DNA of 64,000 nucleotides from Rothia nasimurium. GTDB taxonomy: Bacteria; Actinomycetota; Actinomycetes; Actinomycetales; Micrococcaceae. The DNA lies in the NCBI RefSeq assembly GCF_004569295.1, contig NZ_SPQC01000009.1:1-64000 (forward strand), read 5' to 3'. Position 1 is the first letter of the stretch. Each line of letters starts with the position of its first letter. Of this stretch, positions 1-64,000 are shown piece after piece. A program made the position numbers and the translations under genes. Under the pieces are notes generated by a model that worked only from the letters and a program-made list of their open reading frames with translations, ran no database searches and was not told where the DNA came from.

Positions 1-197
1 CCTACGTTGAGGGCCTGCGCCAGCTGATCGCCGAACGCGTCGCCTCCACCGCCCCCGCCCAGGACGCCGACGGCGTACAAGCAGCCCGCCAGTCCGTCTG
101 CGGCGGAAACGGCTGGTTCGACGCCTGCAACCCCGACTGCTGCAAGTCCCAGCGCCCCGGCTCCGACAAGCCGGTGATTGCTGACTACAAGGGCTAG
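1..197 (+). CDS. Ferrochelatase, C-terminal end (partial)
   Basis: Only the last 64 codons are in the window, ending TAG at 195-197. The peptide starts YVEGLRQLIAERV, as in the last helix of ferrochelatases. It ends with a cysteine-rich stretch, SVCGGNGWFDACNPDCC, compatible with the [2Fe-2S] ligands known at the C-terminus of actinobacterial coproporphyrin ferrochelatases. The hem operon begins 73 bases downstream on the same strand, which supports a heme-pathway role (iron insertion into the porphyrin). The short fragment rules out a firm call. Confidence 0.6.
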   Translation, partial: YVEGLRQLIAERVASTAPAQDADGVQAARQSVCGGNGWFDACNPDCCKSQRPGSDKPVIADYKG

Positions 198-270
198 TAC
201 GCTGGACTGGTAGGCGGCAGGGGACGGCGGCTTAAACATCTCAGATAAAGATTGCACGAAAGGACGCTCA

Positions 271-1278
271 TTGGCAGCTCGAACATTTACCGTAGGTACG
301 CGCGGGTCGGCTCTTGCGACCACTCAGACCGGCTGGGCTGTTCAGCGTATGCGGGAGGTGACCGGCATTGAGCTAGAGACCGTCACCGTCAAAACTGAGG
401 GCGACGTGCTCACCGGCCCCCTGTCTCAGCTGGGTGGTACTGGTGTTTTTGCTGCGACCCTGCGCGCCCGCCTGCTCGATGGGGGAGTGGATGTGGCCGT
501 CCATTCCCTGAAAGACCTGCCCAGCGCGCTCTGCCCGGGGCTGACCGTCGCTGCCACCCCGGAGCGGGAGGACCCCCGCGACGCCCTGTGCGCCCGTGAC
601 GGTCTGACCCTCGACACCCTGCCTGCTGGTGCCCGGGTGGGCACGGGGTCGCCGCGTCGAGCCGCCCAGCTGCTGGCTATCCGTCCTGACCTCACCATCG
701 TTGATATCCGCGGTAATGTGGGTACCCGCCTGGCCCGTGTGGCTGGTAATGAGCACTACGGGGTGGGCGCCCACGGCCTGCACGGTGAGAAGAAGCTCGG
801 CGCTATCACCGGTGATTGCGATGCGGTTGTGCTGGCTGCTGCCGGTCTGCACCGCCTGGGCCTTGCTGAGACCATCACCGAGTACCTGGGAGTTGACAGG
901 GTTGTGCCCGCTCCCGGCCAGGGGGCCCTCGCTATCGAAATTCGTACCGAGGATACCGGCGAGCAAACAGAGCTGGGGCAGGCTGTAGCCGCTGTCAACC
1001 ACACCGAGACCCAGCTGGCTGTGACCGCTGAGCGTGCCCTGCTCCGCCGCCTTGAAGCGGGTTGCGCCGCCCCCATTGGGGCTTACGCCCTGGTGAACGC
1101 TGGCCAGCTCGTCCTTAACATCGCTGTGGCTAACCCCGACGGCACCGAGCTGCTGCGGCACACCGTGCAGACAGAAACCCTGTCGGCAGAAGCCGCCGCC
1201 TTCCTCGGCACCCAGGCTGCCGATGACCTGCTGGGTATGGGCGCTGCCGCTCTCGCTGGTCTTGAAGGCGGTGCTTAG
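271..1278 (+). CDS. hemC: Hydroxymethylbilane synthase (porphobilinogen deaminase)
   Basis: Polymerises four porphobilinogens into hydroxymethylbilane in the cytoplasm. The 335-residue protein shows the family N-terminus (FTVGTRGSALA), the VHSLKDLP motif, the GTGSPRR substrate-binding arginines and the cofactor-attachment site EAGCAAPIG, with the dipyrromethane cysteine at residue 265. The start is TTG at 271, preceded by GAAAGGA at 258-264. It lies 5 bases before hemD, so the two are co-transcribed. Length is normal for the family. Confidence 0.96.
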   Translation: MAARTFTVGTRGSALATTQTGWAVQRMREVTGIELETVTVKTEGDVLTGPLSQLGGTGVFAATLRARLLDGGVDVAVHSLKDLPSALCPGLTVAATPEREDPRDALCARDGLTLDTLPAGARVGTGSPRRAAQLLAIRPDLTIVDIRGNVGTRLARVAGNEHYGVGAHGLHGEKKLGAITGDCDAVVLAAAGLHRLGLAETITEYLGVDRVVPAPGQGALAIEIRTEDTGEQTELGQAVAAVNHTETQLAVTAERALLRRLEAGCAAPIGAYALVNAGQLVLNIAVANPDGTELLRHTVQTETLSAEAAAFLGTQAADDLLGMGAAALAGLEGGA

Positions 1279-1283
1279 GAGCC

Positions 1284-2105
1284 ATGACTACCTATCTCAT
1301 CACCCGCACCCCGGCTAAGGCCGCCGCGCTGACCAGCGCTCTTCTGGAGCAGGACGCCGAAGCTCAGCTGCTCTACGCCCCCATTCTTGACCCCGTGGGC
1401 ACCGAACCAGAAGACTGGGAAGAGGTTGCCTTCGCCCTGATTCGCGGGGAGTTCTCCTGGGTTACCTTCACCTCGGTCAACGGGGTACTGGGCCTAGACG
1501 CCCTGGCACAGAGGCTGGGCCAAAGCCTGGTCGAACTGTTAGGTGCTGCCCAGATTGCAGCCGTCGGTCGGGTTGCCGAGGCAGCCCTGGTTGAGCGGGG
1601 CCTGCTGGTCGACTTCGTGCCCGAAACCCAGTCAGCAGCCGGAATGGTCGACGAATGGCTCATTGACGAAGAATGGGATAACCCCATGGACGAAACTATC
1701 TTGGCCGTCCAGGGAACCACAGCTTCACCGACCCTCGAAGAAGGGCTCACCGACTACGGCCACACCGTCGCCACCCTGCCGGTCTACGACATGCTGCCCT
1801 ACCCAGCAGCGAACCCCCTTACCGGGCAGAACCCCGCTGAGACCGATGCTCCGTCAGGTTCCGCGCTCACCCTGGGCGAGGCCGTCACCGCGCTCGCTAC
1901 CACCGACGTCCTGATTGCGACCTCGCCCCTGCTGTTGCAGACCCTAGCGGACGCCGCCGGCAGCGCCCTGCCCCCCACCGTTGCCATCGGGGCCAGCACC
2001 GAAGCTGCCGCCCGCAACCTACCCGAGCAGCAGCGTCCTGCCACCATCACTGTGGCGGCAAGCCCCGCCGCCGCAGACCTGGCAGCAGCCGCCCTCGCCC
2101 TCTAA
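1284..2105 (+). CDS. hemD: Uroporphyrinogen-III synthase
   Basis: Closes and isomerises hydroxymethylbilane to uroporphyrinogen III. The 273-residue protein has the two-lobed HemD layout, with a FTSVNGV motif in the first half and an IATSPLLLQTL stretch in the second. HemD sequences are poorly conserved, so the position directly between hemC and hemB is an important part of the evidence. The start ATG at 1284 is preceded by AGGAG at 1278-1282, overlapping the hemC stop. Confidence 0.9.
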   Translation: MTTYLITRTPAKAAALTSALLEQDAEAQLLYAPILDPVGTEPEDWEEVAFALIRGEFSWVTFTSVNGVLGLDALAQRLGQSLVELLGAAQIAAVGRVAEAALVERGLLVDFVPETQSAAGMVDEWLIDEEWDNPMDETILAVQGTTASPTLEEGLTDYGHTVATLPVYDMLPYPAANPLTGQNPAETDAPSGSALTLGEAVTALATTDVLIATSPLLLQTLADAAGSALPPTVAIGASTEAAARNLPEQQRPATITVAASPAAADLAAAALAL

Positions 2106-2137
2106 GCTAAAAAGACACCTACCCGTCAAGGAAGACC

Positions 2138-3145
2138 ATGTTTGAACCCTCAGCCCTCCCGGTGCGTCCCCGCCGCCTGCGCACCACCGGCCCCATGCGG
2201 GCCCTGACCGCCGAAACCGCCCTGACCCCGGCTAAACTGGTGCAGGTGCTCTTCGTGCGCGACGGAATTGAGGAGCCCGTTGCCATCGAATCCATGCCAG
2301 GCCAGTACCAGCACACCCTGGAGACCGTCATCGGCGAAGTACAAAAAGCCGTGGACGCCGGCGTGCGCTGCATCGACCTCTTCGGTGTGCCGCGCGATGA
2401 AGATAAGGACGCAGCCGGTTCAGCAGCCTGGGCTGAGGATGGTATTCTCAACCGGGCTATCCGTGCTGTGCGCCAGCACTTCGGCGACTCTGTGGTCGTC
2501 ATGGCAGATACCTGCCTCGACGAATTCACCGACCACGGACACTGCGGCCCGCTGGTCGAAGACGCCTTCGGTAACACCGTCGTTGATAATGACGCCGCCG
2601 TGGAGTCCTACTGCAAGATGGCGGTTTCCCAGGCGCGCGCCGGTGCCCACACCGTCAGCCCCTCCGGCATGATGGACGGCCAAATCGCCGCCATGCGCAC
2701 CGCCCTCGACGAAGCCGGCTTCACCGACGTTTCTATCTTGGCCTACTCCGCCAAATACGCTTCGGCCTTCTTCGGCCCCTTCCGCGATGCGGTGGGCTCC
2801 ACCTTCACCGGCGACCGCAAAACCTACCAGCAGGACCCCGCCAACCGCCGGGAATCCCTCTACGAAGTCCAGCTCGATATCGAGCAGGGCGCCGACATGG
2901 TCATGGTCAAACCCGCTACCGCCTACCTGGACATCGTGCGCGAGGTTGCTGACTTCTCGCCCGTCCCCGTGGCTGCCTACCATGTCTCCGGTGAATACGC
3001 CATGATTGAAGCCGCTGCCGCCGCCGGCTGGATTGACCGCAAGGCCGTAGCCCTCGAAGCCCTCATGGGCATCCGTCGGGCAGGCGCCTCCATCATCCTG
3101 ACCTACTACGCCACCGAAGCCGCCACCTGGCTCAACGAAAGGTAA
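2138..3145 (+). CDS. hemB: Delta-aminolevulinic acid dehydratase (porphobilinogen synthase)
   Basis: Condenses two 5-aminolevulinates to porphobilinogen. The 335-residue protein carries the metal site [14 protein letters not shown] (Cys126, Asp128, Cys136), the catalytic lysine in [15 protein letters not shown] and the Schiff-base Lys258 in [11 protein letters not shown]. Where the classical zinc site has three cysteines, the middle ligand here is Asp. The ATG follows AAGGAAGA. The hemL start lies 4 bases after the stop, so translation is probably coupled. Confidence 0.96.
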
Positions 3146-3149
3146 CCCC

Positions 3150-4475
3150 TTGACCGTCTCAGAAGACCTCTTTGCCCGCTCCGCCCGCGTCATTCCCGGC
3201 GGCGTCAACTCACCCGTGCGCGCCTTCAACTCCGTTGGTGGCACCCCCGCCTTCATGGTGGAAGCCTCCGGCCCCTACCTGACCGACGCGGACGGCCACA
3301 ACTACGTCGACCTGGTCTGCTCCTGGGGCCCGGCCCTGCTCGGACACAAGCACACCGGCGTCATCGAAGCCGTGCACGCAGCGGTTGAACATGGCCTCTC
3401 CTTCGGCGCCTCAACCGCCGCCGAAACCGAACTGGCTGAACTCGTGGTTGACCGCATCAACGCCGTAGCCCCTGGAACCATCGACCAGATCCGCATGGTC
3501 TCAACCGGCACCGAAGCAACCATGACCGCCATCCGCCTGGCCCGCGGCTACACCGGCCGCGACAAGATCATTAAGTTCGCCGGTTGCTACCACGGCCACG
3601 TCGACGCCCTACTCTCAGAAGCCGGCTCCGGCGTCGCCACACTCGCCCTGCCCGGCTCGGCAGGTGTCACCGCCGCTACCGCCGCCGAAACTATCGTTCT
3701 TCCCTATAACGACGAGGACGCCGTCCGCGCAGCTTTTGCCGCCAACCCCGGCGAAATTGCCGCCATCATCACCGAAGCAGCTCCCTGCAACATGGGCGTT
3801 GTGACCCCTGCTGAGGGCTTCAATGCCTTCCTGCGCGAGATTACCCGTGAACAGGGTGCCCTCATGATTTTCGACGAGGTGCTGACCGGCTTCCGCGTCT
3901 CGTCCGCAGGTTACTGGGGCTACTCCGCCCCCGCAGAAGGTAACTGGGCCCCCGATATCTTCACCTTCGGCAAGGTAATCGGAGGCGGCATGCCCATGGC
4001 CGCCCTGGGCGGCAAACGAGAGATCATGGAATACCTGGCTCCGCTGGGCCCCGTCTACCAGGCAGGTACCCTCTCCGGTAACCCCATCGCCATGGCCGCC
4101 GGTCTGGCCACCCTCAAAGCCGCTGACGCCACCGTCTACGAAACCATTGACGCCCGCTCAGCCCAGCTGCAGGCAGCCCTGGTTGAAGCCTTCAACGCCG
4201 CCGGGGTCAACCACTCTATCCAGACCGCAGGCAACCTCTTCTCCGTTGCCTTTGGCACTGCTGACAAGGGCGTGCACAACTACGAAGACATCAAGGCATC
4301 AGAAACATACCGCTACAATGCCTTCTTCCACTCCATGCTGAACTCCGGCATCTACCTGCCGCCCAGCGCCTTCGAGGCATGGTTCCTTTCAGCAGCCCAC
4401 GATGACGCCGCCATGGACCGAATCATCGCGGCCCTGCCCGACGCCGCGCGAGCAGCGGCAGAGGCGACAGCCTAG
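3150..4475 (+). CDS. hemL: Glutamate-1-semialdehyde 2,1-aminomutase
   Basis: PLP enzyme that makes 5-aminolevulinate from glutamate-1-semialdehyde (C5 pathway), feeding HemB just upstream. The 441-residue protein has the N-terminal [14 protein letters not shown] signature, the [13 protein letters not shown]-phosphate region and the PLP lysine (Lys275) in [12 protein letters not shown], followed by [10 protein letters not shown]. The start is TTG at 3150, with a GAAAGG site that overlaps the hemB stop. It is the last gene of the operon. Confidence 0.95.
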
Positions 4476-4490
4476 AATAAAACCCTATGC

Positions 4491-4594
4491 ACAAGCGCGC
4501 TGCACTGACTTTCGCCAACTAACCTTCTCGCTGGCTCGCAAGCGATTCATGCCAGACCTAGCCAGTTGGCTACCGGCCAGTGCACCGCGCTTGT
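4491..4594. repeat. Nested inverted-repeat element after hemL
   Basis: Three nested pairs of arms lie between hemL and the convergent exporter gene. The outer arms are 4491-4507 and 4578-4594 (ACAAGCGCG...TGCACTG, 17 bases with one mismatch). The middle arms are GCCAACT 4514-4520 and AGTTGGC 4564-4570. The inner arms are CTGGC 4530-4534 and GCCAG 4551-4555. There is no T-run, so a plain Rho-independent terminator is unlikely. It may be a REP-like or MITE-like element, or a processing or termination structure for two convergent transcripts. Confidence 0.6.
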
Positions 4595-4624
4595 GTTCAT
4601 GTGGGAACTCAGGAGCTCTAACGG

Positions 4625-5962
4625 CTATCTCATGTGCCCCTGCGGCAGGGACGCCAGGTTTTGGGTATCGCGGTCGTAGAGCCAGTTCTTGTCCATGAGC
4701 AGACGGGATAGGGCCAGACCCATTCCTAGAGCAGCGAAGATGAGCAGGACCTGCACGAAGCTGGCCAGGGCCTCATTGACATCGCCGTTAGAGAAGTGGG
4801 CCATGGACATGTAAAACATGACACCGGGAACCATGGTGACGGTAGCTGGCACCGCCAGGGAGATACGGGAAACCCTGCGGGCGTGGAGGGGAGCGACGAT
4901 TTCTGAGAGTACCCCGGCGGTAAAAACGGCCAGAGCAATGGCAAGGTGGGGCGCCCACCCGGCTTCTACCAGCCAGATACGTCCTGGGTTTACGATTGCG
5001 GCGATTGCCCCTGCCCAGGCGCAGGAGAGGGGAGTAGCTGAGAAGAGCATGGCGAAGCCGAAGGCAGCGGTGAAGGAGGCCAGCATCTGAAGAATTAGGA
5101 GCAGCCAGAAGCCCAGGTGCGGGGCTGGGGCCTGCTCTAGCGGCAGGCTAAATACCAGGGAGATGAGCCAGACCGAGAAGGACGCACTACCCAGGAGCAG
5201 GGCAACATAGGTGAGACGGGAAATGCCGGAGGAGAAGTCCATGCGGGCTATTTCTAGCATGCCGGTGACCAGGGGGAAGCCCGGTACCAGGTAGAGAATT
5301 GAGGATATAAAGCCCACCAGGTGGTTATCCGCGATGAGGCCGGGGGCGATAAGCGCCGACATGACCCCCACGTAGATACCGGCTGAGAGCAGGCCGCAGA
5401 GCATCCAGACTGCCATATGGTTGAGACCCCGGTGGGCGAGGGTGGAGCGTAGGAGCTGGCCGGCGAAGGCTGCGACGAGAACGACTGAGCATTCAATGAC
5501 TCCGCCCCGGTTGAGGAAGGCGAAGGCCGCACAGGCTAGGGCGGCAGCGAGAGCTAGGAGCCAGGGGGCGTAGAGGGGCTTTTCTTTCTCAATGCGGGTG
5601 AGCGTTGCGTCGGCTAGAGCTGGGTCGATGCGCTCGGGCAGGGATGAGACGAAGTCGCTGAGCAGGTCGATTTTGTAGGCGGAGATTCCCTTGACGCGGG
5701 TTTCTGCAATTTCGGTGCGGAAGTTGCCTCCGGAGTAGGCGGTGGTGGAGAGTTCGGTGAAGTGTACCTGGGCGTGGTGTTCTTCAAGCCCTACGGCTTT
5801 GGCCAGGCGGGACATGGAGGTTTTGACGCGGTAGGCGCTGGCTCCAGATTTCATGAGGAGCAGGCCTAGCTTGAGGACGACCGCTGACTGGGCTACCAGT
5901 TCTTTGTGCTGGTTGCGGGTGGAGCCGAGGTAGATGCTGTTGGTGGGTGCGGGCTCGTTCAC
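4625..5962 (-). CDS. Threonine/serine exporter family protein (ThrE-like)
   Basis: A 445-residue integral membrane protein. The soluble N-terminal part (about residues 20-150) has the ThrE/DUF1212 signatures LLMKSGASAYRV, HFTELSTTA and RVKGISAYKIDLL. About ten hydrophobic helices follow, matching the DUF1212 plus DUF3815 fusion of ThrE amino-acid exporters such as that of Corynebacterium. The start is GTG at 5962 with AAGGA upstream. It is a single gene, convergent with hemL. Substrate specificity cannot be read from the sequence. Confidence 0.82.
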   Translation of the reverse strand: MNEPAPTNSIYLGSTRNQHKELVAQSAVVLKLGLLLMKSGASAYRVKTSMSRLAKAVGLEEHHAQVHFTELSTTAYSGGNFRTEIAETRVKGISAYKIDLLSDFVSSLPERIDPALADATLTRIEKEKPLYAPWLLALAAALACAAFAFLNRGGVIECSVVLVAAFAGQLLRSTLAHRGLNHMAVWMLCGLLSAGIYVGVMSALIAPGLIADNHLVGFISSILYLVPGFPLVTGMLEIARMDFSSGISRLTYVALLLGSASFSVWLISLVFSLPLEQAPAPHLGFWLLLILQMLASFTAAFGFAMLFSATPLSCAWAGAIAAIVNPGRIWLVEAGWAPHLAIALAVFTAGVLSEIVAPLHARRVSRISLAVPATVTMVPGVMFYMSMAHFSNGDVNEALASFVQVLLIFAALGMGLALSRLLMDKNWLYDRDTQNLASLPQGHMR

Positions 5963-6106
5963 GGTCGTCCTTGCGGTTGTGGGGTATCTGCTTCTTTAAA
6001 TCTAGTAGAGGGAGAGCAGAAAAGGACGTCGGTGGGCAAGGGGACGGTGCTCAAGGCACCTACCTGCCTACCGGCATCCTGACGGAGCGTTCACGCTACC
6101 TGAACC

Positions 6107-6793
6107 TTAGTCGGTGCGCACCGGCCAGGCGCCGCTGACATCCGCCTGCTTGCCAATGCGGTTGAAGTAGTCCTGCAGCTCGGCTGCCTGCTCAGCTGCC
6201 CAGGTAATCTGCTGCTCATGCAGGGCTGTAGCAGGCTGTTCGATCTCTTCGTATTCAAAGCTCATAGCCGTCAGTAGGCGCTCAGCTGCTAGGGCGTCGT
6301 CCTTCGAGGTGTGGGCGTTTTCCAGCTCCACGCTGTACTCATTCGCCAGCACTTCCAGGGTACGCTTGCCCTTCTTAAACTTGTGCACATGCTTATTGAT
6401 GACCAGGGGATCAAGCACGGGATAGCAGGTCAGCGGCGGGTACCCGTAGCGGGCCAGCTCAAAATGCAGCACCGAGAAATCGTAGGCAGCGTTAAAGGCG
6501 ATGACGGGAACGCCATCGGCAAAGAGACCGCCTAGAGCCATAGCCACCTCGTAGGCCACCTGCTGGGCAGGCTTGCCGTGCTCGCGGGCGTACTCGGTGG
6601 TGATACCGTGAATAGCGGAGGCCTGCTCAGGAATCTCAACCCCGGGGTCAGCCAGCCATTCCCCGGCGCGTAAAACCTCGCCGTCCGGAGAAACCAAGAC
6701 CAAAGAAGCCGTGACGATGCGGGCGGTCTTAGGGTCGATACCGGTTGTCTCAAGGTCGAAAGTGGCGCGGGGAAGCTTGGTCCATGAAGTCAT
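6107..6793 (-). CDS. DnaQ-like 3'-5' exonuclease
   Basis: A 228-residue DEDDh exonuclease. Exo I is FDLETTGIDP, Exo II is IAFNAAYDFSVLHFE and Exo III is HTSKDDALAA. The ASAIHGIT segment is typical of polymerase III epsilon-type domains. No polymerase or helicase domain is attached, so it is a stand-alone exonuclease, probably for proofreading or repair. It is divergent from adnA, and the shared 140-base region contains an inverted repeat. Confidence 0.85.
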   Translation of the reverse strand: MTSWTKLPRATFDLETTGIDPKTARIVTASLVLVSPDGEVLRAGEWLADPGVEIPEQASAIHGITTEYAREHGKPAQQVAYEVAMALGGLFADGVPVIAFNAAYDFSVLHFELARYGYPPLTCYPVLDPLVINKHVHKFKKGKRTLEVLANEYSVELENAHTSKDDALAAERLLTAMSFEYEEIEQPATALHEQQITWAAEQAAELQDYFNRIGKQADVSGAWPVRTD

Positions 6794-6814
6794 ACCTTCG
6801 ATAGTAGCGACAGA

Positions 6815-6844
6815 ACCTGCCCCACAAAAATATTTGGGGCAGGT
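6815..6844. promoter_or_regulatory. Inverted repeat between exonuclease gene and adnA
   Basis: Perfect 10-base arms, ACCTGCCCCA (6815-6824) and TGGGGCAGGT (6835-6844), enclose an AT-only core apart from its first C. It sits between two divergent DNA-repair genes, so an operator is more likely than a terminator. No known SOS-box match was seen. Confidence 0.45.
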
Positions 6845-6933
6845 GGCGCCCAGGCTCTTAAAATGTCAGCCACCTATGATGAACTTGGAATACAGTGAGA
6901 ACCTCGACCACGACAAAAGATGGGGAGTGCACG

Positions 6934-9900
6934 GTGACACACGAGCAACTAGAGACTCAGGGCGCTACCTTGCTTCTGGGCGCGCCCGGCAGCGGCAAAA
7001 CCCAGGCCCTGCTAGAAGTAGCTACCGGATTCATTGAGCAGGGTAAAGACCCTGCCCGCCTGCTGGTGCTTACCCCCTCACGCGTCAGTGCAACCAGGTT
7101 CCGAGAAGCGCTCTCAGCCCGCATCACCGCAACAGTCTCAACCGCCCCTGTACGCGCCTGGCAGGCTTACGCCTTTGACCTGCTGCGACGAGCCCATATC
7201 GAGGGTTATCTACCCCACCTGGACTTCACCCCCAAGCTCCTTTCGGGTCCCGAGCAGGACGTCCTGATTAAAGAACTCCTCGACGGCCACCGCAGTGGCG
7301 AAGGGTTCAGCATTATCTGGCCCGATGACCTCCGTGAAGCCCTTGAAACCCGCGGTTTCCGCCACGAGGTGCGAGACTTCTTCGACCGCATGGCCGAATA
7401 CGACCTCACAGCCTCAGCAGTTGCAGACCTAGCGCAGCGCTTCGATCGCCCCGAATGGCGGGCCCTGGCCAAGCTCTACACCGAATACCGCCAGGTGCGC
7501 TCCCTCCGCGCCCCGCATGCCTTCGACCCCGCAGCCCTTATCCACGAGGCCACCAAGACCCTGCTAACCCACCCTGATGTGCTGAGTGCAGAACGCGCCC
7601 GCTTTGACCTGGTGCTCATTGATGATGTGCAAGAACTCACCCCTTCCATCTACCGGCTGCTGGCTGTTCTGACCGGCAGGTCAGCAGAGTATCTGCGTGC
7701 CACAGCCAGTAACTCGCTGGCCTCTGACACCGAAGCCGAATCCGCAGACCTGGACGGTCTTCTTGCCTCAGGCCCGGTAGTGGTCATGACCTGCTGCACC
7801 GATACGGTCGTGCAGGGCTTCCGCGGAGCCAGCCCCCAGTTGGCAGCCAACCTCCCCGACATCTTCCCCTCTCTCGTTACAGAAGAGCTCACCACGAGCT
7901 GGCGCATGGCTCCTGTTATCGCCGAGCGTTGGGCAGAACTGGCCTCCCGCCTACCGCTTGTGCCCCGGGCAGCCCACCGGCGCGTCCTTGCCCGCGCTTC
8001 TCAGGAGCCCAGCGAAAAGGCCCTCCTACCGGTCGGGGATGACGGCGCCCTGCTAAACCCCGCAAAAGCAGCAGAACCAGACCCCGAGGTGCTGGGCCTG
8101 GTTGTAGCAACCCCCCAGCAGGAAAACCAGCTGCTAGCCCAAATGATTCTTGAAGACCACCTTTACCGGGGCAGGGCCTACCAGCGTAGCGCTATTATCG
8201 TGCGAAACGGCTCAGACGTCACCCGACTGAAACGAGCACTTAGCAATCTGGGTGTTCCCGTACAAACAGCAGCTTCTATTACCCCCGTGCGCGATGAACC
8301 TGCCGCCCGCCCCTTCCTCGATGCTCTGGGGCTAATCCTGCACACCCGGCGCCTACGGGGTGCAGAGCAGGCTACGAGCTCTCAGGGCACAGAGACAGAG
8401 CCTTCAACTACCCAGCAAGTAAACACCTGGGGCCTGGGCGCTGATACTGCGGTTTCCCTGCTGACCTCCCGCTTGGGCGGGGCCTCGACCATGGACGTGC
8501 GTCGTTTACGCCAGCGTCTCCGCGCCGAAGAACTGCGAGCCGGGGGCACTCGCGACAGCGATGCCCTCCTGGTTGAAGCCCTCATCAACCCCCAATTACT
8601 GCCCACCGGCGAAAGCAGCGCAGCTGCCCGCCGCCTGGGCCGGGTACTCACCGCAGGCGATAAAGCCCTCGACCAGCCCGGCGCTACCGCCGAAACCGTC
8701 CTCTGGGCACTCTGGGAGGCCTCAGAACTTGCACCCCTCTGGAAAGCCCAGTCCCTCTCAGGCGGTGCAGGAGCCGACCGAGCCGGGCGAGACATCGACG
8801 CCATGATAGGCCTGTTTGAGGCAGCCGAACGTTACACCGACCAGATGCCGGGAGCCACCGCCGAACAGTTCTTGGCCTACATCGATGCCCAAGACCTACC
8901 CATGGATACCCTGGCAGAGCGCACCAACCACCGCGACGCCGTAGAAATCATGACCCCCGCTCTCGCCGCAGGGCGTGAATGGGACACTGTCTACATCGCG
9001 GGCCTGCAAGATAGCACCTGGCCGAACACCACCGTCCGCGGCTCCCTACTGGGAACCCTCGACCTCGTGGACGCAGCTACCGGGCGCTTGGACGCAAACG
9101 GACGCAATAACGGTAGGGGAGTAGCTCCCGGCTATTCGCTTCTTGAACGCTTACGCTCTAACCGTTTCGACGAGTTCCGTATGTTCGCCACAGCAACCTC
9201 CCGAGCCCGCTCCCGGGTAGTATGCACCGCTGTGTCTTCTGCTGACCAGGCCCCCAGCGAGCTGCTCGATATCTTTGCCCCGGCCCCCGGTGGCGAGCGA
9301 CCCCTTACCGAGGTTCGGCGCCCCATGACCCTGCGCTCGCTGGTTGCTGAACTGCGCCAGTGGTCAGAAGCCCAGCACATTTCACCGGCGAAAGCCGATG
9401 CCGCTGCCCGCCTACTGGGGCGGCTCGCCGACCCTGAGCAGACCTCCGGGCTGAACTTACCGGGTGCCCACCCCCGCTCCTGGTGGGGGCTGCTGCCCCT
9501 GTCCTCACAGGCCCCGGCCTTTGAAGGGGATGGGCCAGTTCCGGTATCGCCGTCTCAGATTGAAAAGATTCACCGCTCGCCCCTGGACTGGTTTGTGGCT
9601 GCCTCCCGTGCTGAAGCTGCCACCGACGCATCGCGGTCGCTGGGCACTCTCATCCACGCCATTTGCGAAGATATGCCCGAAGGGAACGGAACCGACCTGC
9701 GCGACGAGCTCCACCGCCGCCTACCCCAGCTAGGGCTGCCCGACACCTGGGAGAGCCAGAAGATGGTGGAGCGGGCCGAGGGCATGCTCGAGAAGTTTGC
9801 CGACTACGTGCGAGACCTCAAGGGCAAAGGACGCTCCCTGGTGGGTGTCGAGGGTTCCTTTAGTGTGCTGGTGCCCGGCCCCGCCAAGGACGCCCTGCTG

Positions 9901-10410
9901 TCGGGACGTGTAGACCGCATCGAGGTAGACCAGGTAGGGCGCTTTATCATCATCGATATGAAGACCGGTAAGAGTAAACCCAGTAAGGCAGATCTTGAAC
10001 AGCACCCGCAGCTCGCTGCCTACCAGGTTGCTCTTGAAGCCGGTGCAGGTGCCCTGATGCAGCAGGCCCTACAGCACGATGCCCTAGCCCAGAAAGAGGG
10101 CGAGCAGCCAGCGAAGCCGCAACCGAACCAGGTGCCGGTACTCGACGGGCTCCACGAACTTTCGGGCGGTGCCCTGCTTCTACAAATTGGTGGGACCACG
10201 AAGAGCTACTCCGAGCAGGAGCAGGCCCCGCTGACCGCTGAAAGTACCTGGGCTGTTGAACTCATCAACCGGGCTGCCGAACTGATTGCAGGGGAGCACC
10301 TGCAGGCTCGGCATACCGCAGGTGGCCCCTTTGGCATTGGCTGTGCCCTCCCCGATATTTGCCCCATCTGCTCACGGGGCCGCGCTATCACCGTCCGCCC
10401 CGCCCAGTAA
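6934..10410 (+). CDS. adnA: AdnA-like subunit of the AdnAB helicase-nuclease
   Basis: About 1158 residues. An N-terminal UvrD-like motor has Walker A GAPGSGKT near residue 16 and a Walker B variant LIDDVQE. A C-terminal RecB-type nuclease has GRVDRIE and IIIDMKTGKSK, and ends with clustered cysteines (GCALPDICPIC) plus an earlier Cys in LIHAICED, as in iron-sulfur nuclease domains. With adnB it forms the actinobacterial enzyme that resects double-strand breaks. GTG at 6934 is preferred because GGGGAG lies just before it; GTG at 6895 would add 13 residues. It ends 9 bases before adnB. Confidence 0.88.
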   Translation: MTHEQLETQGATLLLGAPGSGKTQALLEVATGFIEQGKDPARLLVLTPSRVSATRFREALSARITATVSTAPVRAWQAYAFDLLRRAHIEGYLPHLDFTPKLLSGPEQDVLIKELLDGHRSGEGFSIIWPDDLREALETRGFRHEVRDFFDRMAEYDLTASAVADLAQRFDRPEWRALAKLYTEYRQVRSLRAPHAFDPAALIHEATKTLLTHPDVLSAERARFDLVLIDDVQELTPSIYRLLAVLTGRSAEYLRATASNSLASDTEAESADLDGLLASGPVVVMTCCTDTVVQGFRGASPQLAANLPDIFPSLVTEELTTSWRMAPVIAERWAELASRLPLVPRAAHRRVLARASQEPSEKALLPVGDDGALLNPAKAAEPDPEVLGLVVATPQQENQLLAQMILEDHLYRGRAYQRSAIIVRNGSDVTRLKRALSNLGVPVQTAASITPVRDEPAARPFLDALGLILHTRRLRGAEQATSSQGTETEPSTTQQVNTWGLGADTAVSLLTSRLGGASTMDVRRLRQRLRAEELRAGGTRDSDALLVEALINPQLLPTGESSAAARRLGRVLTAGDKALDQPGATAETVLWALWEASELAPLWKAQSLSGGAGADRAGRDIDAMIGLFEAAERYTDQMPGATAEQFLAYIDAQDLPMDTLAERTNHRDAVEIMTPALAAGREWDTVYIAGLQDSTWPNTTVRGSLLGTLDLVDAATGRLDANGRNNGRGVAPGYSLLERLRSNRFDEFRMFATATSRARSRVVCTAVSSADQAPSELLDIFAPAPGGERPLTEVRRPMTLRSLVAELRQWSEAQHISPAKADAAARLLGRLADPEQTSGLNLPGAHPRSWWGLLPLSSQAPAFEGDGPVPVSPSQIEKIHRSPLDWFVAASRAEAATDASRSLGTLIHAICEDMPEGNGTDLRDELHRRLPQLGLPDTWESQKMVERAEGMLEKFADYVRDLKGKGRSLVGVEGSFSVLVPGPAKDALLSGRVDRIEVDQVGRFIIIDMKTGKSKPSKADLEQHPQLAAYQVALEAGAGALMQQALQHDALAQKEGEQPAKPQPNQVPVLDGLHELSGGALLLQIGGTTKSYSEQEQAPLTAESTWAVELINRAAELIAGEHLQARHTAGGPFGIGCALPDICPICSRGRAITVRPAQ

Positions 10411-10419
10411 GGCAGAATC

Positions 10420-13400
10420 ATGACTGAACAGAAGCCAGCAGAAACCTTTCTCAGCCCCGAAGAAATCGCAAAAGTCCTGGGCCGCCCCCTACCCACAGCG
10501 GAGCAATCTGCCATTATCAGCTCCCCGCTGGTACCCCGCCTGGTCGTAGCGGGAGCAGGGTCAGGCAAGACCGCCACCATGGTGGACCGAGTAGTGTGGC
10601 TGGTTGCAAACGGGCTTGTACGCGCCGACCAGGTACTGGGGGTGACCTTCACCCGCAAGGCTGCCGGTGAACTGCGGGAGCGTATGCGCTCCCGCCTTGA
10701 AGAGCTCCGCCGCCAGGGGCTCGTGCGAGAAAACCCTGGTCAGGGCGCGGACGGAGTCATGAGCGACCCCACCATCTCCACCTACCACTCTTACGCTAAT
10801 ACGCTGGTGCAACAGTACGGGCTTCGCATCGGCGTAGAAGACGACGCCCAAATGCTGGGTGGCGCTCAAACCTGGCAGCTGGTTGCCCAAATCGTGGAGC
10901 ACTATGAGGGCAAGCTGCCTGAAAAAGACGTCGCTAAGTCAACCATGGTGGAAGCCATCATCAAACTCTCGTCCGAGTGCGCTGAACACCTGGTAAGCCC
11001 CGATGCCGTTATCGACTGGTGCACAGAAACTCTGAAACAGGTAGAGCACCTGGGCAAGCCCACGGTCAAGGGAGCGACCACCGAACAGCGGGCCCTGGTG
11101 CAGGGGCTACAGCTGCGTATTTTTTACGCTGAGCTGGTTAAACGCTATTCGTCTATCAAAGAACAGATGCAGGTGATGGACTACGGCGACCTCATCGCCA
11201 AGGCTGCCCACATCGCGAAGACCGTACCCCAAGCTGCGCAGACAGAACGGGAACTCTTTAGGGTGGTGCTCCTGGACGAATTCCAAGATACCTCCCATGC
11301 CCAGATGCAGCTCTTCTCCGATCTGTTTGGGGCAAAAGCAGATGCCCCTGCCCACCCCGTGATGGCGGTGGGCGACCCCAAGCAGTCTATCTACGGCTTC
11401 CGCGGAGCTTCAGACGGCCAGCTCTTTAGCTTCTACGACTACTTCCCGGCAGAAGACCGTACCGCCAGCTACCTCACCGTGGCCTGGCGAAACGACACTT
11501 CTATCTTGGCGGCTGCCAACCGGGTAGCTGAGCCCCTGAGCGTAAGCCCCGACTGGGTTCAGCGCACCCATGCCATCGAGGTGCCGCCCCTGGTTGCGCG
11601 CCCCAACCCCACCGCCGGGCGGGTGCTGGTAGGGGAGTACCTCACAGACCTGCAAGAAGTCCGTGCCCTTGGTCAGATGATTGCCGAGCAACGCTCTAGC
11701 TTTGTTGGCCGCCCGCTCTCCGACATGCCGACCATGGCCGTCCTCTGCAAAAAGCGAGCCATGATGGAACCCCTGCAAGAAGCCTTCGACGAGCTGGGTG
11801 TCCCCTACCAGGTGGTAGGTCTGGGCGGTTTGCTCGATACCCCCGAAATCGTAGATCTGGTGTCGGTGCTCCGAGTGCTGAGTGACCCCGGCCGTTCAGA
11901 TGCGCTCATGCGCATACTGGCTGGCGCCCGCTGGCGGCTTGGCTTATCTGACCTGCTAGCCTTTGGCGAGTGGGCAGAAGCCCTCAAACGCCAGCGAGAA
12001 CTTGAAATCAGATTCGGCATTACAGCCCAGGCCGCTGCCCTGCGCGCCGAACAGGAAATCCTCGACGAGGTTGAGGGCCTGAGCGAAGCCGCTGAACGCG
12101 GCGCCACCAGCGCGAGGGACCTAAAGGACGCTGGCGAGCAGGCACCCGCGTCCGCTGAAGACTACCGGCGCCTGCTCCAAGCTGCCGCCCCTGATGTCAC
12201 CGATGGAGCCTCCCTCATCGAGGCGCTCGAAAACCTGCCGCAGGAGGGCTGGGTCTCAGCCCGCAGCGGCCGGTCCATCAGCGCCGAAGGCTTGAAACGA
12301 CTGCAGGCAGTATCGAGGGAGCTGACCTACCTGCGCCAGTTCACCGCCGATGATCTCACCACCCTCATCAGCGAAATTGAGCGCACTCTCCTGCTCGATA
12401 TCGAGCTTGCTGCCCGCCCGGGGGCACACGCCACATCGGCTCGCAGGCACCTCGATGCCTTCTACGATGTGGCCGCTACCTACGATTCCACCGCCCCCCG
12501 CGTGAACGCTCTGCTCTTGGCCGCTGCTAACGGCCAGCCCCTGGAAGAAGGGGAGGCCGGGGTTCGCTTTGCCCTGAGCGCCACCGGTGCCTCGGCATCG
12601 GGGATTAGCGGCTTCTTAGCCTGGCTTGATGCGGCAGCCCAGCAGGAAGCCGGGCTCGAAATGGCAGCAGAGGCCCCCCGCCACGACGCAGTGCAAATTC
12701 TCACCGTGCACGCTTCAAAGGGGCTGGAATGGGACCAGGTATACATTCCGGGAATGGCTGCCGGAGACTTCCCCGATGCTAAGGACGAGCGCTGGACCAA
12801 GCAGGGGGACACCCTGCCCTGGCCCCTGCGCGGGGACGCCGCCTACCTACCCGGCTGGCGGTCAGACTTTGATCATCTGCAGGATCTCGGTGATTTTATG
12901 GCCCAGCTCTCGGAGCAGGCGGTAGAACATCGCACCCTGGAAGAGCGCCGTCTAGCCTACGTGGGGTACACCCGTGCCCGGTCCCTGCTCGTTCTGACCA
13001 CCTCGGGCTGGAAGGGGACCACGGCTAAGCCCCGCTTCATGTCTGACTTCGTCGCCGAGTTACTCGATGCCCCGGTTGAGTTAGCTGAAATTCTGAGTGA
13101 GCTTGACCCTGACCAGGTAGGCACCGTCAACCCCCAGTCAGCTACGATTACCACCGCCCTCTGGCCCTTCGACCCCTTCGACGGGCCCTACCAGATGACC
13201 TGGACCTCTCTTCAGGAACTCGAAGCAGCAGGCCCTGCACCCAGCCCAAACGAGAGTAAACAGGGCAACCTAACAGGGCTCAGCCCCCGCCAGGTAGTCG
13301 AGCGTGCAGCCCAGAACGTGCTACGCGGTGGGCTTGAGGCAGATACGCTGGCTGAAGCTCTCGCTGCCCTCCCCGACCCCATCCCGGAGCAGAGCCAAGA

Positions 13401-14100
13401 GGCACGAGATGCTATCGAGGACTGGCAAGAAGAAACCGACCTGCTTCTGAGCCTGCTGGCCGCACCCGCGGAAAACAGCTCCTTCGAGCTACCCGGCCAT
13501 CTGTCAGCCTCCTTGCTCGTCAACCTGGTCAAAGACCCGCAGGCCGTCATCGACAACATGCGACGCCCCATGCCCCAAAAGCCGGGTATAGCGGCCCGCC
13601 AGGGCACCATCTTCCATAGCTGGGTTGAAGACCACTTCGGCACCAGCGGCATGCTCGACATGGACGAAGATTTCGATGACGACAGCACCGAAGAAGAGCT
13701 CAATATTCCGGCTCTGCGAGAGAACTTCCTTGCCAGCGAATGGGCAAGCCGTGAACCCTGGGCCCTGGAATACCCGCTGGAAACACCGCTTGCCGGAGTA
13801 ACAGTACGCGGCCGCATCGACGCCATCTTTACCCGGACGGGCGGCGACGGCTCGACCATCTGGCAGCTGGTGGACTGGAAGACGGGGCAGCCGCCACGCA
13901 CTAAGAAAGAGCTCAAAGAACGGTCAGTGCAGCTCTCCCTCTACCGCCTAGGCTTTGCCCGTCTACAGGGAGTACCCGAAGAAAACGTAGAAGCCCATTT
14001 CTTCTACGCTTCAACCGGCAAAAGCATCGAAGTGACCAACTTCTCCACCCGGGCAGAGCTAGAGAAGGCTCTGGAAGGGGCCGCACAGTTAGCCGGCTAG
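10420..14100 (+). CDS. adnB: AdnB-like subunit of the AdnAB helicase-nuclease
   Basis: A 1226-residue UvrD/REP helicase fused to a nuclease. Walker A is AGAGSGKT (about 44-51), followed by TFTRKAAGEL (Ia), LLDEFQDTSHAQ (II), VGDPKQSIYGFRGA (III) and VHASKGLEWDQVY with YVGYTRARSLL in the second motor domain. The C-terminal nuclease has GRIDAIFTR and LVDWKTGQPP. The canonical motor motifs contrast with the weaker ones in the upstream partner, as reported for mycobacterial AdnAB. The 3' end overlaps the convergent phosphotransferase gene by 12 bases. Confidence 0.92.
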   Translation: MTEQKPAETFLSPEEIAKVLGRPLPTAEQSAIISSPLVPRLVVAGAGSGKTATMVDRVVWLVANGLVRADQVLGVTFTRKAAGELRERMRSRLEELRRQGLVRENPGQGADGVMSDPTISTYHSYANTLVQQYGLRIGVEDDAQMLGGAQTWQLVAQIVEHYEGKLPEKDVAKSTMVEAIIKLSSECAEHLVSPDAVIDWCTETLKQVEHLGKPTVKGATTEQRALVQGLQLRIFYAELVKRYSSIKEQMQVMDYGDLIAKAAHIAKTVPQAAQTERELFRVVLLDEFQDTSHAQMQLFSDLFGAKADAPAHPVMAVGDPKQSIYGFRGASDGQLFSFYDYFPAEDRTASYLTVAWRNDTSILAAANRVAEPLSVSPDWVQRTHAIEVPPLVARPNPTAGRVLVGEYLTDLQEVRALGQMIAEQRSSFVGRPLSDMPTMAVLCKKRAMMEPLQEAFDELGVPYQVVGLGGLLDTPEIVDLVSVLRVLSDPGRSDALMRILAGARWRLGLSDLLAFGEWAEALKRQRELEIRFGITAQAAALRAEQEILDEVEGLSEAAERGATSARDLKDAGEQAPASAEDYRRLLQAAAPDVTDGASLIEALENLPQEGWVSARSGRSISAEGLKRLQAVSRELTYLRQFTADDLTTLISEIERTLLLDIELAARPGAHATSARRHLDAFYDVAATYDSTAPRVNALLLAAANGQPLEEGEAGVRFALSATGASASGISGFLAWLDAAAQQEAGLEMAAEAPRHDAVQILTVHASKGLEWDQVYIPGMAAGDFPDAKDERWTKQGDTLPWPLRGDAAYLPGWRSDFDHLQDLGDFMAQLSEQAVEHRTLEERRLAYVGYTRARSLLVLTTSGWKGTTAKPRFMSDFVAELLDAPVELAEILSELDPDQVGTVNPQSATITTALWPFDPFDGPYQMTWTSLQELEAAGPAPSPNESKQGNLTGLSPRQVVERAAQNVLRGGLEADTLAEALAALPDPIPEQSQEARDAIEDWQEETDLLLSLLAAPAENSSFELPGHLSASLLVNLVKDPQAVIDNMRRPMPQKPGIAARQGTIFHSWVEDHFGTSGMLDMDEDFDDDSTEEELNIPALRENFLASEWASREPWALEYPLETPLAGVTVRGRIDAIFTRTGGDGSTIWQLVDWKTGQPPRTKKELKERSVQLSLYRLGFARLQGVPEENVEAHFFYASTGKSIEVTNFSTRAELEKALEGAAQLAG

Positions 14101-15039
14101 GGCTCCAACAGTCCGCAGCTCAGCTTCGAGATGATCGAGCATAGAAACAGCCTCAGAAATCATGACCCGGTCTTCTAGCTCTACCCCGCGAATCAGCCAC
14201 TGGGCCAGACCGAACTCCGCATAGAGGTTAGCTCGAGCCTCAAGGTTCCGATCGGGCTCCTGCGGCATCTCTTCACGGTAGGCCGCAAAGACCCTCTCCC
14301 TGAAGAGGGGGTCTTCGCAGGCGTACAGCCAGGCGAAGTCAGCAGCGGGGTCACCGACGCAGACCTCTGACCAGCCGGTGATTTCAACGATTTTCTTTTG
14401 GTCAAGCACCAGGTTGTCTTCGTTGAGGTCCCCGTGAATGACGCGGGGGCGGAAGTCCCACATTACTGAATCGTTGAGCTGCTCCTCCCAGCGGGTGAGC
14501 AGCCCAGAGGGCACCTTGCCGGTAGCGACAGCCAAATCTAGCTCGGCCAGGCGGCGCTCGCGGACCTGCTGGCCGGTGTAGACCGGTAGGTCGGCGTCCT
14601 CAACGATGGTGGTGGGGAAAACGTGAATGGTGGCGATGTGGCGGGCAATGTCGTCCGCAATATTGGGCTGGCCCTCGCGGGTTCGGTGGGAGAGGTCCGC
14701 TAAATCGTCAATGTCGTAGTGGGAGCCGGGGTTGTGGGTGTAGATGAAGGCCTGCCGTCCGTCGAGGGGAACGGTGCCCACGATGGTGGGTACGAGGAAG
14801 GGCAGGCGGGCGCGGAGCCCCGGCGTAAAGGACTGGAGAATAACGTGTTCCGCTTCGAGGCGTACGCTAGCTTCGGGGTGCTTGGGGGCGCGGACGCGCC
14901 AGCGCTTGTCGGCTGAGTCAATGATGATGGCTGAGTCGAAGTCGAGGGCGTCGTCGGCTGAGGGTAGGGCGGCTACGGGGTAGAGCCCGGGAACCCCAGC
15001 TGATACGATGGCGGCAAGTTGAAGCGGTGTTGAAGTCAC
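14089..15039 (-). CDS. APH-family phosphotransferase
   Basis: A 316-residue aminoglycoside/macrolide phosphotransferase-like kinase fold. The catalytic loop VIHGDLNEDN is intact and the GDPAADFAWLY segment follows. The metal-binding Asp usually found just before (I-D-W type) is replaced: the sequence reads EITGWSEVCVGDP. It may therefore be a divergent small-molecule kinase or a pseudo-enzyme, and calling it a resistance gene is not justified. The start is GTG at 15039, divergent from nudC with only 38 bases between. Genes of this family often sit in the actinobacterial adnAB-nudC-uvrD2 block. Confidence 0.78.
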   Translation of the reverse strand: MTSTPLQLAAIVSAGVPGLYPVAALPSADDALDFDSAIIIDSADKRWRVRAPKHPEASVRLEAEHVILQSFTPGLRARLPFLVPTIVGTVPLDGRQAFIYTHNPGSHYDIDDLADLSHRTREGQPNIADDIARHIATIHVFPTTIVEDADLPVYTGQQVRERRLAELDLAVATGKVPSGLLTRWEEQLNDSVMWDFRPRVIHGDLNEDNLVLDQKKIVEITGWSEVCVGDPAADFAWLYACEDPLFRERVFAAYREEMPQEPDRNLEARANLYAEFGLAQWLIRGVELEDRVMISEAVSMLDHLEAELRTVGALAG

Positions 15040-15077
15040 ACTTTTAAGGGTACAAGAGAAGTTGGAACGAACCCGAT

Positions 15078-16316
15078 ATGAATGCTGAAAATATGACTAA
15101 TCTGTCGGTATCTAGTTCGCAGGATGAGGCGGATGCTGCACCCGGCGCGGGCGGGAAGGGCTGGTTTTCGCCCCTGGGGCGGTTGCCGCTGACTACTGAC
15201 CGGGTGCGAACCAGCGGCGCCGTGCGGGAGCGTCCTGGGTTTTTCGCTCACCTGGGGCAGGCCCTGACAGACAGGCAAGACACCAAAGATAGAAGACCCA
15301 GCGACCTTTACCCCTGGCTCCTTAGCCCCGCCCTGCTGGCAGTTGACCGGGGTAAGGTGCTGGTTCACCAGACCGGCCAGGGGCTAGAACCGCTGGACTT
15401 AGCGCAGGTTTTTGATCTTCATGCTGAAGCTGTACTCGACTACACTGCCCGCGACCGTCACCAACACCCAACCCTTATCTTCGCGGGAAGCCGGGTAGTG
15501 GCGTCCGCACCGGGCCAGAAGGGGGAGACAACCGAACAGCCCGTGCTAGTAATCCTGGCTGACTTCGCCCGCTTCTTAGACCTGGGCGATGCACCCCTGA
15601 ACCTCCAGGGCTTTGAAAACCAGGAGCAAACCCTCGCTGAGGTGGTAGCTGCCCGTTCGGGTGGCGAGTGGGTAAGCATACGCGACTACGCTACCTACGC
15701 CTATGAGGGGCAGGGGTCAGCCTTCGCCTGGGGCGAGGTGCTGGCAGCTGCGGCGTCCTTGAGCGCCTGGCACGCATCCTCTGGGTTTGATGCGCGGACG
15801 GGCGCCCCCATCTTCGCTACCCGCGGCGGCTGGGTACGGGTCACCGAAGAGGGTAGAGAGCTCTTCCCCCGCACAGACCCCGCCGTTATTACAGCGGTTA
15901 CCGCTGATGTAGGGGGTGAGAGCAAGGTTCTGCTGGGGCAGGCGCGGGCCTGGGGGAAAGGGCGCTTTTCTACCTTTGCCGGGTTTGTTGAGGGCGGCGA
16001 AGCCCTCGAAACCGCTGTCCTGCGAGAGGTCTACGAGGAATGCGGCGGGCTGGTTGTTTCGCTGAAGTATCTGGGGTCGCAACCCTGGCCCTTCCCCAGG
16101 TCGCTGATGTGTGGTTATCTTGCTGAAATCTCCAACCCCGACCAGGTTGAAGCTGACGGAGCTGAGATTGAGGAAATCCGCTGGTTCAGCCGATCAGAGC
16201 TCCTTGACGCCCACCGGTCAGGCGCTGTGCAGCTACCCGGGCCGAGCTCTATTTCCCGCCGCCTGATCGAGTTCTGGCTGGGACAGCCCCTGGGCCCTGC
16301 TGGGCGGGTAGACTAG
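15078..16316 (+). CDS. nudC: NAD(+) diphosphatase (NudC-type Nudix hydrolase)
   Basis: A 412-residue Nudix enzyme predicted to cleave NAD(H) to NMN(H) and AMP. FPRTDPAVI precedes the catalytic domain, the Nudix box starts at GFVEGGEAL and continues REVYEECGG, and the NADH-pyrophosphatase signature SQPWPFPRSLM is present. The four zinc-ribbon cysteines that usually precede FPRTDPAVI are absent (the segment reads SSGFDARTGAPIFATRGGW), so the zinc site appears lost. The ATG has only a weak ribosome site. Confidence 0.87.
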   Translation: MNAENMTNLSVSSSQDEADAAPGAGGKGWFSPLGRLPLTTDRVRTSGAVRERPGFFAHLGQALTDRQDTKDRRPSDLYPWLLSPALLAVDRGKVLVHQTGQGLEPLDLAQVFDLHAEAVLDYTARDRHQHPTLIFAGSRVVASAPGQKGETTEQPVLVILADFARFLDLGDAPLNLQGFENQEQTLAEVVAARSGGEWVSIRDYATYAYEGQGSAFAWGEVLAAAASLSAWHASSGFDARTGAPIFATRGGWVRVTEEGRELFPRTDPAVITAVTADVGGESKVLLGQARAWGKGRFSTFAGFVEGGEALETAVLREVYEECGGLVVSLKYLGSQPWPFPRSLMCGYLAEISNPDQVEADGAEIEEIRWFSRSELLDAHRSGAVQLPGPSSISRRLIEFWLGQPLGPAGRVD

Positions 16317-16372
16317 ATAGCTGGCGTGGCCGCTACCGGCCACAAGGACTGCGAGGGTAGGGGAGAAGCACC

Positions 16373-18199
16373 ATGATTCACGATAAGCTCAGGGCCCAGC
16401 CCATTACCCTGTCTGCCCCCAACCCCGAGACTATCCTTGAGGAGCTTGACCCCGAACAGCGCCGGGTGGCTACCGAACTGGCCGGGCCCATGTGCGTGAT
16501 GGCAGGTGCCGGCACCGGCAAGACCCGAGCCATCACCCACCGCATTGCCTACGGTATCGCCATTGGCCGCTACAACCCACGGGCCGTCCTTGCTCTCACC
16601 TTTACCAACCGGGCAGCCGAAGAAATGAAGGTACGCCTGCGCCAGCTAGGCGCCGCCGGGGTCGTAGCCCGTACCTTCCACTCAGCCGCCCTCGCCCAGC
16701 TACGCTATTTCTGGCCCCAGGCCATCGGCGGCGCCCTGCCCGAGATTATCAAGAACAAGTCCCAGTTCATCATCGAGTCAACCCGCCGCCTAGGGCTAGC
16801 TACCGACCGTGCCATCGTGCGCGACCTTGCCAGCGAAATCGAGTGGGCCAAGGTCTCCATGCTCACGGCCGACTCCCTCATGCCCCACCTGGCCCACCGG
16901 GAGCTACCGGCAGATATCAGCCCCATCGACATGGTGCGCCTGCTGCGCACCTACGAGGAGCTGAAGGACGAGCGCAACGTCATCGACTTCGAAGATATCC
17001 TGCTGCTGACCGTCGCCATCATCGAGGAAAACCCCGATATCGCCGCCCAGATTCACCAACAGTACCGCCACTTCGTGGTGGACGAATACCAGGACGTCTC
17101 CCCCCTGCAGCAACGCCTGCTGGATGCCTGGTTGGGGCGCCGCGATGACTTGTGCGTGGTGGGCGACGCCTCCCAGACTATTTACTCTTTCGCCGGGGCA
17201 ACCAGCCGCCACCTGCTCGAATTCCGCACCCGTTTCGAGGGTGCCACCATGGTTAAGCTGGTACGTGACTACCGTTCCACCCCTCAAGTGGTCGACTTGG
17301 CCAACCGCCTGTTAGCTGCCCGCCGTCAGATGCCCGACTCCACCCGCTACTCCTGGGCCCCGCCCCTGCAGCTGGTCTCCCAACGAGAGCCCGGGGCTAA
17401 ACCCGAATGGTTTGAGTACGCCGATGACGAGCAAGAAGCAATCGGTATCGCTGAAGACATCAAGGACCTCATCGACAAAGAGGGCGTCCCGGCAGCCGAT
17501 ATCGCCGTGCTTTACCGCACCAACTCCCAATCAGCGGCCCTGGAACAGGCTCTCACCGACGCCGGAATCAACTATCAGCTGCGCGGTGCAGAACAGTTCT
17601 TTGACCGCCCCGAAGTCCGTGCCGCTATCAGCATGCTCCAGGGCGCAGCCAAGGGCGCTGAACCTACCGACAGCGTCACCCAGCTCGTGAGAGATAACCT
17701 CAAAAACCTGGGCTGGTCAGCCAAAGCCCCCCAGCGCTCTGGCCAGGAACGAGCCCGATGGGAGTCCCTTGAAACCCTGGTGTCCCTCGCCGACCGCCTA
17801 GCTGACGAGCGCACGCAAGCGCGGGAGCGGGCGTCCGCTAACGGCGCCACCGACCTACCCCCCGAATTCACCCTCTACGAGCTGGTCGCCGTGCTCATTC
17901 AGCGCTCTCAGCACCGCGATGCCCCCTCCCTCAACGGCGTCACCCTCGCCTCCCTGCACGCAGCCAAGGGCCTGGAGTGGGAGGCTGTCTTCCTCTGCGG
18001 CCTCAACGAGGGCCTTATGCCCATCTCCTTCGCCCAAACCAGCGACGAGGTAGATGAAGAACGCCGTCTCCTCTACGTCGGAATTACCCGCGCCCGCTCC
18101 TACCTGACCTTGAGCTGGTCGCGCTCGCGAACCCCCGGCGGACGGGCCGGGCGCAAGCGCTCCCGCTTTATCAACGACATCGCTCCCAAGGGGGTCTAA
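16373..18199 (+). CDS. uvrD2: UvrD2-type ATP-dependent DNA helicase
   Basis: A 608-residue superfamily 1A 3'-5' helicase. Walker A is MAGAGTGKTRAI, with TFTNRAAEEM (Ia), VVDEYQDVSPLQ (II), VGDASQTIYSFAGA (III), LHAAKGLEWEAVF (V) and YVGITRARSYL (VI). It lies between nudC and a metallopeptidase gene, as in mycobacteria. The protein ends soon after motif VI, without the HRDC and tetracysteine region known in mycobacterial UvrD2. The ATG is preceded by GGGGAG. Its stop overlaps the next start (TAATG). Confidence 0.9.
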   Translation: MIHDKLRAQPITLSAPNPETILEELDPEQRRVATELAGPMCVMAGAGTGKTRAITHRIAYGIAIGRYNPRAVLALTFTNRAAEEMKVRLRQLGAAGVVARTFHSAALAQLRYFWPQAIGGALPEIIKNKSQFIIESTRRLGLATDRAIVRDLASEIEWAKVSMLTADSLMPHLAHRELPADISPIDMVRLLRTYEELKDERNVIDFEDILLLTVAIIEENPDIAAQIHQQYRHFVVDEYQDVSPLQQRLLDAWLGRRDDLCVVGDASQTIYSFAGATSRHLLEFRTRFEGATMVKLVRDYRSTPQVVDLANRLLAARRQMPDSTRYSWAPPLQLVSQREPGAKPEWFEYADDEQEAIGIAEDIKDLIDKEGVPAADIAVLYRTNSQSAALEQALTDAGINYQLRGAEQFFDRPEVRAAISMLQGAAKGAEPTDSVTQLVRDNLKNLGWSAKAPQRSGQERARWESLETLVSLADRLADERTQARERASANGATDLPPEFTLYELVAVLIQRSQHRDAPSLNGVTLASLHAAKGLEWEAVFLCGLNEGLMPISFAQTSDEVDEERRLLYVGITRARSYLTLSWSRSRTPGGRAGRKRSRFINDIAPKGV

Positions 18200-18771
18200 T
18201 GGCTACTTCGCGTGAGATTCTGCCGGCAACGGCGTCCCGCCCCGAGATTGAGGTGGTACGCTCTACCCGCCGCACCCGTACGGTACAGCTAGCACCGCAT
18301 AAGGACGGACGCCTGCGCCTGATGGTTCCCGCCACCTCCACCGACAGGGAGATCGAGGACTACCTGCGCCGCATGCTACCTAAGGTAGAGGCCCGCCGGG
18401 CCCGTAAGGACGCCGGTACCCAGCGGGGTGCCCTCGATGAGTTTTTGCGGGAGCGAGCTGACTACCTGCGAGCCACCTACCTGCCGGAAGCCCCGGAACC
18501 GCTCTCAATCCGGTGGGTTACCAATCAGAAGCAGCGCTGGGCCTCAGCGACCCCTGCTGAGCGCACGATTCGCATCTCGCATACACTTCAGGGTGCACCG
18601 GAGTACGCCCTGGATTCTGTGATATTTCACGAGCTCTGCCATTTTCTAGAGCCTAACCATTCACCGGCTTTTAGAGCCCTTGAAGCCCGCTACCCCTACC
18701 TTGAGAAAGCGCGGGGATTCCTGGAAGGCGTTACTTTTGGGCAACGGGCGCAGCAGGCAGGAAGGGTCTAG
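18199..18771 (+). CDS. YgjP-like (DUF45) zinc metallopeptidase
   Basis: A 190-residue protein with the YgjP/WLM layout: an RTRTVQL beta segment near the N-terminus, NQKQRWAS, then the zinc site FHELCHFLEPNHSPAF (HExxH plus a downstream NHS). It is translationally coupled to uvrD2 through a one-base overlap. Members are soluble gluzincin-like peptidases, some linked to repair of DNA-protein crosslinks in wider families. The substrate here is unknown. Confidence 0.82.
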   Translation: MATSREILPATASRPEIEVVRSTRRTRTVQLAPHKDGRLRLMVPATSTDREIEDYLRRMLPKVEARRARKDAGTQRGALDEFLRERADYLRATYLPEAPEPLSIRWVTNQKQRWASATPAERTIRISHTLQGAPEYALDSVIFHELCHFLEPNHSPAFRALEARYPYLEKARGFLEGVTFGQRAQQAGRV

Positions 18772-18792
18772 AGAAGACTCCTCCCTAGACCC
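18764..18792. terminator. Convergent-gene terminator hairpin
   Basis: Eight-base arms GGGTCTAG (18764-18771) and CTAGACCC (18785-18792) overlap the stop of the metallopeptidase gene, followed by a T-rich stretch. It lies between two convergent genes and could serve both. Confidence 0.5.
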
Positions 18793-18800
18793 ATTCCTCT

Positions 18801-20189
18801 TTATTCTTTGTCCTTGCCTTCGGACCCTTCAGCGGGCTCGTCGTAACCGCCGGCTAGAAGCTTTTCGAGGGCCGCGTCGAACTCATCCTCGCTGGCGTTG
18901 AGCAGGGCCCGACGGGAGGTGAAGCCTGCGGGGTCGTCCAGATCCTCGCCGGTGGGCAGAGTCTCGGGGCCCTCCCAGAGCTGGTCACGGGCCTCAAAGC
19001 CGTGGTTTTCTTCGTAGTGACGCCAGAAGGCAAGGGCCTCGCGCATCTTGCGGGGGTGCAGCTCAAGACCAACCAGCTGGGCAAAAGCGTGCTCTGCGGG
19101 GCCGCCGGTGGCGCGGCGGCGGGCCATGGTCTCAGCTAGCTGTGGGGCCATGGGCAGGTTTTTGGTGGCCTGCTCGGTGACGAGGCTGATCCAGCCTTCG
19201 ATGAGGGCCAGCAGGGTTTCGAGGCGGTCAAGGGCCAGCTGCTGGTCTTCGGTGAGCTGGGGTTTGAACATATCGCCGGCGAAGGCGTCCATCATGGCTT
19301 CGGGGTTTGAGGGGTCGAAGTCGATGTCGTTAGCGGCTGCCTGTATACGCTCAATATCAACGTGTATGCCGCGGGAGAAGTGTTTGATGAGGTCGATAAT
19401 ATCCTCACGCAGCCAGGGGTTAGTCTTATGCAGGCGAATCAGGGCAGCTTCGCGCACGGCAAGGTAGAGCATGACCTCTTGGGCTGGGATTTCTAGGCCT
19501 TCACCGAAGGCCGCAACACCGGCAGGTAGCAGGGCTGAGCGCCCCTGGGCCAGCGGGATACCAATGTCGGTGGACGAGACGACCTCTTCGGCCAGGTTGC
19601 CGATAGCCTGCCCCATCTGCATACCGAACATCATGCCGCCGAGACCAGCGAAGAGATTACCGCCGCCGAGCATAGCGGCCATTTCTTCGGGCATCTGCTG
19701 CTGGATAGAGGAGGTCATGGCTGATGAGACTTCTTCGGCAACGGGGCCAGCGATGTCCTTCCAGGTGGCAAAAGAGTTCTCAACCCACTCGGCTTTGGCC
19801 CAGGCTTCAACACCGAAGGCAGGACGCTCGAAGATGGTCACGGGATCCAGCCAGAGATCTGCCAGGGCAGCAGCATCACGGACTGCGCCTGTCTGGGATG
19901 AAGTCACCGAGGGGTCTTCACCCATGGCCAGTACCTGGCAGGCGTGCTGCTTGGCCATGTCCCAGTTGACGGGCTCATCGCTAGACTGGGCGCTCATCAT
20001 GGAATTGACCTGGGCGAAGATACCCGAAAGCATGGCCGGATCGAGGGGGATACCCATATTTTTGAGGGCGTCAGCATCGAAGCCCGCGGCCCCGTTCATG
20101 GCTGACGGATCAAACCCCTGCTCCTGTAGCTTTTTGAGGAACTCTTCAAGGGGGTCACGGCCAGCTGAGTCGTAGGGGTTGTTGGTCAC
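18801..20189 (-). CDS. DUF2342-family zinc-metalloprotease-like protein
   Basis: A 462-residue actinobacterial protein of the DUF2342 family. It has the central EVMLYLAVREAALIRL segment, where metalloproteases of the wider fold carry HExxH. Here that site reads REAALIRL, so ordinary zinc peptidase activity is doubtful. Other features are an acidic C-terminus, Gly/Met-rich residues near GGMMFGMQMG and no signal peptide. It is divergent from the PDZ-Lon gene across 161 bases that hold both promoters, in the usual actinobacterial neighbourhood of uvrD2 and UPF0182. Confidence 0.75.
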   Translation of the reverse strand: MTNNPYDSAGRDPLEEFLKKLQEQGFDPSAMNGAAGFDADALKNMGIPLDPAMLSGIFAQVNSMMSAQSSDEPVNWDMAKQHACQVLAMGEDPSVTSSQTGAVRDAAALADLWLDPVTIFERPAFGVEAWAKAEWVENSFATWKDIAGPVAEEVSSAMTSSIQQQMPEEMAAMLGGGNLFAGLGGMMFGMQMGQAIGNLAEEVVSSTDIGIPLAQGRSALLPAGVAAFGEGLEIPAQEVMLYLAVREAALIRLHKTNPWLREDIIDLIKHFSRGIHVDIERIQAAANDIDFDPSNPEAMMDAFAGDMFKPQLTEDQQLALDRLETLLALIEGWISLVTEQATKNLPMAPQLAETMARRRATGGPAEHAFAQLVGLELHPRKMREALAFWRHYEENHGFEARDQLWEGPETLPTGEDLDDPAGFTSRRALLNASEDEFDAALEKLLAGGYDEPAEGSEGKDKE

Positions 20190-20350
20190 GTTCTGCCTCG
20201 TTTCAATAGGGGGCTGCGGCGCCCGCCGCTCCTGTTTCTCACTAGCCTACCGACCTCATCGCATACCCCGGGAGGCTTTTAGCCCTGAGCCAAGTGGGAA
20301 TTTGCTGGGGAGTGGGCTGAGCCGGGCGATTTTGCTAGTAGGCTAGTCCT

Positions 20351-21436
20351 ATGGTTTTTTCGAAGAGGGACAATGCAGGTACCCGCCCCCGTGGAGGTTG
20401 GGCTGATCTGCGCACGGTCAGCGCTGTGGGGGCCCTGGGCCTGTCGATGCTTTCTTTGGTGATTCCGGTTGATTTCGTGACCGAGTCACCCGGCCCCACC
20501 TTCAACACAATTGGCGAGTTTAACAGTAAGCCCCTGATTGAGATTGAGGGCGCTCAGACCTACCCGGTGAGCGGCAACCTCGATATGACCACGGTGTCGG
20601 TCGCCGGTGGCCCTAACTCTTCTCTCTTTGCGATTGAGGCGCTGGCCACCTGGCTGGAAGATTCTACAGCGGTACTGCCCAGCGACCTCATTTACGACCC
20701 CTCAGTGACCAGCGAGCAGGTCACCGCACAGAACACTGCCGATATGACCAACTCCCAGGAGGTAGCTCAGGCGGCTGCCCTTACCCAGCTAGGTATCGAC
20801 TACACCGAGATTTTAAGGGTGTCAGGTGCCGTTGAGGGTGGCCCCAGCCAAGGCATACTCCAGGAGGGCGACGTGGTTACCGCTCTCAACGGCGAGCCGC
20901 TGGCAAGCTACACCGACCTGACCGAGCGGGTGAACGCGTCCGCCGGGCAGCCCGTCACCCTCACCGTGACCCGCGGAGGCAGCGAGCAGGACATTTCCGT
21001 CACCCCCTCCTACAACGAGCAGGGACAGCGCTACGTGCTGGGCCTCTACATTGCCCGGTCCTTTGAGTTCCCCATGGCCGTTAACTACGGTCTAGAAGAA
21101 GTGGGCGGCCCGTCGGCCGGCATGATGTTTGCCCTGGGTATTATCGACGAGCTGACCGAGGGCGAGATGACCGGCGGCATTCACTTTGCTGGAACCGGCA
21201 CCATCGATGCGGACGGTACCGTGGGCAGCATCGGCGGCATCGAGCAAAAGATTCGGGGAGCTGCGGACGCCGGTGCTACGGTTTTCTTGGCCCCGGCAGA
21301 TAACTGCGATGAAGTGGTCGGTAACGTGCCTCGGCGCTTGAACGTTATTAAGGTGTCGACTCTGGATGAGGCGGTAGACGCGGTCACCCGCATCGGCCAG
21401 GGTGGAGACCCCGCAACCTTCCCCACCTGTTCATAA
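20351..21436 (+). CDS. PDZ domain plus Lon-type serine protease (YlbL family)
   Basis: A 361-residue membrane-anchored protease. An N-terminal transmembrane helix (about 22-42) is followed by a PDZ domain (about 150-225, around GGPSQGILQEGDVVTALNG). A Lon proteolytic domain carries Ser255 in GGPSAGMMF and Lys300 in IEQKIRGA, the S16 catalytic dyad with normal spacing. No AAA+ domain is present. It should act at the outer face of the membrane. Its neighbours are the DUF2342 gene (divergent) and UPF0182 (same strand). Confidence 0.9.
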   Translation: MVFSKRDNAGTRPRGGWADLRTVSAVGALGLSMLSLVIPVDFVTESPGPTFNTIGEFNSKPLIEIEGAQTYPVSGNLDMTTVSVAGGPNSSLFAIEALATWLEDSTAVLPSDLIYDPSVTSEQVTAQNTADMTNSQEVAQAAALTQLGIDYTEILRVSGAVEGGPSQGILQEGDVVTALNGEPLASYTDLTERVNASAGQPVTLTVTRGGSEQDISVTPSYNEQGQRYVLGLYIARSFEFPMAVNYGLEEVGGPSAGMMFALGIIDELTEGEMTGGIHFAGTGTIDADGTVGSIGGIEQKIRGAADAGATVFLAPADNCDEVVGNVPRRLNVIKVSTLDEAVDAVTRIGQGGDPATFPTCS

Positions 21437-21603
21437 GGGGCGGGGCTGGTCACCCCAGAGCTGAAATGCTAAGCCCACTCTCGAAACTCACAGCTTTCTT
21501 TGGCAAAATAGTGTCTTATATGTAGCGTCGCCCACGGTGCGGCGTCACCCACCACACAGGCCGCACCTTTGCGGCAGACACGAAACACAACTGAAGGATA
21601 CCC

Positions 21604-24600
21604 GTGAGTACCGGAAGCACCCCTCCCCGTTCATCATCACGCGCTCCTCAACGTAGAAACCGGCCGCTGACCGTGACCGTGGCAATCATTGCCGCCCTGG
21701 TCGTAGCCTTTGTTTTTGCAACCCAGGTGTACACCGACGTCCTCTGGTATGACCAGCTGGGCTACCTCAAGGTTTTCATCACCCAAAACCTGACCCGCGG
21801 TGCCGTCTTCCTGGTTGCAAGCATCGTTGTAGGTATCGCCGTTTGGGCCAGCCTCTTCTACGCCTATAGGCACGGCCAACTACAGACTCCTAGCCCCCGT
21901 CGTCCTGCCGGCCCCCGAGTGGATGCCAACGGCAACCCTGTGCCCGACCCCTACGGCGATATGCAGGACCTCTTCAACCAGAACATGGAGCGTTACCGCC
22001 AGGGTATTGAGCGCATGCGCAAGGTCCTTCTGATTGCTGTGCCGGTTCTTCTGGGCGCTTTCGTCGGCAGTGGGGCGATGACCCAGTGGGAGACTGTCCT
22101 GCTCTTCTTCCAGGGCGAAAGCTTTGGCACCGCAGACCCCGAGTTTGGTCGCGACCTGGGTTACTTCATGTTTACCCTGCCCTTCCTCAACGTAGTGACC
22201 GGCCTGCTGAGCACCGCCATCATCTTCTCAGCGATGGCAGCTTTGGTCATGCACTACTTCTACGGCGGCATTGTAGTGGGGGAGCGCGGTATCACTACCA
22301 CCGTGCACTTCCGCCGCCACATCGCAGTGCTCGGTGCCCTCTTTATTCTGCTGCGCGGTATTACCCTATGGCTGGCCCGCTACAACGCCACCCAGGACCA
22401 GTCTGGCTCCTGGGCCGGTGCCATGTACAGTGACGTCAACGCCATCATCCCTGTCAATGCGATTCTGGCAATTGCCTCCCTGTTTGTCGCAGCCCTCTTC
22501 GTCCTGGCTGCCGTGCGCGGGAACTTCCGTCTGCCCATCATCGGCACCGCCGTGCTGGTGATCGCTTCACTGGTCGCAGGTGGCATCTACCCCTGGGTTG
22601 TGCAGCGCTTCCAGGTCGTACCGAACGAACAGGCCGCAGAAGCCCCCTATATCCAGCGCAACATCGACGCTACCCGTGCCGCCTACGGCCTGGACCAAAT
22701 CGACGTTCAGAATTACGATGCCACCACATCCACCGCAGCAGGTGCCCTGCGCGGTGAGAGTGAGACCATCTCCAACATCCGTCTACTCGACCCCAACGTG
22801 GTGTCCGGTGCATTTGCCCAGCTGCAGCAGTTCCGCCCCTACTACCAGTTTGGGCAGAACCTCTCGGTGGACCGCTACACCATCGGCGGAACTGAGACCG
22901 ACACCGTTATCGCCGCCCGCGAGCTGAACCCCGACCAGAATGCCGGGGCATCCTGGGTTAACCAGCACGTGGTTTACACCCACGGCTACGGCGTCATCGC
23001 CGCCTACGGTAACCAGGTTGAAGCCGACGGTAAGCCCAAGTTCATCCAGTCGGGTATTCAGGCAACCGGTGCAATTAGCGGCGACTACGAGCCCCGCATC
23101 TACTTCGGCCAGAGCTCACCCGACTACTCTATCGTGGGTGGCACCGCCGAGGCCGAACCGCTAGAACTTGACCGCCCCCAGACCGCTGACGACGAAAGCG
23201 GTGCGGACGCCAAATACACCTTCAGCGGCAATGGCGGGCCCGTCATTGGTAACGCCTTTAACCGTCTGGCCTACGCCATCAAGTTCCAGTCCTCAGACAT
23301 CCTGCTGTCGGATGCCGTCCGCCCCGAATCCCAGATTCTCTACGACCACGACCCCTCAGAGCGCGTGAAGAAGGTTGCCCCCTACCTGACCGTAGACGGC
23401 AACCCCTACCCGGCTATCATCGATGGCCAGGTGCTCTGGATTGTGGACGCCTACACCACCAGTAACCAGTACCCCTACTCGCAGGCAGCCCAGCTCGATA
23501 ATGCGACCTCTGATTCAGAGACCGCATCCGGCGTAACCCAGGCTCTGCCCAGCCAGCAGGTTAACTACATCCGTAACTCGGTCAAGGCCACTGTAAACGC
23601 CTACGACGGCTCGGTTACCCTCTACGCCTGGGACGACCAAGACCCGGTACTGAAGACCTGGCAGAAGGTCTACCCCGATACCGTGCGCCCCTACAGCGAG
23701 ATGAGCGCTTCGCTCATTGAGCACGTGCGCTACCCCCAGGATCTGTTCAAGGTGCAGCGAGAGATTCTGAACGCTTACCACGTGACCAATGCAAGCAGCC
23801 TCTACAACGGGGACGACCGCTGGTCGATTCCTAACGATCCCACCAACGACAGCGGCCGCCCCCTGCCTCCCTACTACATGTCCCTGCAGATGCCGGGTGA
23901 AGACTCAGCTCAGTTCTCGCTGACCACCAGCTTCATCCCCCAGCAGTCAGACAGCAACACCCGTAACGTCATGTACGGCTTCCTTTCAGCCAATGGTGAT
24001 GCCGGTACCGGTAAGGGCGGCGAAAAGGCTGAAGGCTATGGCAAGCTGACCCTGCTTGAGCTTCCCCGCTCGTCGGTTGTTCCGGGCCCTGGTCAGGCTC
24101 AGAACGTGTTCAACTCAGATACCGCTGTTTCAACCGAGCTGAACCTGCTGCGCCAGGGTGCTTCCGACGTGATTAACGGTAACCTGCTCACCCTGCCCGT
24201 GGGCGGCGGTATTCTCTACGTGCAGCCGGTCTATGTGCAGTCCTCCGGTGATGCTGCCTACCCCTCACTGCGCCGCGTCCTTGTGGGCTTTGGCGAGCAG
24301 GTTGGCTTCGCCCCCACCCTGGAGGAAGCCCTGGATGAGCTCTTTAGCGGTTCCTCCGGTGCTGAAACCGCTGCCGATGCCGGTGTCGATGAAACCGAGG
24401 CCGCTCAGGCAGTTGATGGTACTGCGGCCAGCACTGACAGTGCGAGCCTGACTGGCGCCCTGCAAGATGCCCGTAAGGCCATGCAGGATGCGGACGCCGC
24501 TATGAAGGCCGGTGACTGGGCCGCCTATGGTGAAGCCCAGACCCGCCTGAATGAGGCCCTGCAGCGCGCCATTGATGCTGAAGGTATCGAGGGCACTGCC

Positions 24601-24639
24601 ACCACCGAGGCAAGCCCCAGCCCCTCACCCTCCAACTAG
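21604..24639 (+). CDS. UPF0182 family large membrane protein
   Basis: A 1011-residue protein. Roughly seven transmembrane helices lie in the first 330 residues, followed by a large extracytoplasmic part with the family motifs YTHGYG, RIYFG and YIRNSVKATVNAYDG, and an acidic Ala/Glu-rich tail ending in a Ser/Pro run. The start is GTG at 21604 with GAAGGA upstream. The family (COG1615) is widespread in Actinobacteria and its function is not established. Confidence 0.92.
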   Translation: MSTGSTPPRSSSRAPQRRNRPLTVTVAIIAALVVAFVFATQVYTDVLWYDQLGYLKVFITQNLTRGAVFLVASIVVGIAVWASLFYAYRHGQLQTPSPRRPAGPRVDANGNPVPDPYGDMQDLFNQNMERYRQGIERMRKVLLIAVPVLLGAFVGSGAMTQWETVLLFFQGESFGTADPEFGRDLGYFMFTLPFLNVVTGLLSTAIIFSAMAALVMHYFYGGIVVGERGITTTVHFRRHIAVLGALFILLRGITLWLARYNATQDQSGSWAGAMYSDVNAIIPVNAILAIASLFVAALFVLAAVRGNFRLPIIGTAVLVIASLVAGGIYPWVVQRFQVVPNEQAAEAPYIQRNIDATRAAYGLDQIDVQNYDATTSTAAGALRGESETISNIRLLDPNVVSGAFAQLQQFRPYYQFGQNLSVDRYTIGGTETDTVIAARELNPDQNAGASWVNQHVVYTHGYGVIAAYGNQVEADGKPKFIQSGIQATGAISGDYEPRIYFGQSSPDYSIVGGTAEAEPLELDRPQTADDESGADAKYTFSGNGGPVIGNAFNRLAYAIKFQSSDILLSDAVRPESQILYDHDPSERVKKVAPYLTVDGNPYPAIIDGQVLWIVDAYTTSNQYPYSQAAQLDNATSDSETASGVTQALPSQQVNYIRNSVKATVNAYDGSVTLYAWDDQDPVLKTWQKVYPDTVRPYSEMSASLIEHVRYPQDLFKVQREILNAYHVTNASSLYNGDDRWSIPNDPTNDSGRPLPPYYMSLQMPGEDSAQFSLTTSFIPQQSDSNTRNVMYGFLSANGDAGTGKGGEKAEGYGKLTLLELPRSSVVPGPGQAQNVFNSDTAVSTELNLLRQGASDVINGNLLTLPVGGGILYVQPVYVQSSGDAAYPSLRRVLVGFGEQVGFAPTLEEALDELFSGSSGAETAADAGVDETEAAQAVDGTAASTDSASLTGALQDARKAMQDADAAMKAGDWAAYGEAQTRLNEALQRAIDAEGIEGTATTEASPSPSPSN

Positions 24640-24668
24640 GAGTCAGGCTGTAGCAGCCCTGGGTAGAT

Positions 24669-24714
24669 AAGGACGCCGCCTCCCGCACCCAGCGGGCCAG
24701 CGGCGTCCTTTTAT
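24669..24714 (+). terminator. Rho-independent terminator after UPF0182 gene
   Basis: Eleven-base arms AAGGACGCCGC (24669-24679) and GCGGCGTCCTT (24700-24710) are followed by TTTA. It closes the UPF0182 transcript before the tRNA promoter. Confidence 0.85.
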
Positions 24715-24744
24715 GTAGAGTGCATCACAAAAGCTGGTTCTGGC

Positions 24745-24773
24745 TTGCACTGCTTGCGGGAAGTGCGTATAGT
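24745..24773 (+). promoter_or_regulatory. Promoter of the tRNA-fMet gene
   Basis: A -35 box TTGCAC (24745-24750), a 17-base spacer and a -10 box TATAGT (24768-24773) lie 12 bases before the mature tRNA 5' end. The near-consensus spacing makes this a convincing sigma-70-type promoter. Confidence 0.75.
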
Positions 24774-24785
24774 TATATGAGTCGC

Positions 24786-24862
24786 CGCGGGGTGGAGCAG
24801 TTCGGTAGCTCGCCGGGCTCATAACCCGGAGGCCGCAGGTTCAAATCCTGCCCCCGCAACCA
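24786..24862 (+). tRNA. tRNA-fMet (initiator, CAT anticodon), CCA encoded
   Basis: A 77-base cloverleaf. The acceptor stem has the C1:A72 mismatch typical of bacterial initiators. The anticodon loop CTCATAA is held by three consecutive G-C pairs, the other initiator hallmark. The T-loop is GGTTCAAATCC and CCA is encoded at 24860-24862. It sits exactly where core genes give way to conjugative-element genes, so its 3' end is the probable attachment site. Confidence 0.97.
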
Positions 24863-25193
24863 TTTGATAAGTCGTCCCGTTCGGAATAAATCCGACCGGG
24901 GCGACTTTTTTCTCGCCCTTTTCATCTTCCATATATTCGGGAGTGGGTACACGAGAGAGTAGAAGTGAGTCGCCCAGTAGCTCACTAAGGGAAAGATTTA
25001 GAATCCCGGCAATGCTCAGAAGTTCGTTCATTGTAAACGAGACCTCAGCGCGCATTTTGAGTGAGACACTACCAGCGCTAATGCCAAGACGATTAGCGAG
25101 CTCCTTCTGGGATAGACCTTCTCGGCTTAGGGCTGACTTGATTTCGCGAGTAATAACTTGGTTGACCCCAAGGGGTTTGACTGATGTATGCAT
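24819..25193 (-). CDS. XRE-family HTH regulator reading into tRNA-fMet
   Basis: A 124-residue protein whose first 75 residues form a Cro/CI-type helix-turn-helix (LSREGLSQKELANRLGISAG, then SVSLKMRAEVSFTMNELLSIA). The reading frame continues through the terminator and antisense into the tRNA, giving the tail AGAGFEPAASGL. That tail is a by-product of the attachment site, not a domain. The gene is divergent from a second XRE gene, an arrangement typical of element control switches. It probably represses excision or transfer genes (inference). Confidence 0.75.
   Translation of the reverse strand: MHTSVKPLGVNQVITREIKSALSREGLSQKELANRLGISAGSVSLKMRAEVSFTMNELLSIAGILNLSLSELLGDSLLLSRVPTPEYMEDEKGEKKVAPVGFIPNGTTYQMVAGAGFEPAASGL
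24871..24911 (+). terminator. Terminator downstream of tRNA-fMet
   Basis: An imperfect hairpin pairs GTCGTCCCGTTCGGA (24871-24885) with TCCGACCGGGGCGAC (24891-24905) and is followed by six T. It also lies inside the 3' part of the minus-strand XRE gene. Confidence 0.75.
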
Positions 25194-25249
25194 GCTTCCA
25201 TGCTATACAGATAACTTGACACAGTGCAAGCTAAAACCAACAGAAAGTT

Positions 25250-25290
25250 TAAGAATCTTATATTTGTCGCTTGAAGAGTTTAAGAATCTT
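25250..25290. promoter_or_regulatory. Operator-like repeated palindrome between divergent XRE genes
   Basis: The 11-base palindrome TAAGAATCTTA (25250-25260) recurs as TAAGAATCTT at 25281-25290, within a longer shared string GTTTAAGAATCTT. The copies are 31 bases apart, about three helical turns, between two divergent HTH genes. This is a likely binding site for one or both regulators. Confidence 0.6.
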
Positions 25291-25306
25291 GAATACTCTT
25301 TAACGT

Positions 25307-25537
25307 ATGAGTTACAAAGAACAGATTGCACGCAACGTCCGTGCAGAGATGGCACGTCAGGGTCTTACACAAAGAGAGTTGGCTACGGTACTGAATGTAT
25401 CGCGCCAATCTGTCAACTCCCGTCTGACCTGCAAAGTCGAATTCAAGGTCAATGAGCTGAAGCTAATCGCTGACCATCTGGGAATAGACGTTGAAAACTT
25501 GTATAAGACGTCTGGAGCTCAGGTGGTAGCGGCCTGA
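25307..25537 (+). CDS. Small XRE-family HTH protein
   Basis: 76 residues, essentially one Cro/CI helix-turn-helix: ARNVRAEMARQGLTQRELATVLN, then SRQSVNSRLTCKVEFKVNEL. It starts a plus-strand run of small genes and its stop overlaps the next ATG (TGATG at 25535-25539). It is related in layout to the divergent XRE protein; both have a FxxNELxxIA-like helix 4. Confidence 0.8.
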   Translation: MSYKEQIARNVRAEMARQGLTQRELATVLNVSRQSVNSRLTCKVEFKVNELKLIADHLGIDVENLYKTSGAQVVAA

Positions 25538-25842
25538 TGGGCATTCTCAAGCAACCAGCCAGCACACTGCCACTCCGCACCCCAAAAACAAGGCCCATCC
25601 AAACACTGGCCACCTACAAAGCAGGCACCGCCAGCCAGGAACTCATGGCCCAAATCAAGGCCTACGAGAAACGAGAGAATCTGCCGACCCTACGCCCCGG
25701 CAAACATCGCAATACCGCCCGCGTTATCCGCTACAACTTCCTGCACGATGAGAACGAACCAGCAGTCAAAACGATGGCTCAGAACATCACCCACGCAGAA
25801 ATCTGGATAGCACTAGCAGGCCTCAACGGGGCCAAACCATGA
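25537..25842 (+). CDS. Hypothetical protein, coupled to XRE gene
   Basis: A 101-residue basic protein (MGILKQPASTLPLRTPKTRP at the start) with no recognised domain. It overlaps the XRE stop by one base, so the two are translationally coupled. Regular codon use supports a real gene. Function unknown. Confidence 0.55.
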   Translation: MGILKQPASTLPLRTPKTRPIQTLATYKAGTASQELMAQIKAYEKRENLPTLRPGKHRNTARVIRYNFLHDENEPAVKTMAQNITHAEIWIALAGLNGAKP

Positions 25843-26017
25843 GGGCACAAAAACAGGCCACCTGCTCCAAGGGAACAAGCGGCCTGCCTGCTGAAATCTG
25901 GAGAACCTCAGATGATCTTACCTATCGAAGAAACCAGACTCAGCTACACGCAACAATCGCGCCAAGGCGAAAGAATGCGCCGATACGGAAACCCGTACCG
26001 AAAGGAGATTATACATT

Positions 26018-26380
26018 ATGTCATCAAAAGCTTACGAATGGTCGCTCACACACGAGCTAAAAAGCCCAGCCCAATACCAGCTGCTGCACTTTCTCGGCAT
26101 CACAGCAGACGATGAGGGCTACGTCTCAGACCGCGAAGGAATCAAAGGCATCGACTTCATCACCTACGTGACCGGTCAAAGCAAATCAACCATCATGCGG
26201 AGCCTACGCGAGTTTGAAGAAGCGAACCTGCTGCACCGTGAACGCCGTTACTCCGGCGAATTTGGGCCTCACCCTACTAACACCATCGTCTTGCATCTGG
26301 AGAACACCGGAACCAAGCCGCCCTATCTCATGAAACACAAGCAGCAAAATGAAGCCCCGGCACAGAGGCTCAGCCGCTAA
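26018..26380 (+). CDS. Winged-helix protein (HTH_36-like)
   Basis: 120 residues. Residues 5-95 follow the winged-helix pattern of replication or phage-type HTH_36 proteins: WSLTHELKSPAQYQLLHFLG, then TGQSKSTIMRSLREFEEANLLHRERR as recognition helix and wing. The start is well supported by AAAGGAG at 25999-26005. The layout is the same as that of the next gene, so they are probably old duplicates. The 175 bases upstream hold no convincing gene. Confidence 0.7.
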   Translation: MSSKAYEWSLTHELKSPAQYQLLHFLGITADDEGYVSDREGIKGIDFITYVTGQSKSTIMRSLREFEEANLLHRERRYSGEFGPHPTNTIVLHLENTGTKPPYLMKHKQQNEAPAQRLSR

Positions 26381-26419
26381 GACCTTCACCAGATTCAACA
26401 AGTAGAAATCAAGCTACCC

Positions 26420-27028
26420 ATGACACTAGAACACATCACCTGGGCCATGAAGCAAGACATCAAAGGCGCAGAATACAAAGTATTGCTTCAGCTGGCTAAC
26501 CGTTGCAATCACCACGGCATCTACGACGCTGGTCAAGAAGTCCTCGCTGCAACCACCGGCTACAAAGAACGAGCTGTACGCGAAGCAGTCAAAAAACTCC
26601 GTGAACTTGACCTGCTACACACAGAGCGCCAACGCAGTGAATTCGGGCTAGGCAGGGGAGCTGACCTGATCATCTTGCACCCACAGGTAGACACCTATAC
26701 CCTGCCTGATTACATCGAGTCACCCGAAGAAATCGAGCTCTTGCGGCTGTCAAGAGAGCTCAATGAGACCACTGGCGAGTGGGGAGTTTCCCCTAGTCAG
26801 ACTCTACCGGCAAAAAATGCCGGTAGAGAGGGTCGGCCTGTGGATAACTTTCAGCAAAATAACGTTTCACCTAGTCAGACTTTACCGGCAAAAAATGCCG
26901 GTAAGGCAAGACTTACCGGCAAAATCTTGTTTTCTACCGGCACCACAGTGCCGGTAGAAAACAAGATTCTGCCGGTAGAGCAAAAAAGTGCCTTAATAGG
27001 AACCGCGCGCGCGCGACGCGCGCGTTAA
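26420..27028 (+). CDS. Winged-helix replication-initiator-like protein with repeat-rich 3' end
   Basis: 202 residues. The N-terminal winged helix (about 1-90) resembles plasmid or phage initiator N-domains: WAMKQDIKGAEYKVLLQLANR, then TTGYKERAVREAVKKLRELDLL. The C-terminal third is encoded by direct and inverted DNA repeats and so contains SPSQTLPAKNAG twice; this part probably exists because of the DNA structure. Together with the DnaA box and iterons downstream, a role in element replication is the best guess, not proven. Confidence 0.6.
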   Translation: MTLEHITWAMKQDIKGAEYKVLLQLANRCNHHGIYDAGQEVLAATTGYKERAVREAVKKLRELDLLHTERQRSEFGLGRGADLIILHPQVDTYTLPDYIESPEEIELLRLSRELNETTGEWGVSPSQTLPAKNAGREGRPVDNFQQNNVSPSQTLPAKNAGKARLTGKILFSTGTTVPVENKILPVEQKSALIGTARARRAR

Positions 27029-27122
27029 AAGGAAATCTTTTGACTGATATTAATCAATCAATCAGTCAATCAGTCACCTCAAGTACAGGCGCGCGAGAAA
27101 AAATGACTGACGGACTGACTGA
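26792..27122. other. Origin-like repeat cluster (candidate oriV)
   Basis: In order: a 34-base direct repeat (26792-26825 and 26870-26903, one mismatch), each copy holding a hairpin with arms CTACCGGCA or TTACCGGCA around five A; a DnaA-box match TGTGGATAA (26839-26847); a 64-base hairpin (26914-26977); an alternating CG tract (27004-27023); and five copies of TGACTGA or its complement (27041-27048, 27061-27068, 27069-27076, 27104-27110, 27116-27122). It overlaps the end of an initiator-like gene and the start of the next gene. Confidence 0.6.
26914..26977. repeat. 64-base near-perfect hairpin in the origin-like cluster
   Basis: Thirty-base arms (26914-26943 and 26948-26977) with a single mismatch surround the loop CACA. 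Each arm contains two TACCGGCA-type motifs that also form the smaller upstream hairpins. It lies within the coding 3' end of the winged-helix gene, so a terminator role is unlikely. Confidence 0.85.
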
Positions 27123-27633
27123 AGCGAACCAGGATTTGAAAAACCACCCGGCCCAGCCCATCGGGGCCATGCCCGCAGAAGTCGCCCAGCTTCAGCTACG
27201 AACCGCCATCAACCGCACTAACCCCGGCCTGCTCGACGCCGTGGACGGCCCAACCCTGGATGCCATCATGCGCCTGCTCGTCAGCCGCGAAGAGCGCCGA
27301 GGCAAGCAAGTGCAGAACCCTGTAGGTTTTTGCATCCGAGCCATCGGCAACGAACCTGGGGGTATCGAAGCCCTCACCGCCCTGGCTGCCATTGAGTGCT
27401 ACACGGCTCAAGAAACCCAACCAGCTGCCGCACCAGCCCCGCTGCCCTCAGCACCAGTTGCCTTCTGCCAGGTGCACACCCGTGAGTACACCGGACACTG
27501 CCCCCTGTGCCTCAAAGAAGCTACCGGCTTGCTGGCAATCGTGAGCAGCGAGACCCCATCCGATCCTGAAGCTGGTAAAGCCTTCCGAGACCAAATCCGC
27601 GCCCGCCGTCAAGCCAAAAAATTAGCTGGCTAA
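27040..27633 (+). CDS. Hypothetical protein with zinc-knuckle-like motif
   Basis: 197 residues from TTG at 27040 with AAAAGGAAA upstream; ATG at 27103 is an alternative because the first 20 codons are made of the iteron repeats. The middle part (about 45-125) is helical with a VREERRGKQVQ-like basic segment. Residues near 150-162 give C-x2-H-x7-C-x2-C (CQVHTREYTGHCPLC), a probable zinc site. The C-terminus is basic. It is possibly a replication accessory protein because it starts inside the origin-like cluster. Confidence 0.5.
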   Translation: MTDINQSISQSVTSSTGAREKMTDGLTEANQDLKNHPAQPIGAMPAEVAQLQLRTAINRTNPGLLDAVDGPTLDAIMRLLVSREERRGKQVQNPVGFCIRAIGNEPGGIEALTALAAIECYTAQETQPAAAPAPLPSAPVAFCQVHTREYTGHCPLCLKEATGLLAIVSSETPSDPEAGKAFRDQIRARRQAKKLAG

Positions 27634-27669
27634 CCCCCTCCACCTGTACAAAACACCGGAGAGAAACCC

Positions 27670-27972
27670 ATGAACACCAACTTCACCTACGAAGAAGCCT
27701 TCCGCCTAGGAACCTTCATGCGCTGCGACTGGATAGCCGTAGCCCTAGGGTACAAACTTCGCATCTGGGAACTCCTGGACTACGAGACCTGGGAGGAATA
27801 CCTAGCCGGTGAACACTGGGAGCTGAACTATCAACCCGGTCGATTCCAAAGCCCTGACGTAGCTTTCTGGGCTTCTTATGGAATGAGCGTAGAGGCCATT
27901 AGCCGGATTACCACCCTAGAGCCCGAGGCTATCCGTGCTGAACTGGCAGCCCTTCAAAGCCAGGCAGACTAG
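27670..27972 (+). CDS. Hypothetical acidic protein
   Basis: 100 residues, rich in Trp, Tyr and Glu. The C-terminal part, SYGMSVEAISRITTLEPEAIRAEL, resembles a helix-turn-helix of the kind used to start DNA binding, but the evidence is weak. The start ATG follows CGGAGAGAAA. It is part of the plus-strand run before the sigma-like gene. Confidence 0.5.
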   Translation: MNTNFTYEEAFRLGTFMRCDWIAVALGYKLRIWELLDYETWEEYLAGEHWELNYQPGRFQSPDVAFWASYGMSVEAISRITTLEPEAIRAELAALQSQAD

Positions 27973-28015
27973 CACCCTCCCAGTGACAAAAACATCAACC
28001 CCAAAGAGAACAACC

Positions 28016-28879
28016 ATGACACATACACAAACCGGCGCCGCCCGCGCCTGGACACCCGAAATGCTCGAAGACTGGCAGAACACCATCTACCTCATCCGAG
28101 CCCGCCTCACCAGCGCCTGCCCCGCCCACGACGCCCACGACGTTCACCAAAACACCTGGCTTGCAGCACACCAGCGCCTTGACTCCTACGACCCCACCAA
28201 AGGCCCCTTTGGCCCCTGGATCCGAGCTGTTGCCATCACTGAAGTCAAAACCTACCAGCGCAAAAAACTCACCGAAGCCCAGCACGATGAAACCTACGGC
28301 CGCCTAGCCATTACCGGCATTAGCGAAACCCTCTCCCTGATTGAACAAGACATTGCTGACGGCATCATTGAGGAAGATGGTGACTATACTCGCCTGCACC
28401 ACATCATGGGCATCCTCGCGGCAATCATGGAAAACCCTGCCCACCTAGAGCGCACCCTGAAAATCGTTCTAGCCTTTGATGGCAACGTAGCTGCCGCCTC
28501 CAGGGCTCTGGGCATCGCTGCGAAGACTCTGCGGGATAACCAGGCCAATACCGTGCGCTTGGCTCAGGTGATTCATCGGGCTCTGGATGCTCATGAGCGG
28601 CTAGCTGCCCAGGGTGACGCTGAGGGCGTTACTGTCGAAGATTTGCTCGACTGCCTTCCCGGTGAAGAAGCTAATCTACCTACTGGCTTTAGCGTATTGG
28701 TCGCGATGATAGCTACCGGCACAGACCTCAACGCTGCTGCGGTGGCCGTACTTGGTGAGCAGCTAGGTATCTCCCCTTCTTCGAGCCGGGACTACTACAA
28801 CCAGACCATCAAGATGCTATCGGTGGCCAAGCTGGTCATTGATAGGGGTCTGGATATTTATCAGCCTATAAATGTGTAG
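28016..28879 (+). CDS. Sigma-70 region 2-like protein
   Basis: 287 residues from ATG 28016 (AAAGAGA upstream). Residues about 15-85 resemble sigma region 2: PAHDAHDVHQNTWLAAHQRL, then FGPWIRAVAITEVKTYQRKK. A later segment, FDGNVAAASRALGIAAKTLRDN, resembles a helix-turn-helix (region 4 style). It may be an element-encoded sigma or sigma-like activator for transfer genes. The match was made by eye and is not strong; a phage-type DNA-binding protein is the alternative. Confidence 0.5.
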   Translation: MTHTQTGAARAWTPEMLEDWQNTIYLIRARLTSACPAHDAHDVHQNTWLAAHQRLDSYDPTKGPFGPWIRAVAITEVKTYQRKKLTEAQHDETYGRLAITGISETLSLIEQDIADGIIEEDGDYTRLHHIMGILAAIMENPAHLERTLKIVLAFDGNVAAASRALGIAAKTLRDNQANTVRLAQVIHRALDAHERLAAQGDAEGVTVEDLLDCLPGEEANLPTGFSVLVAMIATGTDLNAAAVAVLGEQLGISPSSSRDYYNQTIKMLSVAKLVIDRGLDIYQPINV

Positions 28880-29027
28880 CAGAAGCTCGTGTTTCTGGAT
28901 AAGCTCTAGCACACTGCCTTAAGCTATATGAGAGCTCGCAAGGTTCTCTATAATGCCCTGGTTTAGGTGCACGGAAAGAGAGTTCGATCTCATACACCAT
29001 TTCATCGACAACGCACAAGGATTTTCC

Positions 29028-29393
29028 ATGTCTCAGGAACCTACACAAAACAACGATTCCTACGCCTCTGACCAGCATCTTGCTTCGTATAGTAACCAGA
29101 GCACCGGCCAGCCGGGAGCAGTGTTTTATCAGAAGAGCCCACAGCAGGTTGAAGCTGATAAAGCCGCGCAGGCTGCGCTGATTTGCGGAATCATTGGACT
29201 CTTTACTGTGCCAATTATTCTTGGCCCCATTGCTATTGTTCAGGCCAATAAAGCTGAACGTCTCGGTGCTGCCGCTACTGCTGGCAAAGTTTTGGGATGG
29301 ATCGATACGATTATCGGCGGTTTAGCTCTGCTGACCATAGTTGGTTTTGTGGTGTTGGGAGCTATTGCAGCTGGTTCTTCAGCAGGCTACTAA
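29028..29393 (+). CDS. DUF4190-like small membrane protein
   Basis: 121 residues. The N-terminus is hydrophilic and Gln/Ser-rich (1-45). Two transmembrane helices follow (about 52-75 and 92-115) with the linker ANKAERLGAAATAGKVLGWID, typical of DUF4190 proteins. The start ATG 29028 follows AAGGA. Role unknown. The first palindrome lies 85 bases after its stop. Confidence 0.65.
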   Translation: MSQEPTQNNDSYASDQHLASYSNQSTGQPGAVFYQKSPQQVEADKAAQAALICGIIGLFTVPIILGPIAIVQANKAERLGAAATAGKVLGWIDTIIGGLALLTIVGFVVLGAIAAGSSAGY

Positions 29394-29478
29394 AACGAGC
29401 CCCCTGGCGTCTTAGGCTTTGACTCTGATGGATGAGTGAGGCCTAACTTTTCAGGGATATATAAGAGCAATATAGAAG

Positions 29479-29519
29479 GAAACCATATCGTTTCATGTGA
29501 TGTGAAACGATATGGTTTC
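29479..29519. repeat. Palindrome P1
   Basis: Perfect 17-base arms GAAACCATATCGTTTCA (29479-29495) and its complement (29503-29519) surround TGTGATG. TTTATT follows on the plus strand, so it could terminate the DUF4190 transcript and the convergent gene. The arms end in TTTCA/TGAAA at the centre, as in P2 and P3. Confidence 0.85.
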
Positions 29520-29538
29520 TTTATTGAGTAGCTGAGAG

Positions 29539-29799
29539 TCATTCCTGGTCTTTGTCGATATTCTTCTGTAGGTAACCGAACCAGCCAAAGAAATTTAGTA
29601 AAGCTACAAATGATACAATCCAACTTGCTAGCCCTAGCCATGTGAAGTCAATCTCTTCGGGGACGCCGGATTTCTGGCCGACAGAGATGTTGAACTCTAC
29701 ACGTAGGTAGTAGAAAAATATGCCTAATGCTATTCCCTTTCCTGTGAGAAGTAGGCTTTGCCGCCAGAAAGGCTGGTCTTGATGGGGTGTCTTGAGCAT
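29539..29799 (-). CDS. Small two-helix membrane protein
   Basis: 86 residues from ATG 29799. There are two hydrophobic segments, SLLLTGKGIALGIFFYYLRV (about 14-33) and FTWLGLASWIVSFVALLNFF (about 51-70), and a charged C-terminus. No ribosome site is evident, so the start is uncertain. It lies directly downstream of a secreted-protein gene on the same strand. An immunity-type role for that protein is a guess from position only. Confidence 0.45.
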   Translation of the reverse strand: MLKTPHQDQPFWRQSLLLTGKGIALGIFFYYLRVEFNISVGQKSGVPEEIDFTWLGLASWIVSFVALLNFFGWFGYLQKNIDKDQE

Positions 29800-29948
29800 G
29801 ATTATTGATTCAGGTCTTTGCAGCTGAGGACAATATCTCTGTACCCTAATATCCTTCCAAGCAAAAATCCCATTTCCTTGCCATATTTGTTGGTTGTTCG
29901 CTTGACCCAATCTTCTTCTGCAGTTGATTGGAGAATCTGGGAAATACC

Positions 29949-30449
29949 CTACGCGAGCTCCACCACGCCACCAATGGTTTCTACAAGGGTCCAGAACTGT
30001 CCGATGGGGGTGCCACGTTTTACCAGCGTTGAAACAACAGCTTTAGCACAGGCACTGGCTTTTCCGAAGTCAATACCACTTGCAATTGCTCCGCGAGCTA
30101 GTGATGGAGAAGCGCCGGCCAGTAGAGCAGTCTGTACGTCCGGTGAATCTAGGGGCGCTTCCTTGAGATGGCTTGGCAGATTGTGGTAGGCGTTGACAAC
30201 CTTTTGAAGTTCAATGGCAAGCTCTGTTGCGTCAGCATCTAAGCCTTTGGATAGGGCTTCAGCTCGAATGTCTGCCAGTGATTTGTAGGGAAGATTTGCA
30301 GGTGTTCCCTGAGCGTTTGTCTCTGTTGCGCTGATGGAAGTGCTTGAAGTGGGCGGCGATGGTGTTGCATGGGTCACTGGTAGTGTGCCTGCTATGAGAG
30401 CTAGGCTGGTCGTGGCCACTAGGACGGCGCGGGTCATTCTGGTGTGCAT
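29949..30449 (-). CDS. Secreted 166-residue protein of unknown function
   Basis: A Sec signal peptide runs from residue 1 to about 28 (basic MHTRMTR, hydrophobic core AVLVATTSLALIAG, cleavage after THA). A Ser/Thr linker, a helical middle and an amphipathic C-terminal 45 residues rich in Gly, Ala and Val follow (FGKASACAKAVVSTLVKRG). The ribosome site GGAGGAA is strong. Paired with a small membrane protein, it resembles a bacteriocin-immunity layout, but no family was recognised. Confidence 0.6.
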   Translation of the reverse strand: MHTRMTRAVLVATTSLALIAGTLPVTHATPSPPTSSTSISATETNAQGTPANLPYKSLADIRAEALSKGLDADATELAIELQKVVNAYHNLPSHLKEAPLDSPDVQTALLAGASPSLARGAIASGIDFGKASACAKAVVSTLVKRGTPIGQFWTLVETIGGVVELA

Positions 30450-30817
30450 GTTCCTCCAAGGTTGTAGTACAGGACTTCTTTGTGATGTACGTCTTAAATG
30501 CTAGTGGAGCCTTGGAAGTATCGCAAGTGGGCTTATTAAAACTGGACGTTGCTCCGAGGGGTAATGTAAGCCGCCTTGTCATTTTGATGTTTTGAAGCTG
30601 GCAGTGGTTGCAGTGCCTAATTATCTTGTGCATGTGAGGGGCTAAGATAGGTGGCTGATAAGTACATGGGTGGTTCTGTTGGCTATCGGCCCAAAGGGCG
30701 TGATTCATTAAAGTGATATGGCATGATTTCACATGAAATCATGCCATATCATATGAAATTATGGCGAGTGTGCCGGAAGTAATCCCTGGAACAGGCAAAT
30801 AAGCCTAACGCCTATGA
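30450..30817. other. 368-base intergenic region containing palindrome P2
   Basis: Lies between two minus-strand genes. It holds the ribosome site of the secreted-protein gene at its left edge and palindrome P2 at 30714-30751. No gene or other clear signal was seen. Confidence 0.5.
30714..30751. repeat. Palindrome P2
   Basis: Perfect 18-base arms TGATATGGCATGATTTCA (30714-30731) and its complement (30734-30751) surround the dinucleotide CA. It lies just downstream of the DUF262-HNH gene on the minus strand. Its central 12 bases are the reverse complement of those in P3. Confidence 0.9.
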
Positions 30818-31987
30818 CTACCGATTTCCCTTTGCTCTATTGTGCATAATGCATAGCATCTCACAGTTAGCCGCATCCGATGAGCCGCCCCTGGACCACG
30901 CAGTCACATGGTCAGCGTCCATCTCACGCTGCGTATAAATGCGTGTGCGACTATTATTGTCTCCTGTAGCGCACAACGGGCAGTTCGAGACACCAGCAGC
31001 TTTCGCTGCTTCAGTTTGCCGCTGATAAACAGTTCGTTTGGTCTTATCATCAAACATACGGATGTTCAAAAACTCAGATCGACTCTCTCCGCCCAGAACA
31101 TACTCATAGATACCACTAGACCTATGAACAGCAGGATCAGCTCTAAGCTTGTTAATGCGCTCATCTACGATACGACTATCATATGGGCGTAAATGGTACT
31201 CTTCATATAGCCTGCCCCACTCCAGGCCGCGCATTTCTTTATCTGGTGTACGACTGAAAACGGTGGAAACCCAATCAATGACAGAGGTGAAATACTGCTC
31301 TAATTCGGTCGCAGTAGCATCATGCCGATGCTCTGCCATGTAAGAAGAAACGGTCGTATCTTTCGCTGACGCTAGCCAGTCAAGCGCTACATGCAAAACT
31401 TCTTGCCGCTTAGGATCTCCCTTGGTGTAGGCGGACCATTTTTGTTGTCGAGAATCAGCTGAGTTTGAGAAAACTGTCTTAGCTGCGGTGACAAATGGCC
31501 CAGAATAAACAGCGTTAAGAAGTTCCTGCTCATTAAGGGGTACTCCAGCAATATTGATGGTCTGGAACCACTGCTTAATCTCTGGTTCACTGCCTGAGCA
31601 GATGTAGATGAGCAGTTCTGTATTTCGGATTAATTCTTGATGCTCTGGCGCGAGGGAAGAAAAAGTCTGCTCACGGCCATCAACCTTGATAGCGAACTTG
31701 CCTGTAATAAAGCGCCCAATTGAAGTGATGCGCTGCTGGCCATCGAGCACCTCGAGTTTGCCCTCGCTTGCATCGTTGAAGTAAATAAGGCCAAGAGGGT
31801 AGCCAGCTAGAATCGATTCGATCACAGCAACGTCCTTCTTGCCGTCGCCATAGATATAGTTACGCTGATATTCAGGCTGGATGGTGAGACGCCCACCTAA
31901 GCCATAGAGGCCTCGGCCCTCAGCTTCGTTATAGACAAAGCCTTGCACGATGTCGTTGATACTTATTTGTTCTAGTGAAGTTCTCAT
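30818..31987 (-). CDS. DUF262 plus HNH nuclease protein (restriction-like partner)
   Basis: 389 residues. The N-terminal DUF262/ParB-like domain has [11 protein letters not shown] (about 36-46) and [14 protein letters not shown] (80-93), the nucleotide-binding signature of GmrSD-type enzymes. The C-terminal HNH domain (about 336-389) has [16 protein letters not shown] and [14 protein letters not shown], with both zinc-type cysteine pairs. The start overlaps the methyltransferase stop (ATGA), so the two are coupled. It is probably the nuclease arm of a restriction or defence pair whose modification arm is the upstream gene. Confidence 0.82.
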
Positions 31988-33378
31988 GAGCGTCCCTTTA
32001 AATGTCGGATAAAAATGCGGTCGTAGGTTTCTTTGCCATCGATGAGCGTCTTCTTATCCATCTCAGGCGGAGCGACGGTACCTCGGTAGGCCCGCAAGAG
32101 GATAGGTGACTTTGCCCAGCGCTGAGAGCCGAGTACTTCAAACTGTTCTGGGTTGTATCTATCAAAAAAAGTAAGGGGTACGCCCATAATTCCCGACCGG
32201 TATTCAATCTGCTCCGGAGCGTACCCGTATTCTTCGGTTAAGAGGGTCATGACTGCTTCTTTCGTATGACCAGCCGTGAGTACAAACGCTCTCTCTCTCT
32301 CTCTCTCTCTCTTAAGATAGAATCGGCTGGTTCCAGTCTTTCCGTTGCTGAGTTTAACGGGTTCGGCAACTTCAAAGTCTGCGCCCACGAGAATAAACTG
32401 ATCCGGATTATATTTATCCAGGAAGGTGATGGGAACGCCCATGGCTTCTACGTAGTCGCTTGGGATTGCGTCGACAAAGGGAACCTCAATGGCATCGTAG
32501 TTGTCGTACTTAAGGTAGCCGTACTCTTTGATTGCCTTGTGTCTGCTGAATTTGAGGTTATCCTCCATCGTCATGAGAGATAGCGGTTCATGGCGTCGTC
32601 CGTGCTCAATGTTAGTAAACCAGCACGAGTTGCCTAGACGGGTGTAATCGTAGTTCTCATCTGCTGGGTAGCCTAGTCGTTCAGCTTTAGCTGCATCAGT
32701 TTCTTTGATGGCTGTACCTTTAGGGACGCCAAAGACCATATCGGTGTTGTTGGCTGTTGCCCCTTTCCATAGGCGGTTGTCTTTGATGAGGGGAAAAATT
32801 TCTTTATAGGTAATGGCGTTGTTTGAGCCTATGACCGAGAACTGCACCTCATCTTCCATAAGCCAGGCGATGAACTCCCGGAAGAGCGAAAAAGGTGGAT
32901 TAGTGATAACAAAATCTGCGCTGTTTCGTAGCTTGGTGACTTCTTCTGACCGGAAATCGCCGTCGCCCTCTAAATAAGTCCACTTGAGGTCATCGATATT
33001 GACAATGCCGTCGCCGGAAATATCATCGGGCTCAAGGACAAACATACGTCCTCGTTCAAATGACTTGCCCTCATCATATTGTGGAGCATCACGCTCAAAC
33101 ATAGTGGGCTGGTAAGCGGACCTAATGCCCTTTGAGCTCGGAGCATACGATGTCGAGATGAGCTTCTTTAACCCGTACTCAGCAAAATGAAGTGCGAAAA
33201 ACTTCGTGAAGTTACTCCACTCCGGGTCGTCGCAGGGTAGCAGAATAATTTTGTTGCGGAATAAATCCGGGTCGTATTCTAGGTACGCATTGATTTCGCG
33301 CTCAATATCTGCCCATTGGGTGTAGAACTCATCGTTCTTAGCGGCTTTAGCACGTGTGAGGTTGCTATTACCTGCCAT
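31984..33378 (-). CDS. EcoRI-family adenine-specific DNA methyltransferase
   Basis: 464 residues. The N-terminal methylase domain has [16 protein letters not shown] (15-30), [12 protein letters not shown] and the catalytic motif IV NPPF (160-163), as in M.EcoRI-type N6-adenine methyltransferases. The C-terminal part holds two similar segments beginning [16 protein letters not shown] (about 313) and [16 protein letters not shown] (about 398), perhaps parts of a target-recognition fold. Between them K-R-E-R-E-R-E-R is encoded by a 12-unit GA tract, so the gene can be frame-switched. AAGGAG at 33388-33393 sets the start. Confidence 0.85.
32289..32312. repeat. Dinucleotide tract (CT)12 / (GA)12 inside the methyltransferase gene
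   Basis: Twelve CT units on the plus strand encode the Arg-Glu run at residues 357-363 of the minus-strand protein. The frame is open at 12 units. One unit fewer leads to a TGA after about 27 out-of-frame codons; one unit more leads to a TGA after about 14. Both remove the second recognition-like segment and would uncouple the overlapping nuclease gene. This is a classical slipped-strand switch. Confidence 0.9.
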
Positions 33379-33678
33379 ATCTTCTTACTCCTTGGCGTGA
33401 AGGGGCGGGTGGGTCACTTGAATTTTACCGTTCTCTTGATGAGCTCCTAGCTGGTGGGTGTTATAAGTCGTGTATTATCTGGGTTTTCTTGTGCTGTGGA
33501 AGACGAATGCCGTGATTTGATTACATATGACATCATATTATTTCATGTGAAATAATATGATGTCATATGATTTTTCGGACTGAAAATTTTCCAAAAACTT
33601 CTGTCCCAGCCCGCCGAAACCACCAGCTAAGTGCATATACCTCTACGAACCCCACAAACGTAGACGAAAGAGCACACC
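33379..33678. other. 300-base divergent intergenic region with palindrome P3
   Basis: Separates the minus-strand methyltransferase from the plus-strand secretion genes. It holds the methyltransferase ribosome site (33388-33393), P3 (33524-33569) and presumably both promoters. No gene was seen. Confidence 0.5.
33524..33569. repeat. Palindrome P3
   Basis: Perfect 22-base arms (33524-33545 and 33548-33569, each ending in TTTCA/TGAAA at the centre) surround TG. It lies upstream of both divergent genes, so it cannot be a terminator for them. Operator, recombination site or extrusion structure remain possible. Confidence 0.9.
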
Positions 33679-33906
33679 ATGGCTAAAACCCCCACCCGCT
33701 GCACCCTCTGCACCGGCACCACCAAACTCACCACCATCACCCGCCCCACCACCGGCACTACCCACCCCATCTGCACCAGCTGCCACACCCTCGTTACCTC
33801 CAACGCCATCAACCAGGACATCACACCCTGGCACGCTTACACCCAGCTTTTAGACCGTCTTGATAGACACTTCGGTAGAGGTCTCCAGCTCGCTGGCACC
33901 AGGTAA
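33679..33906 (+). CDS. Small zinc-ribbon protein
   Basis: 75 residues with two CxxC pairs, CTLC (about 8-11) and CTSC (about 32-35), a zinc-ribbon arrangement, in a Thr-rich N-terminal half. It ends 14 bases before the transglycosylase gene and seems to open the secretion operon. It may be a small DNA- or RNA-binding regulator; this is not established. Confidence 0.55.
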   Translation: MAKTPTRCTLCTGTTKLTTITRPTTGTTHPICTSCHTLVTSNAINQDITPWHAYTQLLDRLDRHFGRGLQLAGTR

Positions 33907-33920
33907 ACCAAGGGAACGGC

Positions 33921-35048
33921 ATGAAAAACAAAGGACTACTTGCCGGGGCCAGCCTTTTACTTGCTGCTCTTTTGAGCCTTGTGGCATGTATCCCTCTCCT
34001 CGTCGCGGTCTTTTTCGCCGCTTCAATAGATACACCTGAAAATACCTCAGCTAAGTGCAGCCCCGCAGCGACCACCACAAGCGAGACCAGCGAGAACCTC
34101 ATCAACGTCCCGGCTGAATATACAGAAGACGTCAAAAAGGCCGGCGAAGACTCAGGCATTCCAGCAGAGATACTTGCCAAGCAAATTCAGCAAGAATCGA
34201 ACTGGGATCCTAAGGCCGTATCACCGGCAGGCGCTAAAGGCCTAACCCAGTTCATCCCCTCCACCTGGGAGGCAATCGCACCGGGCGAAGACCCCTTTGA
34301 CCCGCACGCTGCAATCGCCGCCCAGGGCCGCTACATGAAGCAGCTCAAAGACCAGATACAGCACCTAGCCAACGGGGACGCCAATCAGATTGTGAAGCTT
34401 ACCCTCGCGGCCTACAACGCAGGACCCGGCGCTGTCTTGAGCTACGGCGGTATCCCACCGTATAAAGAAACTCAGCACTACGTTGACATCATTACATCCG
34501 GGGCACAGGTCAACTTCTCAGCCACCTGCTCACAGATCGATGGAGCAAAAGCCTGGGACGGCGACTTAGGTCCCGGCGAATGGACGAACCCCTGCCCAGG
34601 GTGTTCATTTACATCAGGCTTTGGGCGAAGGGAATTACCTGAAGGTTTTCCTGAATGGATGAAACAACACGTAGGCGTAGACCTAGCAACCCCAGGCCTG
34701 GACCAAGGACAAGCCGGTGTAGAAATCATTACCCCCACCGATATGACCGTAGTCGGCCTGCTTGAAGATGACGGCTGCGTTATCGCCAAGCAAAATGAAG
34801 CACCAGGCTTCCAATTCGGTTTTTGCCACCTGAACACCATCAACGTCACAGTCGGCCAAAACCTCAAACGCGGCGATATTATCGGAATTGAAGGCGGTAC
34901 AGGCGGCGGCGCACAGTTCGCATTTGCAACTCACCTGCACTTTGAAATCTATGACCCTGAATCTCCTGTACCGGCCTACCCCTACAACGGCCACAACCTA
35001 AACCCCGAACCCATCCTCAAAGAGAAAGGCGCATGGGTGAACTCATGA
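33921..35048 (+). CDS. VirB1-like lytic transglycosylase fused to M23 endopeptidase
   Basis: 375 residues. It has an N-terminal membrane segment (about 7-35), an SLT domain (65-190) with catalytic Glu92 in IQQESNWDP and the motifs GLTQFIPSTW and AAYNAGPGAV, then a LytM/M23 domain with zinc ligands His250 and Asp254 (HVGVDL) and His340 in HLHFE. It cuts glycan and peptide bonds of the wall so the secretion channel can assemble. It is coupled to the next gene by an ATGA overlap. Confidence 0.9.
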   Translation: MKNKGLLAGASLLLAALLSLVACIPLLVAVFFAASIDTPENTSAKCSPAATTTSETSENLINVPAEYTEDVKKAGEDSGIPAEILAKQIQQESNWDPKAVSPAGAKGLTQFIPSTWEAIAPGEDPFDPHAAIAAQGRYMKQLKDQIQHLANGDANQIVKLTLAAYNAGPGAVLSYGGIPPYKETQHYVDIITSGAQVNFSATCSQIDGAKAWDGDLGPGEWTNPCPGCSFTSGFGRRELPEGFPEWMKQHVGVDLATPGLDQGQAGVEIITPTDMTVVGLLEDDGCVIAKQNEAPGFQFGFCHLNTINVTVGQNLKRGDIIGIEGGTGGGAQFAFATHLHFEIYDPESPVPAYPYNGHNLNPEPILKEKGAWVNS

Positions 35049-35734
35049 CCGATAAAAGGCACAAGGGCACACTTATGATCATGGGCGGCTTGAGTCTGCT
35101 GAGCGTGCTGGGCCTAGTTGTTGCTATCTTCATCCTCTGGCCTGATAAGGACACTAACGAAGAAAGCTCGACAGCTCCTGTCAGTACTTCACCGGCGGCA
35201 ACGGCAAGCCCAAGCCCCTCGGCAACACTCAGTATCGCTGAACGGCAGGACCTTCTGGCAGAAGGCAGCTGCACCGACCCGACCACCGTCGATAGGTCAG
35301 ACCCCGAAGCTCTCATCAAGGGATTTACCGAAATCGCCTTTTGCTGGGACAGCACCAAAGACCCCAACACCACAGCAGCCATTCTCCGCGCACAGCTCCT
35401 GCTGACCGAGGAATACTACAAAACCCTTGACCCCAATGTACGTAACGCCATGAGCGCAGACTTCCTCGCGGTCTCTCAGAGCCAGGCCTACACCCTCCCT
35501 CAGGTCAGCTTTGCCCCCGATGAAGCAGGCCAGATGCCTGAAGGCTTTGCCGCTAAAGAAGTCATCGTTGAATGGACATGGCTAGGGCGAGACGGCTACG
35601 AATACAAAGGCGGCCGCTCCCTGGCAACTGTTGCAGCGGTAGAAGAAGAACCTGGGAAATGGGCTATCAGCGGAATGCAGGTTAACTCAACTACCAGCGA
35701 AACCGGCATGCTCTACGGCAACACCAACCAGTAG
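35045..35734 (+). CDS. Bitopic conjugation protein (VirB8/TcpC-like candidate)
   Basis: 229 residues from ATG 35045. A short basic N-terminus is followed by one transmembrane helix (about 10-31), a Ser/Pro/Thr linker and an extracytoplasmic domain of about 150 residues with alternating helices and strands (EWTWLGRDGYEYKGGRS). This layout resembles VirB8/TcpC-like channel proteins, but no diagnostic motif was seen. The overlap with the transglycosylase gene supports a secretion role. Confidence 0.5.
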   Translation: MTDKRHKGTLMIMGGLSLLSVLGLVVAIFILWPDKDTNEESSTAPVSTSPAATASPSPSATLSIAERQDLLAEGSCTDPTTVDRSDPEALIKGFTEIAFCWDSTKDPNTTAAILRAQLLLTEEYYKTLDPNVRNAMSADFLAVSQSQAYTLPQVSFAPDEAGQMPEGFAAKEVIVEWTWLGRDGYEYKGGRSLATVAAVEEEPGKWAISGMQVNSTTSETGMLYGNTNQ

Positions 35735-35746
35735 AAAGGAATCACC

Positions 35747-36328
35747 ATGAGCACCACTACAGAGAACCAGCAGCCCCTCAAGCGGCGTATCTCCATCACA
35801 GCATGGGCCCTTATCCTGCTGACCGTCCTGCTTGCCCTGAGCACCCTGGTGCTAGGTATCGGCTACTCCAAGACCCAGGCCGAACTCAAGACCGCACAGG
35901 ATAACGTCGTCTCCTTGGAAAACACCATCCAGACCCAGCAGGCCACTATCGAGACCTACCAGGTTGACACCCAATACTGGAGCGTGGAAGAACAGAACAA
36001 CGCTATCGCTGTTGCCGCTGCCGCCGTGGGCGTCGAACGCCGCGGCCCTGAACGTGATTTCGAGGCCTACCTTTTCCACATCGAATCGTACGGCACCGAT
36101 AACTTCCGCACCCAAATGGATGGCACCCGCAACGGCCTGAAGACACGCGGCATTGTACGCCTTGTAGAATCAACCGACTTTTCACAAGCTGATAAGGCTA
36201 TCGTACGTATCGGCTCATCAGGCGTTATCGGTGGCCGTGAACCTCGTGGCTTCTACGACGTAACTCTCATCAAGGCAGATGACGGCTCTATTTTGGTTGA
36301 CTCTTTTTCAGGAGTGACCTACCAGTGA
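35747..36328 (+). CDS. Bitopic coiled-coil conjugation protein
   Basis: 193 residues. There is a cytoplasmic tail, one transmembrane helix (about 18-41), a short coiled coil (QAELKTAQDNVVSLENTIQT, 46-75) and a mixed C-terminal domain. AAAGGAATC precedes the ATG. It is coupled to the next gene (GTGA). Probably a second periplasm-facing component of the channel, VirB8-like in layout. Confidence 0.5.
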   Translation: MSTTTENQQPLKRRISITAWALILLTVLLALSTLVLGIGYSKTQAELKTAQDNVVSLENTIQTQQATIETYQVDTQYWSVEEQNNAIAVAAAAVGVERRGPERDFEAYLFHIESYGTDNFRTQMDGTRNGLKTRGIVRLVESTDFSQADKAIVRIGSSGVIGGREPRGFYDVTLIKADDGSILVDSFSGVTYQ

Positions 36329-37809
36329 GCAACGAAAATACGGCAACCAACAAGCCACCAGAGCTACCGCTCTTTCCCGTCATTACGGTAGAGGTTGATG
36401 ATGAGAACCATCAGCTTTACGCCTCAGCCCCTGGCTCTACCCTCGTCACCTATTCCTACGACAGAGAACAATGGGCCGATGAAACCCAAGTAGCCTACCG
36501 CAACGAACAGGTTGCCCAGGTCGCCGGTGCCATCGCCCAGGACATCGGTATCAAGCACCCCGTGCGAGTGAATGTAGCGATGGATGATGAAAACATCTAC
36601 AAGATGTGGATGGATCATCAAGGCACAGAGCTACAGATGCTCCCAGAGTCCAGCCCTCAAGAATCAAAGCCCTCCAATGGTAAAACCTTTGGGGGGCTTT
36701 CCCCTAAGCTCTGGGTGGCAATCATCGCCTTCATCCTCTGCGTTGGAACCATGATTGGGGCAGTGCTATGGAAGAACGGCCAGGAAGAAGCCGCACCCAT
36801 CTACACCCCACCCCCGGTACAGCTGCCGGTCTCTGCACCGGCTGGATGGGACACGTTCGCGGACTACTCCCTAGAGGCCACCACAGCCTCACCGCTGATT
36901 GTGGGAGACAAATTGCTCTACGCTCAGGGCGGCGAACTGAAAATCGCTAACTCCCTCGATGGGGTACAGCTTTCAGCTCACTCTGTAGGCTTTGACATCA
37001 CCTCCATCACCACCGTGACAGGACTAGGGGAGAACATCATTGCTGTTGGCGGGGCTAACTCCCAAGCAGCTATCGGCACCCTGGGAGGGGAACTGCACAC
37101 CATCAGCCGCCCCACGAGCCAAGCTACCTTGCACTGGGTGTCAGGCGTGCCAGTCTTTACCAGTACCGGCGCGGTGTGGGTGCCTAACTCTAACGGTGAA
37201 CTGACTAAGCTCACCGCCCCAGCTGATACCGTCCCTGCCGCCGTCTTCGGTGGCACCGTCTGGATGGTCTCAACTGTCGATACCCAAGCATGGCTCATCT
37301 CATCGGATGCACCTGAACTACCGGCTCCGGTCAGTATTCCAGCCCCTGGAGGTTACACCTACCAGGGGTTTATCGCATCGGTCAATAACCACCTGGCCTT
37401 TGCCTTTAGTAATACTGAGTCACGCGAACAGGTCATTGTTCTAGCTGATGCCACCGAGACAGGCACCTTGGAGAACGGTCGCACCGTCAAGGGTAATTAC
37501 AACCAGACACAGGTTTCTGTTGACCTGGCTCGCAACCTGCTACTGACCGGCTCAACCCTCGTGGATGTTGCCGCTAACCAGGCAATGAATGTTGGGTCGA
37601 ATGCCTCTTACGGTGGCGGGTATGCCTGGGCTCGTGGCACTGACCCACAGCGCATTAGCGTCACCGGCGATATCACCAGCTGGGCTACTAGCTCCGCTAC
37701 CTCTGTTATCCCGGCTGACGTTGATAGCCAAGGTAGGGCCGTGGTGCTGTACAAGCCCTCTGCCCAGGATGTGCCCTCAAAGCTCTACGTCCTACGGAAG
37801 GAGAATTAG
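36325..37809 (+). CDS. Membrane-anchored beta-propeller-like protein of the transfer cluster
   Basis: 494 residues from GTG 36325. The N-terminal cytoplasmic domain has about 130 residues and a single transmembrane helix lies at about 132-150. A proline-rich hinge and about 330 extracytoplasmic residues follow with repeated strand-turn units (PLIVGDKLLYAQGGELKI, NIIAVGGANSQAAIGTLGG), suggesting a propeller. No enzymatic motif was seen. Conserved placement between channel proteins suggests a structural role. Confidence 0.5.
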   Translation: MSNENTATNKPPELPLFPVITVEVDDENHQLYASAPGSTLVTYSYDREQWADETQVAYRNEQVAQVAGAIAQDIGIKHPVRVNVAMDDENIYKMWMDHQGTELQMLPESSPQESKPSNGKTFGGLSPKLWVAIIAFILCVGTMIGAVLWKNGQEEAAPIYTPPPVQLPVSAPAGWDTFADYSLEATTASPLIVGDKLLYAQGGELKIANSLDGVQLSAHSVGFDITSITTVTGLGENIIAVGGANSQAAIGTLGGELHTISRPTSQATLHWVSGVPVFTSTGAVWVPNSNGELTKLTAPADTVPAAVFGGTVWMVSTVDTQAWLISSDAPELPAPVSIPAPGGYTYQGFIASVNNHLAFAFSNTESREQVIVLADATETGTLENGRTVKGNYNQTQVSVDLARNLLLTGSTLVDVAANQAMNVGSNASYGGGYAWARGTDPQRISVTGDITSWATSSATSVIPADVDSQGRAVVLYKPSAQDVPSKLYVLRKEN

Positions 37810-37810
37810 C

Positions 37811-38362
37811 ATGGCCGTTTTCTCACGCCGCCAAGCGGTACTGGAAAAACCCGCCCCGGCTAACCCCTTTGTAGCACCGCCTACAAAGAAAGAAGAAGTC
37901 GAGGATATCGGCGTTAGCGACTTATTCGATAACGACGTGTCCAAGCACTTTGAAGCCCCCAGCTTTGGGTCATCGTCCATTGGGCTCTACCCGGTGGCTG
38001 GGGGAGTGGGGCTATCCACGATGGTTCGGTACGCACGCGGTGCCTTGAGCGAGAATCACCAGGTTTGTGATGCGGTCATTCTGGTGAGCACCACAGCTGC
38101 TGACCACCTCTACAAGGCCCAGAATCTACTTCGCACCGGCACCACTGCCAGCGGCCAGCAGATTATCGGAATCGTGCTGGTAGAAGACCGTCCCAAGCTC
38201 TCGAAAGAAACTATCAAGGAGGCCAAGAAAACTCTTCGCATGACCAAGCACAGCTGGGGCATTCCCTTTGTCAATGACCTGCGTGAACCCAAGGACGTGA
38301 CCAAGTTGCCCTACCGCTACCGTAAAGCGCTAGAGAGCCTGAGCAAGGTAGCAAGCTCCTAA
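37811..38362 (+). CDS. P-loop-like protein with altered Walker A
   Basis: 183 residues from ATG 37811. After a Pro-rich N-terminus comes GGVGLST (residues 64-70), close to the ParA/MinD motif KGGVGKST but lacking both lysines. An alternating alpha/beta pattern follows (DAVILVSTTAADHLYKAQNL, IIGIVLVEDRP). It looks like a catalytically altered ParA- or TadZ-like fold that could position the secretion apparatus. It is coupled to the propeller-like gene by one base of spacing. Confidence 0.5.
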   Translation: MAVFSRRQAVLEKPAPANPFVAPPTKKEEVEDIGVSDLFDNDVSKHFEAPSFGSSSIGLYPVAGGVGLSTMVRYARGALSENHQVCDAVILVSTTAADHLYKAQNLLRTGTTASGQQIIGIVLVEDRPKLSKETIKEAKKTLRMTKHSWGIPFVNDLREPKDVTKLPYRYRKALESLSKVASS

Positions 38363-38389
38363 CATTCTGCTGCACCGCGCTGGTGCAGT

Positions 38390-38441
38390 TGCCCCTATCT
38401 ATACCCCCCACACTGGGCCGGTTGCAGATAGGGGCATTTTT
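38390..38441 (+). terminator. Rho-independent terminator before the pilin-like gene
   Basis: Eleven-base arms TGCCCCTATCT (38390-38400) and AGATAGGGGCA (38426-38436) are followed by five T. A second small hairpin (CTGCACC/GGTGCAG, 38370-38388) precedes it. It splits the transfer operon just before the pilin-like gene. Confidence 0.85.
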
Positions 38442-38485
38442 ACACCCAAGATCACCATTTCTTCACGAATAGAAAGAACATACCC

Positions 38486-38716
38486 ATGAACGTGACCCCC
38501 ACCGCATTCCCCGGCGCAGAAAACCTGAACACCGTTATCGGCTGGGTAGCCTACGGCGGCATGATGGCCCTGCTGGTCTTCTTCATCATCGGCATTGTCA
38601 AGGCTGCCCAGTCTCGCCGCCAGCACGCAGAAGAACGTGTCGAGGCTCCTGTATGGCCTCTGATTGGCGCTGCTTTGATGGGTATGGCTGGCACTATCTT
38701 CAATTTCTTCATGTAA
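38486..38716 (+). CDS. VirB2/TrbC-like pilin candidate
   Basis: 76 residues with two transmembrane helices (about 16-40 and 55-75) joined by a basic loop KAAQSRRQHAEER, the size and topology of small T4SS pilin-like proteins. No separate signal peptide. It is flanked by a terminator upstream and a hairpin downstream, consistent with separately tuned high expression. Assignment rests on topology and on the VirB6-like gene that follows. Confidence 0.5.
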   Translation: MNVTPTAFPGAENLNTVIGWVAYGGMMALLVFFIIGIVKAAQSRRQHAEERVEAPVWPLIGAALMGMAGTIFNFFM

Positions 38717-38733
38717 ACCCGAACCTAAAACGT

Positions 38734-38768
38734 GTGGTGCTGCCTCATTACCTATGGGGTAGCACCAC
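38734..38768 (+). terminator. Hairpin after the pilin-like gene
   Basis: Eight-base arms GTGGTGCT (38734-38741) and AGCACCAC (38761-38768) have no T-run. It may act as an attenuator or mRNA-stabilising stem between the pilin-like and VirB6-like genes. Confidence 0.5.
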
Positions 38769-38813
38769 CATACATAAGCGCTGTGACTGGCACACACGAA
38801 GAAAGAAGCACTG

Positions 38814-40571
38814 ATGCCTGTTATCAATTCTCTTCTACAATCTGCATTGGGCAAAGCTCTTGAAGCCTTAGCAGGATATATCTATATCTGGCTTGTGGAT
38901 ATGCTCAACCTCGTTGGAATCTGGTGGCTGGAAATTAAACCTATCGGTGATGGCGAGGAATCTGTTGTCAGAGTGATTAGCGACGTCACCCGTCCTCTGG
39001 CTGCAATGGTTGGCACAGTTGGTCTTATCGTTGCCTTTGTGAGAGTAGGGCGATCTGCTGGAGCCAAAGAAGACACCTCAATGCTTATCGAAGGGCTGAT
39101 GCGTGTGGCTATTGCAGGTAGCGTCGCGATTCCTGGTACCCAGTTACTGATGGCTTTTTCCTCTCAGTTTTCCCCTTGGATTTTTAGGGGCATCGTCAAG
39201 ATATCTGGCCATGAGGGAGCCACAATGATTTCTACGCTCCCACAAGGGACAGAAATTGCTACTACCGGATTTATTGCTATTGCACTTTATAATGTCGCCC
39301 CATTCGTCTTATTTGCTTCACTGATTCAGCTCATGATGGCTATGGGAACAGATATTGCGGCTTCCCTTTTGTCGGGTCTTTTGCCGATTACTGCGGCCGC
39401 ATCGGTAACTGCTCAAGGAAACCGGGCTTTCTGGAAGCAAGTGGGCTGGATTATTTCCTGCGTGATGTTTAAACCAGCTGCTGCCATTATTTATGGTTTT
39501 GGGGTTGCCCTGACTCTTGGCGGAAATCTCAGTTCCTTTGAGGGGACATCTAATCCTGCTTTATCAATTATTGCGGGTCTGATGACTATTATTCTCGCTT
39601 GCTTTTCTTTGCCTGCTTTGGTTGCGCTGGTGTCTCCTATGTCTGGTGTCCTTGGCTCATCTGGTGGTCGTTTTCTTTCTTCTGCTGCGTCGGCGGCGGT
39701 GGGTGCAGCTATTGTGATGGCTGCGGGGGCGGCTACTGGTGGTGCTGGTGCGGCTCCTGCCGCTGCTGCTACCGGTGCAAGTGGAGCTGCTGGCGGCGCG
39801 GCAGGCGGTACTGCTGCTGGCGCAAGTACGGCCACAGCTGGCACCAGTGCAGCCAGTAGCGCAGGTGCTGGTGCTGAAGCCGCCGGAGGCGCAAGCGCAG
39901 AGCCCACTGCTTCAGGAGCCCAGGCCTCTGCAGAAGGCTCAGGCGCTGCCGGTTCAACTACTGCTGGTGCTGGTGAAACAACCGGTGCTAGTGAACTTGG
40001 TGCCGATGAAGCCTCTGCAACAGGCGACACACCAGGGGTAGATGCTGATGCTACTGATTCGAATCTCGGTGCCGGTGACGCTGCTGCTGCCGGTGCTGAT
40101 AGCTACTCAGCTAACGGTGCCCCTGCATCCAATACCACTGCCCCCGATAGCTCTACTACTGAACCAGCCGGGACTCAGAGCGGGGCAAACACCGACGCCC
40201 CCGATACAGGTGCAAGCGCTCAGATGCCAGCTAGTGGGGACGAGCCAGACACTAGCTCTAGCTCTAACGCAAGCGGTGCCGCCAGTTCTACCAGCTCAAG
40301 TACCGGGGCAACATCCGCTGAGACCTCGGGCACCTCAACAGGTTCCGATACTTCTTCAAGCTCAGGTGCCAGCCTCTCATCAAGCTACTCAGACGGCAGC
40401 TCATCCTCAGCGCCCGCCGCTGCCAACGGGGCACCTACCACCACCAACAACACCTACCGCCCACGCGGGGGAACAGCCGCCCACGACGCTGCCCGGTATC
40501 TGCAAGATATGACCCGCGCGATTGGGGACGAAACCGAAGGTGCTATCAGACCAGAAGGAGCAGGCCAGTAA
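38814..40571 (+). CDS. VirB6/TrbL-like polytopic channel protein
   Basis: 585 residues. The N-terminal 300 residues hold about six hydrophobic helices with a loop after EIKPIGDGEESVV, as in TrbL/VirB6 proteins. The remaining 280 residues are a low-complexity Ala/Gly/Ser/Thr tail, ending in a short charged helix AARYLQDMTRAIGDE. The tail is probably flexible and cytoplasmic or extracellular. The next gene starts immediately after the stop. Confidence 0.72.
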   Translation: MPVINSLLQSALGKALEALAGYIYIWLVDMLNLVGIWWLEIKPIGDGEESVVRVISDVTRPLAAMVGTVGLIVAFVRVGRSAGAKEDTSMLIEGLMRVAIAGSVAIPGTQLLMAFSSQFSPWIFRGIVKISGHEGATMISTLPQGTEIATTGFIAIALYNVAPFVLFASLIQLMMAMGTDIAASLLSGLLPITAAASVTAQGNRAFWKQVGWIISCVMFKPAAAIIYGFGVALTLGGNLSSFEGTSNPALSIIAGLMTIILACFSLPALVALVSPMSGVLGSSGGRFLSSAASAAVGAAIVMAAGAATGGAGAAPAAAATGASGAAGGAAGGTAAGASTATAGTSAASSAGAGAEAAGGASAEPTASGAQASAEGSGAAGSTTAGAGETTGASELGADEASATGDTPGVDADATDSNLGAGDAAAAGADSYSANGAPASNTTAPDSSTTEPAGTQSGANTDAPDTGASAQMPASGDEPDTSSSSNASGAASSTSSSTGATSAETSGTSTGSDTSSSSGASLSSSYSDGSSSSAPAAANGAPTTTNNTYRPRGGTAAHDAARYLQDMTRAIGDETEGAIRPEGAGQ

Positions 40572-42098
40572 ATGAGTACCACAGAAGAAACCCGTACCCG
40601 CTACGGCAACATCATCATCCCACCAGACTCAGGGTTCTTTGGCATCCCCAAAGCGGTCTCGAATCTAGCTGTGGGCATCATCTTTAGTGCCTTTGCCCTC
40701 TGGTTCCTCCTCTCCCTCATCCCCGCCCTGGCCCGCTACTCCATGTGGGTGGTGCTTATCTACATCACTATCTCCGGCGTCTACATCCTGCGTCGCCTCC
40801 GCAAGGGGGTTGCAGGCCGCTACAAATGGCAGGAAAAGAAAATGAAAAAGCTCTTTCTCAAAGCAAAAAAGGAAGGCCTGACCTCCTACCGTCCTGGCCC
40901 CTCTGGTGATACCCCCGACGGCTCCTACCGGCTACCGGGTGTACTGGCTACTACCGAATGCTCGGACTACATCGACTCATTCCATGAGACCTTTGGCCTG
41001 CTCTGGGATTCTAAACGCGAGGTCGGCACCGTCTTCATGTCTGTTGCCGCACCCGGTCTTCAGCTCCTAGACCAAAAGTTCGTCGATGGCATGGTAGCTC
41101 AGTGGGCCGCATTCCAGCGACAAGCAGGCACTAGCGCCAACCTCATCCAGGTGGCCGCATCCGTTGTCTCCACCAAAGACTCCGGCATGCGCCTGCCCCT
41201 GGCCGTGGCCAAGCACCGCACCTACGCCGGTGACTCCCCAGTACCCCTAGCTGCACGGGAAATCATGGACGAGGTACTGGAGCTGGAAAACCAGGCCCTG
41301 CCGCGTATCGAGCACACCGTCTCACTGACCTTTTCAGCTCGGGCCATGAACGATGAGGGCATTGCCGCGCGTACCAAGGACGAACTGGCTGATGAGGTCT
41401 CTACGGTTATCAAGAGCTTCAAAGACACCCTCTCAGCTGCCGCTGCCGGTACAGTGCGCCTGATGGATGCCCAGTCAATCACTGACAGTTTCTACTCAGC
41501 CTATAACCCCGGTCAGGCACACTCTATTGACGTGGCCCGCATGGCAGATGGTGGCACCAATCTGCGCTGGGAAGAAGCAGGGCCCACTCACGCGGACGCC
41601 GAAAAGGACTACTACGCCCACTCGGACTACTACACCAAGAGTTTCCAGATGTGGAAACCCCCGGCCACCCTCTTCATGGAAGATTCGCTCCGGTCTCTAC
41701 TCTCACCGGATGCCAACCTAGAGAAGAAGCGCGTGACCCTTATCTACCGGCCCCTAGCCCAGGATAAGAGCCACGAAATTGCCCTGAGCACTGTCAACGA
41801 TGCCCTCTATGAAGGCAACCAGAAGGGACGTAAGGGAGGCTCCCGCTCTCGCGTGCTGATTCAAAAGGCAGAGCAGACCGAAAACGAGATGGGACACGGG
41901 GCCACGCTGGTGCCCTTCACCATGGTTGTCAGCGCTACCACTGATAACCCAAAGAAGTTCCCGCGTATTTCCACTGATGTGCGCCGTGCCGGGGCAACCG
42001 GGGTCAACCTGGGCTTACGTGAAGCTACCTACACACACGATGCAGCCTTTGCCCTGGGCCTGGGAGCTGGCATCATCCCGCGCGAGTTCAAGCTCTAA
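40572..42098 (+). CDS. SCO6880-like conjugation protein (VirB3 plus VirB4 N-domain type)
   Basis: 508 residues. There are two N-terminal transmembrane helices (about 25-70, PrgI/VirB3-like), then a large soluble domain resembling the N-terminal, non-ATPase part of VirB4: LPGVLATTECSDYIDSFHET, then RTYAGDSPVPLAAREIMDEV. No Walker motifs are present, and the ATPase is encoded separately next door. Family and neighbour agree with actinobacterial conjugation clusters. Confidence 0.75.
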   Translation: MSTTEETRTRYGNIIIPPDSGFFGIPKAVSNLAVGIIFSAFALWFLLSLIPALARYSMWVVLIYITISGVYILRRLRKGVAGRYKWQEKKMKKLFLKAKKEGLTSYRPGPSGDTPDGSYRLPGVLATTECSDYIDSFHETFGLLWDSKREVGTVFMSVAAPGLQLLDQKFVDGMVAQWAAFQRQAGTSANLIQVAASVVSTKDSGMRLPLAVAKHRTYAGDSPVPLAAREIMDEVLELENQALPRIEHTVSLTFSARAMNDEGIAARTKDELADEVSTVIKSFKDTLSAAAAGTVRLMDAQSITDSFYSAYNPGQAHSIDVARMADGGTNLRWEEAGPTHADAEKDYYAHSDYYTKSFQMWKPPATLFMEDSLRSLLSPDANLEKKRVTLIYRPLAQDKSHEIALSTVNDALYEGNQKGRKGGSRSRVLIQKAEQTENEMGHGATLVPFTMVVSATTDNPKKFPRISTDVRRAGATGVNLGLREATYTHDAAFALGLGAGIIPREFKL

Positions 42099-42120
42099 CC
42101 CACGCACCTCACCGTTTACC

Positions 42121-42157
42121 GCGTCCCCCTGAGCCCCTTACTGGCCCAGGGGGACGC
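42121..42157. terminator. GC-rich hairpin between SCO6880-like and VirB4 genes
   Basis: Eleven-base arms GCGTCCCCCTG (42121-42131) and CAGGGGGACGC (42147-42157), with no T-run. It may be a weak terminator, a pause site or an mRNA-processing stem. Confidence 0.5.
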
Positions 42158-42213
42158 CCACACCTACCCCCCCAAAAAACATCACCTCCCCACTACGTTA
42201 GGCAGGCAGACAC

Positions 42214-43812
42214 ATGGACTTCCTCATCGACTGGACTATCAAGATTCTTGATAAGTTCAATGGCTCCAAAAAAGACTTTGCCCCCGAAGAAGCCCCGGCA
42301 CCAGAAGAAAAATTCAGCGAACTGACCTCCAGGGGGTTCAAGAAATCAGGTGGCGGCTACATGAGCATCATCGAACCTCCCGTAGAATTTTCAGCTTCAT
42401 CCCAACAGGTTGCCGGTCTCTTCCCCTTCTGCGTTGGTTCCTCAGAACCACTCATCGGCACCATCTTGGGCCGCTCCCTGACCAACGGCCAGCCTGTCAC
42501 CGGTGACCCTGTTTCCCTCTACCTTGCCGGTATTATCTCCGCTCCCTTGGCAATCGTCATGGGCCTCAACGGGCGCGGTAAATCAACGCTGGTGCAGCGC
42601 ATGATGCTAGGAATTGCCGATGCCGGGTTCTTGATTATGGCCCTGGGCGATGTGAAGCCCGACTTTAGAAAGACCATCACGGCCCTGGGCGGGCAAGTCA
42701 TTGAACCTGGCCCCGAACTGGACGCCATCAACCCTCTGGACGCCGGGCCCATGTGGCACCGCATCAAAGACCTCGAAGACTTTGACGCCGCCAACGGCAC
42801 CCGCCACGCAAAGACCCTCAAGGCAGAGATTCACACCCGCCGCGTTTCCACCATGCAGTCCCTCTTCCGGCTCTCAGGCGATGAAAAGGCAACCCGAGTT
42901 GCCAACGACTCCCTGCTGCTCTCACTTGCTATCGACCAAGCAGATGCACAGTGCATGGCAGAAAACCCGCCCCGCCAGCCTCTGATCGAAGATGTACGTC
43001 AAGCTGTTCTGGCCGGCAACGAAGCGATGCGAACCGCCCTACTGACTGAAACCACAGAAGAATACAAGGCCGCTTCACGCGATTTGGTGCTGGCTTTGAA
43101 CGTCTTCAACACCGGTGGCGCGTTCGGTGACGTCTTCTCCCGCCAGACCACCACCGAGATTGACGTGACCCGCTCAGTGGACTTTGACATCTCATCGGTA
43201 CGCGAATCTAAAAACAAGAACCTTCTCGCTGCCGTCCAGATTGTCTGCTGGGCCTACGGTCAGGCTGCAATTGGCGCGGCCAAACGTCTAGCTGATGTGG
43301 GCCTGGAACCTCAGCGGAACTACTGCGTGGCAATGGATGAGCTTTGGGCCCTGCTAGAAATTGACCCTGAGATGATTCACCATATCGACGAAATCACCCG
43401 TCTGAACCGTACCCTTGGTATCGCCCAGATTCTCATCACCCACACCCCCAAAGACTTTGTGTTCAACGACCCCGGCCTGACCGAAAAGGCTAAGGGCTTC
43501 CTTGAACGCTCACCCATGAAGCTCTACGGGGCGCTGGCTGAGACCGATATGGAGGCCCTAGATAAGGTCATGCCCATGACACAGCGTGAGAAGAACACCC
43601 TCATCTCCTGGTCTCCTGCCGGTCACATGGATCCTGAAACCATGCAGGTCTCACCTCCCATTGGACGCGGCAAGTTTCTGCTCAAGTACGGTGAGGGCCC
43701 TGGTAAGCCTTTCCAGCTGACCATCACACGGGGCGAGAAAGAAATCTTTGAATCAGATGGGGCATGGGGCCAAGCTATCTCCCGCGCCCGCTCACCTATG
43801 CATGCCGCCTAA
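42214..43812 (+). CDS. VirB4/TraC-like conjugation ATPase
   Basis: 532 residues. Walker A is GLNGRGKST (117-125), followed by GDVKPDFRKTI; Walker B is CVAMDELWALLE (Asp375, Glu376); then the sensor region ILITHTPKD. It powers assembly of, or substrate passage through, the secretion channel. Compared with full-length VirB4 the N-terminal part is short, because that domain is in the upstream gene. Confidence 0.85.
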   Translation: MDFLIDWTIKILDKFNGSKKDFAPEEAPAPEEKFSELTSRGFKKSGGGYMSIIEPPVEFSASSQQVAGLFPFCVGSSEPLIGTILGRSLTNGQPVTGDPVSLYLAGIISAPLAIVMGLNGRGKSTLVQRMMLGIADAGFLIMALGDVKPDFRKTITALGGQVIEPGPELDAINPLDAGPMWHRIKDLEDFDAANGTRHAKTLKAEIHTRRVSTMQSLFRLSGDEKATRVANDSLLLSLAIDQADAQCMAENPPRQPLIEDVRQAVLAGNEAMRTALLTETTEEYKAASRDLVLALNVFNTGGAFGDVFSRQTTTEIDVTRSVDFDISSVRESKNKNLLAAVQIVCWAYGQAAIGAAKRLADVGLEPQRNYCVAMDELWALLEIDPEMIHHIDEITRLNRTLGIAQILITHTPKDFVFNDPGLTEKAKGFLERSPMKLYGALAETDMEALDKVMPMTQREKNTLISWSPAGHMDPETMQVSPPIGRGKFLLKYGEGPGKPFQLTITRGEKEIFESDGAWGQAISRARSPMHAA

Positions 43813-43838
43813 GAAGTAGTAGAAAGGACACACACCCT

Positions 43839-45593
43839 ATGTTCCGCTCACGTTCATGGGTGGGGCTCTACACACTGGTACTAGGCTTTATCGGTATGGC
43901 CGTTGCCATCCAAGTAGGGCAACGGCTCACCGGAGCCAAAACCACAAGCCTCAACCCCCTCATCGGCATTCTCGAACTCATTACCGGGCGCATCAAAGCC
44001 TCACCCCTTAGCTGGGTGCTCGTAGCCCTGGTAGTAATCGGCTGCGTTATTTTCTTCGTGGTCTTTGGGGAAGAACCTAACGAGAAGTCCCCAGAGCGCA
44101 AGAACCAGCTACTGGGTGCACATAAGCTAGAGAAAACCGCCACCGGCAAAAACCTCTCCAAGTACGCTACCCTCACCGGCCTGACCATCGGACGTATCAT
44201 CGGTTCAGGTAAATGCGTTATACAGAACTGGGAGTCGGTTGGTCTGTACTTTATGGGCCCCCGTATGGGTAAGACCAGCGGTATTGTAGTGCGCCACGCA
44301 ATTGAGGCACCTGGGGCCTATGTCTTTACGGCCAATAAGCCTGATGGGGTCGCTGAGATTATTGCCTCCCGTCAGCACATGGGCCAAATCTGGTTATGGG
44401 ATACAGAACGCCTACTACCTGTGCCTGTGGCCGATGGCCAAGAAAAGAAGCCTCTGATGGTCTGGAACTTCCTTGGTTCTATCACCTCTCGCTCTCGCGC
44501 TGAAGCCTACGCCAAGATCCTCAATGACTCATCCAAGCTCTCAGGCGAGAACGATAACGTCTCATCGGATGCTTTCTTTGAGCCTCTAGCCCAAAAAGTT
44601 GTTGTCGCCTCCTTGCTTGCTGCCTCATCACGCGGGTACTCGGTGGTGAAGATGCTGGAAATGACTCAAGAATCCACCCTTGCCCAGCTCTATTCCATCG
44701 TTCAGCAGGACTCCCCTCTGCTAGCTGCTGACATCAAGAAGGTGGCCGAACAGCCCGATAAGACCAAAGAGAACATCCTGGCAGGTGCCTCTCGTATTCT
44801 CTCGGCGCTCTCTAACGATGAGATTATCCCTTGGCTCGAATCCAGTACCGTCCGCAAGCACGAGCTCTTTGACCCTGCCAAGTTCGTCCGTACCCGTGAC
44901 ACCCTCATCATTCTGGTCAAGGACGGCGGCTCTTCTGCTGCCACCTTATCCTCCCTGCTCGCTGAGGCTGTCATGAATGCCGCCTTGGACGCTGCAAGCC
45001 CACGGCTTGACCCGCCCTTGGTCTGCGATTTTGATGAAGCGAACAACACTGTACACATTCGTACCATGCCTAAGCGGTACACCTACTTTGGGTCTCGCGG
45101 CATCATCGTCAATCAGTATTTCCAGACCTACTCAGACGGGGCCAGGCTTTACGGCGAAAAGGGCTTTAGGGCTCTGTTGTCTGCGGCTACTGTCAAGGTC
45201 GTTGGTGGCGGCATTGACGAAGAGCGCGAGTTAGCGGCTATCGCTAAGACTCTGGGCACCTATGAGAAGAAAACCGTTTCGTCTTCAGCCTCACGTGAGG
45301 GCGGGTTCAATACCGGGGCTACCTCAACCTCCATCTCACGCCGCAAGGAAGAGATTATGTCGGTGGCCGAACTCAGTAACCTGCCCCAGTTCCGGGCTGT
45401 CTGCCGTATCTCAGGTGTAGGTCGCGGCCTGGTCGAAACCACCCCGTGGTTCAGAGATGAAGCACTCAAAGAGAAAATTGACCCCGCAGAAGTAGAGCGA
45501 ATCGCTAACAGCTTGGGCTACAGCCTGGGCCTCGCTAAAGAGAGCTCATCGTCCCCGTCCCCTGATAAGAAGGAGCCCTTGCGCCTTGTATAA
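43839..45593 (+). CDS. VirD4/TraG-family coupling protein
   Basis: 584 residues from ATG 43839 (AGAAAGGA upstream). Two transmembrane helices (about 8-28 and 58-76) are followed by a cytosolic ATPase with Walker A GPRMGKTS (140-147) and Walker B VCDFDEANN (Asp399, Glu400). RGIIVNQYFQT is the TraG-like QxxxQ-type region. It brings the relaxase-DNA complex to the channel. The 3' end overlaps the next gene by 8 bases. Confidence 0.88.
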   Translation: MFRSRSWVGLYTLVLGFIGMAVAIQVGQRLTGAKTTSLNPLIGILELITGRIKASPLSWVLVALVVIGCVIFFVVFGEEPNEKSPERKNQLLGAHKLEKTATGKNLSKYATLTGLTIGRIIGSGKCVIQNWESVGLYFMGPRMGKTSGIVVRHAIEAPGAYVFTANKPDGVAEIIASRQHMGQIWLWDTERLLPVPVADGQEKKPLMVWNFLGSITSRSRAEAYAKILNDSSKLSGENDNVSSDAFFEPLAQKVVVASLLAASSRGYSVVKMLEMTQESTLAQLYSIVQQDSPLLAADIKKVAEQPDKTKENILAGASRILSALSNDEIIPWLESSTVRKHELFDPAKFVRTRDTLIILVKDGGSSAATLSSLLAEAVMNAALDAASPRLDPPLVCDFDEANNTVHIRTMPKRYTYFGSRGIIVNQYFQTYSDGARLYGEKGFRALLSAATVKVVGGGIDEERELAAIAKTLGTYEKKTVSSSASREGGFNTGATSTSISRRKEEIMSVAELSNLPQFRAVCRISGVGRGLVETTPWFRDEALKEKIDPAEVERIANSLGYSLGLAKESSSSPSPDKKEPLRLV

Positions 45594-46086
45594 CCACCTT
45601 GAACCAAACCGGCTACTGACCCTTAGCCCTGCCCAACAGGACGAGTTTGAGAACTTTGTGCAATGGTATTTCCAGGTTCTCGAGTCCAACCGCGCGCACC
45701 AGCCCTGTATCAAGTGGTATCTGCACCCTGAAGCTGTAGACCGTCTCATCGCCCTGTGGGCGGCCTCCCTTACCGTGAGTATTCCCGACGTCGATATGAC
45801 CGGTACACCGGTGGGGGATGAGGACGCTTTGAAACAGGCTACGAGCTTACGGGAATGGTGGCGAGAAGCTGACATCCAGAACAAGATGCTTTTTGATGGT
45901 TCGTCCTCCCCGTTCTCAGATTGCACGTCTTATAACCACGTTGCGCCTCACACCTATGAGCGGTCAATGACTGAGGCCAGGCCCTTTCCTACGATTGATT
46001 GGGATGTGCTCTACCCGGCAGAAGAAGAACCCACCCAGATGTTAGAGGGGCCCTCAGATACAGAAGAAAAAAGAATCTACCGGTAG
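45586..46086 (+). CDS. DUF4913-like conjugation-associated protein
   Basis: 166 residues from TTG 45586 (AAGGAG at 45570-45575). FVQWYFQVLESN and PCIKWYLHPEAVDRLIALWAA match the DUF4913 pattern of proteins found next to actinobacterial coupling-protein genes. The C-terminus is acidic. Its stop lies in a perfect palindrome. Confidence 0.65.
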   Translation: MYNHLEPNRLLTLSPAQQDEFENFVQWYFQVLESNRAHQPCIKWYLHPEAVDRLIALWAASLTVSIPDVDMTGTPVGDEDALKQATSLREWWREADIQNKMLFDGSSSPFSDCTSYNHVAPHTYERSMTEARPFPTIDWDVLYPAEEEPTQMLEGPSDTEEKRIYR

Positions 46087-46100
46087 CTAGCTACCGGTAG
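46077..46100. repeat. Perfect 24-base palindrome at the DUF4913 stop
   Basis: Two CTACCGGTAG units (46077-46086 and 46091-46100) are separated by CTAG and form a fully self-complementary 24-mer. It spans the last codons of the DUF4913-like gene, 33 bases before a terminator. Confidence 0.8.
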
Positions 46101-46133
46101 CTAGTAGATAGATGCCATTGCCGGCAACGGCCA

Positions 46134-46170
46134 GGGATAGTCCACAGATCCTGTGGACTATCCCTTTTTT
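46134..46170 (+). terminator. Rho-independent terminator of the transfer operon
   Basis: Perfect 14-base arms GGGATAGTCCACAG (46134-46147) and CTGTGGACTATCCC (46151-46164) are followed by six T. It closes the secretion operon before the toxin-antitoxin module. Confidence 0.93.
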
Positions 46171-46196
46171 GTTGTCTCTACTCAAGGCACACCAGT

Positions 46197-46460
46197 ATGT
46201 CATACAATGAATACATGACTACCACTGCCATATCCGACAGCGTTTTGACCATCCGTATCCCAAGCTCTCTCAAAGAACGACTCACGAACCTAGCGGAGAC
46301 CTCTGACCGTTCTGTAGCGTACTGCGCCAGAAACCTGATTGAAGAGCATATCGCAGAAGCAGAGTACGCGGCAGAACTCCACGCCAGGGCAAAAGCCGTG
46401 CGAGAAGGAAAAATCCGTACCTACAGCGCCGAAGAAGTACGAGCAGAACTAGGTCTATGA
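46197..46460 (+). CDS. Ribbon-helix-helix antitoxin of a RelBE-type module
   Basis: 87 residues. The N-terminal RHH strand is LTIRIPSSLKERLTNLAETS, then SVAYCARNLIEEHI. The C-terminal tail is charged and is expected to wrap the toxin. AAGG before ATG 46197 favours this start; ATG 46215 is an alternative. It overlaps the toxin start by ATGA. Autorepression through the GTATGTCATAC palindrome at its own start is plausible. Confidence 0.8.
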   Translation: MSYNEYMTTTAISDSVLTIRIPSSLKERLTNLAETSDRSVAYCARNLIEEHIAEAEYAAELHARAKAVREGKIRTYSAEEVRAELGL

Positions 46461-46732
46461 CCAAAGAACATAACTGGACAGTTCGTTTTGAGCCATCCTT
46501 TACCAAGAGTCTCAAAAAGCTAGATAAACCGACCGCCCGTCGAGTCTTAAACTCCCTAGAACGCCTTGAGACTACAGATACTCCGCATTCTCTCTGCAAA
46601 GCACTAACCGGAGAGTTCTCCGGTCTATGGCGCTACCGGGTAGGAGACTACCGAGTCATTATCGACTTCCATAATGAGAACCTCATCGTCGTTGCACTTG
46701 ATGTTGCTCACCGCTCAAAAATCTACCGATAG
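46457..46732 (+). CDS. RelE/ParE-family toxin
   Basis: 91 residues. FTKSLKKLDKPTARRVLNSL and LWRYRVGDYRVIIDF with HRSKIYR at the C-terminus are the RelE signature (basic residues for mRNA cleavage on the ribosome). It is coupled to the RHH antitoxin. It probably stabilises the element. Confidence 0.9.
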   Translation: MTKEHNWTVRFEPSFTKSLKKLDKPTARRVLNSLERLETTDTPHSLCKALTGEFSGLWRYRVGDYRVIIDFHNENLIVVALDVAHRSKIYR

Positions 46733-46808
46733 GTTCTCCTTCGAGAGAATCCCTGCGCCCATCCGAACAGGCCGTATACAGCGATTTCTGCTGAACTCGT
46801 AGAAGCAC

Positions 46809-46834
46809 AAAACCCCGCTTACCAGCGGGGTTTT
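46809..46834. terminator. Bidirectional terminator between RelE toxin and relaxase genes
   Basis: Arms AAAACCCCGCT (46809-46819) and AGCGGGGTTTT (46824-46834) surround TACC. The A- and T-runs allow function on both strands between two convergent genes. Confidence 0.9.
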
Positions 46835-46906
46835 ACGCAATGCGGGAGTTCCGTTACTTTAGGAGTCCTGCCCAACAATTATCTCACAGCTCAAAGAGAA
46901 TCTGCC

Positions 46907-49900
46907 CTAACGAACAGTCGTCCTGTCCTCACTCTGCTGCCGATTCAAATAGTCAGTAGCGCTTTCACGCTTGGCCTGAGCATCAAGAGCCACAGCAATC
47001 TGACGCTTACGATGCTGACGGGCCTGTACCGTCTCCTGAATCTTAGCCAGCTTCGTCCGCGCCGCCATACGACCAGCATGAGCCTTATTAATCTTCTGCT
47101 TCAACCCAACAGATAATTGTTCATTCCTCTCTAGTCGTTCCTTAGCCTGAACCAGGCGTATCTGGGTCTGCTCGAAGTGCTCCCTAGTTTCACGCACAGT
47201 TTCCTGAGCCGGAACCCACTTCTCCTCTACCTCTTCAAGGGTGGCGAACCCACCATAGGCAGAAGCGAACTGAGCTGTGGCTTCTTCAAGCTGACGTGCG
47301 GCCTTGGTGCGGGCGAAGAAGCCTGCGCTCTCTACCGCTGCCTTAGCCTCCTTGACCGGGCGGTAGGCCTTCTTCGCACCAAAGAACACATCAGATTTAG
47401 CCTTGGCCAACTCCACACGGTATTGCTGCTGCAAGGGGGTTAGCTCTTCTACCAGCTGTTTGAGCTCACGGGTCTTGCGGGCCACCTCATCGCTTTGGGT
47501 AGATAGATTCGCAAGTTGCTCATCAAAGGAGCTGACCTGCTCCTGGAGGTAAGCCACCTTCTCGTCACGATTCTGCACATCAAGGACGTACTCAACCTCT
47601 GATTGGTCCTCGCGGGTCTCTTGCAGATGCTCAGCCCGCTGTGCAATCCTTGCGGACTCTTCAGCAGAGAGCAGAGTCGATGACAGGCGGGAGCTCTTGT
47701 GCATGGCAACCATCTGGGCTTGCAGATACTGGCCACGTTCCGATTCTTGGTACTTCTTCGGAATGGCCACAACCTCACCGGCAGGCACCTTGTACTGGTT
47801 TCGGTAGGCCTCAATCTCACCAGCGATCCTGTACCAGCGTTTGGCCGCACGGGGATAAGCAGGCACCTCACCCAGGGACTTGACCCATTCAGGGCGTTCA
47901 TCGGCCAGCTGCTTACCGCGCAGTTCGATAAGCTGCCCGATTTGCTTACGGTGAGACGCTAGCAGGGCCTTGTTCTCAGGCTTGACCATCGGGTTAGTTG
48001 CCCAGTACGGGTCAACGGTGTGGTTCGATACGCCCGCACGTACCGCGTCCTTGGCCGGCATCTTGTACCCGGCATCTTCTACGGTCTTGAGTGCGGTTCT
48101 ACGCAGACGCTGCTCACTCTTAAGCGCCTTGACGATGGTGAAGAGGTGGTCGCGGCGCTTCTCACCACGGACGAACTGCTCCACGGCCTTTTGCTCCGGG
48201 CCCATCTGTGCACGGCGTAGCCACTCGTTATCCATTGCATAGGCATTTTCACGCAAATCGTCGATGTAGGGGTCTTTGGCGTCTTCACGAGAGCGCAACA
48301 AGGCAAAGGTCTTCATACGCATTTCCCGTAGTTCTTCGGTCTTCACCAGAGCGTAGGGACGGTCAGCCCAGTTTGCATCTTCAAGGTTGGCGCTATCAGG
48401 CTTCTTCGGCAGGTTGGCCTCAGCGCGGGCAATCATCTTAGCCAATGTGGCATCAGAGTAGGCACCCAGGGGACGGGTCATGCGCTGCTTAAGTAATGCT
48501 TCGTTGTGCTCGCGTACCTGCTTCACGCGCCACTGCATGACGGCCGCTGCATCGTGGGCGTCCTCAAACCCGCGAGTGGGGAAGGCCTGGCGTACAGCAT
48601 CACGGGGGTCGAACCCGGCACGGTAGACTTCATCCAGCTCGTAGCACAGGGCCCCGTAAGCCTCTGCGTTAATCATCTTCTCTGCTAGGGTGTCCCCAAC
48701 TTCCTGGCGCAACATGGTGGCGTAGGACTGCTTCATGGAGTGCTCAGCCAGGTTGTTGTAGATGCTGACGCGGGTTGCCAAGTCCCGGGTCTCTGCGCGC
48801 AGACGCTCTACCTCTTCATGCACGGAGAGGTTCTTATCGTAGTTGTTAGTGATAGCCTCCAGCACGGCATCGCGGTTATTCTCAGCGTCGGTAGCCACGT
48901 AGATGCGGTTGGAGAAACGGCCACGGGTGATACCAACGTAGGCCCCGGCGCGGTCGGTGCTCTTATCAACGTAGGCGTGAACGGTGTCTACGGTCGCACC
49001 CTGGGAGCGGGCAATAGTTGAGGCATACCCCAGCTCAACGAACTTGGCAACATAGTGAGCTGATAGAACAGTCTTACCACCGTGCTTGAGGTTCTTGACC
49101 ACCATAGACCCATCTTTACGGGTAGAGAGAACCTGCCAGAGGTCGCCGTTCTTCACAAAGTCTTTGCCACCACGTACCCGGTTACGGCGGTCATTCTCAC
49201 GCGATACGACAATCTCGCCCTTGTAGGCTGTGGACGAATCATGCAGGGAGATACCCCACTTATTTTCCACTACCTTGCCCTGGGCAATGGCCTGAATCTG
49301 GGCGCGCATGTTCAGCTCTTGGACGGCCTGATTGTTAGCTGCCAGCATCAGTGACTTTTTGCCGGCTGCGGTATCTGCGCTCCATGCCTCAAAGACCTTG
49401 GAGAGCATGGCCTCAGATTCACCGGCCATCACACGGTTATTGTCGATGTACCAGGCAAAGGGTTTGTCGGCACCTGTTGCGGCAGGTTCGCGTAAGAGCA
49501 TAGAGGCGTTGGCCTCTTCAATGTTGGTGCTGCCGTCCTCGTTACGGAAACGGAAAACGTCTTCTAGGTAGACCGCTCCGACTTCTCGTTCAATCAGTCG
49601 TAGGGCACCACCGGCACCTACAGCTGAGAGCTGACGAGTATCGCCCATACCTCGGATAACTGCACCGCTGTTGTAGGAATGGGTCAGTAGCTCGTTGAGT
49701 TTGGGGGTTGAGACCATGCCGATTTCGTCAACCAACAGGACGTCGCCGTGGGTCAAGGTGTGTTTGGTCTTGTCGGTTTCGTGCAGGAAACGGTCAAGAG
49801 TGGTGGCCTCGATTCCCAGTTCTTGGCTCATGACAGCTGCCGCTGCTGCGGTGGGGGCTAGGCCGATAACCTTGCGTCCTTGTGCCTTGACAGTCTTGAC

Positions 49901-52033
49901 GGTAAGCACGGTTGAGGTGGTCTTACCGGCACCGGCAGGGCCAATACCAACGACTAGACGCTTGGGGCTGGTGGCAAAAGCACGGGCCATGTTTTCCTGT
50001 GCTTCTGATACCTGGCTGGCTTTCCGGTGGGCTTTGAGCAGCTCTTCAAAGGTGGCCTTTTGGGCCGGGGCGGTGGCGTTATTGCGTGCTGCTGAGAGTA
50101 GGTTCTGCTCGCCGTTGATGACGCGGTGGGTTGTATAGAGCTGGCTACCTGCACGGGTGTAGACGCTGGTGCCGTCCTTACGGAACTTCTCTTCGGGCAC
50201 GTCCATTGTGTGCTCGGCCTGCATTGAAAGAGAGATATTTTTGACGGACTTGATGGCGTTGTTGAAGAGGTCGTCGTCAACAAAAGAGCCGTTGGTGAGC
50301 TCTCGGAAGTAGCGGTGTGCCTCAGCTTCAATATGGCGGTCACCCCACATCGAACGGGTGTTTTCAAGACGGCCAATAATCTTTTCGGCGTGCTCTAGGG
50401 GTGAGGTAGTGAGGGCTTCGCTCTTACCGGCAACAACCTTTTCAGCTTGCGTAGTAGAAGAATTACGCAGATGTAGTTCTAGCTCATCGCCGGTGGGTAG
50501 GTAAACATCTTTGAGAGATGCAGCTTTCTCGCGCCATAGGTCATTGAGGTCTTTGAGTGACTTAGCTTCGAGTTTCTGGGGGCGAGTTGAGAGAGTAACC
50601 TGCTGGTAGAGCTGCTTGACCTGACGCTCGTTCGGCTCATAGCCGTGGTCTTTGACAAACTGGGCATGAACCTTTTTGTACTCTTTATTGATACTGGCGC
50701 GGCGTGATGAAAAGGCCTGGATTGCCTCATCGTCGATACCGGCCAGCTCGTAAATGAACTTACCTTTACGCGGTACTTTAACGAACTCAAGGCCCAGGTT
50801 CTGGTGAATGTACTGGGCAATCTTGGTGTTATAAAGTTCGGAGGCGCTGACCCCGTAGCCGTAAATATTGCGTCCGTCGATGGCTGACCATCTACCATCT
50901 GCACCCTTGACGCGGTTGACGATGACCAGGTGGTCGTGGATATTGGGGTCGCCTTCTCGGGAGTCATAGTGACGGAATTTAGTACCGATAATGCCACCGT
51001 CAACGTCAATTTGCTCAACACCGCCTTGCCCGCGACGGGTGTAAAGAGCGTTTTCTTCCAGGTAGGTAATGACATCTGCAATGGCTGCTTCGTGGGCTTT
51101 TTCGATGCCCTTGCGGAGGTTTTCGTTACCCAGTCCCCATGCAATTGAGACTGATTTGGTGGGGGAGAATACGAGGTCGTAACCGGCGATTGACTGCTGT
51201 GCAGGCTTTTCTAGGCGCTGCATGTAGCGTACTAGCTCTTCGTTTTCGGGGTTGTAGCCGTTCTCTTCGCGGAACATTTTTGCGGCTACTTCAAGGCGGT
51301 AGGCACGCATTTCAGCCTTGGAAGGTTCGGCCTTTCCAAGGCTGTTGTGCTTGTCGATTTTCTTCTGAACTGCCTTGAGGAAGTCCTTATTAGCGGTGGG
51401 GTAGGAGTGGTCTCTGTTGCCAAAGTCGTGCTCTTTGATCCACTTTAGCTTGGCTTTTTCTTTGGCTTCTGCTGCCTTGGCTTCTGCTGCCCTGCTCTGG
51501 GCAGGGGTCATGGTGTAGGTTGCGATGATGCTCTCTTTGGCTTCTGCAAGAGAGGGTACTTTACCGCTGTACGGTTCAACGGTATTGAGCTTCATCATCT
51601 TTAGTTTGCGCTTATTCACGGCTTCTCGAGATAAGCCAATCATGCGGCCAATACGCTGTTCGGGGGTTCCCTTCCTGACCTCATGAATGATGCGCCAGTT
51701 CTCTTCTGCGTACTTAACGCGCTCTTCTTCCATGACTCGGATACGCGCAAACTCACCAGCTACACCAGCAGCCTCAAGAGCTTCGGTGTACATCTCGGGG
51801 GTCAAGGGCTTGGCTTTACCGCTAAAGAGCATTTCCATCTGAGCTTCAGTGACGTTGCCAGAAACCCCGAGCTCATGGATAGATGAACCAACCCACTGAC
51901 CAGGGGGCATACCCTCAACGGTGTAGTAATCACCGATTTCACGGTCATTTGAGCGCAGTGCATCACCGGTGGCCACCTCATGGGTGTAGTAGGTGTGGCC
52001 GTCCCCGTGGGACAGCTTATGCACGGTCATCAT
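46907..52033 (-). CDS. MobF-family relaxase-helicase (TraA/TraI-like)
   Basis: 1708 residues. The N-terminus has the tyrosine pair YYTHEVATG (Tyr15/16). An inserted region contains an HTH-like segment (RIGRMIGLSREAVNKRK, about 127-143). The relaxase metal site is FRHYDSREGDPNIHDHLVIVN (His354, His366, His368). The RecD-like helicase has Walker A GPAGAGKTT (about 698-706) and Walker B VLLVDEIGMV. A long helical tail ends the protein. It nicks oriT and pilots and unwinds the strand. It is divergent from a small DNA-binding-like gene across the likely oriT. Confidence 0.93.
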   Translation of the reverse strand: MMTVHKLSHGDGHTYYTHEVATGDALRSNDREIGDYYTVEGMPPGQWVGSSIHELGVSGNVTEAQMEMLFSGKAKPLTPEMYTEALEAAGVAGEFARIRVMEEERVKYAEENWRIIHEVRKGTPEQRIGRMIGLSREAVNKRKLKMMKLNTVEPYSGKVPSLAEAKESIIATYTMTPAQSRAAEAKAAEAKEKAKLKWIKEHDFGNRDHSYPTANKDFLKAVQKKIDKHNSLGKAEPSKAEMRAYRLEVAAKMFREENGYNPENEELVRYMQRLEKPAQQSIAGYDLVFSPTKSVSIAWGLGNENLRKGIEKAHEAAIADVITYLEENALYTRRGQGGVEQIDVDGGIIGTKFRHYDSREGDPNIHDHLVIVNRVKGADGRWSAIDGRNIYGYGVSASELYNTKIAQYIHQNLGLEFVKVPRKGKFIYELAGIDDEAIQAFSSRRASINKEYKKVHAQFVKDHGYEPNERQVKQLYQQVTLSTRPQKLEAKSLKDLNDLWREKAASLKDVYLPTGDELELHLRNSSTTQAEKVVAGKSEALTTSPLEHAEKIIGRLENTRSMWGDRHIEAEAHRYFRELTNGSFVDDDLFNNAIKSVKNISLSMQAEHTMDVPEEKFRKDGTSVYTRAGSQLYTTHRVINGEQNLLSAARNNATAPAQKATFEELLKAHRKASQVSEAQENMARAFATSPKRLVVGIGPAGAGKTTSTVLTVKTVKAQGRKVIGLAPTAAAAAVMSQELGIEATTLDRFLHETDKTKHTLTHGDVLLVDEIGMVSTPKLNELLTHSYNSGAVIRGMGDTRQLSAVGAGGALRLIEREVGAVYLEDVFRFRNEDGSTNIEEANASMLLREPAATGADKPFAWYIDNNRVMAGESEAMLSKVFEAWSADTAAGKKSLMLAANNQAVQELNMRAQIQAIAQGKVVENKWGISLHDSSTAYKGEIVVSRENDRRNRVRGGKDFVKNGDLWQVLSTRKDGSMVVKNLKHGGKTVLSAHYVAKFVELGYASTIARSQGATVDTVHAYVDKSTDRAGAYVGITRGRFSNRIYVATDAENNRDAVLEAITNNYDKNLSVHEEVERLRAETRDLATRVSIYNNLAEHSMKQSYATMLRQEVGDTLAEKMINAEAYGALCYELDEVYRAGFDPRDAVRQAFPTRGFEDAHDAAAVMQWRVKQVREHNEALLKQRMTRPLGAYSDATLAKMIARAEANLPKKPDSANLEDANWADRPYALVKTEELREMRMKTFALLRSREDAKDPYIDDLRENAYAMDNEWLRRAQMGPEQKAVEQFVRGEKRRDHLFTIVKALKSEQRLRRTALKTVEDAGYKMPAKDAVRAGVSNHTVDPYWATNPMVKPENKALLASHRKQIGQLIELRGKQLADERPEWVKSLGEVPAYPRAAKRWYRIAGEIEAYRNQYKVPAGEVVAIPKKYQESERGQYLQAQMVAMHKSSRLSSTLLSAEESARIAQRAEHLQETREDQSEVEYVLDVQNRDEKVAYLQEQVSSFDEQLANLSTQSDEVARKTRELKQLVEELTPLQQQYRVELAKAKSDVFFGAKKAYRPVKEAKAAVESAGFFARTKAARQLEEATAQFASAYGGFATLEEVEEKWVPAQETVRETREHFEQTQIRLVQAKERLERNEQLSVGLKQKINKAHAGRMAARTKLAKIQETVQARQHRKRQIAVALDAQAKRESATDYLNRQQSEDRTTVR

Positions 52034-52139
52034 GGGACTATTCTATTTCAGTAAGTATGCTTGGTACAACCTGAGTTACTGAGTGCAAGAGGTGTGACGA
52101 AAAAAGAGCGATTAGCGACTGACAGCGAGCACGGCGAAA

Positions 52140-52179
52140 CTGGCAATAATGGGGGAGCCTGCGGAGGAATTATTGGCAG
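52140..52179. repeat. Hairpin with conserved G-rich loop, copy 1
   Basis: Arms CTGGCAATAAT (52140-52150) and ATTATTGGCAG (52169-52179), one mismatch, hold the 18-base loop GGGGGAGCCTGCGGAGGA. The loop recurs at 52518-52536 on an unrelated stem. Confidence 0.7.
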
Positions 52180-52512
52180 GAAGATGTGGCGGCGAGCTGG
52201 AAGGAGAGGTTCTAGCGCAAGTGGCTTTGGCACGTTTTCAGGTGAGGCACGAACAGGAAAGCAAACGTGACAAAGGTTGCTAAGAAGCTGTACAACAGTG
52301 AGGAACGAACAGTACAGCACAGCGAACAGCAATAACGAGCAGCGAGAAAATTGATCATGAGTCCGGCACACTTGCCGCGATTTTGCACACGAGACCAGGG
52401 GAGTGTAACTGCTGTGCACAGCTTAGAAAGGAGCCTTCGGGATGAATAGGCTGTGTGTCAGGAGTTCACTCTACTGAGCGTGGTGTGTGAAACTTGTGGA
52501 TGAACCTGTGTG

Positions 52513-52541
52513 CATCTGGGGGAGCCCTGCGGAGGAAGATG
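52513..52541. repeat. Hairpin with conserved G-rich loop, copy 2
   Basis: Arms CATCT (52513-52517) and AGATG (52537-52541) hold a loop identical to copy 1 except for one extra C. The stem sequence is entirely different from copy 1. Confidence 0.65.
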
Positions 52542-52804
52542 TGCCCAGGTTATCCATCAAGTTTTACACGCCCTTGAGCGTGTCGATTGTGTAAAATCGA
52601 ACCCGGCGCTTGCGCCCCTGCGACGGCCCCGCCGTCCAGGTGCCCACAGAACAAAGCAAAACTGAAGAGCCCACGTGCTCAAAGAACACCTCCACAAATT
52701 TGCGGTAAATGCCGTGACCGCTAGGTTTGGTGGTGAGGATAAAACATGGCAGATGTTAAACTGAGAACACCAAAACATCAGCCCACAGAACCAAGGAGTT
52801 CACC

Positions 52805-53215
52805 ATGACTCGCAAAAGCAGCAAAGTATCAGAAGCCCGCAAAAAGGCAGAACTAGCAGCCCAAAAAATTCAAGAGAAGCAGGCCAAACTTCTAAGCCTT
52901 GCAGAAGAATACTTCTCCGTAACCGCTGCAACCGGCATCGATGACCTCGAAGCAAAAATTGCAGAACACCAAGCACAGATTCAAACTCTCCAGCAGAAAA
53001 TTCAGGACGCCCACACTGAAACCCAGAACAAGCAGTCCCTAGCTGTCCAGAAAATGAAAGCTGAGGGTATTAGCAACAGCGAGATTGCAGAACGACTGGC
53101 CCTTTCCTCAAGCGAAGTCTCCAGTCTGCTCAAAATTGCTAAGGAACTTATCGAAGTAGCAACCTCTAAAACAGAGTCTGTTGCTCAGGACGCAGACCAA
53201 GAACAAACTGACTAA
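52805..53215 (+). CDS. Coiled-coil plus HTH protein beside oriT (relaxosome accessory candidate)
   Basis: 136 residues. A basic N-terminus and a long coiled coil (about 10-85, Gln/Lys/Ala-rich) precede an HTH-like segment AEGISNSEIAERLALSSSEVSSL (about 96-118). CAAGGAG precedes the ATG. Divergent from the relaxase across the candidate oriT, it could be a nick-site-binding accessory protein. Its 3' end is overlapped antisense by the HNH gene. Confidence 0.6.
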   Translation: MTRKSSKVSEARKKAELAAQKIQEKQAKLLSLAEEYFSVTAATGIDDLEAKIAEHQAQIQTLQQKIQDAHTETQNKQSLAVQKMKAEGISNSEIAERLALSSSEVSSLLKIAKELIEVATSKTESVAQDADQEQTD

Positions 53216-53630
53216 CTAGTTGCTGGTCATACCCATTAGCTTTGATAGCATCACGAAGTTCACGTGCCTTTTGCGCGTGAACTTTTCTATTTCCATGCAC
53301 AACCTGCCGCCTGCGCTCGGCCCTATCTTGCATATTCAGTTCATGGTCGCCCACTACCAAATGACTATCCGAACCATCGGTCGCTCGAACACACAGAGGA
53401 TTGTCACAACGATGCAGCACATGAACCAAGTTCATCTGAGCATCAGTAAAACCGAGAGCAACTTGTAAAGCAAAATGATGGGCTCGATAAACTTTCTGCC
53501 TACCGGTCGCACTATCCTTGACCCAAAATCTTCCGTACCCGTCATCCCCCAGAGCACCTACCCATACCCAGCAACCTGCAACATTTTCACTCTTAATCAC
53601 TCGTTTATTGAATCGTTCTGTGGCATCCAT
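53166..53630 (-). CDS. HNH endonuclease (homing-type)
   Basis: 154 residues. CWVWVGALGDDGYGRFW, YRAHHFALQVALG and HVLHRCDNPLCVR match phage and homing HNH nucleases, continuing HLVVGDHELNMQDRAERRR. The C-terminal 40 residues are helical and basic. It overlaps the plus-strand coiled-coil gene by 50 bases tail to tail. It is probably a selfish nuclease inserted at the edge of the transfer region; a defence role is also possible. Confidence 0.8.
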   Translation of the reverse strand: MDATERFNKRVIKSENVAGCWVWVGALGDDGYGRFWVKDSATGRQKVYRAHHFALQVALGFTDAQMNLVHVLHRCDNPLCVRATDGSDSHLVVGDHELNMQDRAERRRQVVHGNRKVHAQKARELRDAIKANGYDQQLVSQFVLGLRPEQQTLF

Positions 53631-53774
53631 AGCGCAATTTTAACAACTACAGCGTGAAAATTTGATAGATACTGGGGTGGGGGAATGCGTAGCAGATTGC
53701 TGTTGATATGGCGCTTATGGTTGTTTAGCGCCTGAAGTGTTGCCCCCTCTAAATAAATGTAGTACAATTAATGC

Positions 53775-54062
53775 ATGGAAGTTATCATTACACCATCAGC
53801 CCGGAAGCACGGGGTAACTGACGGTGAAATCTACGAAGTGTTAACCAACTATCTCTACAGAATTGACCGTTTTGATACCTCAAGAGTTGAAGGTATGAGC
53901 GACCCTGACCTTTTCATTGGGACTACAGCAAGTGGAAAGTTCCTAGAAGTACTTACCTACACCAGGAATGGAATTGTGGTCTTTCACTGCATGAGGCTTA
54001 GAGGGAAAACTTATCAGCGGGCAATGAAGGTTCTAGAAGAGAGGAAACATCATGGAAGATAA
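53775..54062 (+). CDS. BrnT-like toxin of a toxin-antitoxin pair
   Basis: 95 residues. The fold pattern is PSARKHGVTDGEIYEVL, DLFIGTTASGKFLEVL and IVVFHCMRLRGKTYQRAM, similar in layout to small RelE/BrnT-like toxins encoded before their antitoxin. The stop overlaps the antitoxin start by 11 bases. The assignment rests on size, gene order and partner. Confidence 0.6.
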   Translation: MEVIITPSARKHGVTDGEIYEVLTNYLYRIDRFDTSRVEGMSDPDLFIGTTASGKFLEVLTYTRNGIVVFHCMRLRGKTYQRAMKVLEERKHHGR

Positions 54063-54384
54063 AATGACCCGAAAAGATATAGAAGCTGAGGCCGAACGAT
54101 TCGCAGCATGGGCCGAATCTGACGACTTCTTTGAAGCGTTCTCCACTGCCCGCATCATAGAACGAACAGAAGATACATCACCCAAGGCGCAAGAACTGAT
54201 GGCTGCTTTGAAACGTGGCCGCCCTGCGCATACGACTGATTCGGTTCCTAAAGGCTCATCGCCTGTGTTGCAGTTGAGGGTTCCAGAGGAGCTTAAAGAA
54301 CTCCTAAGGCAGCGATCGGCTCAAGAGAAGAAAACTCAGAGTGAGATTGCGCGAGATGCTTTAGCTCAGTACCTTATGGCATAG
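54052..54384 (+). CDS. Ribbon-helix-helix antitoxin
   Basis: 110 residues. An N-terminal helical segment (AERFAAWAESDDFFEAF) is followed by a C-terminal RHH domain (LQLRVPEELKELLRQRSAQE, then SEIARDALAQYL). GAGAGGAAA before ATG 54052. Paralogous to the minus-strand protein at 55298-55636 (shared WAESDxFFEAxxTA and RGRPA). Confidence 0.75.
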   Translation: MEDKMTRKDIEAEAERFAAWAESDDFFEAFSTARIIERTEDTSPKAQELMAALKRGRPAHTTDSVPKGSSPVLQLRVPEELKELLRQRSAQEKKTQSEIARDALAQYLMA

Positions 54385-54458
54385 ACGCTATACATGTAGT
54401 CTAGCTCTTGCAGGTTTTTGGTGGACTGTCGATATCAATTCGGCAGTCCACCGCTGGT

Positions 54459-54884
54459 TTAGTCCCACTCGGTGTAGAAGAATGCTTCTCCGTCCTGATT
54501 CTCTTCGCTATCCTCGTAAGCCTTCTCTATGCTCTGTTCCCATAGTCGCTGGCAAAGAGCCTCAGCTCTGGATCCATCGGCTATGTAGGCCTCGCCCATC
54601 TCATACATCCATCCGGCGTTCATGCACTCACCGGTTTCTGAATCTATTCGCCATTCTGAGCCGCTGAAGTTTGCCTCATAGGGGTCAAGCGCGCAATATT
54701 CCAACTCGTCCCCATGTACCTGGCAACGGTTAGAGGGCAGAAGGCAGATGCGCTGAAGACTATAGCCTTTATCGACAAAATTTTTCAGGCTCTTATCCCA
54801 CTGAAGGTACTCCAGTTCGTGAGGTGCTTCTGCTTCCTCGACTACTGCATTACCCCAGTCGTAAACATATCCCTGCTGGCTCAT
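54459..54884 (-). CDS. Acidic hypothetical protein behind a structured leader
   Basis: 141 residues from ATG 54884 (GAAAGGAA upstream). Strongly acidic and rich in Trp, Tyr and Cys (QGYVYDWGNAVVEEAEAPHE, RICLLPSNRCQVHGDELEYC). No family recognised. The acidity could suit a DNA-mimic or anti-restriction role, but nothing proves it. The 64 to 330 bases upstream form large inverted repeats that may be its 5' leader. Confidence 0.6.
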   Translation of the reverse strand: MSQQGYVYDWGNAVVEEAEAPHELEYLQWDKSLKNFVDKGYSLQRICLLPSNRCQVHGDELEYCALDPYEANFSGSEWRIDSETGECMNAGWMYEMGEAYIADGSRAEALCQRLWEQSIEKAYEDSEENQDGEAFFYTEWD

Positions 54885-54947
54885 TACTTGTGTTCCTTTC
54901 ACGTGCTCCGGCAGGTCGGCGCTACCTGGCTGGTAGCCATCCCGTTT

Positions 54948-55132
54948 CCTGCTGGCAGAAGAAGGCGTCAAGGGGCTAAAGACCCAAAGCTGTGCAACCC
55001 CGTAAGGGGCATGGCGGCATCGAAATTTCTGAGGAAATAAGCGACGCAGGAGCGCCGAAGAAATTTTGAATACGCTGTGGCCTTTAGGCTTGCACAGCTA
55101 GGTCCAAGCCCCTAGCCTCGAGTGCCAGCAGG
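54948..55132. ncRNA. Candidate structured RNA (or ssDNA structure), main domain
   Basis: Helices nest in strict order: CCTGCTGGCA 54948-54957 with TGCCAGCAGG 55123-55132; AGGGGCT 54971-54977 with AGCCCCT 55107-55113; GACC with GGTC; AGCTGTGCAA 54988-54997 with TTGCACAGCT 55090-55099; hairpin CCCC-GTAA-GGGG 54998-55009; GAAATTTCT 55022-55030 with AGAAATTTT 55059-55067. The GCGACGCA motif sits in the apical loop. Strand unknown. Transcribed leftwards it would be a leader of the acidic protein gene. Confidence 0.65.
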
Positions 55133-55161
55133 GCCACACGGCAGAGGTAGACGGTAACTGA

Positions 55162-55213
55162 GGTTAGAGGGGGGCCTATAAGGAGCCTGCGACGCAATAG
55201 GATCCCCCTAACC
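55162..55213. ncRNA. Second stem-loop of the structured region
   Basis: The segments GGTTA, GGGGG and CCTAT (55162-55179) pair with ATAGG, CCCCC and TAACC (55197-55213). The loop contains GGAG and GCGACGCA (55189-55196), both also found in the apical part of the main domain. A shared origin or shared binding partner is likely. Confidence 0.6.
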
Positions 55214-55228
55214 GATGAACTTTAAACC

Positions 55229-55282
55229 AAAAAGGCGTTGATCTTAGGTAAGATGCTCTGCATCGCACCTAAGATCAACGCC
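55229..55282 (-). terminator. Rho-independent terminator (minus strand)
   Basis: Perfect 16-base arms GGCGTTGATCTTAGGT (55234-55249) and its complement (55267-55282), with an inner GATGC/GCATC stem. Followed on the minus strand by five T. It ends the antitoxin transcript and separates it from the structured region. Confidence 0.9.
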
Positions 55283-55297
55283 GTGGCTATAGCTTGT

Positions 55298-55636
55298 TTA
55301 TGCCACTTTGGGTAGGAAGTTATCAAGCGCTTCACGAATAACTTCGGATGTGCTCAACCCCTGTTCTTGGGTATAGCGGTTAAGTCGCTCTTTGATGTCA
55401 GGAGTTACTCGCGCGTTAATACTGGGGGAGTGGCCACTAATAGCTTCTGCAAGAGCGGGGCGGCCGCGTGTAGCTGCCTTGACGATTTTTTCAGCGCGGG
55501 CTACACCTTCAGGGGTTCTCGGCATGACGGTTGCTGTGTCTAGTGCCTCGAAAAATTTATCGGATTCTGCCCATTGTGAGAGCTTTTCTCCAAGAGCTTC
55601 TAGCTCTTCCATACTAAGGTTGTGATTCGCAGCCAT
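55298..55636 (-). CDS. Orphan ribbon-helix-helix antitoxin paralogue
   Basis: 112 residues. LSQWAESDKFFEALDTATV and ATRGRPALAEA parallel the antitoxin at 54052-54384. The C-terminal RHH reads INARVTPDIKERLNRYTQEQ, then SEVIREALDNFL. No partner toxin gene of the BrnT-like type adjoins it. It may have lost its toxin, cross-neutralise the other toxin, or act as a plain repressor. Confidence 0.72.
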   Translation of the reverse strand: MAANHNLSMEELEALGEKLSQWAESDKFFEALDTATVMPRTPEGVARAEKIVKAATRGRPALAEAISGHSPSINARVTPDIKERLNRYTQEQGLSTSEVIREALDNFLPKVA

Positions 55637-55682
55637 GCCTTCCCTTGTTTTCGATCAAGTATTCATTACCTTCGTAGGGCCA

Positions 55683-55994
55683 CTATGCGCTGGTAAGAAT
55701 CTTAAGGCTCTGCCCATTAGGGATTTCCACGCTAATGGTGATAGAAGTTCCTAGAGCCTCAAGATACTTCTGAAGAGTTTCAATCTTCACATTTGGAAGA
55801 TTGCCATTCTCGATTTGGGATACCCTATGTTGGCTTACTCCCAGGCGTTCAGCTAGCTGGGCTTGGGTTATGCCGGTATCTTTACGTAGCTCTCGTAGTT
55901 GGTAAAGGCGAGTTTCTGCTCGCATTTCTTGAAGCTCTTGCTCGATGTATTCAGGATCTACGGGATGAATTTTTAGAAGCTCATCGAGAGTCAT
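55683..55994 (-). CDS. XRE-type antitoxin (HigA-like)
   Basis: 103 residues. The central helix-turn-helix is RKDTGITQAQLAERLGVSQH, then RVSQIENGNLPNVKIETLQK. The C-terminal beta segment TSITISVEIPNG is typical of HigA antitoxins. It lies 4 bases after the toxin gene and is co-transcribed with it. Confidence 0.85.
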   Translation of the reverse strand: MTLDELLKIHPVDPEYIEQELQEMRAETRLYQLRELRKDTGITQAQLAERLGVSQHRVSQIENGNLPNVKIETLQKYLEALGTSITISVEIPNGQSLKILTSA

Positions 55995-55998
55995 GATG

Positions 55999-56355
55999 TT
56001 AGTCTTCTTTCTCTAGGTTCTTGAGGTGTTGCTCGTATCGTTCCTCAGCGAGGGGAATGTTCTGTTTGTACCACTTCTCCCAGTTGCCGGTTTTATCGCC
56101 TGCTACTAGTAGGATGGCTTGCTGGATAGGGTCAAAAATGAAAAGTATTCTGATATTCTTTGCTGCTTTGCGCGGACGTAGCTCTTTAAGGTTGTGATAC
56201 TTGCTGCTATGGATTCTGTCGATGTAAGGTCTTCCTCCGTAGGGACCTTCTACGGCTAGGAAGTTCAAAGCAGTTAGCGTATCTCGTCTTTGATCTTCCG
56301 GTAGTTGGCTAATCCACTGTGTAATGTACGTGGCATCGATAGTCCATCTGCTCAT
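55999..56355 (-). CDS. HigB-like (Gp49/RelE superfamily) toxin
   Basis: 118 residues. YHNLKELRP and KNIRILFIFDPIQQAILLVAGDKTG, then WYKQNIPLAEERYEQHL, form the Gp49/HigB signature. The toxin-first order with an XRE antitoxin behind it is the usual higBA layout. Its promoter region holds an inverted repeat. Confidence 0.87.
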   Translation of the reverse strand: MSRWTIDATYITQWISQLPEDQRRDTLTALNFLAVEGPYGGRPYIDRIHSSKYHNLKELRPRKAAKNIRILFIFDPIQQAILLVAGDKTGNWEKWYKQNIPLAEERYEQHLKNLEKED

Positions 56356-56364
56356 GAAAACATT

Positions 56365-56384
56365 ATATCATATATAACTGATAT
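56365..56384. promoter_or_regulatory. Operator-like inverted repeat of the higBA-like module
   Basis: ATATCA (56365-56370) and TGATAT (56379-56384) have 8 bases between them, in an AT-rich stretch directly before the toxin ATG. A probable autoregulation site for the XRE antitoxin. Confidence 0.5.
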
Positions 56385-56411
56385 TTTGCTGCTATGGTGC
56401 ATACAAATAAA

Positions 56412-56449
56412 GGGGACTCTCTAAAGAATTTGGTTCCTTAGAGAGCCCC
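56412..56449 (-). terminator. Terminator of the methylase-helicase operon (minus strand)
   Basis: GGGG plus CTCTCTAA (56412-56424) pairs with TTAGAGAG plus CCCC (56438-56449). On the minus strand the stem is followed by TTTATTT. It lies 125 bases after the stop of the large gene. Confidence 0.75.
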
Positions 56450-56574
56450 GTACCTGCAATCGCGGCTACCACACCGCAACCAGACACACCGGGCACAAAC
56501 TGCACGCTACAAAACATCAGCGCCAAAGAACGCAAAATAACGAGCAACCTGCGCCACAGCCAGCATACCAGCCA

Positions 56575-59500
56575 CTACCGCACCATACCCTGCCCCCTCT
56601 GCACATCAGCACCACGAGAACTAGCCAGCTCACGCGCTACCCCGGCCCCTCGCACCTTCTGCGCCCGCAACACAGGGTCAACCTGCACCCTCTCCTGCTT
56701 CACAGCCTCAGCCTTACCCTGAACCAGCTTCAACGCACCATCAGCCTTCTCGATCCTAAGCCGCGCATCAGCCGAATCCTGCTCAATACCAGCCTTCCTA
56801 GCCCTCACATCGGCCAGTTGCTTATCCCACAAAGACAGCTCTTCATCAGTCTCCTTAGCCCACTTCATCCCCTCATACGCTTCGGTAGCTCCGTGGTACT
56901 TACCCTGAACCTCAGCCTTCACCTGCTCCAGGGCCTCACGCTTGGCAGAACGAGAGAAAAAGCCAGCCTCTTCAAGCTCCTGCTCGGCAGACCGTAGCCG
57001 CTTGAAATCACTCTGCGCCTGAGCCTCAATAACCCGTTCACGCTCCTGCATCTTCCCCAGAATCTCAGCCTCGGTATTGCCCACCTTAAAGAGCTCCCGC
57101 TCGGCCTTACCCAGCTCATCCCAAGCCTCAGTCAATTCAGCCTTGACCCCATTCGTCTCATCTACCAACTGGCGGTGCTCTTGCTCAAGCTGCCGGGCAC
57201 GCTCCTGAGCCTGAGTCTGAGCCTCAACGCCCTGGCCCTCAGCGGCCCTCTCATCATCCACCAGCACACCGTTCACCTTATCCTGCTCATCGCCCGCAGC
57301 TTCGGCTACCTGTAGCTCTTCCATTGGTTCCTTGCCTTTCTCTTCCAGATTCTCCACCGAATCTGCAATCAAACTAATCTCTTCCTGCTGGCTCTCCAGT
57401 AGCATCTGCTCCCGAACCTCGTCCTTAGCGGTCTTGAACTTCTCCACCAGCTTCCTCAGACGTAGCTCCTCAGCTTCGGCTACACGCACCTGCTCCAACT
57501 GGGTAAACCCAGCCTCCGCCTTGGCCTTATAGCCAGGCATCAACTCACGAGCCTGAGCCAGCTCCTTCTCCATGCCCTCAGCCTTCACCGCCACAGATGA
57601 GACCGCGTTCTCCAGGCGCATCACCAGACCCCTGTTGCCCTGACGCATCTCCGCATACCCGGCCTCAACCTTGACCCACGGCATACCCTCAACATGAAGC
57701 GTCACAGGGGTCTGACTGATATGACCAGGAGTAGCCGCTTGAAGAACACCCACAAAGTTCAGGCCACCGACTGAGATAACAGGCCCAAGCTGCTGGGCTC
57801 GCACCCACGAGGGCGAACCGATACCATCAGCCCACTGCTTCAGGGCATCAGCAACATCAGCGCGCGAGTCGAACCGCTGACCATTCATCACAGCTGCGAA
57901 TTTATCCTCAGAGGTCTCCACCACCTGGCCCGCTGCCTGCCGCATGGCCGGAATCTGTGCCTCTAGCACCTTGACACGGGCAGAGAGAGCATCGTACTGG
58001 AACTGGGCAAGACGACGTCCGTTCTCAAAACCAGTCATCACATTCCGTAGCTTCTGAACCTTAGCCACAGCCTCAGAATGCTTCATGATAAAGGGGTTGC
58101 CTGTGGCAATCGCCTGAGTCTGGGCCATTGATACCTCAGCCTTACCCAGATCCTCCATCGTGCGAATAGACATATCCCCGCGCATGACCTGGGAGATAAA
58201 CCGCTGCTTACGCAAGAGCGTTGACCACATCACCGCATCAAAGGTCTCAGCGGTCACCACCTGAGTAATCCGCACTTGCTGGTTCTGATTACCAGGACGC
58301 AAAATACGGCCGTCGCGCTGCTCCAAGTCAGCAGGACGCCACGGGGCATCCATGTGCACCAGGTGCACCAGGCGGTTCTGAATGTTAGTACCGGTGCCCA
58401 TACGAGAGGTAGAGCCAATCAGCACTGCCACTTCACCATCCCGGCACTGCTGGAAGAGCTTGGCCTTTTTTGCCTCAGAGTCAGCATCTTGGATGAACCG
58501 AATCTTGTCCTCGGGAATACCGGCAATAACGCACTGCTTCTTCAGCTCGTTATACATATCGAAACCACGGTCTTTACCAGGAACACCGTAGTCACAGAAG
58601 ACCACCTGCAACGCACCGGGGTTAGGATGGGCCTCATCCGTGCCAGGAATCAGGTAGCTACGGTTCTTATTCTTCTCATAGACTTCAGCTAGCACCTGGG
58701 CGGTCGCCTCTGCCTTGGTTGGCACTTCCCCCGAGGGGATAGCAGAGGGGTCAATCAGCCGGTAATCAGCTGCTGCCTTACGCCCATCAGAGGTAATGAC
58801 CAGCGCGTTATCCTCACCCTTGTCAGCGCGTCCAGATAGCCCCTCATACCGTTCGGCCAAATAGGTGATGTAGGCGGCCTGCTCCGGTGAACGCTTCAAG
58901 GAAAGAACATGCGGTGCGGCCTCACCTTTTTCGTTAGGCTCAAGCTCAGGACGCTTCAGGTAGGACAAATCATCTGCTAGCTTCACATCGGCATAGGTGT
59001 GCATGGTGCGAATGAGCTCAGGGATATTAACGAACTTCGGGAACCTGGTATTCATCTTGTAGGAATCACCACCGGCCACGGTTAGCTCTAGCTCTGTGAC
59101 CGTCTTACCGTAGGTCGCGGCCCACGAATCAAAGTTCTCCACGCCCTGCTCACGTAGGAGCTCAGGGGCAAGGTAGCGGTTCATCACATAGAGCTCTGCC
59201 ATACTGTTAGCCACCGGCGTTCCGGTCGCTGCGGTAATGACCCGGTTGCCGTTAGTATCACGCAGATACTCCACCACTGAATGCAGGTTCGTTGCCTTCT
59301 TCGAGCCCCCAATAGAGGCACCACGGATAGTAGAGGGTGTTTTCAGGTTCTTGAACTCGTGCATCTCATCAACACACAGGTAATCAATGCCGGTCTCTTC
59401 AAAAGAGATACCCGCAGGGGAGGGGTTGGCCAGCAGTTTCTTAATGTCCTGTTCCAGGGCCTCGATGCGTTCCTGTAGCTCCTTGGTTGTTTTGGTGGGC

Positions 59501-62500
59501 TTACCTGCTTGGGCCGCGCGCTCATTATTCTTGTAGAGAGATTCGGTGAGCAAATCGACTTCTTTTTGTAGATAGGCCGCTTTGCCCTCGTTCGACAGCT
59601 CCAGCTTGTTAAAGGCAACGTGGGTCATAATGACGGCATCCCAGTTATTGGTGGCCACGCGTGCGATGAACTGCTTATGCTTCTCCCCGTTACCAATATC
59701 TGATGATGAGGCAGTGAGTAGGCGCGCCTGGGGGTACAGTTCTAGCCACTCGCGAGAGAACTGCTCCAGCATGTGGTTAGGCACAAGAATGGCCGGCTTT
59801 TTCACCAGGCCTAAGCGCTTTAGCTCCATCGTACCGATGACCATTTCAGCGGTCTTACCGGCACCAACTTCGTGGAAGAGACCAACGCTCGGTTCATTAA
59901 TCATGCGCGCAATCGCAGTGCGCTGGTGAGCATGAGGGGTAAAGGTCTTGACCAGACCCGGTAAGGTCAGGGCCTTGCCAGCCTCGGTATAGTTCCGTAG
60001 CGCGTAGTTATTGTGCCTGTCGTTGTAGGCTCTCGCCAGCATCTGGTGACGCTCAGGCTCTTCCCATACCCATTGTGCGAACCTGTCAGCGATACGTTCG
60101 GCCTGGTCATTTGCGTGTGCGGTGGCCTGCGGGTTCAGCTGCTTGTCGGTGATAATCTGAATCGGCTTTTTCTCGATAGCTGCCTGGAAGAGCTGGGCCG
60201 GGGTGCGCTCGGGTGTCCCGTAGTTATTGGGGTCAGTTCGTGAGCTGTTGGTTAGTTCCCACATGCCGCCATGTACTCGGCGCAGGTTAGCTCGCCTATC
60301 ACCTAGCTCTTCGCGCAGGAATTGCTCGTGGACTTCATCGGGAATCCAGACAGTGCCGGGCTGGACGGTAATATCCGCTGAAGCAATATCCTCGGGGATA
60401 GCCTTTTCTAGGGCCTGAACATGCTTGGTGAAGTGGGGGTTGAGTTCAGCGGCGGCCTGGGCTTCTTTCAGCTTGGCTCGCACATTTCCTGATAGGTACT
60501 CTTCGGCGGTCTGATATTGTGGTGCCTCAGCAGGGGAGTTGGGTAGGACATAGATTCGGTCTCCTAGCTCAGAGACAACAGCCTCGGGGGCCTCGTTCAT
60601 CAGCTCACCCATGTACTGAACATCAACCTGGCCCTTAACATCTAGCGATACTGCCAGGGCATCCAGAGCGTTATCCACGTGGGTGACAGGCTTGCGCGGC
60701 TCTAGGATGCGGCGGTTGAGCAGGTCAGCAGGGGTCGCCGTGTTGGTGGCCTGGGAGTAGTTCTCCAGACCAAGAACGAGGGCACCGGCAGGGTCTTTGA
60801 GGAAGATGCTCATCACCGGGCGGCGGCGCACGCTGGTCTCGCCACTGGCGGTGTAGGTGATTTTGCCACCGTTCAGGGGCCCGTACTTTTCGGTGTGTGC
60901 CAGGTAGGTCTCGCGTAGCTGGGTACGCGCGGCATCCATCGTAGTCTCAGAGACAGCATCGGTAGCTTCTGCCGATAGAAGAGCCTTCGCCTGGTCACGC
61001 AAGGACAACAGGCCCTTTAGCTCCTGCACCTGGGTCTTGGGCACCGGCAGGGGCACTTGCTCTTTGTTCTGGTAGATAGTGAACGAATCGTCGCCCTGAA
61101 GACTAATATGCTGGTCAAGAAGTTGCTCACCGGGCAACAGCAAGGGCATGGCTTCTGAGACCTTGGCCGGGGTAGTAGAGTAGCCGCGTCCTGCTGAAAG
61201 AGCCACCTTAGCGTCGGCTTCGATAGCTTCAGCTAGGCGCTGGGGCAGGTTCTCGCGCTCCTGAGATGTAGCTGTAATAGCCTCGCTCATCTGACCAAAG
61301 CGATTGGTTTTCAGCACCTTTTCACCCAGCAAGTTCTGGGGATTATCCTCAAAGTATGCGTTACGGTGGTAGCTCTGCCCGTCCTCGGCGGTGTATTCCT
61401 TACTGGTGAGCCAGGCATCAGAGAGCTGGGCCTCACCCTCCATGCGTTTACGGAAAATCAGCAGGTCGGTCATCACTGAGGTGCCCGCATTATCAAAAGC
61501 ACGCTCAGGAAGACGGTAAGCTCCCACTAGGTCAGCTTGGGCATACATAGCCTCACGAGCTGCAGACCCCGTAGCATCAAGGGTTCCTGTTGAGGTAATG
61601 AGCGTAACCATACCCCCTGGTTTGGTCAGATTCAGGGACTTGATGATGAAGTGGTTGTGCATAGAGTGCCCCGCTGCGTTATGCCGCGGATCATGCAAAA
61701 CCGTCTGAGAAAAGGGAACATTCCCGATGGCGGCATCAAAATAGCCGTTGGGGATAAAGGACTCAGCAAAGGACTCATTGCGGATGGAGGCCTCGGGGTA
61801 GAGGTAGGCTGAGATGGCCGCGCCGGTCGGGTCAATCTCAATGCCGGTGACGCGGGTGTTAGCTGGGGCCTTGCTAATAAAGTTGCCGATACCGCTACCA
61901 GGTTCTAAGACTTGACCACTGGTGAAGCCATATTCTTTCAGGCCCTGCCATACCGCATTGGTATAGGTCGGGTCAGTGTAATGGGCATAGTTGACCCCTC
62001 GTGCAGCCTGCCGGTAGCCCTCTTCACCCAGTAGTTCTTTGAGCTCGAAGCGCTCGGGTTCGGTCTCTCGGTTGGCCTCGTTGAAAATTTCGGATAGGCC
62101 ACCAGCACCCCAACCGGTGTACTGGGCTAGTAGCTGCTTCTCTTCATCGGTTGCAGCTCTATCGGCCCCTTGCAGAGTCTGAAGAGTCTCTAAGGCCGCG
62201 ACGTTGCGCCGGTAGCGCTCAGCAACGGTGAGAGCCCCACTTGGGCTGCTCACCGTAGCCTGCTCTACTGATTGTTCTTCAAGGATTCGAGCATCTGCTG
62301 AAGCTCCTGCTGTCTCTCCAAGTACGGGGCGGCCTTCTCCTGGTAGGCCAGGTTCGCTGAGCGGATTTCGATGTCCTGCGGTTCCTCCGAGCTCAGGTAC
62401 TGGCTGTTGATGCTGGTCTTCAAATCGCGCAGGTACTGGTCGTTCCACAGCATCTCGCTCTGAATCTCCCACTCGCTCATCGGCTGAGGCACCTCCTGCT

Positions 62501-62865
62501 CCCACAGCTCCTGCGGGGGAGTCAAAAGCTCCTGACGCACTGTTTCCTCCGCTCGCTTCTTGGCTGCTTCCAAACGGCCCACCTTCTGTAGATAGCCCTC
62601 GTTCGGAGAGTCCTGGCCCGCGTACTGGAACATCAGATCCTGAACCATTAGCTCGGCCTGTTCCTGAACCTGCTGAAAGTGCTCGTCCAGGTTCATTTCC
62701 TGCTGCATCTGGGCGTAGGTGCTCGGCGCTAGGGTCTGCCAGTTCTGCCTGGCTATTGTTGCGTAGTTGCTCATCTTGAACCTCCTGGGGGTTTGAGAAT
62801 AGGAACTCGAAAATATCGAGCTGGCCCTCAATTAGGCCGTGTTTTTTCGCCACGATGTACTCCAT
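56575..62865 (-). CDS. Fused N6-adenine methylase / SNF2-like helicase (DarB-like giant protein)
   Basis: 2096 residues. The N-terminus has a sliding-clamp-type motif QLDIF (15-19). A low-complexity region (31-210) overlaps another gene. The methylase has VLEPGSGIGNF (motif I, 319-329) and NVPF (motif IV, 382-385). The helicase has HEVGAGKTAEM (about 998-1008), VDEMHEFKNL (1165-1174) and RMGTGTNIQNR with QRDGRILRPG. About 450 helical residues end the protein. Such fusions on plasmids and conjugative elements are thought to protect incoming DNA; this is inference here. Confidence 0.85.
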   Translation of the reverse strand: MEYIVAKKHGLIEGQLDIFEFLFSNPQEVQDEQLRNNSQAELADPSAEHLRPDAAGNEPGRALSAGSGTGRANGSGSDVPVRGPGLSERGLSTEGGPFGSSQEASGGNSASGAFDSPAGAVGAGGASADERVGDSERDAVERPVPARFEDQHQQPVPELGGTAGHRNPLSEPGLPGEGRPVLGETAGASADARILEEQSVEQATVSSPSGALTVAERYRRNVAALETLQTLQGADRAATDEEKQLLAQYTGWGAGGLSEIFNEANRETEPERFELKELLGEEGYRQAARGVNYAHYTDPTYTNAVWQGLKEYGFTSGQVLEPGSGIGNFISKAPANTRVTGIEIDPTGAAISAYLYPEASIRNESFAESFIPNGYFDAAIGNVPFSQTVLHDPRHNAAGHSMHNHFIIKSLNLTKPGGMVTLITSTGTLDATGSAAREAMYAQADLVGAYRLPERAFDNAGTSVMTDLLIFRKRMEGEAQLSDAWLTSKEYTAEDGQSYHRNAYFEDNPQNLLGEKVLKTNRFGQMSEAITATSQERENLPQRLAEAIEADAKVALSAGRGYSTTPAKVSEAMPLLLPGEQLLDQHISLQGDDSFTIYQNKEQVPLPVPKTQVQELKGLLSLRDQAKALLSAEATDAVSETTMDAARTQLRETYLAHTEKYGPLNGGKITYTASGETSVRRRPVMSIFLKDPAGALVLGLENYSQATNTATPADLLNRRILEPRKPVTHVDNALDALAVSLDVKGQVDVQYMGELMNEAPEAVVSELGDRIYVLPNSPAEAPQYQTAEEYLSGNVRAKLKEAQAAAELNPHFTKHVQALEKAIPEDIASADITVQPGTVWIPDEVHEQFLREELGDRRANLRRVHGGMWELTNSSRTDPNNYGTPERTPAQLFQAAIEKKPIQIITDKQLNPQATAHANDQAERIADRFAQWVWEEPERHQMLARAYNDRHNNYALRNYTEAGKALTLPGLVKTFTPHAHQRTAIARMINEPSVGLFHEVGAGKTAEMVIGTMELKRLGLVKKPAILVPNHMLEQFSREWLELYPQARLLTASSSDIGNGEKHKQFIARVATNNWDAVIMTHVAFNKLELSNEGKAAYLQKEVDLLTESLYKNNERAAQAGKPTKTTKELQERIEALEQDIKKLLANPSPAGISFEETGIDYLCVDEMHEFKNLKTPSTIRGASIGGSKKATNLHSVVEYLRDTNGNRVITAATGTPVANSMAELYVMNRYLAPELLREQGVENFDSWAATYGKTVTELELTVAGGDSYKMNTRFPKFVNIPELIRTMHTYADVKLADDLSYLKRPELEPNEKGEAAPHVLSLKRSPEQAAYITYLAERYEGLSGRADKGEDNALVITSDGRKAAADYRLIDPSAIPSGEVPTKAEATAQVLAEVYEKNKNRSYLIPGTDEAHPNPGALQVVFCDYGVPGKDRGFDMYNELKKQCVIAGIPEDKIRFIQDADSEAKKAKLFQQCRDGEVAVLIGSTSRMGTGTNIQNRLVHLVHMDAPWRPADLEQRDGRILRPGNQNQQVRITQVVTAETFDAVMWSTLLRKQRFISQVMRGDMSIRTMEDLGKAEVSMAQTQAIATGNPFIMKHSEAVAKVQKLRNVMTGFENGRRLAQFQYDALSARVKVLEAQIPAMRQAAGQVVETSEDKFAAVMNGQRFDSRADVADALKQWADGIGSPSWVRAQQLGPVISVGGLNFVGVLQAATPGHISQTPVTLHVEGMPWVKVEAGYAEMRQGNRGLVMRLENAVSSVAVKAEGMEKELAQARELMPGYKAKAEAGFTQLEQVRVAEAEELRLRKLVEKFKTAKDEVREQMLLESQQEEISLIADSVENLEEKGKEPMEELQVAEAAGDEQDKVNGVLVDDERAAEGQGVEAQTQAQERARQLEQEHRQLVDETNGVKAELTEAWDELGKAERELFKVGNTEAEILGKMQERERVIEAQAQSDFKRLRSAEQELEEAGFFSRSAKREALEQVKAEVQGKYHGATEAYEGMKWAKETDEELSLWDKQLADVRARKAGIEQDSADARLRIEKADGALKLVQGKAEAVKQERVQVDPVLRAQKVRGAGVARELASSRGADVQRGQGMVR
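62265..62774 (-). CDS. Overprinted 169-residue protein inside the methylase-helicase gene
   Basis: Starts at ATG 62774 behind a perfect AGGAGG (62781-62786) and reads a different frame of the same strand inside the 2096-residue gene. The protein has natural composition: SNYATIARQNWQTLAPSTYA, then QDSPNEGYLQKVGRLEAAKK and a helical Glu/Gln-rich remainder. It resembles small helical proteins commonly encoded beside such methylase-helicases. The host frame over the same bases gives Gly/Ser/Ala/Pro low complexity. Confidence 0.7.
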   Translation of the reverse strand: MSNYATIARQNWQTLAPSTYAQMQQEMNLDEHFQQVQEQAELMVQDLMFQYAGQDSPNEGYLQKVGRLEAAKKRAEETVRQELLTPPQELWEQEVPQPMSEWEIQSEMLWNDQYLRDLKTSINSQYLSSEEPQDIEIRSANLAYQEKAAPYLERQQELQQMLESLKNNQ

Positions 62866-62958
62866 GTAGATAGCTGATAGATGCCACCTACTTTAATCGT
62901 GGAAAGATATGTTTAATAGAAAGTTATTTATTTACGAAACTAGGCTATTAGGGGTTAG

Positions 62959-63324
62959 TTAGTAGGTCTGAGGAATCTCAAGGTTGCCACTGAGCAGGTT
63001 GTAGATAAACAGGATGGTGGACACTGAGAAGAAAGTCAGTCCAATGTAGCCCAGCAGGATGCGGCTGTAGCGGTTCCAGCCCAGGAATGGGATGAGGATG
63101 TATATCCAGCTCAGGGCTACTGCGGTGTGGTGGAAGGCTAAGAGGAGCCAGCGGAACACGTTTCCGACCCCACGGAAGAAACCAGCTACAGGATTCTGCT
63201 TGCGCGGTGCAGGTGCCATCATGGGCTGCTGGTAGTAGTACTGATGCTGAATCGGTGCAGGCATCGGGGCCTGCGGCACCTGCTGCTGGGGGTGGTTTGG
63301 AACGGTGTAGTAAATCTGGCTCAT
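62959..63324 (-). CDS. Small membrane protein with Pro/Gln-rich N-terminus
   Basis: 121 residues. The N-terminal 45 residues are rich in Pro, Gln, Tyr and Met. Two or three hydrophobic helices follow (about 57-80 and 88-112). AGGAGG precedes ATG 63324. Located between ssb and the methylase-helicase on the same strand. Function unknown. Confidence 0.65.
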   Translation of the reverse strand: MSQIYYTVPNHPQQQVPQAPMPAPIQHQYYYQQPMMAPAPRKQNPVAGFFRGVGNVFRWLLLAFHHTAVALSWIYILIPFLGWNRYSRILLGYIGLTFFSVSTILFIYNLLSGNLEIPQTY

Positions 63325-63355
63325 CTTAGCCTCCTGGGTGAGAATGTGGTGCTAG

Positions 63356-63838
63356 CTAGCTGTCCCAGCCTGCAAGGGGCGGGCGCTGCGAGTCGGGGGA
63401 AGCGGGTACGGGTGCGGCAGTCCAGGCTGCTTCTTCCGGTGCGCTTGGTGTGGGCTTGGGCTTGCGGTTGATGGTGATAGAGACGAACCGGTTCGAGACT
63501 GCTACCTCATCAGCAATTAGGCTCAAGGAGCGAATCGTTTCGCCGTCGCGCTTGCGTTCCTTGGTTACAAGCATGCCGGTGGCCATAACTCGGTCGCCCT
63601 TTTGCAGTTCTTCGCTGATGCGCTGAACGTAATCGTTCTGACGTTCGCTACCCTTGGAGCGTACTTCGACGTCCATGTAGGTGGTGACGCCAGCAACGTA
63701 GTCTTTTTCTGCCGCTGACCAGACTCGCGGGGTGTGGGCAACGGTCATGTAGACCACTGCTGCCCCTTCTTTGAAGAATCGCAGGTCGGGGTCTCGGGTG
63801 AGGTTGCCGGTGATGGTGAGGGAAATTTCGTTGTTCAT
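63356..63838 (-). CDS. ssb: Single-stranded DNA-binding protein
   Basis: 160 residues from ATG 63838 (GGAGAA upstream). The OB fold begins ISLTITGNLTRDPDLRFFKE and continues with TTYMDVEVRSKG and GDRVMATGMLVTKE. The C-terminus is Pro/Ala-rich and ends PLAGWDS, without the usual DDDIPF-type tail. Element-encoded SSBs coat transferred DNA after entry. Confidence 0.87.
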   Translation of the reverse strand: MNNEISLTITGNLTRDPDLRFFKEGAAVVYMTVAHTPRVWSAAEKDYVAGVTTYMDVEVRSKGSERQNDYVQRISEELQKGDRVMATGMLVTKERKRDGETIRSLSLIADEVAVSNRFVSITINRKPKPTPSAPEEAAWTAAPVPASPDSQRPPLAGWDS

Positions 63839-63860
63839 GGGGTTCTCCAGATATTCAGAA

Positions 63861-63878
63861 TCATGTGACATGACATGA
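63861..63878. promoter_or_regulatory. Operator-like inverted repeat upstream of ssb
   Basis: TCATGT (63861-63866) and ACATGA (63873-63878) are spaced by GACATG, within a run of related TGTGA/CATGA motifs. Its place between a ribbon-helix-helix-like gene and ssb suggests autoregulation. Confidence 0.4.
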
Positions 63879-63883
63879 TGTGA

Positions 63884-64000
63884 TTACTTGATGGGGATGT
63901 CCGCACCAAACTCAAACTCGATAGCCTCAAAGAGGTAATGGCTAATCAGCTCGTTTTGGCTCATACCCTTCTGCTTGGCCGCATATTTCAGTAGCTCGGC
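63884..64000 (-). CDS. C-terminal end of a ribbon-helix-helix-like protein (partial)
   Basis: The last 38 residues before TAA at 63884-63886 read LLKYAAKQKGMSQNELISHY and end FEFGADIPIK. The helix-turn-helix spacing resembles the end of a small RHH (CopG/ParG-like) protein. The rest is beyond the window. Possibly a partition or antitoxin protein. Confidence 0.55.
   Translation of the reverse strand, partial: AELLKYAAKQKGMSQNELISHYLFEAIEFEFGADIPIK

Follow-up and report, generated by a model that had tools for sequence, protein, structure and literature searches.

The window, a stretch of 64,000 nucleotides at the start of contig NZ_SPQC01000009.1 of Rothia nasimurium, carries a pair of overlapping genes on its minus strand (Table 1). 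The first gene encodes an adenine-specific DNA methyltransferase of the EcoRI family, as the initial annotation had proposed from the letters alone, and its product matches PF13651 (EcoRI_methylase) over the full length with an E value of 3.7e-125 and 418 bits against a cut-off of 26.4. The second gene starts at the ATGA where the first one stops, has the sequence AAAGGGA before its ATG, and encodes the GmrSD_N (DUF262) and HNH domains that had been suspected there. This predicted nuclease gene gives the methyltransferase the adjacent endonuclease gene of a Type II restriction-modification system. The nuclease also has the N-terminal domain of GmrSD, a Type IV system (PF03235), but a GmrD-type C-terminal domain was not found, the C-terminus giving only the PF01844 HNH match at E <= 0.001. 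Among the relatives we scanned, a DUF262 gene is often the next one after an EcoRI-family methyltransferase.

Downstream lie genes for a TrwC relaxase, a TraG/D coupling protein and an SLT+M23 peptidase, which agrees with the earlier description of the region as a conjugative element. Two other features of the window deserve mention. An inverted repeat with 22-bp arms and a 2-nt loop (CATATGACATCATATTATTTCA) was seen by eye at 33524-33569, about 150 nt upstream of the methyltransferase start, and is possibly a regulator site. At 56575-62865 on the minus strand there is a gene for a 2096-aa protein with a helicase C-terminal domain and weak SNF2-related and Eco57I methylase matches, a second large methylase-helicase-like gene in the window.

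Table 1. Features of the window around the methyltransferase gene, with their positions in the window.
Feature	Position	Strand	Evidence or remark
DUF262/GmrSD_N + HNH putative nuclease, 389 aa	30818..31987	-	PF03235 2.4e-21, PF01844 7e-05, PADLOC REase_II 8e-91
EcoRI-family adenine-specific DNA methyltransferase, 464 aa, two C-terminal modules in assembled frame	31984..33378	-	PF13651, PADLOC MTase_II 1.6e-93
ATGA overlap, methyltransferase stop (module-2 frame) and nuclease start	31984..31987	-	
Module 2, second complete family C-terminus	31984..32187	-	PF13651 positions 277-344, 39 bits
Assembled frame, linker to module 2	32188..32288	-	similar in L089 and L009
Third frame, 27-codon tail without family resemblance	32204..32287	-	BLASTP best E 0.38
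Alternative frame, 13-residue family-type ending of module 1	32247..32288	-	BLASTP, L039
(AG)12 tract, sets the reading frame of everything downstream	32289..32312	-	
Module 1 before the tract	32313..32442	-	MGVP strand and the next helix and strand confidently modelled in the core
Motif NPPF, residues 160-163	32890..32901	-	alignment of 81 sequences
SLT+M23 peptidase	33921-35048		
TraG/D coupling protein	43764-45593		
TrwC relaxase	46907-52033	-	

We compared the methyltransferase with its relatives in two protein alignments, A1 and A2, of 81 and 61 proteins that were hand-picked from 120 candidates plus the window protein. In the alignment of 81 sequences N160, P162 and F163 are invariant and P161 is nearly so; we take this NPPF to be the catalytic motif. 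Most of the relatives scanned have one C-terminal module, which consists of MGVPITF..NPDQFEI, a hypervariable loop and a terminal Y.RI.IR. The window protein has this module twice, from residues 313 and 398, with the tract between the copies, and PF13651 accordingly matches it in two pieces (profile positions 1-303 and then 277-344). Thus the assembled frame has two modules in place of the usual single one ending in Y.RI.IR, and an alternative frame would have one. R454 of the window protein aligns with an invariant arginine of the family. The second recognition-like segment of the initial annotation therefore exists, from residue 398, and is a second family C-terminus. Both shifted frames lose this segment, as the same annotation said; what needs revision is the gain-of-one frame, which has a family-type ending and not a nonsense tail.

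Variability in the 61-sequence alignment is greatest between QFEI and Y.RI.IR. The two middle blocks of this stretch have a mean entropy of 2.65-2.69 bits with 36-49% gaps, and the preceding blocks have 0.54-2.21 bits; a second variable stretch lies around residues 221-240. Four pairs of enzymes have cores that are 84-90% identical yet have very different C-termini (L073/L085, L070/L081, L044/L046 and L069/L091), and other close pairs have their C-termini in common. Target-recognition regions vary in just this manner, and the C-terminal module probably acts as the target-recognition part. Our search found no solved structure for an EcoRI-family methyltransferase, so we draw this from the variability.

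The tract itself is a perfect (CT)12 on the plus strand, or (AG)12/(GA)12 on the coding strand, and lies within the open reading frame, where it codes for the run of arginine and glutamate at residues 357-363. Its 24-mer has a single match in the 2.69 Mb genome when both strands are searched, and a first-order Markov estimate gives an expected 2.6e-9 such tracts per 64 kb. The position, length and coding context of the tract are as first described, and the tracing of the shifted frames also holds: with one unit gained the gene stops after 13 residues, and with one unit lost it stops after 27. In frame 0 the tract is followed by a linker and then module 2, which ends at the ATGA of the nuclease gene. 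One unit more or two units fewer give the 13-residue tail, which is a family-type ending for module 1, and one unit fewer gives the 27-residue tail (Table 1), so that in the window two of the three frames have family-like endings.

L039, a relative that lacks a repeat, has a C-terminus (RLYERILIRKKQ) to which the 13-residue tail can be matched, with a BLASTP E value of about 4.7e-6 to 4.9e-6 in a small database. When module 1 and this tail are taken together, they align from end to end with the ordinary C-termini of L138 (E 3e-16) and L005 (E 2e-16), and the residues coded by the repeat occupy the linker just before the terminal segment. The plus-one frame thus resembles a normal single-module enzyme and not a wreck. 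Because this frame carries an ordinary family C-terminus, the switch looks like a change of C-terminal module, and probably of recognition module.

From the layout of the gene, the recurrence of this layout with other repeat units and the fact that alternative endings are conserved, we think it probable that the tract works as a frame selector, in which slippage chooses among alternative C-termini and probably among DNA specificities. The methyltransferase core (residues 1 to about 337) would be fixed and followed, in the C-terminal part, by the slippage-prone repeat, and the number of units modulo 3 would decide which of the downstream endings the core receives. Twelve units would take the core through the linker to a second complete module and a stop at the nuclease gene's ATGA; 13 or 10 units would give it the normal ending for module 1; and 11 units would give it a tail unlike the family, probably making an inactive enzyme. 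This presumes that the tract slips in the host, that target recognition resides in the module and a switch would thereby change the methylated sequence, and that translation of the nuclease would be highest in the frame ending at ATGA. A loss of translational coupling for the nuclease gene in the shifted frames, which the initial annotation had also put forward, is plausible.

Phase-variable methyltransferases are mostly treated as ON/OFF switches, the common kind of phase variation, and the gene could be one of these, with the 464-aa frame alone active and the other two frames dead or unstable. One shifted frame of the window does lack a family ending, and in another genome of the same genus (G007) a GA tract splits another EcoRI-family methyltransferase near the N-terminus. 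This tract, (AG)15 at 2160-2189 of L007, is in the N-terminal third, is out of frame in the assembly, has a DUF262-like gene downstream and is of the ON/OFF type. Three points speak against such a switch at the window locus. The plus-one frame supplies a C-terminus of the family type, most of the scanned loci have single-module proteins, and five relatives described below have family endings in all three frames. We consider a plain ON/OFF switch unlikely here. The initial annotation had called the gene phase-variable, and the kind of tract, the relatives with other lengths and frames (L089 and L009) and the (AG)15 of G007 all speak for this; what finds no support is a plain ON/OFF switch, given that one shifted frame carries a family C-terminus.

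Two relatives have the two-module form. L089, from IMG/VR, is 82% identical to the window before the tract and has (GA)6. Its assembled frame ends in RERE*, module 2 is in a second frame that stops at an ATGA before the DUF262 gene, and the third frame ends in VTPYFRILIRPRKGSKE*. Between the window and L089 the cores are 82% identical and module 2 is 73% identical, and by eye the module-1 sequences differ. L009, from an Actinomycetaceae MAG, carries (GA)4; its assembled frame includes module 2, and another of its frames ends in VTPYFRILIRVKSDWKES*. The comparison of homologues, which had been named beforehand as a check, therefore gave 12 units in the window, 6 in L089 and 4 in L009, and the assembled frame includes module 2 in the window and L009 but misses it in L089. 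In other words, tract length varies among related genes in a way that changes the frame, as is expected of a phase-variable simple sequence repeat. Another EcoRI-family methyltransferase from the genus of the window, L146 in G032, has one in-frame TAG.

We also considered a frozen or decaying duplication, in which the repeat is a passive expansion of the linker and the second module is a remnant. L009 has a stop at codon 88 and so may be a dead copy, a copy on one plasmid, next to a transposase gene, seems to be cut short, the family also has mononucleotide runs without alternative endings, and most of module 2 has low confidence in the AlphaFold model. But pN/pS for module 2 is 0.20 between the window and L089 and 0.16 between L089 and L009, and dN/dS is 0.09 between the window and L009, all with synonymous sites near saturation or saturated. 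These values indicate that module 2 is under purifying selection, even though the L089 assembly has it out of frame. In addition, other repeat units recur in the same part of the gene, and the chance expectation for the tract is very low. This makes a decaying duplication very improbable in our judgement.

Besides the window we found ten loci that combine alternative endings with a repeat in the C-terminal part of the gene: L089, L009, L043, L062, L145, L094, L153, L105, L166 and L186. Overall their repeats are (GA)4-15, (CA)21, (GAACA)7 and A9-11, and at the nine loci measured, the window and L089 included, the tract lies 498-603 nt past the NPPF codons. In the window, L089, L009 and L105 (A9) the tract comes after most of module 1. 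It comes before the first module in L043, (AG)15, and in L166, A11, which is on a viral IMG/VR contig. In L062, (AG)8, L094, (CA)21, L153, (GAACA)7, and L186, A9, it is inside a module, for which the frames give different ends. The family ending motif closes three frames in L062, L094, L153, L105 and L166 and two frames in L043 and L186, and also two in the window, L089 and L009. L145, with (AG)9 at +832 after an extra module, has two frames that by eye end in the family motif. At about 2340-2740 of L145 the methyltransferase core ends before the first module, which sits in another frame, and we did not find a repeat of the sought length between them. A further tract, (AG)16 at 4537-4568 of L212 (Campylobacter coli plasmid pOR12CC42), is intergenic by the annotation and comes after an EcoRI-family methyltransferase gene and a single hypothetical gene.

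L166 is the clearest case for a selector with three positions. After its A11 there are three complete modules in three frames, and each of them matches the C-terminus of a different repeat-free relative (L107 at 2e-30, L120 at 2e-30 and L076 at 2e-34). Alternative tails can also be alike between loci with different repeat units, by eye those of L062 frame 2 and L153 frame 0, and of L094 frame 1 and L153 frame 2. The layout is not confined to the actinobacteria, for it is found in a Gastranaerophilales MAG (L062); it is present in IMG/VR contigs as well.

For the counts we used 109 distinct methyltransferase genes that passed an NPPF filter, 14 of which carry a simple repeat between +380 and +1000, counted from NPPF. 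The selector loci are nine of these 14 genes plus L009, which has a shorter tract; L145 does not belong to the set, having been picked up by a pattern search. Ten of 109 is not a frequency, as the loci came from similarity searches that used the window and selector-bearing queries. In a first test 17 of 20 off-frame tails of selector loci (25 of 30 tails in all) matched, against 3 of 176 off-frame tails of the comparison genes (p 9.7e-19), where the selector loci had partly been picked after their frames were seen, five mononucleotide-run genes were among the controls and L145 was absent. By the ending motif, the 88 comparison genes, a set that includes those mononucleotide-run genes, have it in frame in 85 cases and off frame in 1 of 176. 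An earlier and looser count gave six of six selector loci and 2 of 115 others, the two being L030, which is itself frameshifted, and L091, which is doubtful.

We therefore rely on a recount with a fixed rule, which takes any gene with a simple repeat at +380 to +1000 and scores a match as E < 0.01 to the C-termini of repeat-free relatives. Off-frame tails matched in 16 of 28 cases for the 14 repeat genes and in 3 of 166 for the 83 repeat-free genes (Fisher p 2.4e-13; here and above, p values treat related genes as independent). This leaves L009 out of both groups, and tails shorter than 8 residues, 69 of the 166 control tails, were scored as no match without being queried. By gene the counts are 9 of 14 with a repeat against 3 of 83 without, and all 83 in-frame tails of the control genes match. 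Off-frame matches rise to 16 of 22 when the repeat is inside the open reading frame. Repeats with units longer than one base gave matches in 11 of 12 off-frames (six of six genes), and mononucleotide runs in 5 of 16 (three of eight genes). A mononucleotide run alone is thus no sign of a selector, while each repeat with a longer unit that we found here is one. The five repeat genes without an alternative ending all have mononucleotide runs (L058, L130, L163, L190 and L200), and in L163 and L200 the run is inside the open reading frame. We had also looked at the length of the open frames as evidence and dropped it, since the off-frames of comparison genes can be very long.

Six GA tracts of at least 6 units occur in 1.03 Mb of sequence, one place being counted twice, and all are in these methyltransferase genes. 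The family was found in 11 of 396 genomes drawn from the phylum. Besides the window genome there are ten of these; G509 failed the NPPF filter and was left out, and none of the other nine has such a tract, so the arrangement appears to be uncommon.

We searched for sibling copies with length variation within a species and found none among 48 loci, 40 listed of 98 plasmid records, and 13 phage records. Several candidates were set aside. Two A. kunkeei plasmids have genes with the same C-terminus and no tract; on a third the gene is in pieces and so are its neighbours, which suggests sequence errors. Three plasmid hits had unusual or absent annotation, and for these the repeat scan found no tract in the gene. 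They are an L. plantarum piece that follows an IS5-family transposase, a short Microbacterium gene that follows an IS256-family transposase, and a Raoultella piece near the end of a circular record, where the gene probably runs across the record start. A split EcoRI-type gene of a Helicobacter phage has no tract at the break, and faecal phage MT838873 has an ordinary single-module gene.

Several conserved frames behind one repeat would be explained equally well by recoding, in which the ribosome or RNA polymerase slips at the repeat and each cell makes several C-terminal forms from unchanged DNA. Tracts of A9-A11, which occur in L105, L166 and L186, are of a kind that causes transcriptional slippage. 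On the other side, (GA)12-15, (CA)21 and (GAACA)7 are typical of replication slippage and unlike the usual slippery sites, and the number of units varies among related genes. We hold recoding to be distinctly improbable. With regard to the family as a whole, we lean slightly towards the view that EcoRI-family methyltransferases have repeatedly evolved a three-position selector. Each would have a tract with a different family C-terminus in each frame and with the bypassed modules kept open, and slippage would give one gene three specificities, the partner nuclease following where there is one.

We examined the 464-aa form with an AlphaFold model built from 81 sequences (mean pLDDT 82.8, pTM 0.77). 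Confidence is high between residues 21 (approximately) and 333, with ten-residue means of 83-98, and this part includes the MGVP strand of module 1 and the strand after NPDQF. It falls below a pLDDT of 50 at residues 338-351 and at 396-440, where most of module 2 lies. For the linker helix (373-383) it is intermediate, and for the final segment of module 2 at 441-460 (strand 455-459) it averages 86-95. The model can be read with MGVP..QFEI and Y.RI.IR as a pair of fixed anchors, the frame picking the loop and the terminal strand that close the fold. Since residues 396-440 have low confidence and the last segment is confident, the long form may instead carry a module 2 that is displaced or non-functional. 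The alignment behind the model puts the terminal strands of the relatives on module 2 and so favours both the fixed-anchor result and the displaced-module outcome.

The nuclease has no stretch as gap-rich as the C-terminus of the methyltransferase (133 sequences; blocks of at most 2.24 bits and 9% gaps). Its identity between loci correlates with that of the methyltransferase core (rho 0.39) and not with that of the C-terminus (rho 0.07, partial -0.05), over 242 non-independent pairs from 72 loci, only 24 of which have the same C-terminus in the binned table. These statistics argue against a nuclease that would recognise the target sequence independently of the methyltransferase, as expected in a Type II system. 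We infer that the nuclease owes its specificity to the methyltransferase or to methylation, and not to a recognition domain of its own. If it depends on them in this way, switching would be survivable.

If the frame selector is real, the cells of a single line could, with no need to recombine DNA, alter the methylation specificity that a mobile element encodes and perhaps restriction too. Gene callers would then misread selector genes as frameshifted. With these genes one could also test directly which part of an EcoRI-family enzyme holds its specificity.

The idea of such a switch is already known from several systems. In the H. pylori enzymes JHP1272 (Hpy99XIV) and HP1353-HP1354 (HpyAXVI) a late homopolymer tract adds a C-terminal domain that resembles part of the enzyme's own recognition domain, and this was shown to change the motif from GGWTAA to GGWCNA and from CRTTRA to CRTCNA (PMC3936762). 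In the Type I system NgoAV of N. gonorrhoeae, the length of a polyG in hsdS joins or separates two recognition parts and so changes specificity (PMC9577141). C-terminal phase variation, where a late tract switches the C-terminus among three frames, is described for H. canadensis (PMC2823697) and N. gonorrhoeae (PMC5320596), and one of the N. gonorrhoeae cases fuses with the next gene (PMC5320596). In the open-access literature we found no report of such a choice of C-terminus in EcoRI-family enzymes with DUF262-HNH partners, of dinucleotide or pentanucleotide tracts in that role, or of the three-frame form in the EcoRI family.

The differences from these systems are as follows. The NgoAV switch sits in the separate specificity subunit of a Type I system, unlike that of the window gene (PMC9577141). 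Most tails in the H. canadensis table differ by a few residues, whereas the tails at the selector loci match real C-termini of the same family (PMC2823697). Shuffling hsdS loci, such as the pneumococcal tvr and spnIII, are like the proposed selector in that methylation specificity is changed by exchanging recognition parts, but they are reported to act by DNA rearrangement, and the selector would act by choice of frame. Annotated plasmid pairs of an EcoRI-family methyltransferase and a DUF262 gene (for example NC_019326.1) have the same two genes as the window in the same order, and there too the genes overlap; unlike the window, NC_019326.1 has no simple repeat of the sought length, and most of the loci scanned have one module. 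JHP1272 and HP1353-HP1354 resemble the window gene in that a late tract adds a C-terminal domain similar to a part of the enzyme itself, and the extra module of the window protein is likewise homologous to the enzyme's own C-terminal module. These two are single-chain Type IIG enzymes with homopolymers (PMC3936762), while at the window locus the EcoRI-family methyltransferase and the DUF262-HNH protein have a gene each, the tract is of dinucleotides, and there are relatives whose three frames all carry alternative endings.
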